Source: Actinomycetota bacterium
GTDB lineage: Bacteria > Actinomycetota > Acidimicrobiia > Acidimicrobiales > Ilumatobacteraceae
Reading direction: 5' to 3'
NCBI GenBank assembly: GCA_016870215.1
Contig: VGCD01000016.1
Location: 1-39,723, forward strand
DNA: 39,723 bases
The notes under the pieces are model-generated. The model saw only the letters and a program-made list of their open reading frames with translations. It was not told the origin of the DNA and searched no databases. Positions within the stretch are counted from its first letter, which is position 1. Every line of letters begins with the position of its first letter. Below are positions 1-39,723 of this stretch, in pieces. A program made the translations under genes and the position numbers.

Positions 1-1
1 G

Positions 2-352
2 ATTGCCGAGGTTGTCGGCGGCGCCGAACTCGTGGCCATGGCTGGATTCATCGTTGCCGCAGCTTCGCTGCGCACGCCGGTGCTCCTCGACGGTGTCGTG
101 ACCCAGGCCGCGGCCTGTCTCGCCCGCGCGATGGTCCCGGAGTCGATCGGGGCATGTCTGGCAGCACATCGTTCTGCCGAGCCGGCTTCGACGGGAGCGC
201 TCGTGCATCTCGGCCTCCACCCGATCCTCGACCTCGACCTGCGTCTTGGCGAAGGAACCGGCGCGTTGCTCGCGGTGCCTCTCCTGCGCGCTGCCTGTGG
301 CGTGGTGGGCCGTGTGGCCACATTGGCCGACCTCGATGACCGCAAGGCGTGA
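2..352 (+). CDS. cobT: CobT, nicotinate-nucleotide:dimethylbenzimidazole phosphoribosyltransferase, C-terminal part
   Basis: The reading frame is open at the left edge, so only the last ~116 codons are present. CobT transfers phosphoribose from nicotinate mononucleotide to 5,6-dimethylbenzimidazole to make alpha-ribazole phosphate, a step in cobalamin lower-ligand assembly. The visible part matches the family C-terminus: a GG-E-A-MAGFI-AA-R-PV--DG helix and strand, then the ASHRSAEP-type motif (here AAHRSAEPAS), then a LRLGEGTGA segment that in the family holds the catalytic glutamate and closes the active site. The GTG at position 32 is an internal codon, not the start. It ends normally at TGA. 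The identification is family recognition from these motifs; the missing N-terminus cannot be judged. Confidence 0.93.
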   Translation: MAEVVGGAELVAMAGFIVAAASLRTPVLLDGVVTQAAACLARAMVPESIGACLAAHRSAEPASTGALVHLGLHPILDLDLRLGEGTGALLAVPLLRAACGVVGRVATLADLDDRKA

Positions 353-652
353 AACCCCGACGAGAACCACGACGGACTCCTCCCGCGAACACCCACACAC
401 CGGACACTGCCAGAACCGCAAGACCCAGTACCCCGACGACGATTCTCTTTACAGGTTTCAGTGTGTCTCAAAGCGGGTTTTGTTCATACGGTTCGGCTCG
501 CTCAGGAGCGCAGAGCGGAGTACTCCTTGATCACTACGTCCAGATACAACTGGGCGGTGTCACAGGTGTGCTCAGCCCAACTCACGGGCCTGTTCGTGGT
601 GTCCTTGCATCACCGTGAATTCGGCTGCCGCACAACCATACAGATGAAATCA
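353..652. other. Gap after cobT with a possible decayed protein-coding fragment
   Basis: No intact gene is seen in these 300 nt. On the minus strand from 609 to 502 a frame reads through about 35 codons to a TGA, with a protein-like composition (it contains RPVSWAEHTC and LYLDVVIKEYSALRS). It has no plausible start because a TGA precedes it at 612-610. It could be the C-terminal remnant of a lost gene. I do not recognise the family. No convincing promoter or terminator is visible. Confidence 0.3.
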
Positions 653-1459
653 TTACACCCGAGCGAATCGCTCAGTTTCTTCACTGAACCACTGACTTAT
701 ATCACTTGTGACCGAAGCCCTCGTTCGAGCAATTGCAGCATCAAGATCGTCAGAAGAAATGTAGGGAGGTTTGATGCCTTCACGAATTCGGTCAAATGCT
801 GCCGTGGCTGCTCGCTGAGCTGCTAATTCAATATCGCCTGGGGTGTAGCCGTCGGATTCTCTCGCAAGCTTTTCAATGTCAACTCCGCGTTGATCTAGAC
901 GTGAAAGTGCAGCCTCCCAGAGTGCAAGACGGGCAGTGAGGTCTGGCGGCCCAATAGGAATAACCAGGTCAAACCTGCCGGGACGCAACACCGCTGAATC
1001 AATATCGCCAACAAAATTCGTGGCACACACCAAGAGATGTCTGGGGGTCACACGATACAACGGGATCATCTTCAATAATTCGTTGACAACTCCTTTTGTT
1101 GTTGGGTTTCGCTCTCTCGCCGATGCGATTTCGTCGAATTCATCTATAAAAACAACGGCCCGTTCTAACTGCAACAAGTCATTCATCGCCTGACGAAGTT
1201 CTGACGAAATTGAGTCAGCCCCACTTTCTAATTTGGAGGGGAGCAACTCAATAAACGGCCAACCGAGCCGTCCAGCAATCGCCCTGGCGAATGTTGTCTT
1301 TCCGGTTCCTGGAGGACCAAAAAGCAAAACAGTCGCAGGTGCTTTCACACCCACTTTCTCTGCAGTGGTTGGGTCGGCGAATGGGGCCACAACACGACCA
1401 TCTATAATCTTCTTCTCGACATGCATACCCGCCACACAGTCCCAAAGTTCGGACGACAA
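653..1459 (-). CDS. AAA+ ATPase module, C-terminal part of a broken GNAT-AAA gene
   Basis: A 268-aa open frame with a complete classical AAA+ core: Walker A GPPGTGKT at residues 48-55, Walker B VVFIDEFDE at about 102-110, a sensor-1 asparagine in CATN near residue 148, and the RPGRFD element of the second region of homology near 159-164, followed by the alpha-helical lid with the GYTPGDIE motif. This resembles the FtsH/Cdc48-type AAA clade but has no protease or transmembrane segment, so it is probably a soluble remodelling ATPase of unknown substrate. The first codons (SSELWDCVAG) do not look like a natural N-terminus: adding one base to the G-run at 1465-1470 fuses this frame to the upstream GNAT-containing frame as QYGGEILSSELW. 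I therefore think this is the C-terminal half of one larger gene and may not be translated separately. Confidence 0.8.
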   Translation of the reverse strand: MSSELWDCVAGMHVEKKIIDGRVVAPFADPTTAEKVGVKAPATVLLFGPPGTGKTTFARAIAGRLGWPFIELLPSKLESGADSISSELRQAMNDLLQLERAVVFIDEFDEIASARERNPTTKGVVNELLKMIPLYRVTPRHLLVCATNFVGDIDSAVLRPGRFDLVIPIGPPDLTARLALWEAALSRLDQRGVDIEKLARESDGYTPGDIELAAQRAATAAFDRIREGIKPPYISSDDLDAAIARTRASVTSDISQWFSEETERFARV

Positions 1460-1878
1460 AATCTCCCCCCGTATTGATCAACGATGCGCATAGCAGTGGG
1501 CGCGATTGGCTCTAACTTTTCATACAAAATCAAATCATGAATGGCGGAAAAACCTCGGTTCACCAGAGCTGTCTCGCCAGCTTGCGATTTTGACAACAAC
1601 GCAGAAATTTTTCGGACGCCAAGCAGGATCAATTGCCACCACATTTATCCAGCCATCATCAGACACAACGCGAGCCTGAATGACTCCGATGATCCGATCG
1701 CCATCAATTGCGACTGCTCCCGGTGCACCTGAGGAAACGTCGTTCACAAACTGTGCGATATCGGCAGGCTTTGTGTCGGGCAACAGCCGGCATTCTTCCA
1801 ACAAGCGAACTGCTTGGCCAATGTCAGAAGGAAGCAAATCACGAACAATTACAGACGCAGCTAGGTGATATCACTCAT
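1460..1878 (-). pseudogene. GNAT acetyltransferase N-terminal part of the GNAT-AAA gene, frameshifted
   Basis: Upstream of the AAA module, translated pieces in different minus-strand frames join into a plausible GNAT fold: VIVRDLLPSDIGQAV (GNAT N-terminus), DGDRIIGVIQARV and VVAIDPAWRP (the strand before the acetyl-CoA loop), then, in another frame, ISALLSK...ALVNRGF...LYEKL, then DQYGG leading to the AAA frame. Three shifts are needed: around 1865 (ATG at 1878 followed by a premature TAG), in a run of five A/T near 1609-1613, and in the C/G run at 1465-1470. Two of these lie in homopolymers, so sequencing error is possible; gene decay is the alternative. A GNAT-AAA fusion is unusual and may have coupled acetylation to remodelling. 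Function unknown. Confidence 0.55.
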
Positions 1879-1923
1879 TTGCCTGTCACTGTGGTGGACC
1901 TTGTCCTGACTTATCCGCATTAC

Positions 1924-2080
1924 CGCGTTCCAAAAAATGGCGTTTCGCGTTCCAAACGTTTACTGAAACCCCGGCCGCTGCCGCATCATGACTACAGTTT
2001 GGAATTACGCACCAGCCTCACGGAGGCTGGGGATGGTGCGAAATTCACACCGCATTTCGAGTCATCTATAGAAACGTTAC
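1924..2080. repeat. Imperfect direct repeat, left copy, flanking the purine block
   Basis: About 157 nt that recur in the same orientation at 14367-14535 with roughly 80% identity. The two copies share the blocks GGCGTTTCGCGTTCCAAAC, TTTACTGAAACCCC, CGCACCAGCCTCACGGAGGC and GGCTGGGGATGGTGCGAAA, and end with similar TCATCTA...GTTAC/CTTAC text. The centre is a strong stem-loop at 2002-2046. Both copies happen to be open in one plus-strand frame, but most differences between them change the encoded residue (about two synonymous among a dozen differing codons), so this behaves as a structured DNA/RNA element rather than a protein gene. Confidence 0.85.
2002..2046. other. Conserved stem-loop inside left repeat
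   Basis: GAATT-A-CGCACC-AGCCTC, loop ACG, GAGGCT-GGGGAT-GGTGCG-A-AATTC. Two six-base helices and a five-base outer helix pair exactly, with an asymmetric six-base GGGGAT bulge on the 3' side and one A/A mismatch. The bulge is identical in the right copy, which suggests it matters. Confidence 0.7.
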
Positions 2081-2175
2081 TAGCGGCAGCCAGAATTTCA
2101 GAAGAAAAAAGGTTCAACTCTACTGCGGCTGGCAAATCTTGCTGGACCTAAACGCGACAACGCGTGAGTTCGTGC

Positions 2176-3666
2176 CTACGAGTGATAATTCGGTGCCTCA
2201 TGAGTAATCGTGACGTCATGAGGATGACTCTCTTCGCGTCCTGCAGTTGTGACCTTCATGAAGCGACCTTTTTCTTGGAGTTCTCGGATGTTGGCAGCTC
2301 CGACATACCCCATACCGGATCGAAGCCCGCCAAGTAATTGGTACACCACATCGCTAAGTGAGCCCGAGTAAGCAACCCGACCCTCAATTCCCTCTGGTAC
2401 GAGTTTTGGTTGGCCCTGCGCACTTCCCTGAGCACTGCCGTAGCGGTCAGCACCAAGGCCCTGCATAGCCCCAATCGACCCCATACCACGATACGTCTTG
2501 TACCGACGTCCTTCGAATAATTCATGCTCTCCTGGTGCTTCATCAGTGCCAGCAAGCAAACTACCCAGCATCACAACATGCGCACCAGCAGCAAGTGCCT
2601 TCACCACATCACCTGAATAGGTAATTCCACCGTCGGCAATAAGGGACACACCACGTGCCGCTGCTCGTCGTGCTGTGTGCCAGATAGCAGACAACTGGGG
2701 CATTCCCGCTCCCGACACTACGCGTGTTGTACAAATGGAGCCAGCTCCCACACCAACTTTGACTGCATCAGCGCCGACATCAACAAGTGCATCAGCGCCT
2801 TCCTCGGTGACAACATTGCCTGCAATAACTGCGAGCGTTGGCCATGCTGACCTAATGCGTCGTACTGCTGTCAGAACTCCTTGAGTGTGACCATGAGCAG
2901 TATCAACAACCACAACATCAATGCCAGCATGAACTAATGCCGCAACACGATCCTCTAGGTCGGGACCCACACCTACGGCAGCACCGACTCGCAGTCTCCC
3001 GCCGCTATCACGTGTAGCCCGCGGGTACTCTCTGGCTTTCATAATGTCCTTGACCGTGATGAGGCCCTGCAAATGTCCCCTGTCATCAACAAGTGGCAAC
3101 TTCTCAATTCGGTGTTTTTGTAGCAGTCTGCGAGCTTCGTCGAGAGTCGTACCCACAGACGCAGTAACAAGTGGGGTACGTGTCATGAAGCCGCTCACTG
3201 GCTTGGCAAAGTCTGCCTCTTCGCAAAATCGGATGTCACGGTTTGTCAGAATTCCGAGAAGCAGTCCATCTGTATCTGTAATTGGAACACCAGAAAAGTG
3301 ATACTTGTTCATCAGCGCTTCAGCATCTGCCAACGTAGCTGTCGCTGGGAGCGTGACCGGATCCGTAATCATTCCGGCCTGTGATCGCTTCACTTGTGCG
3401 ACATTGTTTGCCTGTTCCACAATCGTCATATTGCGATGCAAAATTCCAATGCCGCCAAGTCGAGCGAGAGCGATTGCCATGGGAGCCTCTGTCACTTTGT
3501 CCATTGCCGCAGACATCACAGGTGCTGACAGCGTGATGTCCTGTACTAGGTGAGATGAAACATCTACATCACTTGGTAACACGTCGCTGAATCCGGGCAC
3601 CAAGACAACATCATCAAAGGTCAACCCTTCAATTGGACTAAATAACTGATCATTCAATGGGTTCAT
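2176..3666 (-). CDS. guaB: IMP dehydrogenase GuaB
   Basis: 496 aa, the normal length. It oxidises IMP to XMP with NAD+, the committed step to GMP. The order is an N-terminal barrel segment, a pair of CBS domains at about residues 95-215, then the rest of the (beta/alpha)8 barrel. The catalytic loop reads [11 protein letters not shown] with the nucleophilic cysteine at about 312; most family members have proline in place of the second alanine (GPGSICTTR). The IADGGI and RGMGSIGAM motifs for IMP binding are present, as is the ALG...[13 protein letters not shown] flap region. Its ATG overlaps the purN stop by four bases, so it is the last gene of the minus-strand pur operon. Placing guaB at the end of a pur operon links AMP/GMP branch flux to IMP supply. 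Confidence 0.97.
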
Positions 3667-4289
3667 GACACGGAATCAATTTCTTGGCCAGCTACAAAAT
3701 TTTGACATAGATCGTTGAGTGTTTGTACTAGTAGAATATGCTCCCGCTCATGCATTCGTTCTGTAAATGACTCAAGTGTGTCATGTGCATGAATCGGTAC
3801 AACTTCGCTCGCAAGGACGGGCCCCGTGTCGACTCCTTCGTTGGGAACCAAGTGCACCGTAATACCGCTGTGTGTTCGCCAATTGTCACGGGACTCAGCA
3901 AATGCACGCTCAATGGAATGTGTACCTGGCAATTCTCCTGGCAACGCTGGATGAAGATTGACAACTTGTGACGGGAACTGTTGCAAAAAATTATTCGACA
4001 AGATTCTCATAAAGCCAGCAAGAACCACAATGTCTGGGGAGAATCCCTTCACAACCTCTAGCAGTCGGAGATCGTACGCTGCTCGCGTCTCGTTTGGTAC
4101 TGGTGCAACGACAACGACGGACACCTTGCTTCGTTCTGCTCGAGCAATAGCAGGTACACCTTCCTTACTTGACACAACCCCAACAACGTCAGCGCGCAAC
4201 AAACCGTGCTCACACGCGTCAAGAATTGCCTGCAGATTGCTGCCATTACCCGACACCATGACAGCAAGACGAGGTCGAAATACCTTCAT
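3663..4289 (-). CDS. purN: Phosphoribosylglycinamide formyltransferase PurN
   Basis: 208 aa. It transfers a formyl group from 10-formyltetrahydrofolate to GAR (step 3 of IMP synthesis). The N-terminal phosphate-binding loop reads VMVSGNGSNLQA; the catalytic triad is visible as Asn111 and His113 in VVNLHPALPG and Asp154 in EGVDTGP. One difference from most family members is GELPGTHS where LPSFPGxHA-type sequence (often AFxGxHA) is more usual. It overlaps the purD-purM fusion by four bases upstream (ATGA) and guaB by four bases downstream, so it is translationally coupled to both. The order GARS-AIRS then GAR transformylase is the same as the domain order of the animal trifunctional GART protein. 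Confidence 0.96.
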   Translation of the reverse strand: MKVFRPRLAVMVSGNGSNLQAILDACEHGLLRADVVGVVSSKEGVPAIARAERSKVSVVVVAPVPNETRAAYDLRLLEVVKGFSPDIVVLAGFMRILSNNFLQQFPSQVVNLHPALPGELPGTHSIERAFAESRDNWRTHSGITVHLVPNEGVDTGPVLASEVVPIHAHDTLESFTERMHEREHILLVQTLNDLCQNFVAGQEIDSVS

Positions 4290-6562
4290 TGCAATGCCAC
4301 TCGAGGTTTGTTTTGTCCCTGTTCATGCAAGGTACCGATCACCCATGTGTCTTCAGTGAGAAGCGCCCGGATGTCTGCGACATCACCTGACGAAACAATG
4401 ACAACCATTCCGATACCCATGTTGAGCGTGCGGTACAACTCGTCTGTTTCTAAGGTGACCAAGCCTTCAATAAATTTAAATAGTGGTGGTTTTGGCCATG
4501 AAGAGATATCAACTGTTGCTGCAATTCCATCTGGGAATACACGGGGAAGATTCTCCAGCAGCCCACCTCCCGTAATATGTACCAAAGCCTTCACACGGGG
4601 GTCTTTCAAAACCGGACCCAGCACATCGAGGTAACTGCGGTGTGGCTCAAGCAATGCATCCACAAGTGGTCGCGTCAACGGTGGTGGAACAACGTCAAGT
4701 GGCAACCATTCCAGAATGCTACGTAGTAACGAATAGCCATTGGTGTGTGGCCCATTAGATGCCAGGCCAATCAACACATCGCCTTCTGCAACGGTGGGGC
4801 GAGGAAGCAGATCCTTTTTATCAACGATGCCTACTAATGTCCCCGCAACGTCGAAGGCTCCGGGCGCATAGACACCAGGCATTTCTGCAGTTTCACCACC
4901 CAACAAAACACACCCACCAGCTGCACATGCTTCTGCCATCCCCGACACCACGTCTGCCACCATTTCAGCGTTGATGCGCGATGAAGCCAGGTAGTCCAAG
5001 AAGAAAAGTGGTCGTGCGCCCTGCACTAAAACATCGTTGATGCAATGATTCACAATGTCCATGCCAGCACCACGCACTCGGCCCGTGCGTGCAGCCAGTT
5101 CGACCTTTGTGCCCACACCATCAGTCGATGCAACCAACACAGGCTGCTCAAAGTCTTTCAAGAAGGAGACATCAAGGGCGCCACCAAATGCTCCGACTCC
5201 GCGTAACACACTTTCTGTTGCTGTGGACGTCACGCTCTTTTTCAAAAGATCAACAGCTCTATTGCCCTCGTCAATATTCACACCTGCAGAGGAGTACGAC
5301 ATCAAATTCGACGCAGGGGCCCGCCAGCCAATGTCTCGCCGAAAATAAGAGCCGGGAAAAGAGATCTTCCCGACACGTGCATACGTATGGCGACGAGCAG
5401 AACGGAGATCAGGCCCCATACCAACAACTGTCATGACTCGACCACCATTGGTGACAAGAGCGCCGTTCTCCCTCTTCGTACCACCATGAAAAACATTGGT
5501 GTGTAAATCAGATAATTCACTTCCAGATATGGGGTCACCCAACCGAGGTGTTGCGGGATAATGCGCTGCCGTCATAACAACAGCATGAGCACTCAGTGGT
5601 TTCGTTTTTACCTGACCAGCACTCAATGTTCCGTCAACACACGCGAGTGCAAGATCTACTAGGTCTGTACTGAGCAGAGACAACAACACTTGTGCTTCAG
5701 GGTCCCCGAAGCGACAATTGTATTCCAAGAGCCGAGGGCCATCTTTTGTAAGCATCAATCCTGCATACAAGATCCCTTTATATGGTGTTCCTACCTCAGC
5801 AAAATGATCGATAATCGGCTGAATAAAAGTAGCGGAAAGATCATCGATGTCATACGGCACTGACACAGGAGCGTAAGCACCCATCCCACCCGTGTTGGCA
5901 CCCAAGTCTCCCTCACCAATACGCTTGTGGTCTTGAGCAATTGGTAACGGCACTGCACTGACGCCATCGCACAAGGCCATAAGGGAACATTCAGGGCCTT
6001 GCAGCATTTCTTCCAAGACCACCGGGCCAATGGCACACGCCTCAACGATGGCGGAGTGTGTTTCACATTCGTTTTCTGGTACCACAACGCCCTTGCCACT
6101 CGCCAGACCAGACTGTTTCACCACCACCGGCGAACCTAAGTGCCTCCACCATGACACTGCGGACTCACTATTGCCCTTTTCAAAACTCGCAAACCGAGGA
6201 CCAGGAATTCCTAACTTTTCTGCCAACTCCCGTGAGTACACCTTGGATGCCTCAATTTCAGCAAGCTGTTTCGTTGGGCCAAAAGCCTTCACCCCAATTG
6301 CTGACAGTGCATCCACCACACCCGCCGCCAACGCCAACTCTGGTCCAATCAGAACAAGATCTACCTTTTCCGCCTCACACAATGAGACAATCCCGGCGAC
6401 ATCATCAACTTCGACACAGAATTGTTCACCCGGCATTCCGCCATTTCCGGGCGCGACCAATAAGCGTGAGCAACGCAACGACTGCTGAACACTGTGAGCT
6501 ATGGCATGTTCCCTGCCACCACTGCCGAGAACGAGCACCGTGAGTTGACGAGGTGCACTCAT
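4286..6562 (-). CDS. purD-purM: Fused PurD-PurM: GAR synthetase / AIR synthetase
   Basis: 758 aa in one uninterrupted frame. Residues 1-415 are a full GAR synthetase (step 2): VLGSGGREHA near the start, the ATP-grasp GLASGKGV at 152-159, GANTGGMGAY at 221-230, LEYNCRFGDPEAQ at 279-291, and the usual family ending YFRRDIGWRA. After a linker of about six residues (416-421) a full AIR synthetase (step 5) runs to the end: SYSSAGVNIDEGN, ASTDGVGTK at 478-486, GGETAEMPG at 555-563, and HITGGGLLENLPR at 662-674. The linker ends in a methionine at 421, directly before the position where free PurM proteins start, as if an ancestral start codon were retained. Yeast Ade5,7 and animal GART have this fusion; it is uncommon in bacteria. 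It overlaps purF and purN by four bases each. Confidence 0.96.
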   Translation of the reverse strand: MSAPRQLTVLVLGSGGREHAIAHSVQQSLRCSRLLVAPGNGGMPGEQFCVEVDDVAGIVSLCEAEKVDLVLIGPELALAAGVVDALSAIGVKAFGPTKQLAEIEASKVYSRELAEKLGIPGPRFASFEKGNSESAVSWWRHLGSPVVVKQSGLASGKGVVVPENECETHSAIVEACAIGPVVLEEMLQGPECSLMALCDGVSAVPLPIAQDHKRIGEGDLGANTGGMGAYAPVSVPYDIDDLSATFIQPIIDHFAEVGTPYKGILYAGLMLTKDGPRLLEYNCRFGDPEAQVLLSLLSTDLVDLALACVDGTLSAGQVKTKPLSAHAVVMTAAHYPATPRLGDPISGSELSDLHTNVFHGGTKRENGALVTNGGRVMTVVGMGPDLRSARRHTYARVGKISFPGSYFRRDIGWRAPASNLMSYSSAGVNIDEGNRAVDLLKKSVTSTATESVLRGVGAFGGALDVSFLKDFEQPVLVASTDGVGTKVELAARTGRVRGAGMDIVNHCINDVLVQGARPLFFLDYLASSRINAEMVADVVSGMAEACAAGGCVLLGGETAEMPGVYAPGAFDVAGTLVGIVDKKDLLPRPTVAEGDVLIGLASNGPHTNGYSLLRSILEWLPLDVVPPPLTRPLVDALLEPHRSYLDVLGPVLKDPRVKALVHITGGGLLENLPRVFPDGIAATVDISSWPKPPLFKFIEGLVTLETDELYRTLNMGIGMVVIVSSGDVADIRALLTEDTWVIGTLHEQGQNKPRVALQ

Positions 6563-7995
6563 GCCAGAACCTGTCCAAAAGAATCTTTGCGGCGGGGTGC
6601 TGGAATTTCAACCGGGTACACACCTGTGAAACAGGCATTGCAATACCCCTCTTTACGCCCTACTGCACTCATCATTCCATCGAGAGACAGGAACGCAAGT
6701 GAGTCAGCCTTCACGACTGAACACAATTCTTCAAGATTCAGGCGTGCCGCAATCAGATCATCGTCATGACCCATATCAACACCAAAATGGCACGGATGTT
6801 TAATCGGCGGGCTCGTAATCCGCAAATGAACTTCTGTGGCGCCGGCGTCGCGAATGAGTTGCACCAAAGGCCCAGACGTTGTGCCACGCACTAATGAGTC
6901 ATCAATTAGAACAACCCGCTTACCCCGAAGATTTTCTGGCAGTGCATTGAATTTCATTGCAACCCCCCGCTCGCGCATCAGGGTTGTTGGTTCTATAAAA
7001 GTGCGGCCGATGTAACGATTCTTAATGAGCCCATCGTTGTATTCAATGCCAGTCTGACGAGAGAAACCAACAGCGGCAGGAACAGACGAATCTGGAACGG
7101 GAACAACAACGTCTGCATCGACACCTGATTCGCGCGCCAACTGTTCTCCCATGCGCTGGCGAACACCATGTACGCTTAGGCCATCCCATTGCGAGTCGGG
7201 TCGTGAGAAGTACACAAACTCGAACGTGCACCGTGAAGATTTAACCGATGGCATCAGCGCTTGCCGGCGCGCAAGCTCGTTTCGCTTGAGTGTCACAATC
7301 TCTCCGGGGCAAACTTCTGACACTTCGGTGCAGCCCAAGGTGCTCAGAGCACAGGTTTCTGACGCAACAGCCCAGCCACCATCTGGCAATTTGCCCACAG
7401 ACATTGGTCGAAAGCCCCACGGATCTCGCACTGCAATGACACGGTCTTCCACCAATGTCACCAACGAATAGGCACCTATCCACGACGACAATGTGCGGGC
7501 CAACCGATCTTCCCAAGTTGCGCCTCCAGCCGATGCCAACATCAAGGTCATCACTTCGGTGTCAGATGACGCAGTCAGTCCAAAACCCTTCGCTAGCAAC
7601 TCAGAGCGAAGTTCGTGCGCATTGACCAAGTTGCCATTGTGGGCAACTGCTAACGGTCCATGAACCGTTTCAACAAGAAATGGTTGGGCGTTCCGTGCAC
7701 TTGAGCCTCCAGTGGTGGAGTACCGAGTATGGCCAACGCCATTGGTGCCTCGCAACGGTGCCAAATTCGCAGGCGTAAAGACTTGAGTCACCAAACCATC
7801 GGCTTTGTGTATGTGGGCCTGAGACCCATCAGACACTGCTATTCCTGCTGCTTCTTGACCGCGATGCTGCAAAGCAAACAACCCGAAAAAGACCAACTGC
7901 GCAACGTCCTCGGTAGGTGACGATATTCCTATCACGCCGCATTCTTCGTGTAACCGGTCTGACAGCACGCTGTCACAATTACATTCGGGCTTCAT
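6559..7995 (-). CDS. purF: Amidophosphoribosyltransferase PurF, Fe-S type
   Basis: 478 aa from the ATG at 7995. It makes phosphoribosylamine from PRPP and glutamine, the first committed step. I chose this start because AAAGGAA lies 8-9 nt upstream and the start falls within the last codons of purC; the frame is open up to 8064 but an upstream start would overlap purC by 86 nt. An 18-residue propeptide precedes the Ntn nucleophile Cys19 in EECGVIGI. The PRPP loop reads VVLIDDSLVRGTTSG. Cysteines in CTFEFVYF, KHPCHFG and YCNACFTG match the four [4Fe-4S] ligands of the Bacillus subtilis enzyme, so it is probably the oxygen-labile, Fe-S containing class. It overlaps the purD-purM start by four bases. 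Confidence 0.96.
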   Translation of the reverse strand: MKPECNCDSVLSDRLHEECGVIGISSPTEDVAQLVFFGLFALQHRGQEAAGIAVSDGSQAHIHKADGLVTQVFTPANLAPLRGTNGVGHTRYSTTGGSSARNAQPFLVETVHGPLAVAHNGNLVNAHELRSELLAKGFGLTASSDTEVMTLMLASAGGATWEDRLARTLSSWIGAYSLVTLVEDRVIAVRDPWGFRPMSVGKLPDGGWAVASETCALSTLGCTEVSEVCPGEIVTLKRNELARRQALMPSVKSSRCTFEFVYFSRPDSQWDGLSVHGVRQRMGEQLARESGVDADVVVPVPDSSVPAAVGFSRQTGIEYNDGLIKNRYIGRTFIEPTTLMRERGVAMKFNALPENLRGKRVVLIDDSLVRGTTSGPLVQLIRDAGATEVHLRITSPPIKHPCHFGVDMGHDDDLIAARLNLEELCSVVKADSLAFLSLDGMMSAVGRKEGYCNACFTGVYPVEIPAPRRKDSFGQVLA

Positions 7996-8938
7996 AAGAC
8001 GTCGTTCCTTTGTAGAATTTTTCGAGTCGATGTTGCACTGGATATTCCCCTGGCTCAAAGTCATGACCTGTCAAACGGGTGAAGGCCGTAACATAGCGCT
8101 TCGTTGTTTCCGAAATAATTGAGTCGTCAAGCAATGGTGGAGCGTCGTCCCCGTTGTAACCCACAGCATCAAGCGCAAGCCTCACGGGTTCTTTGTCGAG
8201 ACTCTCCGGCTCTTCACCACGCTCGAGTCGTTCGCTATAGGTACTCAGTTCCCAATACCGTGACGAGTCAGGTGTGTGCAACTCGTCTATCAATATGACT
8301 GATCCGTCAGAAGCCAGTCCAAATTCATACTTGGTATCAGCCAACAAGAGCCCGGCTTTCTTTGCTACTCGTTGACCATGTGCAAAAAGTTCCAATGCAG
8401 CTTTTTGAACTACATCCCAAACATCCGCGTCCACAAATCCTCGTGCGACCACGTCATTGCACGTCAAGGGCTCATCGTGTTTGCCGGTATCACCTTTCGT
8501 TGTGGGCGTAATAATTATCTGTGGCAAGACAGAATTTTTTTGCATCCCATCAGGAAAGTCATATCCATAAATATGTCGCATGCCATTGCTGTATTGACGC
8601 CACAACGACGTTGTTGTTGAACCTGTCATCACACCGCGCACAACCACTTCAACTGCCAGCGGCGTTGCTGCATGGCCAATAGTTGCATTCGGGTCTGGGC
8701 AACTAATGAAATGGTTCCTTATGATATGTCGCGTATTTTCGAACCACCACGCAGACAATTGATTCAGGACTTGGCCTTTGTACGGCACCACAGCAACAAT
8801 ACGATCAAATGCCGAAAGTCGATCTGTTGTCAGAAACAGTCGTGTGTTGTCGGGCAGTGCGTAAGACACTCGCACCTTTCCCGTTCTTCTGTCTGGTAGA
8901 GAAAGCACGACATCTGAACATCCTCTAATTGCTGACAT
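7979..8938 (-). CDS. purC: SAICAR synthetase PurC
   Basis: 319 aa, in the range of the longer eukaryote-like/actinobacterial form (E. coli is about 237). It condenses CAIR with aspartate using ATP (step 8). Signatures visible are the N-terminal LFLTTDRLSAFD, then VVRGVMTGSTTTSLW (the family motif for SAICAR binding), LLADTKYEFG, and ELHTPDSSRYW. It lies between purQ and purF in the minus-strand operon, overlapping purQ by 14 bases and purF by 17. Confidence 0.96.
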   Translation of the reverse strand: MSAIRGCSDVVLSLPDRRTGKVRVSYALPDNTRLFLTTDRLSAFDRIVAVVPYKGQVLNQLSAWWFENTRHIIRNHFISCPDPNATIGHAATPLAVEVVVRGVMTGSTTTSLWRQYSNGMRHIYGYDFPDGMQKNSVLPQIIITPTTKGDTGKHDEPLTCNDVVARGFVDADVWDVVQKAALELFAHGQRVAKKAGLLLADTKYEFGLASDGSVILIDELHTPDSSRYWELSTYSERLERGEEPESLDKEPVRLALDAVGYNGDDAPPLLDDSIISETTKRYVTAFTRLTGHDFEPGEYPVQHRLEKFYKGTTSYEARM

Positions 8939-9674
8939 ACCTCACTCCTTCCTGAAATAGAGCGAGACCCATTCCGCCACTTATTCCCCTGTGAAATTTG
9001 GGATGCTGACGCACCACAACATGATTTTCCGGGTGTGGCATCAGACCCAGTACCACGCCGCTATCATCGCAAATCCCAGCAATGTCATAGACAGATCCAT
9101 TCGGATTCCCGTTCACATACCGAAGAGCAACTTGATCATTTTCAATCAATTTGGCCAAGGTTGAATCAGTTGTTGTGAATCTGCCTTCACCATGCGCAAT
9201 CGGACACGTAATATTTTGCCTGAGATGCCGAGTCCAAATACATTTTTTGGACGTCGGTGTCATCTCTACCCAGCGGCAATCGAACACGCCAGATTCATTG
9301 TGCCCAAGCGCACCAGATTTCTCGGCGCCGGGCAAAATTCCCATTCGCACCAAAGTCTGAAACCCGTTACAAATTCCAATGACGGGCCGGCGGTCTGCAA
9401 TTGCGGCAGTGATGCGCTCGCCCATTGACGCTTGAAGTTCCAACGCAAATATTCGACCCGCTCCTAGCGCATCGGCGTACGAAAACCCACCTGCAATCAC
9501 CAAAATGTCAGCATCATCAATGCGCGATGGCTCAGAAACAATGTCGGACATGAGGTATCTCGTAGGCCGTACACCGGCTTGTTCTAATGCAAACGACACA
9601 TCTGCATCTCTGTTTGTTCCCGGTGCGCACAGCACACCAGCAGTCGGTGAGGTCTTCACTGTTGTGGTATCCAT
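8925..9674 (-). CDS. purQ: FGAM synthase glutaminase subunit PurQ
   Basis: 249 aa from the ATG at 9674, overlapping the purL end by 19 nt; a GTG three codons further upstream is the alternative start. It is the class I glutamine amidotransferase that supplies ammonia to PurL in step 4. The nucleophile is Cys102 in VIGICNGFQTL, and the catalytic His-Glu pair is in LMPHPENHVV near the C-terminus. The oxyanion segment is IAGGFSYADALGAGR. As in other split systems, PurQ is encoded directly after the synthetase subunit, so a PurSL-PurQ complex is expected. Confidence 0.95.
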   Translation of the reverse strand: MDTTTVKTSPTAGVLCAPGTNRDADVSFALEQAGVRPTRYLMSDIVSEPSRIDDADILVIAGGFSYADALGAGRIFALELQASMGERITAAIADRRPVIGICNGFQTLVRMGILPGAEKSGALGHNESGVFDCRWVEMTPTSKKCIWTRHLRQNITCPIAHGEGRFTTTDSTLAKLIENDQVALRYVNGNPNGSVYDIAGICDDSGVVLGLMPHPENHVVVRQHPKFHRGISGGMGLALFQEGVRYVSN

Positions 9675-12496
9675 GAATTGCACAGCTCAGCCACTGACAC
9701 AGCCTGTTTGTCTGAAAACTTGAGCACATCTAGTTCTGTCACTGTCCCCAAAATGCAGGAGGATTCGGCAAAAAGTGACAACACCTCAGAGACATGGTGT
9801 GGAGCAACTTCCACAATAAATCGGCCATTTGATTCGCTAAACAACCATTGGGCATCAGAGGCGTTCTCACAGCCACTCATGTCAACCCCTAGTCGACCAC
9901 CAATTGCCATTTCAGCTACTGCAACTGCAATTCCACCTTCAGAAACGTCATGGCATGACCGAATGAGACCATCGCGAATGGCGCGATGCAAAACCCGGTA
10001 TCGACTAGGTGCTGTGGCATCGGCGTCGGGCACAACACCGCTAAATGACAAATTTTTTATTTTTGCCAAATGGCTTGCCCCGACTTCACACAACGTATGC
10101 CCTAGAACTACCAGCACATTTTGCGCCTCTTTAATATCTGGCGTCACTGTTTTATTTGCATCTGGCACATGCGCAACAGCCGTGATCACCAAGGTGGGTG
10201 GAACAGAATGGCGCTCACCATCTCTGCCGAAATACTCGTTGTTTAAAGAGTCTTTGCCGGAAACGAATGGCGCCGAGTGCGCAATTGCAGCCGTGCAACA
10301 GCCCTTCACTGCCGCTACCAAATGGCCAAGTGTCGTCTGTCGCCGCGGATCCCCCCAGGAGAAATTGTCGAGAAGTGCAACTTTGTCGGGGTCCGCGCCC
10401 ACTGCCACAACATTGCGAATTGCTTCATCTACTACGGATAGCGCCATTCGCTCGGGGTCCTTTTCGCCAAACCACGGGTTCACCCCAATGCCGATTGCTA
10501 TTCCATGAGTATTACGAGGCTCCGCGAGTACAACCCCATCTGCATGTCCATCCTGTTGCGCCCCCACTAATGGACGCACAAGTGTTGCACCCCCAATTTC
10601 ATGGTCGTATCTGTGAATAATTGCTTCTTTTGAAGAGATGTTTGGATGCCGCAACAACTGCTGCAATGTCAACACAACATCAATGTCTCCAAAGACATAC
10701 TGAAAGTCATTGCAACTCATCTCTGAACGATGAGGTGTTGGCATAACTGCCGTCATTTGGCGCTGCGGACGACCATTGTGCAAAAAATGCGTGTCAACAT
10801 CAAAAACAATGTCACCCTTGTTGTGCACAATCAGTCGGCCATCACCGGTGAACTCACCAATGTCTGTGCATTCGACGCCGTATACACGACAGGCCTCTTT
10901 TAAAGGCTTCACATCTGGTGCTGCAACAACCATGCGCTCTTGGGCTTCGGACAGCCAAATTTCCCACGGGGAGAGTCCCGGGTACTTCAATGGCAGTTCA
11001 GACAACTCAACTGACGCTCCAACACCTTCTGCCATTTCACCAATCGCAGAAGACAGACCACCAGCACCACAGTCTGTAATGGCACGAAACAAATGCTGCC
11101 CTTCTCCTAGGATATCAATCAGTAATTTTTCTGTAATCGGATCACCAATTTGCACACTGGCACCCGCCACATCACCAGTTGTTGCATCCATTGTCATGGA
11201 CGAAAACGTTGCACCACGTAGTCCATCTCTACCTGTTCGGCCGCCCAGCACCACAACACGATCACCAGGTTGGGGTGTTTCTGTTGCATATCGTCCGTGT
11301 GCCACGCCAATACATCCGGCATACACCAGCGGGTTGGCCGTGTATCCGGGGTCATACAACACAGCACCCGCAACCGTGGGCAAGCCAATCTTGTTGCCAT
11401 AGTCTGCAATTCCAGCTACCACGCCGGCACGAATGCGTCGTGGGTGAAAGACACCATCTGGCAAGTCCAAACCATCTGTGTCAGGGGGCCCAAAGCACAA
11501 AATGTTCGTGCACGCAATCGGCAAGTGCGATGCTCCTAAGACATCTCGAATTACTCCACCAACACCAGTATTTGCCCCACCAAATGGTTCAACTGCACTG
11601 GGATGATTATGTGTTTCACATTTCAGTGCAATTGTCGTGCCTTCAACAAAAGAAATCACTCCGGCATTACCCACGAATGAGCTCACCACAAACGGTGCAG
11701 CAATGGTCTGTGTTGTTTCTCGCAGCTGATTAATGAGAGATTCCAGAACCTCGCCAGAGTCAGTCGTAATACTTGCCCGAAATGTTTTGTGCGCACAGTG
11801 TTCGCTCCACGTCTGAGCAATTGCCTCAAGTTCAATATCTCGTACGCCGCGCCCGCAGTAGTGGTCGCGCACCGCTCGTAGTTCCTCTATGTCAAGAGCT
11901 AGTCCTCGTTCTACGTTCAATTCCTGCAGTTGGGCATCTGTCGCATCTGTTGCAAGTTCCACAACCTCAACAGAGCTCACAATTGTTCCAGTGCCTGTCG
12001 GCATAACAGGTACAAGTGGTGCATCGACAGACCAGTATTCAATAACCGGATTAGCCAGCAACTTGCGCACCAATAGGTCAAGTTCATACGAGTCCAGCTT
12101 GCCCGCAAGGTCAAAACGCTTCGCGGTAGTGACTACGTCAATACTGATTCCCAATCTGGCAGCGATTCGCTGCAATTGCTGCGACGCAGCGTCGGTCACA
12201 CCAGCATGAAGTGCAGTTTCTACAAAGTGATCGCATGTCTTTGTTGTTGTTCCCCATGTGGCCTGTTGCAATAGCGACTCAACCAAGATGTCTTCTAAAA
12301 ATGCACGGCTTTCGTTGCTCAAATTTCCGTGAATGAAGTACACGTCGACAACGTTTATTTCACGTAAGGCTGTAAGACCCAGGTCATACGCATCATTGAG
12401 AAATGCCTGAGCACGGGGGTCTTTGCCTACAAATTGAATTTCGAGGCGGTGAACATCGTGATCAGATCGCACGGTATTAACCCCCCTCGGAAACAT
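9656..12496 (-). CDS. purL: FGAM synthase subunit PurSL (PurS-like domains fused to PurL)
   Basis: 946 aa, about 200 longer than small PurL (~740) and well short of the single-chain enzyme with fused glutaminase (~1300). Residues ~16-85 and ~88-156 look like two PurS-type units; the second has the classic VETALHAGVTD, AKRFDL and KLLANPVIEYW pattern. Residues ~180-946 are PurL: TWSEHCAHKTF at 229-239, ALKCETHNHPSA, GGANTGVGGVIRD, and a second half with FSWGDPR and VSGKDSL. It converts FGAR to FGAM with ammonia from PurQ. This matches the PurSL architecture, where PurS, normally a separate scaffold between PurL and PurQ, is fused. It is the first gene of the minus-strand operon; the start ATG has only a weak ribosome site. 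Confidence 0.95.
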   Translation of the reverse strand: MFPRGVNTVRSDHDVHRLEIQFVGKDPRAQAFLNDAYDLGLTALREINVVDVYFIHGNLSNESRAFLEDILVESLLQQATWGTTTKTCDHFVETALHAGVTDAASQQLQRIAARLGISIDVVTTAKRFDLAGKLDSYELDLLVRKLLANPVIEYWSVDAPLVPVMPTGTGTIVSSVEVVELATDATDAQLQELNVERGLALDIEELRAVRDHYCGRGVRDIELEAIAQTWSEHCAHKTFRASITTDSGEVLESLINQLRETTQTIAAPFVVSSFVGNAGVISFVEGTTIALKCETHNHPSAVEPFGGANTGVGGVIRDVLGASHLPIACTNILCFGPPDTDGLDLPDGVFHPRRIRAGVVAGIADYGNKIGLPTVAGAVLYDPGYTANPLVYAGCIGVAHGRYATETPQPGDRVVVLGGRTGRDGLRGATFSSMTMDATTGDVAGASVQIGDPITEKLLIDILGEGQHLFRAITDCGAGGLSSAIGEMAEGVGASVELSELPLKYPGLSPWEIWLSEAQERMVVAAPDVKPLKEACRVYGVECTDIGEFTGDGRLIVHNKGDIVFDVDTHFLHNGRPQRQMTAVMPTPHRSEMSCNDFQYVFGDIDVVLTLQQLLRHPNISSKEAIIHRYDHEIGGATLVRPLVGAQQDGHADGVVLAEPRNTHGIAIGIGVNPWFGEKDPERMALSVVDEAIRNVVAVGADPDKVALLDNFSWGDPRRQTTLGHLVAAVKGCCTAAIAHSAPFVSGKDSLNNEYFGRDGERHSVPPTLVITAVAHVPDANKTVTPDIKEAQNVLVVLGHTLCEVGASHLAKIKNLSFSGVVPDADATAPSRYRVLHRAIRDGLIRSCHDVSEGGIAVAVAEMAIGGRLGVDMSGCENASDAQWLFSESNGRFIVEVAPHHVSEVLSLFAESSCILGTVTELDVLKFSDKQAVSVAELCNSWIPQQ

Positions 12497-12627
12497 TAGT
12501 GATGCGCGCTAGTGCCAACAAGGTCAATGCCCAACTTTAATAAATAGTCAAAAGTATTCCTTTACGGAAAGTACAAGTGTGGCAATTTCTCGCTCTGAGT
12601 TGACATGCTTCCGTCTACGATCAGTGC
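12497..12627. promoter_or_regulatory. Divergent promoter region of purL operon and purEK
   Basis: 131 nt between divergent pur genes. For purE, TACGAT at 12616-12621 ends six bases before the GTG start, the leaderless layout seen elsewhere in this window. For purL, the minus strand is AT-rich at about 12535-12570 with candidate hexamers (TACTTT, TATTTA), which would leave a leader of about 40-60 nt. No PurR-type palindrome or purine riboswitch core was recognised. Confidence 0.5.
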
Positions 12628-13128
12628 GTGCCTGAAATTCCTTTTCCACTTGTGAGTGTTGTGATGGGCTCACGTAGTGACTGGGCGGTCATGTCACAAT
12701 CTGTCAGTATTCTCGAGCTTTTCGGTATCCCTCACGAGACGCAGGTTCTCTCAGCACATCGCATGCCCGATGAATTGTTCTCCTTCGCCGAAACTGCAAA
12801 AACACGAGGAATTAGGGCAATAATTGCTGGCGCTGGGGGCGCTGCCCACCTTCCCGGAATGCTCGCAGCAAAGACTCTTGTTCCCGTCTTGGGTGTACCT
12901 GTTCCAACAATGCACCTTGCTGGTGAAGACTCCCTTTATTCCATTGTGCAAATGCCTGCTGGCACTCCCGTTGCAACTTTTGCCATTGGCGAGGCCGGCG
13001 CAATAAATGCTGCACTCTTTGGAATTGAACTTCTTGCCCACGACAATGAACAATTGCACAGCGCGCTCGCTGAGTACCGCCGAAATCGTCACGACGACGC
13101 TGCGTCTAGCGTTCTTCCGCCCACCTAA
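12628..13128 (+). CDS. purE: N5-CAIR mutase PurE
   Basis: 166 aa, usual for class I PurE, which moves the carboxylate of N5-CAIR to give CAIR (step 7). Motifs: MGSRSDW at 13-19 (phosphate loop), SAHRMP at 42-47 (catalytic His), AGAGGAAHLPGM and GEDSLYSIVQMPAGTPVAT. The start is GTG, seven bases after a TACGAT hexamer, so the transcript probably begins at or next to the start codon. It shares one base with purK (TAATG). Confidence 0.96.
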   Translation: MPEIPFPLVSVVMGSRSDWAVMSQSVSILELFGIPHETQVLSAHRMPDELFSFAETAKTRGIRAIIAGAGGAAHLPGMLAAKTLVPVLGVPVPTMHLAGEDSLYSIVQMPAGTPVATFAIGEAGAINAALFGIELLAHDNEQLHSALAEYRRNRHDDAASSVLPPT

Positions 13129-14282
13129 TGTCAACGACGCTTGGCGTTCTCGGAGGCGGGCAACTTGGCAACTACTTCGTTCTTGCGGCCAAGAAATTGG
13201 GGTTCCGAACAGCTGTGCTAGACCCAGATCCGTATGCGCCAGCAGGTGCACACGCAGATACACACATTGTTGCCCAGTACGACAATGTGCAGGCGCTAAC
13301 AGAACTTGCCAGAATCTGCAGTGCTGTCACTATTGAGTTTGAAAACCTACCTGTTTCATCGTTGGAGTTTCTTTCACAATTTGTCGAGGTTTATCCCTCT
13401 CCCTCCAGTGTAGCAGTGGCGCAGAACCGTCGAGATGAAAAACGCTTTTGCGAATCTATTGGTCTGTTAGTTGCACCATATGAAGTTCTGGAGACACCAG
13501 AAGATGCCGAGCGCATCTCACGTCTCGGCGTCACTCGTATGCCCTTGCAGCCGTTAAGTGCGCCGTTGCTCATGAAGACCAGCCGACTTGGGTACGACGG
13601 CAAAGGTCAACAAAAAATCACCAAGCTCACAGACATTTCTGCGCTGTGGCACAACGTCAACAATGTGCCGTGTGTTGTTGAACAAGTAGTCCCTCTTGAC
13701 GCAGAATTTTCAATTGTTCTTGCGCGTTCACGCACTGGCGAAGTGGCCGTATTTACACCCACCCACAATGTCCACGTTGATGGCATTCTTGATGTCAGCA
13801 CTGCTACCACGGCCCTCGCAGCAATAGACGTTGAATTTTTTCGCACTGGTGAATTAATTGCTATACGCATTGCTGAAAAACTCGCTTATGTTGGCGTTCT
13901 TTCAGTTGAGTTTTTTCTTTCTGGCAACAAACTTTTCGTTAACGAACTTGCACCTCGCCCACATAACAGTGGTCACTGGACAATTGATGCTGCTACCACT
14001 AGCCAGTTTGAGCAACAAGTCCGGACTCTTGTGGGAATGCCACTGGGCGACGCCACCATGACCTATGGCGCGGTGGCTTTAGTCAACCTTCTTGGTGATC
14101 TGTGGAGAAATGGAGAACCACGGTTTCAAGTTGCCGAAGAAGACGCCTCTTCACATTTACATCTATACGGCAAAGCTGAAGCACGCCCCCGCCGCAAAAT
14201 GGGGCACATCACCGTCACCGGCACTGATGCGCTATCTGTGACACGTCACGCGATTGATTTACGCACCAAAATCACTCGCTAG
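13128..14282 (+). CDS. purK: N5-CAIR synthetase PurK
   Basis: 384 aa, ATP-grasp enzyme that carboxylates AIR with ATP and bicarbonate (step 6). Visible are LGGGQLGNYF near the N-terminus, TIEFENLP, the ATP-grasp segment LLMKTSRLGYDGKGQ, the EFSIVLARS strand, and the C-terminal VNELAPRPHNSGHWT that carries metal and substrate ligands. Its ATG overlaps the purE stop by one base, so the pair is co-transcribed. It ends where the right flanking repeat region begins. Confidence 0.96.
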   Translation: MSTTLGVLGGGQLGNYFVLAAKKLGFRTAVLDPDPYAPAGAHADTHIVAQYDNVQALTELARICSAVTIEFENLPVSSLEFLSQFVEVYPSPSSVAVAQNRRDEKRFCESIGLLVAPYEVLETPEDAERISRLGVTRMPLQPLSAPLLMKTSRLGYDGKGQQKITKLTDISALWHNVNNVPCVVEQVVPLDAEFSIVLARSRTGEVAVFTPTHNVHVDGILDVSTATTALAAIDVEFFRTGELIAIRIAEKLAYVGVLSVEFFLSGNKLFVNELAPRPHNSGHWTIDAATTSQFEQQVRTLVGMPLGDATMTYGAVALVNLLGDLWRNGEPRFQVAEEDASSHLHLYGKAEARPRRKMGHITVTGTDALSVTRHAIDLRTKITR

Positions 14283-14366
14283 CAGGTGAGAGGCTCAGAA
14301 TTCTCACTCCCTATTACAGGCCTGGTTTTTTTGGTCCGCCTCCTTTGGAAGGAGACACCTCAATCG

Positions 14367-14535
14367 CGCGTTTCAAAAGAGGGCGTTTCGCGTTCCAAAC
14401 CTTTACTGAAACCCCCGCCGCTTCCCCATCAATACTGGGGTTCAGAATTTCGCACCAGCCTCACGGAGGCTGGGGATGGTGCGAAATGTGCTGCAAAATT
14501 CATACCGCATGCCGCGTCATCTAAGGAAAGCTTAC
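14367..14535. repeat. Imperfect direct repeat, right copy, flanking the purine block
   Basis: Second copy of the element at 1924-2080, same orientation, 12.4 kb away. It lies between the convergent ends of purK and the 72-aa gene. It carries about 11-13 extra bases after the hairpin compared with the left copy. The same plus-strand frame is open for 103 codons (14286-14597), but substitutions do not preserve residues, so I do not call a gene. Nothing else was identified in 14283-14612 except a short CTCCTT/AAGGAG hairpin at 14340-14354 that lacks a terminator-like T run after it. Confidence 0.85.
14447..14487. other. Conserved stem-loop inside right repeat
   Basis: ATTTCGCACC-AGCCTC, loop ACG, GAGGCT-GGGGAT-GGTGCGAAAT. 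Ten plus six base pairs with the same six-base GGGGAT bulge as the left copy. At the outer stem the left copy has A/A where this copy has a T-A pair, and the flanking pairs differ between copies while pairing is kept in both. Confidence 0.7.
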
Positions 14536-14612
14536 TTTGGGTAGTCAAAAGCAGGAAGAAAACAGGACCAAGATCCCTAGACCCGCCCACTACTTGAGCA
14601 ACAACGGGCACA

Positions 14613-14831
14613 TCACAGACATGATCGAGCGAATGCGACTGCTTGCTCCACTATTTCTAAGGGCACAACCTTCCCCACTGGCGAGGTCTCACGTGTTGTC
14701 GGATTGATTTGGTAGTTTCCCACTCGTCCATATACGAGAACATCTCCATTCAACAAGAGAGTCATTTCATAATCTGTTTGGCCACTGCAGTCCAAAATTG
14801 TTGCCTTGGAGAGGTAACCGTCAAGATTCAT
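14613..14831 (-). CDS. Hypothetical 72-aa protein, last gene of the cobW-like operon
   Basis: A small acidic-to-neutral protein with beta-rich text (YEMTLLLNGDVLVYGRVGNYQI) and a C-terminal helix ending in Cys-Leu. I do not recognise a family. Its start overlaps the end of the ferredoxin-like gene by 11 bases, and it follows three minus-strand genes with overlapping or near-abutting ends, which supports it being translated. It is probably a small accessory subunit of the same zinc-linked set; this is inference from position only. Confidence 0.6.
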   Translation of the reverse strand: MNLDGYLSKATILDCSGQTDYEMTLLLNGDVLVYGRVGNYQINPTTRETSPVGKVVPLEIVEQAVAFARSCL

Positions 14832-15216
14832 GGACAGGAATCCTTCTGGAGTCGCACTTAACTTCTGCTATTTGAGATTCAAGTGTTGGTTCAAACCTGC
14901 AATCCTCAAGCAAGGGCGTGAGAGGCTGAAAGACATCACTCGCTAAGAACTGACAAAGCTCAACGTGAGTTTCGACTTGTGCGAGCCCACCGAGCCAAAT
15001 TTTTTCACCATTGTGTCTCCTGATGACCGCAACATTTGAATAACTGCAGGCGTCAATGCACTTCACGATATGAAGTTTGCCACCAGCCTTCCTGATGACA
15101 TCTTCTAGTTCACGTCGCTGAGCTGCATGATCAAAGTCGGGATGTTTGCGGTCTGTCCCGCAACAGCAATCGCGACACAACAGAACACTAAAGCTCTTCC
15201 TTGTTTCACTTCTCAT
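14821..15216 (-). CDS. Small (2Fe-2S) ferredoxin-like CxxC protein
   Basis: 131 aa. The N-terminal half reads as the thioredoxin-like ferredoxin fold: VLLCRDCCCGTDRKHP with Cys14, 17, 18 and 19, a helix, then KCIDACSYSNVAVIR with Cys53 and Cys57, and a WLGGL segment. In thioredoxin-like [2Fe-2S] ferredoxins two N-terminal and two C-terminal cysteines bind the cluster; here three adjacent cysteines leave the exact ligands open, and zinc binding is an alternative. It follows the WD40 gene after three bases. Given the operator upstream of the operon, a role in metal handling is plausible but not shown. Confidence 0.75.
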   Translation of the reverse strand: MRSETRKSFSVLLCRDCCCGTDRKHPDFDHAAQRRELEDVIRKAGGKLHIVKCIDACSYSNVAVIRRHNGEKIWLGGLAQVETHVELCQFLASDVFQPLTPLLEDCRFEPTLESQIAEVKCDSRRIPVHES

Positions 15217-15219
15217 AGT

Positions 15220-16263
15220 TCAGGTCGTCACTGTCTGCTGGATGCCTGCAATATCAAGAAGGAAGACTTCTCCTTCATCGGTTCCCACAGCAACCGTTGA
15301 TGATTGAGGTGAGATTGCAAGAGCTGATAATGGAAGATGCGTATCGTGCCGAGCAATTAATGAACGACCCTTCGCAGTTGGTCTCCATAAACACACAGTG
15401 CCGTCAGTAGCAGCCGAAACAAGTATCTCCGGAGCAGTTTTAAGATATCCAATCCCCACTATTCGACTTGTATGGCCTGTGAGTTCAATAGGACGTGAGC
15501 CCTTTGGTCCCTTGCCGGAGAAATCCCAAAGAGAAATCACATTAAAAGAAGCATTTGCAAGGAAGCGAGATGATTCGTTCCACGCAATGTGTTGCACTTT
15601 GGTTTCAAATCCAGTCATCTGGAGATCTGATCCGTTGGAGACCTTCCAACAATGAAGCGACGAATCCTGATTACCAGTTGCAATCCACTTGTCGTCGGGA
15701 GAAATTCGCACCACAAGGGGTGCGCCTTTCCACGGGTATTCCCTAATTGCTCGCGCATCGCCCTGAAACATCAACACGACGCCATATGCACCAACAAACA
15801 AACGACGCCCATCAGAGTCCCATCCCACACATTCACCCGTGGCATCTAGTTCCTGGTGCTTCACGCCATTGAAACCATTCGAAAGCACACGAACCACAGA
15901 TCGGCCAACCACCCCAGCAACTTCCACGCCTGTTGGGCGCCATGCAATGTCATTACACCAACCCTTCCGAACTTCTTCTGCGATGAGTACCCCACTAAGG
16001 TTCCAAATTCGCACTGCCCCATCAATTCCCCCTGTCGCAAGTTCATGAGCAGTTGGACTGAATCGAATGCGTGTTGTGTCTCCTGTATGAGCAGCAAAGA
16101 CAATTCCATTTGCATCGAGGCCATGAACACTTGCTTCACCAGAAACTGATGCAGACCCGACGAATCGCCCATCGAAGGAAAAGTCAATACTGGTCACATA
16201 GTCGTCAGTTCGACACAGTGGCTGCGTCGAAAACTGAAGTTCGTTGATTACTTCACTAGACAT
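15220..16263 (-). CDS. WD40 repeat beta-propeller protein
   Basis: 347 aa, consistent with a single seven-bladed propeller. Blade ends are seen as [33 protein letters not shown] and others, with GH-type turns ([19 protein letters not shown]) and SPD/SP motifs. No signal peptide or membrane segment, so it is cytoplasmic. Its ATG lies inside the last codons of the COG0523 GTPase gene (16-nt overlap), so the two are translated together. WD40 propellers are interaction scaffolds; this one may present a client to the GTPase or receive metal from it (inference). Confidence 0.9.
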
Positions 16264-17237
16264 GCACGGAACCTTGTGTCGAGTTCATCTCGGTCGAGAT
16301 TGCGACCGATGAAAATCATGTTATTTACCCGTCGTTCTCCTGGCTTCCATGCTCTATCTGGTTGACCATCAAACAACATGTGCACTCCTTGAAAAACGAA
16401 GCGGTTCTCGGAATTCTCCACGTTAATAATTCCTTTCATCCGAAAAATGTCGACACCCTTCTCCACGAGAAGCCAGCCGAGCCATCCATTAATTTTTTCC
16501 AAATTGACAGGGCCTTCTGCTTCAATACCCACAGACGTGACCGATTGATCGTGCTGGTGTTCCGAGTCTCCAAGAAACTCGGGGTCGACTTCAAGAATTC
16601 TGCTGAGATCAAATGCCCCCGCATTCAACACCCAATCCAGATCAACTTTGCTCATCTGGGTGCGAACCAAAGATGCACCTGCGTTAATCGATCGCACTTG
16701 ATTCTCTACTTGAATCAACTCTTGCTCAGACACTAAGTCAATCTTGTTGATGAGCACTCGGTCAGCAAAAGCGAGTTGCTCCACAGCTTCGTTTTCAATT
16801 CCCTCTTCTTTTTCTTCGAATAGGTGAAGTGCTAAATGTTTCGCATCAACGACTGTCACAATTGCATCAAGGCGCAATTGAGCCCGAATCTCTTCATCAA
16901 CGAAGAATGTCTGTGCTACTGGTGCTGGATCCGCAAGCCCTGTCGTTTCAACGAGGATGTAGTCGAACTTGTCGCGACGCTTCATCAATGTCCCGAGAAT
17001 TCGAATCAAGTCTCCACGCACGGTGCAACAGATACACCCATTGTTCATTTCAAAGATTTCTTCTTCAGCATCAATCACCAATGCATCGTCAATGCCGATT
17101 TCTCCGAATTCGTTTTCGATCACAGCGATTCTTTTGCCGTGATCCTCACTCAAGATGTAGTTCACGAGCGTGGTCTTGCCACTTCCCAAGAAACCCGTCA
17201 CAACGGTGACCGGTACGCGGGTATCTACGTCAGGCAT
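16248..17237 (-). CDS. COG0523 (CobW/ZNG-type) metallochaperone GTPase
   Basis: 329 aa. Walker [11 protein letters not shown] at about 15-24, the metal-binding CxCC motif GCICCTVR at 67-74, Walker B-like [10 protein letters not shown], and NKID at about 163-166 for guanine recognition. The C-terminal CobW_C domain is present ([22 protein letters not shown]), and a short His-containing loop (EHQHDQ) joins the two halves. The family delivers metals, often zinc, to client enzymes. The palindrome just upstream, shared with znuA, supports a zinc role rather than cobalamin. AAAGGG lies about 10 nt before the ATG. It heads the operon with the WD40, ferredoxin-like and 72-aa genes. Confidence 0.93.
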
Positions 17238-17254
17238 ATTTTGATCCCTTTATT

Positions 17255-17271
17255 ATGAGAATGGTTCTCAT
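17255..17271. promoter_or_regulatory. Zur/Fur-type operator between COG0523 GTPase and znuA
   Basis: ATGAGAATGGTTCTCAT is a perfect 7-3-7 inverted repeat. It resembles the actinobacterial Zur boxes (TGAAAATNATTTTCA type) and the wider Fur-family 7-1-7 pattern. It covers the expected -35 region of znuA and abuts a CATAAT hexamer for the divergent GTPase gene, so one repressor dimer could shut both. The flanking genes point to Zur rather than Fur. Confidence 0.8.
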
Positions 17272-17277
17272 TATCAG

Positions 17278-17283
17278 TATAGT
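17278..17283 (+). promoter_or_regulatory. -10 element of znuA
   Basis: TATAGT ends seven bases before the znuA ATG, so the mRNA should start at or next to the start codon. The Zur-type palindrome ends seven bases upstream. Confidence 0.6.
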
Positions 17284-17290
17284 AACCCCC

Positions 17291-18241
17291 ATGAAACTCA
17301 CACCACGTCACGGGCTCCTCTTTCTTGGCAGCCTGGTCACCCTTTCGCTCACTGCATGTTCTGGCAACGAGGCTGAAACCTCCGCGAATTCCATTGCCAT
17401 CGCTGCATCCTTTTACCCCATCGAAGAAATTGTCACGAATTTGTCAGGCGGAACCATCGGCGTTGTTGGACTAACTCCCCCGGGAGCTGGCGCCCACGAC
17501 ATGGAGCTGACGTCTGAGCAACTGGCCGAATTGGAAGAGTCCGATGTCCTTTTCTATTTGGGTGACGGATTTCAACCGGGAATCGAAAAAGTCATTTCAT
17601 CGTTGCCTGCCAGTGTTCGCGTCGTCGACTTGCTAGAGAGGTTGACTGTTCGCGACATCGTTCCTCAGCTTGAAGGACTCGAAGGTGAGACCGACGGCGA
17701 GGCATTGGAGTCTGGGAAGGATCCACACGTGTGGCTTGACCCCGCCAACATGATCATCATGGCGAATGAAGTTCGCGATGTGCTCAAGGATCTTCAGGGA
17801 GCAGATAAGAAGGCACTTGATTCTTCACTAGCTGAATATGTCGCCGAACTGACCACACTTGGCTCAGAGTTTGACAATGGCCTCAAGGATTGCGAAAGCA
17901 ATGTCATCGTTACTTCGCATCGTGCATTTGAATACCTTGCGGCTCGAACCAATCTGAAACAAATTGCTATTGCTGGAGTGAACCCTGATTCGGAGCCGTC
18001 AACAAAATCGATGCAAGCGATCGCGAAATTTGCCAAGGCCAATAATGTTTCAACAATCTTCTTTGAAGCACTTCTACCTGAAGATCTCGCACAGACAATC
18101 GCCAACGAAATCGGCGCAAAAACTGACCTTCTCGACCCAATCGAAGGCTTCAGCCAAGAAGACCTCGATGCGGGCGCAAGCTACATCGTGGCCCAACGGT
18201 CCAACCTCGAGCGTCTGCGCACCGGACTGAAGTGTAAATAG
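17291..18241 (+). CDS. znuA: ZnuA, zinc-binding lipoprotein of a zinc ABC transporter
   Basis: 316 aa from the ATG at 17291; codons upstream in the same frame run through the operator and cannot be coding. The N-terminus is a lipoprotein signal, with Cys23 in LSLTAC as the lipidation site. The cluster A-I zinc ligands are in place: His69 (GAHDMEL), His146 (DPHVWLDP), His210 (TSHRAFEY) and an acidic residue near LLDPIEG. The loop that is His-rich in many ZnuA proteins is acidic here (GLEGETDGEALE), so it may bind metal more weakly. znuC follows after six bases but is broken, and no znuB is present, so the transporter may not work. Confidence 0.93.
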   Translation: MKLTPRHGLLFLGSLVTLSLTACSGNEAETSANSIAIAASFYPIEEIVTNLSGGTIGVVGLTPPGAGAHDMELTSEQLAELEESDVLFYLGDGFQPGIEKVISSLPASVRVVDLLERLTVRDIVPQLEGLEGETDGEALESGKDPHVWLDPANMIIMANEVRDVLKDLQGADKKALDSSLAEYVAELTTLGSEFDNGLKDCESNVIVTSHRAFEYLAARTNLKQIAIAGVNPDSEPSTKSMQAIAKFAKANNVSTIFFEALLPEDLAQTIANEIGAKTDLLDPIEGFSQEDLDAGASYIVAQRSNLERLRTGLKCK

Positions 18242-18247
18242 TGACGA

Positions 18248-18555
18248 ATGACGAACACAGACAATGTCCTGCTTGCAGTTGAGCGATTGGGCGTGAAATA
18301 TGGAGACACGAGCGCCCTCGAGGATGTGTCGTTTGCTCTTCATGCGGGAGAAGTCGTCGCATTAGTCGGGCCAAACGGTGCTGGGAAGTCAACGCTGTTC
18401 AAAGCACTTGCTGGTCTTATAAGACACTCAGGCGACGTCTACGTTGCAGGTCAGCACTGCCATCACCTCGACCGAAAACGACTTGCGTACATTCCCCAAA
18501 CAACTGACGCAAACATTACGTTTCCCATCCTTGTGAAAGATGTCGTGCTCGCAGC
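18248..18555 (+). pseudogene. znuC: znuC, zinc ABC transporter ATPase, truncated after ~100 codons
   Basis: The first ~102 codons encode the N-terminal part of an ABC ATPase: an A-loop near VKYGDTSAL, Walker A GPNGAGKST at 41-49, and the Q-loop in AYIPQTTD at 80-87, followed by FPILVKDVVLA. After that the frame stays open to a TGA at 18784, but the text is only the antisense of an RCC1 gene. The ABC signature, Walker B and switch His are missing, so no functional ATPase can be made. The break falls at about 18540-18560. It is consistent with a deletion/inversion, or with an assembly chimera. Confidence 0.85.
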
Positions 18556-19434
18556 AGTACCGAGCTCGCCATCCATGTTAGAGCCCCAGCAGTACGCGCC
18601 CCCAGAAGATGTCACGGCGCATGAGTGGAAAGAACCCGCCGACACTGACACCGCGCTCGACAACGTTGCCTGTGAGCCGCCAACAGATGCAATCACCGTC
18701 TGCGGTGTGGTCTGTTCGGAAGTACCTAGGTTCCCAATTTGGCCCGAGCTGTTCGCACCCCAGCACTTCACAATCCCCGACTGAAGTACAGCACATGTGT
18801 GTGAATCTCCCGCTGACACCGCAAGAGCCGGATCGGTCGCGTCGAGGGCTTGCACCGGGGTTGAACTGCTTCCACTTCCACCGTTCCCAAGTCGACCATT
18901 CGAGCCGTTGCCCCAGCATCGCACCGAACCGGCTGTCAGCGTCGCACATGAGTGGCTGGACCCTGCGGTGATGGATGCAGCACCGGTGAGCACTTGAAGT
19001 GGTTAAAAAGTGATGCCAGATGAATTGTTGCCGATCCACGGTCCGCTCTCGCCAAAACAATGCACGGTTGTGTCGGACTTCAACACACAAGTGTGTTTTC
19101 CGCCAGCTGCCACGGCGGTGACATTCGACAGTCCAGGTACAGCAATCGGCGTTGCCGAGCGAGCGACGGGATCACCGGCATCGTTTGGGTCATAGCCGAG
19201 CTGCCCGAAGGCATTTGAACCCCAGCAATAGACCGACCCACCCGACACGTAACACGCATGGGACGTTCCCAGCGACAGTGTTGCAGCAGCCGCTCGACGA
19301 CTCGCGCCGGTGTCACCGGCATCAGCGGCGCCGGGCACCACAGTGCTTGCGGACACAGCGAGCGTGGCGCTCACCATCCCTAGAACAATCACCGAGGGGC
19401 GCATCACTGATTTTATGCCTGAATCTTTGTCCAA
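18556..19434 (-). pseudogene. Secreted RCC1-repeat protein gene, cut at the 3' end and with an in-frame stop
   Basis: The gene starts at 19434 with a signal peptide (hydrophobic VIVLGMVSATLAVSAS, then AADAG). Repeats of the RCC1 type follow: HACYVSGGSVYCWGSNAFGQLG, HTCVLKSDTTVHCFG, HSCATLTAGSVRCWGNGSNGRLG, HTCAVLQSGIVKCWGANSSGQIG and HSCAVTSSGGAYCWGSNMDGELG in short form. An in-frame TAA at 19003-19005 interrupts it; the frame resumes immediately after (PLQVLTGA). The 3' end is lost where it meets the truncated znuC. RCC1 repeats form beta-propellers; the paired cysteines of each unit suggest disulfides in an exported protein. Confidence 0.8.
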
Positions 19435-19521
19435 TTATGAACTCATTACAAGACAGCCGACCAACCTTGCCTGAATCGCACGTGTCTGACAAGGTTTACA
19501 GCCGAGACATCGGGGGGAACC

Positions 19522-21255
19522 GTGCTTGACCATCGAATCATCGGAGCCACGATTGTTGATGGAACCGGTGCACCCGCCTATCAAGGTGATATCGGACTTC
19601 GCGATGGGCGCATCGTTGCCATTGCTAAACCCGGCAAGTTGAACGAAGAGGCAAGAGAGACATTCGATGCCATTGGGTTTGTCGTTTGCCCTGGGTTCGT
19701 GGACATGCATACGCACTACGACGCGCAACTGTTCTGGGATCCGTTTGCAGCACCTTCACACATTCACGGTGTCACATCTGTCATCGGTGGTAATTGCAGT
19801 TTCAGCATTGCTCCCCTGCGCCCAGACGATGCCGATTACATCAGGCGAATGCTTGCGAAAGTTGAAGGCATGCCACTTGCGGCTTTAGAGCAGGGTGTGC
19901 CGTGGTCGTGGTTGACCTTTGGCGAGTTTCTTGATGCATTCGAAGGTCGCATTGCCGTCAATGCAGGTTTTATGGTCGGTCACAGTGCACTTCGCCGGTA
20001 TGTGCTCGGCGCTGAAGCGAATTTCCGTACGGCATCGGAATCTGAACTCGACGACATGCGCCGTGTTTTGGGTGCGTCGCTCGAAGCTGGGGCACTTGGG
20101 TTGTCGATGGATTGCTCTCACTCACATAGCGATGGCAATGGTGACCCTGTGCCTGCAAAGGGTGCTGACAACACCGAGATTCTTGCGCTGTGTGAGGAGA
20201 CTGGGCGTTGGCCGGGGACTTCACTTGAAGGAATTTTTGATGGAGCAAGTGATGGTTTCGATGACGCCGAACTTGAACTTCTGCCGGCAATGTCAGCCAC
20301 AGCAAACAGGGTGCTGAATTGGAATTTGCTCGTTGTGGATGCACGCGACCCTGATCGCATCAATCGTCACCTTGCCGTATCAAAGCGCGCGCGTGAAATT
20401 GGTGGGCGCGTAATCGCGCTCACTATGCCCGTCATTGTTCCGATGAATATGAGCTTTGGTAACTACTGCGCATTGAACCTCATGCCCGGCTGGGGTCCCA
20501 TCATGAATTTGCCTACTCCAGAGCGCATCGAAAAACTTCGTGACAAGGCGACGCGGCGCATGATGGTTGCACGTGCCGATAGCGAGGAAGCTGGCATGTT
20601 CCGCCGCCTCGCTGGCTTCGCCGACTATGTCATCGGCGACACATTCAGCGAAGCAAACAAAGGTCTCTCGGGCAGCAAAGTGCGCGATATTGCAGCGGAG
20701 CGAGGCGACATAGAGCCTTTTGACACGCTCATCGACATCGTCATTGAAGACAACCTGCGAACAGTGTTGTGGCCGAGTGCTCCCGATGATGACGATGCGC
20801 ACTGGAGCCTGAGACGAACATTGTGGGACGACCCCGATGTTGTTCTTGGGGGAAGTGACGCTGGCGCACATCTCGACCGCATGTGTGGTGGTTCGTACAC
20901 GACTCGCCTGCTTGCAGATTCCTTGAGAGGGCGGCAGTTGCTCAGCCTGGAGCGCACCGTTCATGCCCTTACTGATGTTCCGGCACGCCATCTTGGCCTT
21001 CGTGACCGCGGGCAAGTACGCGAGGGCTGGATTGCCGATCTCGTGGTGTTCGACCCTGCGACCGTCAACACTGCTCAGCCAACGATTGCGCATGACTTAC
21101 CGGGTGGTTCACCCCGTATGCACGCTAATTCTGTTGGCATCGTGAGAGTTTTTGTGAATGGTGTCATCACGGTGGCCAATGGATCTCCCACCGGTGCACT
21201 TCCGGGTACGGTGCTGCGTTCTGGCCGCGACACCGACACCGTCACTGTTCACTGA
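19522..21255 (+). CDS. N-acyl-D-amino-acid deacylase family amidohydrolase
   Basis: 577 aa from a GTG with GGGGGG-rich ribosome site about 5 nt upstream. It belongs to the metal-dependent amidohydrolases: the N-terminal small beta domain (ATIVDGTGAPAYQGDIGLRDGRI), the HTHYD metal motif at VDMHTHYDAQLFWDP, GGNCSFSIAP, and the late GGSDAGAHLDR motif with the catalytic aspartate; the C-terminus returns to the small domain (GWIADLVVFDP). D-aminoacylases in the family cleave N-acyl-D-amino acids; related members act on other cyclic or acylated amides, so the substrate is open. It is separated from the broken RCC1 gene by ~90 nt and is probably monocistronic. Confidence 0.9.
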   Translation: MLDHRIIGATIVDGTGAPAYQGDIGLRDGRIVAIAKPGKLNEEARETFDAIGFVVCPGFVDMHTHYDAQLFWDPFAAPSHIHGVTSVIGGNCSFSIAPLRPDDADYIRRMLAKVEGMPLAALEQGVPWSWLTFGEFLDAFEGRIAVNAGFMVGHSALRRYVLGAEANFRTASESELDDMRRVLGASLEAGALGLSMDCSHSHSDGNGDPVPAKGADNTEILALCEETGRWPGTSLEGIFDGASDGFDDAELELLPAMSATANRVLNWNLLVVDARDPDRINRHLAVSKRAREIGGRVIALTMPVIVPMNMSFGNYCALNLMPGWGPIMNLPTPERIEKLRDKATRRMMVARADSEEAGMFRRLAGFADYVIGDTFSEANKGLSGSKVRDIAAERGDIEPFDTLIDIVIEDNLRTVLWPSAPDDDDAHWSLRRTLWDDPDVVLGGSDAGAHLDRMCGGSYTTRLLADSLRGRQLLSLERTVHALTDVPARHLGLRDRGQVREGWIADLVVFDPATVNTAQPTIAHDLPGGSPRMHANSVGIVRVFVNGVITVANGSPTGALPGTVLRSGRDTDTVTVH

Positions 21256-21307
21256 CAACAGCACGTGCCGTTCGGTGCAGAATCTGGCAGTGACCACACG
21301 ACGGGTT

Positions 21308-21313
21308 TAGGGT
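21308..21313 (+). promoter_or_regulatory. -10 element for leaderless membrane-protein gene
   Basis: TAGGGT followed by six bases and the ATG at 21320. The layout matches other genes here, so transcription likely starts at the start codon. Confidence 0.5.
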
Positions 21314-21319
21314 CGCACC

Positions 21320-21814
21320 ATGTCATCATCACAAGTGCGCGCAATAGTTATTGCCCACGTAGTTGCGACATGGTTCATGGTGGGCCTCATCTGGACCATT
21401 CACGTGGTGCACTACCCCCTGTTCGCAGAAGTCGGTGATGCAACCTATGTGGCTTTTCAGTCAGCACACGTTGACCGCATCGGAAAGCTGTTGTTCGTTC
21501 CGTGGCTCACCGAGGGAATCACTTTGCTCGCACTGCTATGGCTGGCGTTCATTGCCGGACGACGAGAGCTACGAACACCGGTGATGATTGGCGCAATTGC
21601 AATGGCAATGGTGCTGGTACTCAGTGGTTTCTGGTCGGCACCTGCACATGGTGAATTGATGGATGGTTTTGACACAGCAGTTCACGACCGACTCATGACC
21701 GCCAACTTGATTCGAACACTCGCATGGACTGTGCGCGGGTTGACTGCAGTGTGGATACTCAGCCTTGTATGGCCACGCACTCGTGAGCTGCGACCAACAA
21801 CGTCAGCATCGTGA
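21320..21814 (+). CDS. Four-helix integral membrane protein, unknown function
   Basis: 164 aa with about four predicted membrane segments: residues ~8-28 (HVVATWFMVGLIWTIHVVHY), ~58-78 (LFVPWLTEGITLLALLWLAF), ~85-105 and ~135-152. Between helices 1 and 2 is HVVHYPLFAEVG...FQSAHVDRI, with several histidines that could bind metal or heme at the membrane surface. I do not recognise a named family. It overlaps the following SRPBCC gene by four bases (GTGA), so they form an operon. Confidence 0.85.
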   Translation: MSSSQVRAIVIAHVVATWFMVGLIWTIHVVHYPLFAEVGDATYVAFQSAHVDRIGKLLFVPWLTEGITLLALLWLAFIAGRRELRTPVMIGAIAMAMVLVLSGFWSAPAHGELMDGFDTAVHDRLMTANLIRTLAWTVRGLTAVWILSLVWPRTRELRPTTSAS

Positions 21815-22344
21815 TACTCGAGAATTGGGGTTCGACTCCCGATGAATGCAGCCGACCGATGGTTGGCGACGACATCTGTTCAGATGCGCGTCTTGTCGCC
21901 ACGCGTGCCATCACAATCGATGCGCCACTATCCGAGGTGTTTGCGTGGCTCCGTCAGATGGGCTTTGGACGTGCCGGTTGGTACAGCTACGACATCATTG
22001 ACAACCTTGGGCGTCGCAGTGCGCGAACAATCAACCCTGATTGGCAGTCACTTTCTGCTGGTGACAAAGTCCCTGGCGGTCCCACTTCGTTCACTGCGAT
22101 GGTCGTTGACCCTCCGCGTGCACTGGTGATTGCTCTTGGCGACGGAACACCAGAGCCTCGCAAGATCACATTCACGCTGGCGTACGAACTTCACGATGAC
22201 CCGCGCGGCACGCGCCTCGTGTCCAGAGTGCGAGCTCGAGTCAACCTCCCCGCTGGCCGCATCATTGAGCGCTTTCTGCTTGGTCCGGGCGATGGCATCA
22301 TGCTGCGTCGCCAATTGCTGAACATCGCACGACGCTGCAGGTGA
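21811..22344 (+). CDS. SRPBCC-fold protein
   Basis: 177 aa from a GTG that overlaps the upstream stop. The text from about residue 30 follows the START/Bet v1-like SRPBCC pattern: ATRAITIDAPLSEVFAWLRQMGF, RAGWYSYD, then PPRALVIALG, TFTLAYELH, GTRLVSRVRARV, ending in a long C-terminal helix (ERFLLGPGDGIMLRRQLLNI). Such proteins hold hydrophobic ligands in a deep cavity. The tight coupling with the membrane protein suggests they act together, perhaps on a lipid. Substrate unknown. Confidence 0.85.
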   Translation: MILENWGSTPDECSRPMVGDDICSDARLVATRAITIDAPLSEVFAWLRQMGFGRAGWYSYDIIDNLGRRSARTINPDWQSLSAGDKVPGGPTSFTAMVVDPPRALVIALGDGTPEPRKITFTLAYELHDDPRGTRLVSRVRARVNLPAGRIIERFLLGPGDGIMLRRQLLNIARRCR

Positions 22345-22375
22345 GCCCGACGAGCACGTACTGCAATATGGCAAG

Positions 22376-22381
22376 TACTCT
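22376..22381 (+). promoter_or_regulatory. -10 element for the 359-aa membrane/secreted-domain protein gene
   Basis: TACTCT, six bases, then ATG at 22388. The same hexamer and spacing precede the PrxQ gene at 35452. Confidence 0.55.
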
Positions 22382-22387
22382 CACATT

Positions 22388-23467
22388 ATGAGTCGGACTG
22401 ACAACACGCGCGTTGCCGGTGCTTTCTCGCTCGCAGCTGGTTTCGTTCACGCAGTGGCCGCAGGAACACATGTCGAGCACAGGTTCGCCGCGTTGTCGAT
22501 GGCAGCACTCGCTGCTGGTCAATGTGCCACCGGACTTGCGCTTCTAGCGTCACGATCTGGCCTGTGGCAACGAGCCCTCGTGGTCACAAATGTCGTTGCA
22601 ATCGTTGGCTGGATTGCGACACGCACAATCGGAATCGGCTTCATCGAAGGATTTAACACTGCTGAGTCGATTCAGACATCTGATGCCTTGTGCGCGTTGT
22701 TGGCAGTTCTCGCAATCATTGCACTGACACCACGTATAAGCGTGGCGCGCATTGGCCTGACAAGTGCCATGGCCCCAGTTATTGCAGTAATTCTTGCGGT
22801 ACCTGCCGTATACGCAACGGCTAACCACCAACACAACCACGGTGGCAGCACGTGGCCGCGTCCGTACTTCCCAAGCATCGGCATTGACATAGCCGACGTT
22901 CCTGGTGTCTCCGCAGAACAAGAGGAGCGTGCGCGCCAACTCGTCATCAACACCCAGCGCGACCTGGTGCGTTGGGCCGACTACAAAGTTGCAGTTGCCG
23001 AAGGCTGGCGATCCATCGGTGATGAAGCAACCGGGTACGAACACTTCGTCAACTTTCGCTACTTCGACGATAGTCAACTACTTGACAGCACCAAACCAGA
23101 GTCGATTGTGTACAAGGTGTATGGCGACAAGAAGATTCTCGTGTCTGCCATGTACATGGCCGAAGGTGAACCAGACTTAACTTCAACGGAACTCACCGAT
23201 TTTGCGGGTCCACTATTTCAGTGGCACGTCCACACAGATTTGTGCTGGACCATCAAAGACGGACGGCCAGCAGTTGCCGGGGTGACCGATGCGAACGGAT
23301 CATGTCCTCCGGGCTCAATCGCTGGACTCGTAAAGAAGCCGATGGTGCACGTGTGGATCGTGCCGCATCCGTGCGGACCTTTCGCGGCTGTTGAAGGTTT
23401 GGCTGAAGGTCAAGCTGCTGTCGACACTTCAGAACGAGTTGACATTTGTGGCTCACACAGCCACTAA
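22388..23467 (+). CDS. Membrane protein with histidine-rich extracytoplasmic domain, unknown
   Basis: 359 aa. The first ~140 residues have about four hydrophobic helices (around 10-26, 34-54, 60-80, 95-140), followed by a His-rich joint (ANHQHNHGG) and a soluble domain of about 215 residues. That domain contains YEHFVNFRYFDD, DSTKPESIVYKVYG, FQWHVHTDLCW and HVWIVPHPCGPF, and ends GSHSH. The conserved-looking HVHTD, paired cysteines (DLCW, GSCPPG, HPCGPF, DICGS) and terminal histidines suggest a metal-binding exported domain. I do not recognise a named family. It converges on cysH with overlapping stop codons. Confidence 0.8.
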   Translation: MSRTDNTRVAGAFSLAAGFVHAVAAGTHVEHRFAALSMAALAAGQCATGLALLASRSGLWQRALVVTNVVAIVGWIATRTIGIGFIEGFNTAESIQTSDALCALLAVLAIIALTPRISVARIGLTSAMAPVIAVILAVPAVYATANHQHNHGGSTWPRPYFPSIGIDIADVPGVSAEQEERARQLVINTQRDLVRWADYKVAVAEGWRSIGDEATGYEHFVNFRYFDDSQLLDSTKPESIVYKVYGDKKILVSAMYMAEGEPDLTSTELTDFAGPLFQWHVHTDLCWTIKDGRPAVAGVTDANGSCPPGSIAGLVKKPMVHVWIVPHPCGPFAAVEGLAEGQAAVDTSERVDICGSHSH

Positions 23468-24177
23468 CGCGACGACACCTTCACGCGACTGACCCGAAGC
23501 TCGTGTAACCCGCACTCGGTCTTGTCTTGACCTGCCCAACGACCAGATCGCGGATCGGCACCTGGTTCGACTGTTTGCGTGCAGGGCCAGCAACCAATAG
23601 ACGCATAACCCTGTGCTGTGAGTGGATTCTCTGGCAAACCGTGACGCGCCTTGTAGGCAGCGGCATCAGCGTCACTCCACGTAGCGATGGGATTCACTTT
23701 CACCACGTCACGAAAAGGCTCAAGCGCAACCACTTGTGTGTTTGAACGCATGGTGGAATCGTCACGCCGAAGACCGGTCATCCATGCGTGCCGGCCTTCC
23801 AAGAGGCGTTCAAGTGGAGCCACTTTGCGCACAGCACAACATGCATCGGTGTCGAGTTTCCAGAGTTCAACATCTGCTGCAATTCCCTCGGGCTGAACCG
23901 TCGTCAAATTGCCCCCCATGCGCTGCTGCAACTCGTGAGCAAACGAAAGTGTTTCAGGGAACAGAAACTGGGTGTCGAGCAACACCACTTCGATCAATGG
24001 CGAGACACTCCATGCAAGGTGTGCAAGTGTCGCGTCACCGAAGCTCGACGTGACGACCATGTGGTGATCGAAATAGTTGTGAGCCCATTCAATGACGTGC
24101 TCTGCAGATTTCTCTGACAACTCTTGGTTGAGCTCAGACACCTCATCTATGCCAAGGTGCAGCGGGTGATGACTCAC
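23464..24177 (-). CDS. cysH: CysH, adenylyl/phosphoadenylyl-sulfate reductase with Fe-S motif
   Basis: 237 aa from the GTG at 24177, chosen because it overlaps the sulfite reductase stop as GTGA with GGAG about 8 nt before; a GTG three codons earlier is possible. It reduces activated sulfate to sulfite. The PP-loop SSFGDATLAH lies near residue 45. Cys pairs at ~113-114 (DACCAVRK) and 196/199 (IGCWPCT) match the [4Fe-4S] site of APS reductases, and ECGLHE near 221-226 holds the catalytic cysteine. With this Fe-S motif, APS is the likelier substrate than PAPS. It is the last gene of the siroheme/sulfite operon. Confidence 0.95.
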   Translation of the reverse strand: MSHHPLHLGIDEVSELNQELSEKSAEHVIEWAHNYFDHHMVVTSSFGDATLAHLAWSVSPLIEVVLLDTQFLFPETLSFAHELQQRMGGNLTTVQPEGIAADVELWKLDTDACCAVRKVAPLERLLEGRHAWMTGLRRDDSTMRSNTQVVALEPFRDVVKVNPIATWSDADAAAYKARHGLPENPLTAQGYASIGCWPCTQTVEPGADPRSGRWAGQDKTECGLHELRVSRVKVSSR

Positions 24178-25964
24178 GTCGCACACTCCGACTCTGACAC
24201 CTCTGCCACATACGGACCGGTCTCGTCGTAGTCGACATAGAAGTGTGGTGCGTCGTCTGGTTTGGGAACCACGTCAAGGTCGAGAAGGTCTTTCGCAACA
24301 GATGTGGCACCGCCAGCGCGATCGAGCCAGGCGGTGAAGGTCTCCCCCGCTGAACGCTCATTGGCGAACTTGCGCACAACGCGCGCCACCGCCAGCGGCG
24401 CGTTCTTGGCGGGAAGTCTGAGTGCCTTTTGACCGAAGTGAATCTGTTCCTGCCCGACATGACCGCCGAGCAACAACTGATACCCCGGCAATGATTTGCC
24501 GTTCGCACGTCGCTCAGCTCCGAACAAACCAATGTCTGCGGCGTGATGTTGACCACATGAGTTCGTGCAACCCGAGATGTTGATGCGTACGCCACCAACT
24601 TCTGCCAAGCCAGACTCTTCCAACTCGTCTCCAATGGCCTTGGCCAAACCACGTGACTGTGTGACGGCGATATTGCAGGTGTCTGCACCTGGGCATGCAA
24701 CGACGTCACGCGCAAGTTCGGCACCTGGTCGCGCCATGCCAATTGCTTCGAGACGATCGAACAATGTGCGCAGTTGGTCTTCGCGAAGGCCGCGAAACAC
24801 CACGTTTTGACGGTTCGACAAACGCACGTCAGCACCGAGGTCTCGTTGAATATCTGCGAGCGAACGGAACTGAGACGCGGTGATGTCACCAAGTGCTGCA
24901 TATGCGATTGCCGACACCGTTCCCTTCGCTGCACCACGCACAACACTTGCTTGTTCCCACCGCATGAACGGGTCTGATGAGCGCAGCTCAACGCGCACTC
25001 CCTGACCGACTGCGGTCACTTCGCCACTTGCAGCTGTGCCTGCGGGTGCATCGCCCACAGAGGAAACTTCCGGTGGAATGCCGCCGGGCCACGTGGATGA
25101 CGCTGGCAGGGTGTGACGCAACTTGATGACTCGTCGACGCACTTCCTCGATACCGAGTTGGTCGACAACCCACTTCAAGCGTGCACGCAACTTGTTGTCG
25201 CGGTTGCCTGTTTGATCAAAGACACGCAACGTCGCTTCAATGGTCGGAAGCAAGTCTTCCTTGGAAGTGAAGTCTTCGAGTGCGAGAGCAGGATGTGGGT
25301 TCGCACCCAAACCACCGGCGATGTACACGCGGAAGCCAGATTCGATCGAGCCGTCTTCCTTGGTGCGTGTTACTGCCACTGCGCCGATGTCGTTGAACAT
25401 GGCCTGACCACAGTCGGTTGAGCACCCGGAGAAGTTGACTTTGAACTTTCGTGGTAAACGTTGACCCAGTGGGTTACGCACAAAATGGCGGAACGTTGCT
25501 TCTGCCCAGGGCGTGACATCCAACTTCTCGTGTGGACACGCGCCAGCCAAGTGGCAGGCCATCACGTTGCGAACGGTGTCACCGCAAGCCTCACGACTGG
25601 TGAGTCCGACGTCTGCCAAACGGCGCAGCAAGTCGGGAATGCGTCGTAGTTCAACGAAGTGGAACTGAATGTTCTGACGCGTGGTGATGTGGCCCCAGCC
25701 CCGCGAGAACTGCTCGGCCAGGTCACCCATGAGCTCAAGTTGCTGCGGCGTGATGGTTCCTGCCGGCAATTTGATGCGCACCATCTGATTGGTGCCACCT
25801 TGACGTTGACCATAAATGCCGTTGTTCAATCGCATCACACGGAACACGTCTTCTGTGATCTCGCCCGAGAGGTACTGCTCGATAGCCAGCTCAAAGCGTT
25901 CAATATCACGCAACTGCTCTTCGTAGAGATCACGCGGAATGGGTGCGGGGACGATGCTCGTCAT
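24174..25964 (-). CDS. sir: Siroheme/[4Fe-4S] sulfite reductase (ferredoxin type)
   Basis: 596 aa, with the duplicated ferredoxin-like plus reductase halves of the nitrite/sulfite reductase family. Siroheme and cluster ligands are Cys424 and Cys430 (CPGADTC) and Cys466 and Cys470 (SGCTNSC). RQNIQFHF near 96-103 and NRQNVVFRG near 384-392 are the paired sulfite-binding arginine regions. It carries out the six-electron reduction of sulfite to sulfide. Its neighbours (siroheme enzymes upstream, cysH downstream) favour sulfite over nitrite. Nine bases separate it from the upstream 85-aa gene. Confidence 0.94.
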   Translation of the reverse strand: MTSIVPAPIPRDLYEEQLRDIERFELAIEQYLSGEITEDVFRVMRLNNGIYGQRQGGTNQMVRIKLPAGTITPQQLELMGDLAEQFSRGWGHITTRQNIQFHFVELRRIPDLLRRLADVGLTSREACGDTVRNVMACHLAGACPHEKLDVTPWAEATFRHFVRNPLGQRLPRKFKVNFSGCSTDCGQAMFNDIGAVAVTRTKEDGSIESGFRVYIAGGLGANPHPALALEDFTSKEDLLPTIEATLRVFDQTGNRDNKLRARLKWVVDQLGIEEVRRRVIKLRHTLPASSTWPGGIPPEVSSVGDAPAGTAASGEVTAVGQGVRVELRSSDPFMRWEQASVVRGAAKGTVSAIAYAALGDITASQFRSLADIQRDLGADVRLSNRQNVVFRGLREDQLRTLFDRLEAIGMARPGAELARDVVACPGADTCNIAVTQSRGLAKAIGDELEESGLAEVGGVRINISGCTNSCGQHHAADIGLFGAERRANGKSLPGYQLLLGGHVGQEQIHFGQKALRLPAKNAPLAVARVVRKFANERSAGETFTAWLDRAGGATSVAKDLLDLDVVPKPDDAPHFYVDYDETGPYVAEVSESECAT

Positions 25965-25973
25965 GTTGTTCTC

Positions 25974-26231
25974 CTATCGACCTGTGTCTTCGCCAATTTC
26001 ACGCAGCGCGTCATGTAGTGCTCCACGTAGCCGCCGCGCATGATCTGGGTGCAAATGGGCCACCAAACCCGCGCCAGCACCACCAATTTCCTCAACTGTG
26101 AGAACCACGCGCGGTGTGGCGTCGTCGTAGTCATCGCACACCGCAATACCCCACGACACTGGCGTGATGTCATCAACGCCGGGCGGCAAGTCGTCGAGCG
26201 CCAAAGGCAAATCGTCAATGGAGCGCCTCAT
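25974..26231 (-). CDS. Small 85-aa protein within the sulfite reduction operon, unknown
   Basis: An acidic N-terminus rich in aspartate and proline (DDLPLALDDLPPGVDD), a central strand pair (WGIAVCDD, RVVLTVEEIG) and a C-terminal helix with HPDHARRLRGALHDAL. Its ATG overlaps the SUMT stop by four bases, and sulfite reductase starts nine bases after its end, so it is almost certainly translated as part of this operon. I do not recognise a family. A small partner of sulfite reductase or a siroheme-delivery factor is possible; that is inference from position. Confidence 0.75.
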   Translation of the reverse strand: MRRSIDDLPLALDDLPPGVDDITPVSWGIAVCDDYDDATPRVVLTVEEIGGAGAGLVAHLHPDHARRLRGALHDALREIGEDTGR

Positions 26232-26971
26232 TGAGCGCCTCGTAATGTTGTTGCAACCATGGCCGGCTGGACGAACTCATATGCAGCCACCGCGCCAATG
26301 ACGATTGTGCTCGGAGCTTCAATGTGAACAGCGTGGAGTTCAGCAAGTGTGGTGCGAATCGTTGTCTGTTCAGGATGAGTTCCCCACCTGATGGCAGCAA
26401 CTGGTGTGGACGGTGACAAGCCACCTGCCATTAACCGGCGAGCGATGTTGCCTCGCTCAGCAACTCCCATCAACACGACGATGGTTCCACCAACACGCGC
26501 GAGTGACTCCCAATTGACAGATTGTGAGCCACCACTTTCGCGATGCCCTGTGACAACTGTGAAAGCAGCCGACACGTTGCGATGGGTAACTGGAATACCA
26601 GCTGCTGCTGGAACGCCAACGGCAGACGTGATGCCTGGCACCACGTCAAAGGGAATGCCCGCTGCAAGAAGAGCATCAGCTTCTTCTCCGCCACGGCCAA
26701 AGACGAATGGGTCTCCACCTTTCAAACGCACAACCTCAAGGCCTTGAGACCCGAGATGCACGAGAAGTGCATTGATGACATCTTGTGGAGTTGGTGCACC
26801 TGGCTTCTTGCCCACGTCGATGAAATCTGCGCCAGCCTTTGCGAGCGACAAAATCGCGGGGTTGGCAAGGCGGTCGTGCACGATCACATCCGCGCTCGCA
26901 ATGAGCCGCGCTGCCTTGACGGTCAACAAGTCGGGGTCACCCGGTCCTGCACCCACCAAGTGCACGGTCAT
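26228..26971 (-). CDS. cobA: Uroporphyrinogen-III C-methyltransferase (SUMT)
   Basis: 247 aa, a single-domain SUMT that methylates uroporphyrinogen III at C-2 and C-7 to make precorrin-2. Motifs: LVGAGPGDPDLLT at 5-17, RLKGGDPFVFGRGGEE at about 82-97, PGITSA and VVLMGV. It lacks the dehydrogenase/ferrochelatase half of E. coli CysG; that function is encoded by the gene immediately upstream, which overlaps it by four bases. Precorrin-2 also feeds cobalamin, but the operon context points to siroheme. Confidence 0.95.
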   Translation of the reverse strand: MTVHLVGAGPGDPDLLTVKAARLIASADVIVHDRLANPAILSLAKAGADFIDVGKKPGAPTPQDVINALLVHLGSQGLEVVRLKGGDPFVFGRGGEEADALLAAGIPFDVVPGITSAVGVPAAAGIPVTHRNVSAAFTVVTGHRESGGSQSVNWESLARVGGTIVVLMGVAERGNIARRLMAGGLSPSTPVAAIRWGTHPEQTTIRTTLAELHAVHIEAPSTIVIGAVAAYEFVQPAMVATTLRGAQ

Positions 26972-27588
26972 CGCGTCAACTCCGCGTGTTCACGTACCTC
27001 GGCGAGGGGTGCAGGTGTGGCTGTGGCGAATGAGATGCCTTTTCGTTGTGCGAGCACACGGATAATCGGTTCCCAATCAATGTTTTCGGTGCTGAAATCA
27101 GCGGCGTGTAACGATGCGCGACGCGACGCAAGTTCAGCTGCGAGTTCGGCAAATTCTGGGCCGATGAGTTGCGCAAGATTCGCGCGCATCCACGACGACA
27201 ACGCGGGGCTCGCGCCACCAGTTGACACTGTCACCATGACAGGTCCCTGACGATGCACAGCCGGCAGCGTGAATGTGCAGCGATCGGGGTCATCGGCACT
27301 GTTCACCCAGATGCCGCGAGAATCCGCGTCGTCGAAGATGTGTTGGTCGACGTCGACATCGCCCGTCGCCGTGATGACCAATCGATAACCCTCGACGTCA
27401 CCACTTACGTATTCGCGACGCACGACGTGCACATTGAGTTGACTTAATTCGTCGATTACATGAGGCGCAAGGACAGTGACATCTGCTCCACACACCAGCA
27501 GTTGATGCACCTTGCGATGAGCGATGCGGCCCCCTCCAACCACGAGCACAGGGCGGCCCGTCAGGTTGAGATTGATCGGAAATTGCAT
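26968..27588 (-). CDS. sirC: Precorrin-2 dehydrogenase / sirohydrochlorin ferrochelatase
   Basis: 206 aa, equivalent to the N-terminal half of CysG and to Met8. The Rossmann fold is clear: VLVVGGGRIAHRK near residue 14-26, VTVLAP, ITATGD, WVNSADDPDRCTFTLPAV, then ISTGG-type VSTGGASPALSSWMR with the catalytic region. It oxidises precorrin-2 with NAD+ and may also insert iron; whether it has the ferrochelatase activity cannot be told from sequence alone. It is the first gene of the siroheme-sulfite operon, with GGGGGAG about 4 nt before the ATG. Confidence 0.93.
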   Translation of the reverse strand: MQFPINLNLTGRPVLVVGGGRIAHRKVHQLLVCGADVTVLAPHVIDELSQLNVHVVRREYVSGDVEGYRLVITATGDVDVDQHIFDDADSRGIWVNSADDPDRCTFTLPAVHRQGPVMVTVSTGGASPALSSWMRANLAQLIGPEFAELAAELASRRASLHAADFSTENIDWEPIIRVLAQRKGISFATATPAPLAEVREHAELTR

Positions 27589-27672
27589 GTCTCCCCCAGG
27601 AAGGTGGCGCGCCAGGTTGGCAAGTCAGAGCCTATTCGCCTAAAATCTGATTAACTAAGTCAGGAATTAGAA
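27589..27672. promoter_or_regulatory. Divergent promoter region, siroheme operon and TauD-like gene
   Basis: 84 nt with AT-rich text at 27635-27665. TAAAAT at about 27640-27645 is a candidate -10 for the plus strand, and AGGAAT lies 8 nt before the dioxygenase ATG. No clear palindromic operator was found. Confidence 0.35.
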
Positions 27673-28620
27673 ATGTCCAGCACGACCGCCCCTTTTCCAG
27701 CACCACAGACCAATAGCCGGTCTGGCAGCCGTGTCTCAGCGCCAAGTGTTCGCCGCCTGTCCGGCCACATCGGGGTTGAAGTGGTGGGGCTCACCGACAC
27801 CGTCTCATGGGCCACCACCCACCTGCTGCCGCTGCTCGAGGAACACCTTGTGGTGGTGCTTCGCAATCAGTTCCTCAGCCACGCCAACCAAGTTGCACTG
27901 GCGCGCACCTTGGGTGAGCCAACTCCGGCGCACCCTGTTGTTCCTGGTCACCCCGATCGCCCGGAAATTCTCGAGCTCGACGCAGCGCGCGGTGGAAAGA
28001 ACGCCCGGTGGCACACCGACGTCACGTTCGTGCAAAACCCGCCGGCTGCATCGGTGCTCGTGGCCGACCACACGCCCGAGTTTGGTGGAGATACTCAATG
28101 GGTGAGCATGCGTGCTGCATACCGCGCGCTGTCACCAGCACTGCGCGATCTTGTTGCTTCGCTTGAAGCCGTGCATCGAATTTCACCACTTGCCTATTGG
28201 GGTGAGCCTTTCGACACCGCACTCACTCGAGACGACGCACAGAAGTTGTATGACGATGCGCTTCGCGTGCCACCGGTTGTGCACCCAATTGTACGCGTGC
28301 ATCCGTCAACAGGCGAACCTGCCCTCTTCGTGAACCCAGGTTTCACCACGCACATTGTTGGCATGTCGCGTATCGAAAGTGACAACTTGCTGAAGTTGCT
28401 ATTCGAGCACAGCACTCAACCAGAGTTTGCTTATCGGCATCGTTGGCAGCCCGGCGACGTGGTGATGTGGGACAACCGCGCAACCATGCACTACGCCATC
28501 GATGATTACGGTGACGTTGAGCGCCGCATGCGTCGAGTGACTGTTCGTGGAACAACTCCGATTGGTCCTTCAGGCCACACGAGCCACATCGTCACCGACC
28601 CACTGTTGGCAGTTTGCTGA
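27673..28620 (+). CDS. TauD/TfdA-family Fe(II)/2-oxoglutarate dioxygenase
   Basis: 315 aa. Iron ligands are His114 and Asp116 (WHTDVTF) and a distal histidine near 273 (ATMHYAIDDYG); the 2-oxoglutarate arginine is in the ERRMRRVT stretch around 284-288. VRDQ-type LRNQ near residue 63-66 fits the taurine dioxygenase/alkylsulfatase subfamily. Such enzymes release sulfite or sulfate from sulfonates or sulfate esters. Facing the sulfite reductase operon from the other side of an 84-nt promoter region, it probably feeds sulfite into it. The exact substrate cannot be read from sequence. Confidence 0.92.
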   Translation: MSSTTAPFPAPQTNSRSGSRVSAPSVRRLSGHIGVEVVGLTDTVSWATTHLLPLLEEHLVVVLRNQFLSHANQVALARTLGEPTPAHPVVPGHPDRPEILELDAARGGKNARWHTDVTFVQNPPAASVLVADHTPEFGGDTQWVSMRAAYRALSPALRDLVASLEAVHRISPLAYWGEPFDTALTRDDAQKLYDDALRVPPVVHPIVRVHPSTGEPALFVNPGFTTHIVGMSRIESDNLLKLLFEHSTQPEFAYRHRWQPGDVVMWDNRATMHYAIDDYGDVERRMRRVTVRGTTPIGPSGHTSHIVTDPLLAVC

Positions 28621-29700
28621 CTATTCGGCAGTAACGAACCCTTGCCAGTTGCGCATGTAGTTCACGAACGCATCTGACAAACCTTCTCCGTGCAACACCT
28701 CTGGCGAAACCGGCGTGTCACGCACAACAAACGTAGGGTTAGCCGTCGCTGAGCGCGGAAAGTCGTGGTGCAAAATCGCGCCTCGACCGAGAATCGCAAA
28801 ATCTGCCCCACCGTCAACTGCGGTCTGTGCTTCTTTGGCGCTGTACAACTTGCCCGCAACTCCAAGCCGAACATTTCCACGTGGCAGCTTTGCAAAGATG
28901 TCGAGCAGTTTCTGACCAGCGAATGCTTCATCTGCCGCGTCTTTGGACACGTCCCACAGCGACATGTCAATGAAATCCACGAGACCCGAGGTGACCAAAC
29001 GTTCGTAGACCTCGACGATTTCTGAGGTTCGCATACCGAATCGCTCTGGAGACAGACGGATTGAAACGTTGAAGTCCGCGCGACAGGTCTTTCTGATGCC
29101 TTCGAGTATGTCGAAAATGAGGCGTGAGCGATTTTCGAGTGAGCCGCCGTACTTGTCGGTGCGCACATTCAACTCTGCAGAGAGGAACTGACACAACATG
29201 TACGAGTGCGCTCCGTGCAGTTCGACTCCGTCGAAACCCGCTGCATCACAGCGCTGTGCAGCGGCCACGAAATCTGCGGTCAGGGCTTCAACCTCTAAAG
29301 TCGACAATGCGCGAGCACCTGTGTCGGCATCGTCAGATGGGCACACCGGTTGCTCGCCGATCAGGTCTTGTGGCGACCTGTTGCCTGCATGATGCAACTG
29401 CACGATGGCCACCGACCCGTAGGCCTTGATGTCGCGGGCCAGTCGGGTAAGTCCGGGAATGTGATCGTCGCTGAAACAACCGAGTTGACCCTTGAAACCC
29501 TGACCTGTTTTCTGAACGTGAGATGCACACGTCATCACCAAACCGAAGCCACCTTCTGCCCGCTTCACGAGGAACTGGTGCTCATCATCCGACAATGTGC
29601 CGTCGTCGTGGCTTTGCATGTTGGTGAGAGGGGCCAACATAAAACGATTCTTCATGGCAGGGCCATGCGCGAAAGTCACTGCATCGGTGAAGGACACCAT
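28621..29700 (-). CDS. Old yellow enzyme family NADH:flavin oxidoreductase
   Basis: 359 aa from the ATG at 29700, which starts five bases after the upstream gene; an upstream in-frame start at 29754 would overlap that gene. The FMN barrel shows LAPLTNMQS, VQLHHAGNRS, the catalytic HGAHSYMLCQFLSAELNVRTDKYGG stretch with NR(S)R, and VGVAGK-like RLGVAGKLYSA plus FAILGRGAI for phosphate binding. These enzymes reduce activated C=C bonds. It lies in an operon behind the MftD-like gene. The C-terminus ends exactly next to the TauD-like gene, which converges on it. Confidence 0.9.
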   Translation of the reverse strand: MVSFTDAVTFAHGPAMKNRFMLAPLTNMQSHDDGTLSDDEHQFLVKRAEGGFGLVMTCASHVQKTGQGFKGQLGCFSDDHIPGLTRLARDIKAYGSVAIVQLHHAGNRSPQDLIGEQPVCPSDDADTGARALSTLEVEALTADFVAAAQRCDAAGFDGVELHGAHSYMLCQFLSAELNVRTDKYGGSLENRSRLIFDILEGIRKTCRADFNVSIRLSPERFGMRTSEIVEVYERLVTSGLVDFIDMSLWDVSKDAADEAFAGQKLLDIFAKLPRGNVRLGVAGKLYSAKEAQTAVDGGADFAILGRGAILHHDFPRSATANPTFVVRDTPVSPEVLHGEGLSDAFVNYMRNWQGFVTAE

Positions 29701-29704
29701 GGCG

Positions 29705-30877
29705 TCAACGCCCGAGTGAGCGGTAGAAGCCCTCGGGGGCAACCACGTCGTCACGCGTCAACTCGTTGACATGTGACTTTCCAAGACCGAGTAATGCTGA
29801 GTCAATTCCACCGCGCAACACATCAAGAACGTTCTCGACGCCAGCCTGACCGTTTGCTGCAAGACCCCAGAGGTACGCGCGACCAATCATGACGGCCTTT
29901 GCGCCAAGTGCAACTGCCTTCACTACATCACTTCCGCGGCGAACACCGCCATCCATGACGACATCAATCTGACCACCGACTGCATCAACCACCGCGGGCA
30001 ATGCACGAATTGGTGCGGGTGTGCCGTCCAAGTTGTTCCCACCATGATTCGACACCGACAATGCACTCACACCACAATCAACGACGCGCTTGGCATCATC
30101 GACGCGACACACACCTTTCACCATGAACGGTCCGTTCCACTGTGAACGCAGCCAAGCAATGTCGTCCCAACTGGGCGGTGCACTTTGCATCCACTCGTAA
30201 TAGGCACCAAAGAACGTCGGCGGCTTCTCTCCGGGTGCAGCCATGTTCGGCGTGCTGAGGTCGGGGAACTTGAAAGTCTTCGCGAACTGCCACAACCAGC
30301 GCGGACGCACCAACACTTCAGGTGCGAGCTTCACCATTGCCTTGAGGTCGATCTTGTCGGGAATCCACGGGCTACCCCAGTCGCGACCGTTACTGAATGA
30401 CCAGTCAAGCGTGAGGATGATTCCCTTCGCACCAGCAGCTTGTGCGCGCTGCAAACGCTGCACCATGGTGTCGCGTCCGCCCGACCAATACATCTGGAAG
30501 AACACTTGTGAATTCTCGGCACACACGTCTTCCAGCGACTTACTCGCGAACGAACTGAGTCCCATTGCAATTCCGCGGTTTGCTGCTGCACGCGCGATTG
30601 CCAACTCTCCATCGGGGTGCACAGCCTGTACGCCAGTTGGCGACATGATGACCGGCATCGACAACGACTGCCCCATGACAGTGACGTCCATTCCACGTTG
30701 CTGATGCAAACCAGCCACATGTGGAGCAAAACCCAATTGGTCGAACGCGGACTGGTTGTCCTGCAGCGTCAGCCCTTTCTCAGACCCAGCGATGAGCGCG
30801 CCGTACACCGATTTTGGAAGTCGTCGTTGTGCGCGTCGTTGCGCCACTGCGACTGTTTCGAACCATGAATTAGGCAT
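29705..30877 (-). CDS. mftD: MftD-like FMN-dependent alpha-hydroxyacid dehydrogenase
   Basis: 390 aa. The whole length resembles the MftD (pre-mycofactocin synthase) branch of the lactate dehydrogenase/glycolate oxidase family: SWFETVAVAQRRAQRRLPKSVY at the N-terminus, LGFAPHVAG, ISPTGVQAV-type MSPTGVQAVHPDGE, FSNGRDWGSPWIP, VSNHGGNNLDGTPAP (catalytic His) and GRAYLWGLAANGQAGVENVLD. MftD oxidatively deaminates the mycofactocin precursor AHDP. No mftA, mftB or mftC lies in this window, so it could act with a distant mft locus or have another substrate. AAGGAA is about 8 nt before the ATG. It forms an operon with the OYE-family gene. Confidence 0.85.
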   Translation of the reverse strand: MPNSWFETVAVAQRRAQRRLPKSVYGALIAGSEKGLTLQDNQSAFDQLGFAPHVAGLHQQRGMDVTVMGQSLSMPVIMSPTGVQAVHPDGELAIARAAANRGIAMGLSSFASKSLEDVCAENSQVFFQMYWSGGRDTMVQRLQRAQAAGAKGIILTLDWSFSNGRDWGSPWIPDKIDLKAMVKLAPEVLVRPRWLWQFAKTFKFPDLSTPNMAAPGEKPPTFFGAYYEWMQSAPPSWDDIAWLRSQWNGPFMVKGVCRVDDAKRVVDCGVSALSVSNHGGNNLDGTPAPIRALPAVVDAVGGQIDVVMDGGVRRGSDVVKAVALGAKAVMIGRAYLWGLAANGQAGVENVLDVLRGGIDSALLGLGKSHVNELTRDDVVAPEGFYRSLGR

Positions 30878-30928
30878 CGGGGGTTCCTTCTCGACTTGTT
30901 CTTCGAAGTCACCGTGAGGTTATCGGTC

Positions 30929-30934
30929 TAGTGT
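30929..30934 (+). promoter_or_regulatory. -10 element of the DUF1214 gene
   Basis: TAGTGT, seven bases, then the ATG at 30942; leaderless layout. Confidence 0.5.
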
Positions 30935-30941
30935 TGGCCCG

Positions 30942-32120
30942 ATGAGTGTCGGGGGGCAAGCTTCACACGCATGGACTGATGCGCTCAGTCGACTGATGCA
31001 CCTCGTCGATGAGATTCACTCCGGCCCGTACCCACCGAGTGAACAAGAGCGCGTGGAAGGGGTAGCCCACATCGCCAAACAATGGAGTTGTTGGTCGAAT
31101 TGGGAGCTGTTCCACGCCGACCCACGACGGCCGTTGTTTCAACGACAAAACGATCTGCTGACGCCCTGGGGCGGACCAAGTGCCGATTACGTGTACCGCC
31201 ACGCGCGAGTCGACCCTGCACGCATGTATATCTTCCGTGGTCACATGAATAGCTGCGATGAATTCGTCATCGCCATGCGCGCGGGTTTCATGCACCAAGC
31301 CGTGTGGGGAACGATTGCCCAACACTGCGCATCTAACCATGGCATCGGCAAGGGGGACACTTTCGAGATTCAGATTGGTGGAACGCCGAGCTCTCTCCCC
31401 CACATTCCGATACCTGACAATGCCACCGTGCTCTCGTTCCGCGAGTTCTACTTCACATGGGAAGAAAATGATCCGGCAGTGTTCACTCTCGAGTGCATCG
31501 ACGATGATGTTGACGCTCCAACACCACGTCTGGATGACTCTGTACTTGCCGCTCACATGGAGCGCGCAATCACGTCGACTGAAGAGTCGATTCGTTTCTG
31601 GAACAACTACATCATTGAAAAACGTGCTCTTGCACCTGCAAACACTTTTGCATCAACGATGAAAGTGTCTGGCGGACTTGAACTGGCACGGTATGGCTTC
31701 TGCTTCTACGACCTCGCACCTGATGAAGCACTCATTGTTGAGACCGATATACCCACTGCTCGTTATTGGGGCTTTCAGCTCTACGAGACTGCCTGGTACG
31801 ACCTGCTCCAGCCACTTGATCGGTTGATTTCCACCAACCACACCGATACGCATGTGTCATCTGATGGCAAGGTGCGAATGGTTATCTCGCACACCGACCC
31901 CGGATGTGTGAATTGGCTCGACGCCGGCCAGCGCCAACAAGGGCTACTCACATTTCGATGGTTCTGGGCCACGACGGATCCGTCACCAACGACAAAGGTG
32001 ATACCGGTCGATGACGTGTGGGCTCATTTGCCAAATGACACTCCTGCGGTTGATGCTCGCAGCCGCGTTGAACACGTTCGTCAGCGTCGTCGACAGTTGA
32101 CATGGCGTTTTCGCACGTGA
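30942..32120 (+). CDS. DUF1214-domain protein
   Basis: 392 aa, no signal peptide. The C-terminal third has the DUF1214 text (ARYWGFQLYETAWYDLLQPLDR, then SHTDPGCVNWLDAG and a TFRWFW strand). The N-terminal part includes RQNDLLTPWGGPSADYVYR and a helical region. DUF1214 has no established enzymatic activity; family members commonly sit next to sulfotransferase or steroid/lipid metabolism genes in actinobacteria. Here the sulfotransferase follows 28 nt later on the same strand, so they are likely one transcript. Confidence 0.88.
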   Translation: MSVGGQASHAWTDALSRLMHLVDEIHSGPYPPSEQERVEGVAHIAKQWSCWSNWELFHADPRRPLFQRQNDLLTPWGGPSADYVYRHARVDPARMYIFRGHMNSCDEFVIAMRAGFMHQAVWGTIAQHCASNHGIGKGDTFEIQIGGTPSSLPHIPIPDNATVLSFREFYFTWEENDPAVFTLECIDDDVDAPTPRLDDSVLAAHMERAITSTEESIRFWNNYIIEKRALAPANTFASTMKVSGGLELARYGFCFYDLAPDEALIVETDIPTARYWGFQLYETAWYDLLQPLDRLISTNHTDTHVSSDGKVRMVISHTDPGCVNWLDAGQRQQGLLTFRWFWATTDPSPTTKVIPVDDVWAHLPNDTPAVDARSRVEHVRQRRRQLTWRFRT

Positions 32121-32148
32121 CGGGTCTGCACACATCAAGGCCCACTCG

Positions 32149-33384
32149 ATGAGCTGGAACCCGCCGTCACGACCATCATGGGTTGAACACATCAACACTG
32201 GCGAAATCTGGCCAATGACTGCGGTTGCTCAGCGGCCATTCACTCTTGACCACATCGCCGGTCAGGTGGCGACCGGTCTTGGTTGCTCGCCCCACGACGT
32301 TGTCGGCGAACTTGACGACGCAACACTTGAGGCGCTGTCGGTGTTGTTGCCAGCGCTTGAGAACGAGGCGCAGCTACACGTACTTGGTCGCTGGATCACG
32401 CACCGTCTTCTCGCTCGCCTTCTGCTGCAGCGCATGCTCATTGAACGCACATTCCGTGACACCCCTGCACTTGCAAAGGTTTCCATCAACGAACCCTGGG
32501 TGGTGGCGGGTGCGCCGCGCACAGGCACCACGATTCTCCATGAAGTGCTGATGTGTGACCCTTCTCTGCGTGGCCCAATGGGTTGGGAATTGCTCTTCCC
32601 GGCACCACTCGGCGAGGGTGACGATGACCCGCGCATCGGCCTTGCCGACATTGAATTGCGAACACCACAAACGGTGGCTTCTGGCATCGTTGCCATTCAC
32701 GAGTATTCGGCGCGCATGCCAAAGGAATGCCTGTCAGCAATGTCATTTGCATTCCGAAGCGAAGAATTCGTGGCGCGGTACCACGTGCCGAGTTATGTGA
32801 AGTGGCTACAAGCCTGCGACATGACACCTGCATACGCGATGCACAAACGAGTGCTGCAGATGCTGCAAAGCAGTTCCTCGTCGCGGCGCTGGGTACTGAA
32901 GTCGCCAGTGCACCTGCACTCACTCGACGTATTGCTCGCCACCTACCCCGATGCAAAGGTGTCGTTTACGCATCGCGACCCGATGCTTGTGCTGCCCTCA
33001 GTGACGAGTCTGCTTGCCAACTTGCGCTGGGCCCATAGCGATCAGGTGTCGTTCAGCGACATTGGCGCGTACCACGCTGACTTGTATTCGCGCTCTCTCG
33101 ACCACTTGGTCGACCTTGATGCCTCGGCGTTCTTGCCCGCTAACCGGTGCACACACAGCACGCACCGTGAGTTCTTAGATGATGCTCTTGCAGTCATCTC
33201 GGGCATCTACAGCCAACTTGGCATTGAGCTACCTCAATCAACACTCACAGCAATGTCAGAACACCTCAGCGCACACCCCCAAGGAGACAAAGGTGGACAT
33301 GCGTATTCATTCAATGATTTGGGTCTCGATCACGACCGCGAAATGCGACGATTCGCTCGCTACGCCGACCGCTTCTTGTCGTAG
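32149..33384 (+). CDS. PAPS-dependent sulfotransferase family protein
   Basis: 411 aa. The 5'-phosphosulfate loop VVAGAPRTGTTIL (about 118-130) is the family signature; RWVLKSPVHLHSLD and SFTHRDPMLVLPS correspond to the 3'-phosphate region. A helical N-terminal domain of about 110 residues comes first. The acceptor is unknown. It uses the same activated sulfate pathway that the cysH cluster drains, although no ATP sulfurylase or APS kinase is in the window. Its 3' end overlaps the convergent patatin gene by 25 nt. Confidence 0.88.
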   Translation: MSWNPPSRPSWVEHINTGEIWPMTAVAQRPFTLDHIAGQVATGLGCSPHDVVGELDDATLEALSVLLPALENEAQLHVLGRWITHRLLARLLLQRMLIERTFRDTPALAKVSINEPWVVAGAPRTGTTILHEVLMCDPSLRGPMGWELLFPAPLGEGDDDPRIGLADIELRTPQTVASGIVAIHEYSARMPKECLSAMSFAFRSEEFVARYHVPSYVKWLQACDMTPAYAMHKRVLQMLQSSSSSRRWVLKSPVHLHSLDVLLATYPDAKVSFTHRDPMLVLPSVTSLLANLRWAHSDQVSFSDIGAYHADLYSRSLDHLVDLDASAFLPANRCTHSTHREFLDDALAVISGIYSQLGIELPQSTLTAMSEHLSAHPQGDKGGHAYSFNDLGLDHDREMRRFARYADRFLS

Positions 33385-34835
33385 TCATCCAAGAACGCAC
33401 GGGTGTGCGCAAACCCGGTGTCAATAAGGAAGTCCAAGTCTGCTTGCACCAAGTCGAACGTTGTGGTGCCGACATAGTCAGTGTTGATGGGTATGGTGCG
33501 GTCGTAGTCATCTGAGGTGTGATTTGCCCGCGTTAGGTCTCGACTAACTGCTTCCAACATGTTGAGTGCGAATTCGAGCATGTTCTTTGGTGGGCGCGCA
33601 GGAAAGCCCACTAGTTGAGTGGTGACATCGACACCTACCGACTCGAGGAAGGTCAATACTTCAGAGAACTCGATCTGATTGTTCCCGTTGACATTGATGC
33701 GGGCGAAGACTGCTTCAGGTGCTGTCGCCCCAAAAATATCCAGCAACTCCGTTTCGCTCACACCTGATCGAGATATTGCCAGCTCGAGTTCTTGAAGCGA
33801 GATGGTTCCCGATGCATCTGCATCGACGTCGTCAAGCACTTGCAGCAGTTTCTGAAGTGGCACCTGAACAGATTCCGCACGTTTCTTCGCTTGTTCCTTT
33901 TGTTTACATTCATCGGCAGATTTCGTCGACGGGCGTGGAGGTGGTGCCGCACCGTCGCGAAGCCATCCGCGAGTGATGTCAGTTTCGTCGCCAGCAAAGA
34001 GGGTGAACCCAAGAGTGTGAGTGTTTGCAGGGCTGAACCGTGCCGACCGCGGATAGTGCTCATGTGCCCGACTCAACGGTTGCATGCGACGCAGAAATGC
34101 ATCGCGTGGATCAAGTGACAACCACCATCCGTCGAACACATGGGTCGGGTTGTTGCACAGCAGCCCGCCATCTACGTAGTACTCCGGTTCCACACCAGCG
34201 CTTTGCATCGATTGAGAACCTTGCAACATGACGGGTTGCAACAAAACTGGTAGTGACATCGAAATTCGTGCCGCGACTCGAATGGGCATGTCAGGAGTGG
34301 TTTTCGGGTGGCAGTACTCGGTCATCATGCGCGTCACATTGGTGACCGTGATGCACACTTCTCGCCCGTATCGCTCAAGTACCTGCGCAAACGTGATGTC
34401 AGCGCTTCCTGTTCGTTCGAGAAGAATCTCACCGAGGAAGTCAAACAATTTCTGCCCCGGATGCATGCCTTTGCGGCGCGCCGCTCGTGCGACCGAACGC
34501 ACATTTCCACCTGATCCATCTTTGGCGAGTGCCTGAAAATCAGTGGGCACCTTCTTCACCATGTAGTCCGTCGGACAACCAATTGACGTGAGAACGGCGA
34601 AAAGGCTTCCAATACTCGTACCTGCAACACGACGTATGTGATGCGGATAAATGCCGCGTTCTTCCAAACACTTCACTGCACCGATATATGCATATCCCTT
34701 TGCTCCTCCACCTTCGAACGCCAAGTTCTCCCATGGGTACACGACGTGAGGAGTGGCTTGCGGCGAGACCACCGGAAAAGCAAGCGTTGATGAATCAGGT
34801 AACGGGCGTGGCGTGGAGGCCGACTGCATGAGCAT
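33360..34835 (-). CDS. Patatin-like phospholipase with C-terminal EF-hands
   Basis: 491 aa. Residues ~36-230 are a patatin domain: oxyanion loop GGGAKG at 42-47, nucleophile Ser74 in GTSIG, and the catalytic Asp222 in DGG. From ~330 there is a pair of EF-hands: DADASGTISLQE at 338-349 is a canonical calcium loop, and NVNGNNQIEFSE at 381-392 is a weaker second one with asparagines at positions 1 and 3. A Lys/Glu-rich helix (KSADECKQKEQAKKR) links the two. No signal peptide is seen. The protein probably hydrolyses acyl lipids in a calcium-dependent way. TAGCGT ends six bases before the ATG (leaderless layout). Confidence 0.93.
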   Translation of the reverse strand: MLMQSASTPRPLPDSSTLAFPVVSPQATPHVVYPWENLAFEGGGAKGYAYIGAVKCLEERGIYPHHIRRVAGTSIGSLFAVLTSIGCPTDYMVKKVPTDFQALAKDGSGGNVRSVARAARRKGMHPGQKLFDFLGEILLERTGSADITFAQVLERYGREVCITVTNVTRMMTEYCHPKTTPDMPIRVAARISMSLPVLLQPVMLQGSQSMQSAGVEPEYYVDGGLLCNNPTHVFDGWWLSLDPRDAFLRRMQPLSRAHEHYPRSARFSPANTHTLGFTLFAGDETDITRGWLRDGAAPPPRPSTKSADECKQKEQAKKRAESVQVPLQKLLQVLDDVDADASGTISLQELELAISRSGVSETELLDIFGATAPEAVFARINVNGNNQIEFSEVLTFLESVGVDVTTQLVGFPARPPKNMLEFALNMLEAVSRDLTRANHTSDDYDRTIPINTDYVGTTTFDLVQADLDFLIDTGFAHTRAFLDDYDKKRSA

Positions 34836-34841
34836 GTGATC

Positions 34842-34847
34842 ACGCTA
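34842..34847 (-). promoter_or_regulatory. -10 element of the patatin gene
   Basis: Read on the minus strand, TAGCGT is followed by six bases and the ATG at 34835. An AAGGAG lies further upstream but 15 nt from the start, too far for a typical ribosome site. Confidence 0.45.
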
Positions 34848-34891
34848 GTTCTCCTTCTCGTTTGCCTTGAACGGCCGTTACCATGCCCACA

Positions 34892-35416
34892 ATGTCGAGC
34901 GTGCAATGGTCTGTTGACGGTGGTCGCCATCGCATCCCACTATCTGTGGTGTCGGGTGAGTTGTGGCTTTGCGGAAAGCACCACATCGGCGCACGACTCG
35001 ACGAAGTGCTGACTGACCTGAACAATCCGTTCGTGGTGTGCCTCACTCAGCCACGCGAGCTTCTCGGCCGCTACGACACATACGTCGACTGGCTGAAGAC
35101 GCATTCACCAACTGATGCCATGTGGTTTCCGGTGCCAGATTTGGGAGCTCATCATCTGAACGAGATGCTGCCGATGTTCACCCTCATTGTCGAAACGCTT
35201 CATACCGGGCGAAACGTCGTTGTCCACTGCGCCGCTGGCATCGGTCGTGCGGGAACAACTGCTGTGGCTGTGTGCATGATGCTCGGGCATGACGCCGAAA
35301 GTGCGTGTGACCTCGTCCGTGCGTCGCGCCCGATGGCTGGGCCTGAGGCGGGCGCACAGCATGAACTCGTTGCGGCACTCGACAGCCACCTTCGCGGTAA
35401 TCAGCCTTCTCGGTGA
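34892..35416 (+). CDS. Dual-specificity/tyrosine phosphatase-like protein
   Basis: 174 aa from the ATG at 34892; this start lies seven bases after TACCAT (34879-34884). An ATG three codons earlier (34883) is the alternative. The cysteine phosphatase signature HCAAGIGRAGT places the nucleophile at Cys113 and the arginine at Arg119; the general acid is the aspartate in FPVPDLGAH about 30 residues before. No signal peptide. It dephosphorylates protein or possibly small phosphate substrates; the target is unknown. PrxQ follows on the same strand but has its own promoter-like hexamer. Confidence 0.88.
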   Translation: MSSVQWSVDGGRHRIPLSVVSGELWLCGKHHIGARLDEVLTDLNNPFVVCLTQPRELLGRYDTYVDWLKTHSPTDAMWFPVPDLGAHHLNEMLPMFTLIVETLHTGRNVVVHCAAGIGRAGTTAVAVCMMLGHDAESACDLVRASRPMAGPEAGAQHELVAALDSHLRGNQPSR

Positions 35417-35439
35417 CTGACCCCCTATCCCATCGCAGG

Positions 35440-35445
35440 TACTCT
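35440..35445 (+). promoter_or_regulatory. -10 element of the PrxQ gene
   Basis: TACTCT, six bases, then ATG at 35452. It supports this start over the in-frame GTG at 35413. Confidence 0.55.
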
Positions 35446-35451
35446 CATTCA

Positions 35452-35901
35452 ATGAACACCGGTGACATCGTCGACGACTTCGAACTGCCCACACAAGACG
35501 GCAGTCCGTGGCGTCTCTCCACGGCACTGCAGAGCGGACCGGTTGTGTTGTTTTTCTACCCCGCTGCCATGACCAAGGGGTGCACAGTCGAGAGTTGCCA
35601 TTTCCGCGATCTGGCTTCAGAGTTCGCAGCCACTGGCGCACAGCGAGTTGGCATCAGTATCGACAAAGTAGAGAAGCAGAAGCAATTCTCTGACAAGCAC
35701 GGGTTTGACTACCCCCTTCTCAGTGACCCTGACCAGAAGGTGGCCTCAATGTTTGCGGTGGCACGAAACATCAGTTTCCTCCCAACTAAACGCGTGACCT
35801 TTGTGATCGATACTGATCGACGAATCCTAGCTCGAATCAGCAGCGAATTACGCATGAATGCGCACGCTGACCAAGCGCTAGAAGTACTGCGCAGTCGATA
35901 G
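35452..35901 (+). CDS. bcp: Peroxiredoxin, BCP/PrxQ type
   Basis: 149 aa. The active site reads YPAAMTKGCTVESC: peroxidatic Cys44 with Thr41 three residues before, and Cys49 five residues later, the resolving cysteine typical of atypical two-cysteine PrxQ. The usual family proline pattern is FYPKxxTxGCT; here alanines replace the lysine segment. It reduces hydrogen peroxide and organic peroxides with thioredoxin. The last residues (VLRSR) are as expected. Confidence 0.93.
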   Translation: MNTGDIVDDFELPTQDGSPWRLSTALQSGPVVLFFYPAAMTKGCTVESCHFRDLASEFAATGAQRVGISIDKVEKQKQFSDKHGFDYPLLSDPDQKVASMFAVARNISFLPTKRVTFVIDTDRRILARISSELRMNAHADQALEVLRSR

Positions 35902-35924
35902 CGGTTCACTGTCTCACAAGCACT

Positions 35925-37148
35925 TCATTCGAGAACGGCCCGGCGAGTCATCACCATTCGTACGTCAATGGTTGTACAAACTGCAAGCACGTTCACAAGT
36001 TGCTTGCTGTTCAGGTAGCCCAACTCTCGACGTACTCTCTCGCGAACTCGTGATGACATCAGCCAAGTAGCAAGTCCGAGTGAAGTCGCCACCCGCGAAC
36101 CTAGAGACACTTTTCGATTACCGCTTGTGAGTGAGAGTCTGCATGAAGTTCGAGGGGCTGTTGAGACAGTGATGTCTCCGCCATCGAGAATGCGTGGCAT
36201 GTCGTCGTTATGGCTCGTCGCGGGTCGCAGCAATGTCGAAGTTGCAGTACCGGTGAGAAATCGCAATCGAACTGCCGACACTGACGGTGGAGTATCCACG
36301 ATATTCACCGAAGGTGAAACATCGGAGGTGATGTCCGCAATACGGACAGTGTCAACGAGATACGAGAGCTGCAAAAGCTCAGTCATCTGAAACAGGTCAG
36401 CATGGGTCAACGTTCCCACTGCAATGCTTCCTGAATACACACCAGTTGCATTCGTTAGAGACACACTCGCATCTGTCATCTCAAACGGAACACATGTCGG
36501 AAGACCCTGTAGACACGTGGAATCAGCACCGACTCTCGCGAGACCCGTGATGTTGCCCGTCACGACAAACCCTTGGCTTGCTGACGTCAGACAAAATCCA
36601 CATGTGACCGGAAAGTGAAACGCATCCTAAACTTTGAGATTGACGAGATCACTCACCCCAGTGCCGATATCTAGCGCCATGCGGAAGGTGGCTCTGGTGC
36701 CGAAAGAACAGCGTGAAACGACTACTCCATCACTCATTTTCATCTCAGCACTTGTTGCCTGCCCAAAAATGGTGAAGGTGTAGGGACTGAGGCGAACTCG
36801 CGGGCGGCATTGCAGGTGGCGAATTCCACTCCATCGCTCCGGATATGCAGCGATGGACGTGCCTATCGAAGAGATAGAAGGAAAACTGTTGCGACCAACG
36901 ACACAGTTGATGCTCTCGAATCGAAAAGAGGAAGAAATGGCTCGGGTGAGATCGAGTTGAAGGTTGAGATCAGATACTGAGGTGGACAAGACCACCGCGG
37001 TTTGACTGACTCGCTCGCTACTTGAGGCATTGGCGTTTGATGACGTTCCAAGAATCATTGTTACTACGAAGACGAAGGTTCCAAACATCGCACCTGCACT
37101 ACTCGCGCTCTTGCTGATGGCACTGCCGGTGCTCTCCTTCGGCTGCAT
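35925..37148 (-). pseudogene. Secreted protein gene interrupted by an in-frame TAG, unknown function
   Basis: From the ATG at 37148 a signal-like segment (GAMFGTFVFVVTMILGTS, then NANASS) leads into a Ser/Thr/Val-rich exported domain. A TAG at 36627-36629 stops the frame after about 173 codons, but the very same frame continues for 234 codons to 35925 without another stop, starting AFHFPVTCGFCLTSASQGF. The second piece has its own possible start (GTG at 36563) but no convincing ribosome site. The simplest reading is one ~400-codon gene with a nonsense mutation; two adjacent genes or amber readthrough are alternatives. I do not recognise the family. Confidence 0.5.
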
Positions 37149-37229
37149 AGATTTTGAAGATAAGCACCAGTGGTGAACTTGTAAACGAGCCAACCACATA
37201 TGTACTTGTCGATGAAACATTTGTGTTCA

Positions 37230-37235
37230 TATGGT
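37230..37235 (+). promoter_or_regulatory. -10 element of the universal stress protein gene
   Basis: TATGGT, six bases, then ATG at 37242. Confidence 0.5.
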
Positions 37236-37241
37236 GACTCC

Positions 37242-37673
37242 ATGACAACGTCACCTGAACACCCCCACCACATCGTCGTTGGAACTGATGGCTCTGCAAA
37301 TGCACAGAAAGCAATCAATTGGGCAATCGAGCATGCACATTCTGGAGACTCAATCACTCTCATTCATGCATGGCATCCGTACGTATATGGCGCCGAGATG
37401 ATGATGGCCTACGACGTCGACGATTCAGCAGCGAAGGCAATGTTGGACAAGGCTTTTGACATTGCTGAACCACAAGCAAAAGCACGTGGAATCACTCTGA
37501 AGAAGTCACTCATTCACGGCGATGCGCGCGATGCACTCAAGGTGAAAGATGCCGACTTCGTGGTCATCGGCGCACGGGGCCACGGCGCGCTGGCTGGAAT
37601 GTTGCTCGGATCAGTTGCCGATTATGTGTTGCATCACAGCTCGGTACCGGTCGTCGTCGTGCCGGCCCAGTGA
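37242..37673 (+). CDS. Universal stress protein (UspA family)
   Basis: 143 aa from the ATG at 37242; the upstream in-frame codons would include the -10 hexamer. HHIVVGTDGSANAQKA is the N-terminal strand and phosphate-facing turn; the ATP-binding motif GARGHGALAGMLLGSVADYVL fits G-2x-G-9x-G-(S/T) near the C-terminus, and VPVVVVP closes the sheet. It is therefore an ATP-binding member. Its 3' end overlaps the convergent cupin gene by 40 nt. Confidence 0.93.
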   Translation: MTTSPEHPHHIVVGTDGSANAQKAINWAIEHAHSGDSITLIHAWHPYVYGAEMMMAYDVDDSAAKAMLDKAFDIAEPQAKARGITLKKSLIHGDARDALKVKDADFVVIGARGHGALAGMLLGSVADYVLHHSSVPVVVVPAQ

Positions 37674-38167
37674 GCACGTAGATCTGACAACCACGCTGGA
37701 AACTCAAGTGGTGGGTCTGGCAATGCCTTGGCACCATGTGCCGCCAACGTCGCTTCGAATAGCTCTGGTTGGTCACCCCAACTTCGCGGATCACCCAACA
37801 TCACCTCGAACATATGCGCACCATTTTCGCCAGCTCGCACCGGCCCGAACGCTGCACCAAATGGCAGCTCAATGTGTGTTCCCGCTGGGCAATGTCTGTC
37901 ACCAAACCACACGTCACCTTCAAGCACAAACACAATGTGCGGACTGAAGTGTCCGTGGCGACGCACGATCATGCCGGGGTCATACTTCGCATACAACGAC
38001 AAGTACTGAGGGTTAGGACTGAAGGCGAACCATTTCTCCCAGACGTGTGAGACGGTTCCGTCAGCATTCTGCTGTGCCTTGACAGCTCGCCAACCCATGT
38101 CAGCGTCGTCGAGGTGGCGAAAGATTGGTTCAAGGCCTTCCACCTTCGGGCTGTCCGGAGCGTTCAC
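37634..38167 (-). CDS. Cupin-domain protein
   Basis: 177 aa from a GTG that overlaps the rhodanese stop as GTGA. The cupin core is at about residues 65-125: DPGMIVRRHGHFSPHIVFVLEGDVWFG (motif 1, two histidines and a glutamate) and AAFGPVRAGENGAHMFEVMLGD (motif 2, one histidine). These four residues would bind one metal. The N- and C-terminal segments are not recognised. It is co-translated with the rhodanese lipoprotein, so a role in sulfur or redox chemistry is possible but unproven. Confidence 0.85.
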   Translation of the reverse strand: MNAPDSPKVEGLEPIFRHLDDADMGWRAVKAQQNADGTVSHVWEKWFAFSPNPQYLSLYAKYDPGMIVRRHGHFSPHIVFVLEGDVWFGDRHCPAGTHIELPFGAAFGPVRAGENGAHMFEVMLGDPRSWGDQPELFEATLAAHGAKALPDPPLEFPAWLSDLRAHWAGTTTTGTEL

Positions 38168-38595
38168 TTCACGATCTCAAGTCCGGTTGCTTCTTGTGCT
38201 TCTTCCAGGCCTCCAAGATCAATCACATAGGTGTATCCGGCGTCCTTCATCATTTGCACCGCAACTGCCGAGCGACGCCCAGAGCGGCAATAGATGGAAT
38301 AAGTGCCATCCTTGCCGAGCGACATGAACTGCTGTTCGAACACTCCCCCTTCAAGGTCCAAGTTCACTGCGCCATCAAGGTGACCTTCAGCAAACTCTGC
38401 CGTAGTTCGTACGTCGATGACCACGTTCTCTACTGGCATCATCGTGTCTGATGCTGGCGCAGTGGTATCCGTTGTCTGAGCGACCATTGTCGTATCCGAC
38501 ATTGCCTGATCGGGTGTTGCTTCGTCTGACGACGAACAACCAACAGTCGCAACTAGGGGCAGAAACACAAAAGTCAGGGACACGAGTTTCTTCAT
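38164..38595 (-). CDS. Rhodanese-domain lipoprotein
   Basis: 143 aa. The lipobox VATVGC places the lipidated cysteine at 20, after a short positively charged start (MKKLVSLTFVFLP). A flexible Thr/Asp/Met-rich stretch (~21-55) precedes one rhodanese domain: VVIDVRTTAEFAEGHLDGAVNLDL and the catalytic Cys103 in YCRSGRRSA. The six-residue loop fits a sulfur- rather than arsenate/phosphatase-type substrate. It sits on the outer face of the membrane. TAAAGT ends seven bases before the ATG. Confidence 0.92.
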   Translation of the reverse strand: MKKLVSLTFVFLPLVATVGCSSSDEATPDQAMSDTTMVAQTTDTTAPASDTMMPVENVVIDVRTTAEFAEGHLDGAVNLDLEGGVFEQQFMSLGKDGTYSIYCRSGRRSAVAVQMMKDAGYTYVIDLGGLEEAQEATGLEIVK

Positions 38596-38602
38596 GTCCC
38601 TG

Positions 38603-38608
38603 ACTTTA
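38603..38608 (-). promoter_or_regulatory. -10 element of the rhodanese-cupin operon
   Basis: On the minus strand TAAAGT, seven bases, then the ATG at 38595. Confidence 0.45.
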
Positions 38609-38619
38609 CGTGGATTGCG

Positions 38620-39723
38620 TTAGTCGGCGAGAGCCGCCTTCTTTTCGGCGGTCAATTTGGCGACGAAAGACTTCTTCAACGCCTTCTCTTGCGATTCGTC
38701 AAGCTGACTGAGTTGTTCAGCGGTGACGCCAGAAGCCTGCTTCGGCCCCAGCTGCGACAACTGCTTGCCGCTCAATTCGCCGAAGGCCTCCGGCTCGATC
38801 TCTGCGAGCTGTGTGGCTTTCATCGCTGCAATTGCCTTGGGAGCAAATTTTGCAATCTGCTCTGGTGACAACTGTCCGAGAAGCTCTGCAGCCATCTTCA
38901 ACAACTGCTCGGGCTTCAGCACCGAGAAAACCGTTGGTGGCAAAAGCGCAGCCTGATCTGGCTTCATCTGACCAAAAACCGTTGGCGGCAGCATCGTGAA
39001 CTGCGATGGCTTGAAGCCCATCATTGACTCAGGGGGCATGTTCGCGAACTGCGTGGGCTTCATTGTGGCAAATACCTTGGCGCTCATCGCAGCAACGTCG
39101 TCGTTCGAGAATGCAGTGAATGCTGTTGGTGCCATAGATGCGAACTGCGTCGGCTTCATCGCCGCCAATACCGACGCCGGCAAATTAGCAAATTGCTCGG
39201 GTGACATTTGCTTCATGGTTGATGGAGGAAGAGATGTGAACTGCTTTGACGACATTGACGCCATCGCATCTGGTGGCAACATCGCGAACTGCGTCGGCTT
39301 CATCGCAGTCAATGCCTGCGGATTGAACTTCGCCATCTGCTCTGGGGTCATTGCTGCGAACATGTCGGCTGCCATCTTCGCCATCTGGTCAGGCTTGAAA
39401 CCAGCCATTGCCGTTGGTGGGAGCATCGTGAACTGTGACGCATTCATTCCTGCCATCGCAGTCGGCTTCATCTGCGCAATTTGCGTCGGCGTGAAGCTCA
39501 TCATCTGCGTCGGCATGAGCTGGCTCATCTTGCTCGGGTCAAACTGCGCCATGTTGGTGGGCATCTGGACTGCTCCAGCTGGTGGCATCGCAGATGACTG
39601 AGACTGCATCGCTGTGCGGAAGGCATTCGAACATGCCATCTTCTGTTCGTTCGACAAGGCTTCGAACTTCTTGGCCATGTCTTCTGGCTTCGATGTGCCG
39701 AATTCAGATGCAAGTGAACACGT
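38620..39723 (-). CDS. Octapeptide-repeat protein, N-terminus outside the window
   Basis: The frame is open to the right edge (CSLASEFGTSKPEDMAKKF upstream of the ATG at 39678), so the start is probably beyond the window. After a helical region with a cysteine (EQKMACSNAF) the protein is built from about 35 eight-residue units, pairing into 16-residue repeats of the kind MKPTQFAMLPPDAMAS; the consensus half is roughly [MLF]-x-P-x-Q-[FM]-x-x. Toward the C-terminus the repeats lose proline and gain Glu/Lys (LSGKQLSQLGPKQASG). It ends in a Lys-rich helix. The family is not recognised; such arrays may form helical solenoids. Methionine is very abundant (well over 10% of the repeats). Confidence 0.85.
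   Translation of the reverse strand, partial: TCSLASEFGTSKPEDMAKKFEALSNEQKMACSNAFRTAMQSQSSAMPPAGAVQMPTNMAQFDPSKMSQLMPTQMMSFTPTQIAQMKPTAMAGMNASQFTMLPPTAMAGFKPDQMAKMAADMFAAMTPEQMAKFNPQALTAMKPTQFAMLPPDAMASMSSKQFTSLPPSTMKQMSPEQFANLPASVLAAMKPTQFASMAPTAFTAFSNDDVAAMSAKVFATMKPTQFANMPPESMMGFKPSQFTMLPPTVFGQMKPDQAALLPPTVFSVLKPEQLLKMAAELLGQLSPEQIAKFAPKAIAAMKATQLAEIEPEAFGELSGKQLSQLGPKQASGVTAEQLSQLDESQEKALKKSFVAKLTAEKKAALAD

Follow-up and report, generated by a model that had tools for sequence, protein, structure and literature searches.

Direct repeats around a guaB-purK block as probable attachment joints of a tRNA-Arg(CCT) gene-cassette system in freshwater actinobacteria

Integron attC sites carry the motif RYYYAAC ... 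GTTRRRY, Xer-exploiting elements (IMEX) have dif-like XerC/XerD half sites in their core, and the tycheposons of Prochlorococcus are tRNA-anchored cargo elements of streamlined plankton. Tycheposons are described with a tyrosine recombinase (xerD) and a span of 4-200 kb, and fGI-2 of Ca. Methylopumilus comprises islands of 330 bp to 42 kb with 1-63 genes (PMC10872708); fGI1 of Ca. Actinomarinales belongs to the additive tRNA islands and is reported to show cassette transfer between genera (PMC7771536). Among the Dehalococcoides ssrA islands, 16 have a serine-integrase module and 15 lack it, the latter being suggested to be cis-mobilizable (PMC3146451).

Two direct repeats around a purine synthesis block are, we conclude with good confidence, the attachment joints in a mobile system of gene cassettes that belongs to Ilumatobacteraceae-like actinobacteria of fresh water and has tRNA-Arg(CCT) as home site. 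Like the additive fGIs (PMC7771536, PMC10872708), the system has small tRNA cassettes marked by repeated tRNA pieces, but the Methylopumilus repeat is the last 20 bp of tRNA-Lys (PMC10872708) whereas here it is 8 nt of the tRNA 5′ end. Unlike those islands as described, it has conserved arms A (96 bp) and B (75 bp) with inverted ends, and it carries most of the purine pathway among its cargo. The Dehalococcoides ssrA islands (PMC3146451) and the present arrays are both tandem at one RNA gene and delimited by direct repeats; a serine integrase is described for 16 of the former, whereas here none was found, the resolvase family matching 0 of 22 genomes against 10 of 14 for the control. Tycheposons and the present units both place tRNA-anchored cargo in streamlined plankton, but the 4-200 kb with xerD described for the former (PMC10872708) contrast with units of mostly 0.4-5 kb in which none was found. 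One-direction accessory cassettes without an integrase are shared with CALIN (PMC9024848), while attC motifs are missing here, long arms stand on two sides and the landing site is a tRNA gene. No published description of an A-core-B cassette system appeared among the matches listed from a limited open-access literature.

The window is the whole stretch of DNA analysed, 39,723 nt of an Ilumatobacteraceae draft genome. Its features are given below, with cassette assignments as proposed.

643..2019, no strand: neighbouring cassette, right-hand body with GNAT-AAA ATPase gene, disrupted
653-1459 and 1535-1837, both minus: ORFs of the disrupted GNAT-AAA ATPase gene
1924..2019, plus: module A copy 1, closing the neighbouring cassette on its right (HMM 96.7 bits)
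2020..2028, plus: core 1, ACGGAGGCT; 8 nt are the reverse complement of a tRNA-Arg 5′ end, plus T
2029..2091, plus: module B copy 1, opening the purine cassette on its left; a short form that has a single GGTGCGAAAT
2029..14462, no strand: proposed purine cassette, B1 to A2, 12.4 kb, bounded at both ends by joints with the same core
2176..3666, minus: guaB, IMP dehydrogenase (TIGR01302, 591 bits)
3663..4289, minus: purN (TIGR00639)
4286..6562, minus: purD-purM fusion (TIGR00877 at 8-416, TIGR00878 at 421-747)
6559..8064, minus: purF (TIGR01134)
7979..8938, minus: purC (NF009251, E 6.5e-111, one bit under cut-off)
8925..9683, minus: purQ (TIGR01737)
9656..12496, minus: purL (TIGR01736 at 203-942) with N-terminal purS-like part (weak PurS match, 92-158, E 8.6e-5)
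12628..13128, plus: purE, class I (TIGR01162)
13128..14282, plus: purK (TIGR01161)
14367..14462, plus: module A copy 2, closing the purine cassette on its right (HMM 95.8 bits)
14463..14471, plus: core 2, ACGGAGGCT
14472..14545, plus: module B copy 2, left end of whatever comes next (HMM 61.7 bits)

Copies in the same orientation just outside guaB and purK had been reported in the first-pass annotation, and they are real: the repeats at 1924-2091 and 14367-14545 bracket guaB...purK in identical orientation at 79-85% identity. A direct repeat of 130 nt pairs 1915-2044 with 14358-14487 (85% identity), and the alignment to 14367-14536 has 79% identity on the same strand (E 4.6e-39). About 85 nt lie between the end of copy 1 and the guaB stop (2176), and 85 nt between the purK stop (14282) and the start of copy 2. 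An additional 12-nt piece in copy 2, a second GGTGCGAAAT-type repeat, makes gap-free alignment of the copies fail in places. No further full repeat was found in the draft genome that contains the window; B-type pieces occur on two further contigs (C19 twice, C38 once).

Each copy is a composite joint, formed by the end of one cassette, the core and the start of the next. The joint has the anatomy A (about 96 bp), core (8-9 bp) and B (about 75 bp); A and B are also found separately in relatives, at many loci and mostly with precise inner edges, and some module copies are truncated (e.g. in G002 and G025). Module A copy 1 terminates at GCCTC, as do lone A modules in relatives, and the 8 nt of core 1 also stand directly before B at tRNA-Arg(CCT) in G181, G095 and G162. 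Among 14 clean A-core-B joints the core is 8 nt in 11 and 9 nt in three, and the two cassette ends that meet there form inverted repeats, 5′-GGGGATGGTGCGAAAT on the B side and 5′-GAGGCTGGTGCGWAAT reading into A. Units are laid out B-cargo-A in one direction, all 23 extra sites, on 20 contigs, lying on the same strand.

Of 65 non-redundant B sites, 27 have a tRNA 5′ end at most 3 nt away, and in 26 of these the tRNA is tRNA-Arg(CCT); B sites were collected partly via an exact B pattern, so this fraction is no unbiased rate. Core and tRNA nt 1-8 are reverse complements of each other; the repeated tRNA piece sits at the 5′ end of the tRNA and not at the 3′ end. The 8 nt preceding B equal the 8 nt following A in 9 of 17 bounded units, including one at a non-tRNA target (G209); a tRNA target with a repeated tRNA piece at the far end is also the pattern of integrase-bearing tRNA islands. 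Only 1-4 of the 8 core positions match in 4 of the 17, and lone A and several lone B ends adjoin sequence unlike the core; an integrase dependent on overlap homology would hardly account for these cases. Two different cores occur within one array (L162), and the core in the window, ACGGAGGC, is not the one seen at the tRNAs of its own genome, ACGGGAGC. An acceptor-stem G-U wobble was considered as a mark of core exchange and rejected, being present also in the element-free tRNA-Arg(CCT) of G063.

Site and core lists for the orientation and core-match counts were compiled by hand from the module search results. Weaker module matches overlapping stronger ones were removed from the site lists, some of them on the opposite strand; the modules are partly palindromic. 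For G028:C55 and G145:C25 the tRNA-side core was paired with the outer A for the core-match count; the inner A is followed by CACACAAC in G028 and by ACGGGAGC in G145. The truncated-A units (G002, G025) and the unit of G128:C77 were left out of the core and strand counts. Weak additional sites in G014:C40, G003:C15 and G216:C38, which share the strand of the respective main site, were likewise omitted. When left and right flanks were compared, no clean empty site stood among the matches listed; the comparison exposed a cassette common to the window and another genus.

We propose that a cassette consists of B, cargo and A, its outer inverted ends meeting the 8-9 bp core, and that its home site is the tRNA-Arg(CCT) 5′ end, whose first 8 nt serve as core. 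A site-specific recombinase, most likely of the tyrosine type and supplied from elsewhere, may insert circular cassettes at the core, and repeated insertion would build one-way arrays of the form tRNA-core-B-cargo-A-core-B-cargo-A-core, in which the A-core-B joint would be the site of the tandem or circular form. In reversed sense, B stands shortly before tRNA-Arg and further gene starts, which makes a promoter role plausible; an outward promoter in B may sustain transcription of the tRNA or of some other gene. The guaB...purK block (12.4 kb) of the window would be one cassette and its neighbour a second, decayed GNAT-AAA ATPase cassette, and the system may be mobile today. More tentatively, we suggest an integron-independent cassette capture native to a streamlined freshwater actinobacterial family, with a platform at the tRNA-Arg(CCT) 5′ end, two-armed A-core-B joints, cassettes without a mobility gene and a recombinase acting in trans; were this true, whole pathways, here purine synthesis, would be gained or lost in one step. 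The A and B modules provide a sequence tag for finding arrays, cargo and the recombinase in any metagenome.

The B..A units could instead be non-autonomous DDE-type transposons that have terminal inverted repeats of 16 bp, duplicate 8 bp of target and depend on a trans transposase that prefers the tRNA-Arg(CCT) 5′ end, a reading that we hold to be unlikely but that retains real weight. The inverted ends and the 8 bp duplicated in those nine units, among them the non-tRNA ACGACGGT in G209, speak in its favour; the G028:C60 duplication matches 6/8, and lone ends adjoin arbitrary sequence, as expected of random insertion. The duplications are mostly tRNA-type cores, three units having 1/8 (G031:C10, G195 and G228). 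A strong single target and an array orientation constant in 23/23 sites argue against it, as do the cores of most joints, which resemble tRNA 5′ ends and not arbitrary sequence, and a cargo scan found a transposase in 0 of 40 proteins.

Cassettes common to different genera bear on the proposed site-specific system. Positions 643-2027 of the window match a tRNA-Arg(CCT) cassette of another genus, in G181, in stretches of 993 nt (93.7% identity) and 414 nt (89.4%), and the similarity ends at the core; as a baseline, the xerD region of G000 has 67-74% identity to six genomes of the genus of G181. Relative to the G181 cassette, the window is without 62 nt and 1 nt; intact relatives of the GNAT-AAA ATPase gene in L199 and L203 carry GNAT and AAA domains. 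A B-like piece near 585-630 was read from the alignment alone, the HMM giving no match there. Other cassettes common to different genera are ndh, the G017/G209 cassette and G026/G219, counting only matches of at least 250 nt and at least 82% identity between different genomes. A few inter-genus matches at 97% (G032 with G152 and G181; G019 with G189) could be mis-binned contigs; the element-bearing genomes are draft assemblies of 7 or more contigs. The gene downstream of the array is common to five genomes with different cassettes in each, which is the additive-fGI pattern of one-tRNA cassettes with differing cargo at the same locus in relatives; in two of the five, G008 and G028, the contig also includes the tRNA end of the array. 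Among 25 cassette stretches, some of which are not complete B..A units, 24 have 1-4 ORFs and 24 a coding fraction of 0.68-1.01. Units mostly carry 1-4 accessory genes. Neither recombinase nor transposase families were found among 40 cargo proteins (39 of 45 listed ORFs plus one other); an integrase of the element's own, as in tRNA islands, was not seen among these 40.

Since similarity between genomes ends at the core, the implied movement is site-specific. This makes it improbable that the copies are passive MITE-like dispersed repeats, with the 12-kb block moved by homologous recombination between them. Two direct repeats of 79-85% identity do flank the block, and such recombination is possible, but it is unneeded: common cassettes stop at the core and not at the outer edge of the repeat, and the copies are composite, with halves that occur alone with recurrent edges and abut tRNA genes. 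Of the first-pass suggestions, a dispersed family and a movable-looking 12-kb block survive, copies existing in relatives; MITE-like single units do not.

That annotation had also described a hairpin with a GGGGAT bulge. AGCCTC-ACG-GAGGCT, CGCACC/GGTGCG and the one-sided GGGGAT are all invariant between copies 1 and 2, and the fold of both beats 200/200 shuffles (z -4.7 and -3.6). Across 15 joints, the window's two and 13 from relatives, the AGCCTC/GAGGCT hairpin is not kept, its innermost pair being broken in 9/15 and another pair in 4/15; what is kept, in 97% of cells, is CGCACCA.CCTC with GGGG.TGGTGCG around an unpaired core. In neither structure are pairs changed on both sides in the 15 joints, and shuffled controls give the same values as the real joints, which therefore show no sign of covariation. 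The apparent hairpin follows from the inverted cassette ends, which pair around the tRNA-derived core. An RNA regulatory element, or a purine-gene terminator or promoter, is thus very improbable, even given the stable fold and the reversed B upstream of gene starts: Rfam matches at gathering score in the window number 0, and a terminator and promoter consensus scan of 1-16500 gave fewer matches than the shuffle mean, none at the copies among the matches listed. The copies have opposite sense relative to guaB and purK, as had been argued against directional terminators, and in relatives they are not confined to pur/gua genes, an outcome once allowed for, but occur also at unrelated genes and at tRNA-Arg(CCT). 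A chromosomal integron or CALIN (attC cluster without integrase) is barely credible, for all the one-way array, mostly small cassettes, fixed landing site and diverse accessory cargo, as an RYYYAAC...GTTRRRY pair within 35-140 nt was found in 0/8 joints on both strands, the core has a long arm to its left and another to its right, and a tRNA gene serves as landing site.

No recombinase for the cassette system was found. A PF00589 search of 34 distinct genomes and one virus record (G236 and G219 are the same genome, counted once) yielded XerC/XerD-type genes and, in 8 genomes, divergent extras as well. No more than two of these extras are on A/B contigs, both outside a bounded unit. In these 34 genomes, with their short contigs, a PF00589 gene and a tRNA-Arg(CCT)-B junction occur together only on G002:C75, where the gene lies 3′ of the tRNA; it looks like part of a separate element there, and a search of viral contigs for close relatives returned none. 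An integrase beside the landing site, as in integrons, was not found with the general PF00589 model in the same short-contig set. A trans integrase carried by a virus was also considered and rejected: the B pattern occurs in one IMG/VR contig (L170) and the A pattern in one (L380), the whole L170 record has no PF00589 match, and the left-arm pattern was not found in IMG/VR contigs. Phage and plasmid collections searched with one joint gave no match.

The 12.4-kb guaB...purK block looks like one exchangeable cassette, and may itself have moved as such. The surroundings of purine blocks vary, with A or B standing at a border: in G000, G004, G008, G022, G032 and G152, from three genera, one end of the block or more adjoins A, B or a remnant, and module A follows purK in G032 and G152 too. 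Clear modules on both sides are found only in the window; purK has no following A in G004, G008 has remnants only, and contig ends cut the block in G022 and G032. In G001, G007 and G011 the block has no recognisable A or B and stands in a context common to them. The purD-purM fusion is patchy, present in 13 of 32 genus members (excluding G026, 29% over 91 aa) and not found in others, which bears on the gain and loss of the purine trait in streamlined freshwater actinobacteria; purK is clear in 5 of 20 genomes (7 matched, two weak at 21-23%, G036 and G082, being excluded). If the purine cassette is real, with guaB and the purF-to-purC steps as a unit, purine prototrophy would be an exchangeable trait. 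In G008, the purine block lies in like orientation on a contig with a tRNA-anchored array.

The window is contig C16 in a draft genome of 2.0 Mb (G000; G numbers denote genomes, C numbers contigs and L numbers locus records of relatives). Two repeat copies do frame the block from guaB to purK on the same strand, as the first-pass annotation had it, and they lie as follows.

1924-2091, repeat copy 1 (a joint, as defined below)
14367-14545, repeat copy 2, same strand as copy 1
2029-14462, proposed purine cassette

With copy 2 as query, matches were found in 16 of 61 genomes (its own included), and with a composite query from G025 in 49 of 200 family genomes, spread over 8 of 27 genera. Two modules emerge from the aligned matches: A (~96 bp), which has GCCTC at its end and the direct repeat GCGTTCCAAA twice inside, and B (~75 bp), which starts with GGGGATGG and usually holds GGTGCGAAAT twice. 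In a joint they stand in the order A-core-B, the core being 8 nt in 11 of 14 joints and 9 nt in the other three; the cassette ends are inverted repeats and flank the core. Lone modules mostly keep these edges, A stopping at GCCTC and B starting at GGGGATGG or one base to either side, with unrelated sequence adjoining; a few copies are truncated at other points (G002, G025) or decayed. By their labels, carriers of the B pattern are mostly freshwater actinobacteria, several of them given as Ilumatobacteraceae, Acidimicrobiaceae or acIV; these labels being varied, we infer the family name for the group.

The hairpin described in each copy is made up of the inverted ends of two cassettes and the core between them. 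Its claimed conservation stands for the ends, where pairing is held in 97% of cells across 15 aligned joints, and fails for the inner hairpin (79.7%); pairs changed on both sides were found in neither structure among these joints. Two joints outside the alignment, in G128 and G152 (GCCCC with ACGGGGGC), carry an altered pair that would leave the inner pairing intact, and the palindromy of the core may therefore matter for a recombinase.

Units are ordered B-cargo-A, and where a contig has two or more sites (20 contigs), each of the 23 additional sites is on the same strand as the first. The 8 nt ahead of B match those following A exactly in 9 of 17 bounded units; the others agree at 7/8 (one unit), 6/8 (one), 5/8 (two), 4/8 (one) or 1/8 (three) positions. 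Of 65 non-redundant B sites, 27 have B no more than 3 nt from the 5′ end of a called tRNA; this is tRNA-Arg(CCT) at 26 of them and is called Trp(CCA) at the other. The core matches nucleotides 1-8 of that tRNA in reverse complement and is nearly always ACGAAGGC, ACGGGAGC, ACGGAGGC or ACGGGGGC; the G209 target has no called tRNA, yet ACGACGGT occurs on both sides (two contigs). The Trp(CCA) call (L067 138-214, on contig C19 of the window genome) looks like a tRNA-Arg(CCT) whose anticodon loop has changed and which, as we read it, has an acceptor-stem mismatch; it has probably decayed.

A proper B is missing from the tRNA-Arg(CCT) genes of G010, G023 and G063. Since all that remains in G023 is a distal B-like piece, the reversed distal part of B is suggested to be the tRNA promoter. 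Reversed B also immediately precedes a metF-like gene (G028:C60), a small heat-shock-like gene (G000:C19) and other ORFs, all named by reading the sequence.

One gene downstream of the array is common to G008, G002, G025, G028 and G234 (80-86% identity over 356-433 nt relative to G008). It directly follows the last element in G002, G008 and G234, and lies ~1.4 kb past it in G028 and 2.5 kb in G025, where a further match, weaker at 72%, lies on the opposite side. The cassettes ahead of it differ, being the purine block in G008 and others in the remaining genomes.

Cargo was scanned for 39 of 45 ORFs from 25 cassette stretches, plus one other ORF. It includes type II NADH dehydrogenase, chromate and ABC transporters, a Rieske oxygenase, a sulfatase and a methyltransferase; two-component systems and TetR regulators; and GNAT-AAA ATPases, photolyase-like, RTX and leucine-rich-repeat proteins and DUF347. 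Recombinase, transposase and phage families gave no match at E 1e-5 among these 40 proteins. An XRE-like regulator and nucleotidyltransferase-like pair, named by inspection, occurs on the 3′ side of tRNA-Arg(CCT) in L064 (11678-13057, G008) and L157 (G163), 90% identical over 1380 nt, B included, across two genera; a DUF6036 nucleotidyltransferase is likewise among the cassette cargo of G195 (L203).

The two-armed inverted-repeat site, 8-bp overlap, tRNA target and tandem arrays running the same way argue for a tyrosine-type integrase that would act on circular cassettes. Transposition of the units would account for lone ends adjoining arbitrary sequence and is the less favoured alternative; we prefer the integrase with moderate confidence. 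No serine resolvase was found in 22 genomes. Of 34 distinct genomes, 8 have divergent extra tyrosine recombinases; two such genes share a contig with A or B (G002:C75 and G209:C80), in both cases outside the bounded unit. G020 has a second XerD-type gene. At the G002 locus (L079, 4209-10843) a 401-aa integrase adjoins the 3′ end of tRNA-Arg(CCT), and nearby ORFs were read as a possible replication protein and a large helicase-like protein; a second element, of conventional type, may occupy this tRNA. Separately, XerC-type recombinase frames (L096-L106 and further places listed) span 443-468 aa in almost every listed member of the genus, and in genus g47 312-317 aa in 6 of 8 genomes, with 367 and 499 aa in the others, possibly by insertion or extension.

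The block comprises guaB, purN, a purD-purM fusion, purF, purC, purQ, purL with a purS-like part, purE and purK. Excluding weak matches (one, in G026, and two, respectively), purD-purM is present in 13 of 32 genus genomes and purK clearly in 5 of 20 tested, absences that are soft because many of these genomes are incomplete; neither was found in G010, which is 96% complete. Three kinds of setting are seen. G001, G007 and G011 have the block in one common context, with no recognisable A or B; G020, G021 and G031 share another, with no purK found in the loci of G020 and G031 or in the genomes of G021 and G031. In the third (G000, G004, G008, G022, G032, G152), A, B or a remnant lies at the block border, with clear modules on both sides in G000 only. 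G004 has B beside guaB and no A after purK; G022 has B ~500 nt away from guaB, on a contig that stops short of purK; A follows purK in G032, on a contig lacking guaB, and in G152, at the contig end. In G008 the block lies in the same orientation, on the contig that bears a tRNA-anchored array; a decayed A (9.8 bits) and ACGAAGGCGGGGG follow purK, and 2.9 kb of other genes separate guaB from the nearest clear joint. As loss could also give this patchy pattern, the case for the block as a cassette is strong but not proven.

Several observations concern the same genes. Between B and guaB in G004 (L367, ~7860-7985) we read a tRNA-Arg-like 3′ half, perhaps the remnant of an older joint. Loci L360, L361 and L362 (G031, G020, G027) carry a second form of the purine operon with no purK match and only a distant purE (~30% identity), possibly class II, inside it. 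The purD-purM fusion (window 4286-6562 and relatives) is found in the streamlined clade; its two parts are at separate places in most order-level relatives.

Cassettes are also shared between genera. Left of the purine block, window 643-2027, with an ATPase gene broken by missing bases, matches a tRNA-Arg(CCT) cassette of G181, from another genus, at 93.7% (993 nt) and 89.4% (414 nt), the similarity ending at the core; over alignable parts of the xerD region, identity is 74.1% for G000/G181 and ranges over 67-74% when G000 is compared with six genomes of G181's genus. Other cross-genus matches (listed at ≥250 nt and ≥82%) include an ndh cassette (G028 or G008 against G216 or G228, 86-91%), G017/G209 (86% over 354 nt) and G026/G219 (85% over 1353 nt). 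Window 12157-14474 is 83.9% identical to G152 (another genus), the match stopping within 3 nt of the core, and 83.1% to G028 (same genus). The purK-A stretch common to G032 and G152, of two genera, is 97.5% identical over 761 nt and ends at the core; mis-binning of one contig is a possible cause.

Published accounts describe cassette islands at tRNAs in streamlined plankton (PMC7771536, PMC10872708) and islands lacking int at ssrA (PMC3146451), so this kind of system is already known. Integrons and CALIN, which also form one-way cassette arrays, were compared as well (PMC9024848). The present system differs in its joints, its target at a tRNA 5′ end, an apparent lack of mobility genes and a cargo of purine genes. 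In L311 (4770-8420, G216:C38) A is followed by GAGTAAAACTGCTCC, and 3.5 kb upstream stands a near copy of that stretch; a related cassette family that uses another B may be present there. Elsewhere in the window, 38791-39491 holds repeats within ORF 38620-39678, spaced at multiples of 48 nt (96, 144, 240).
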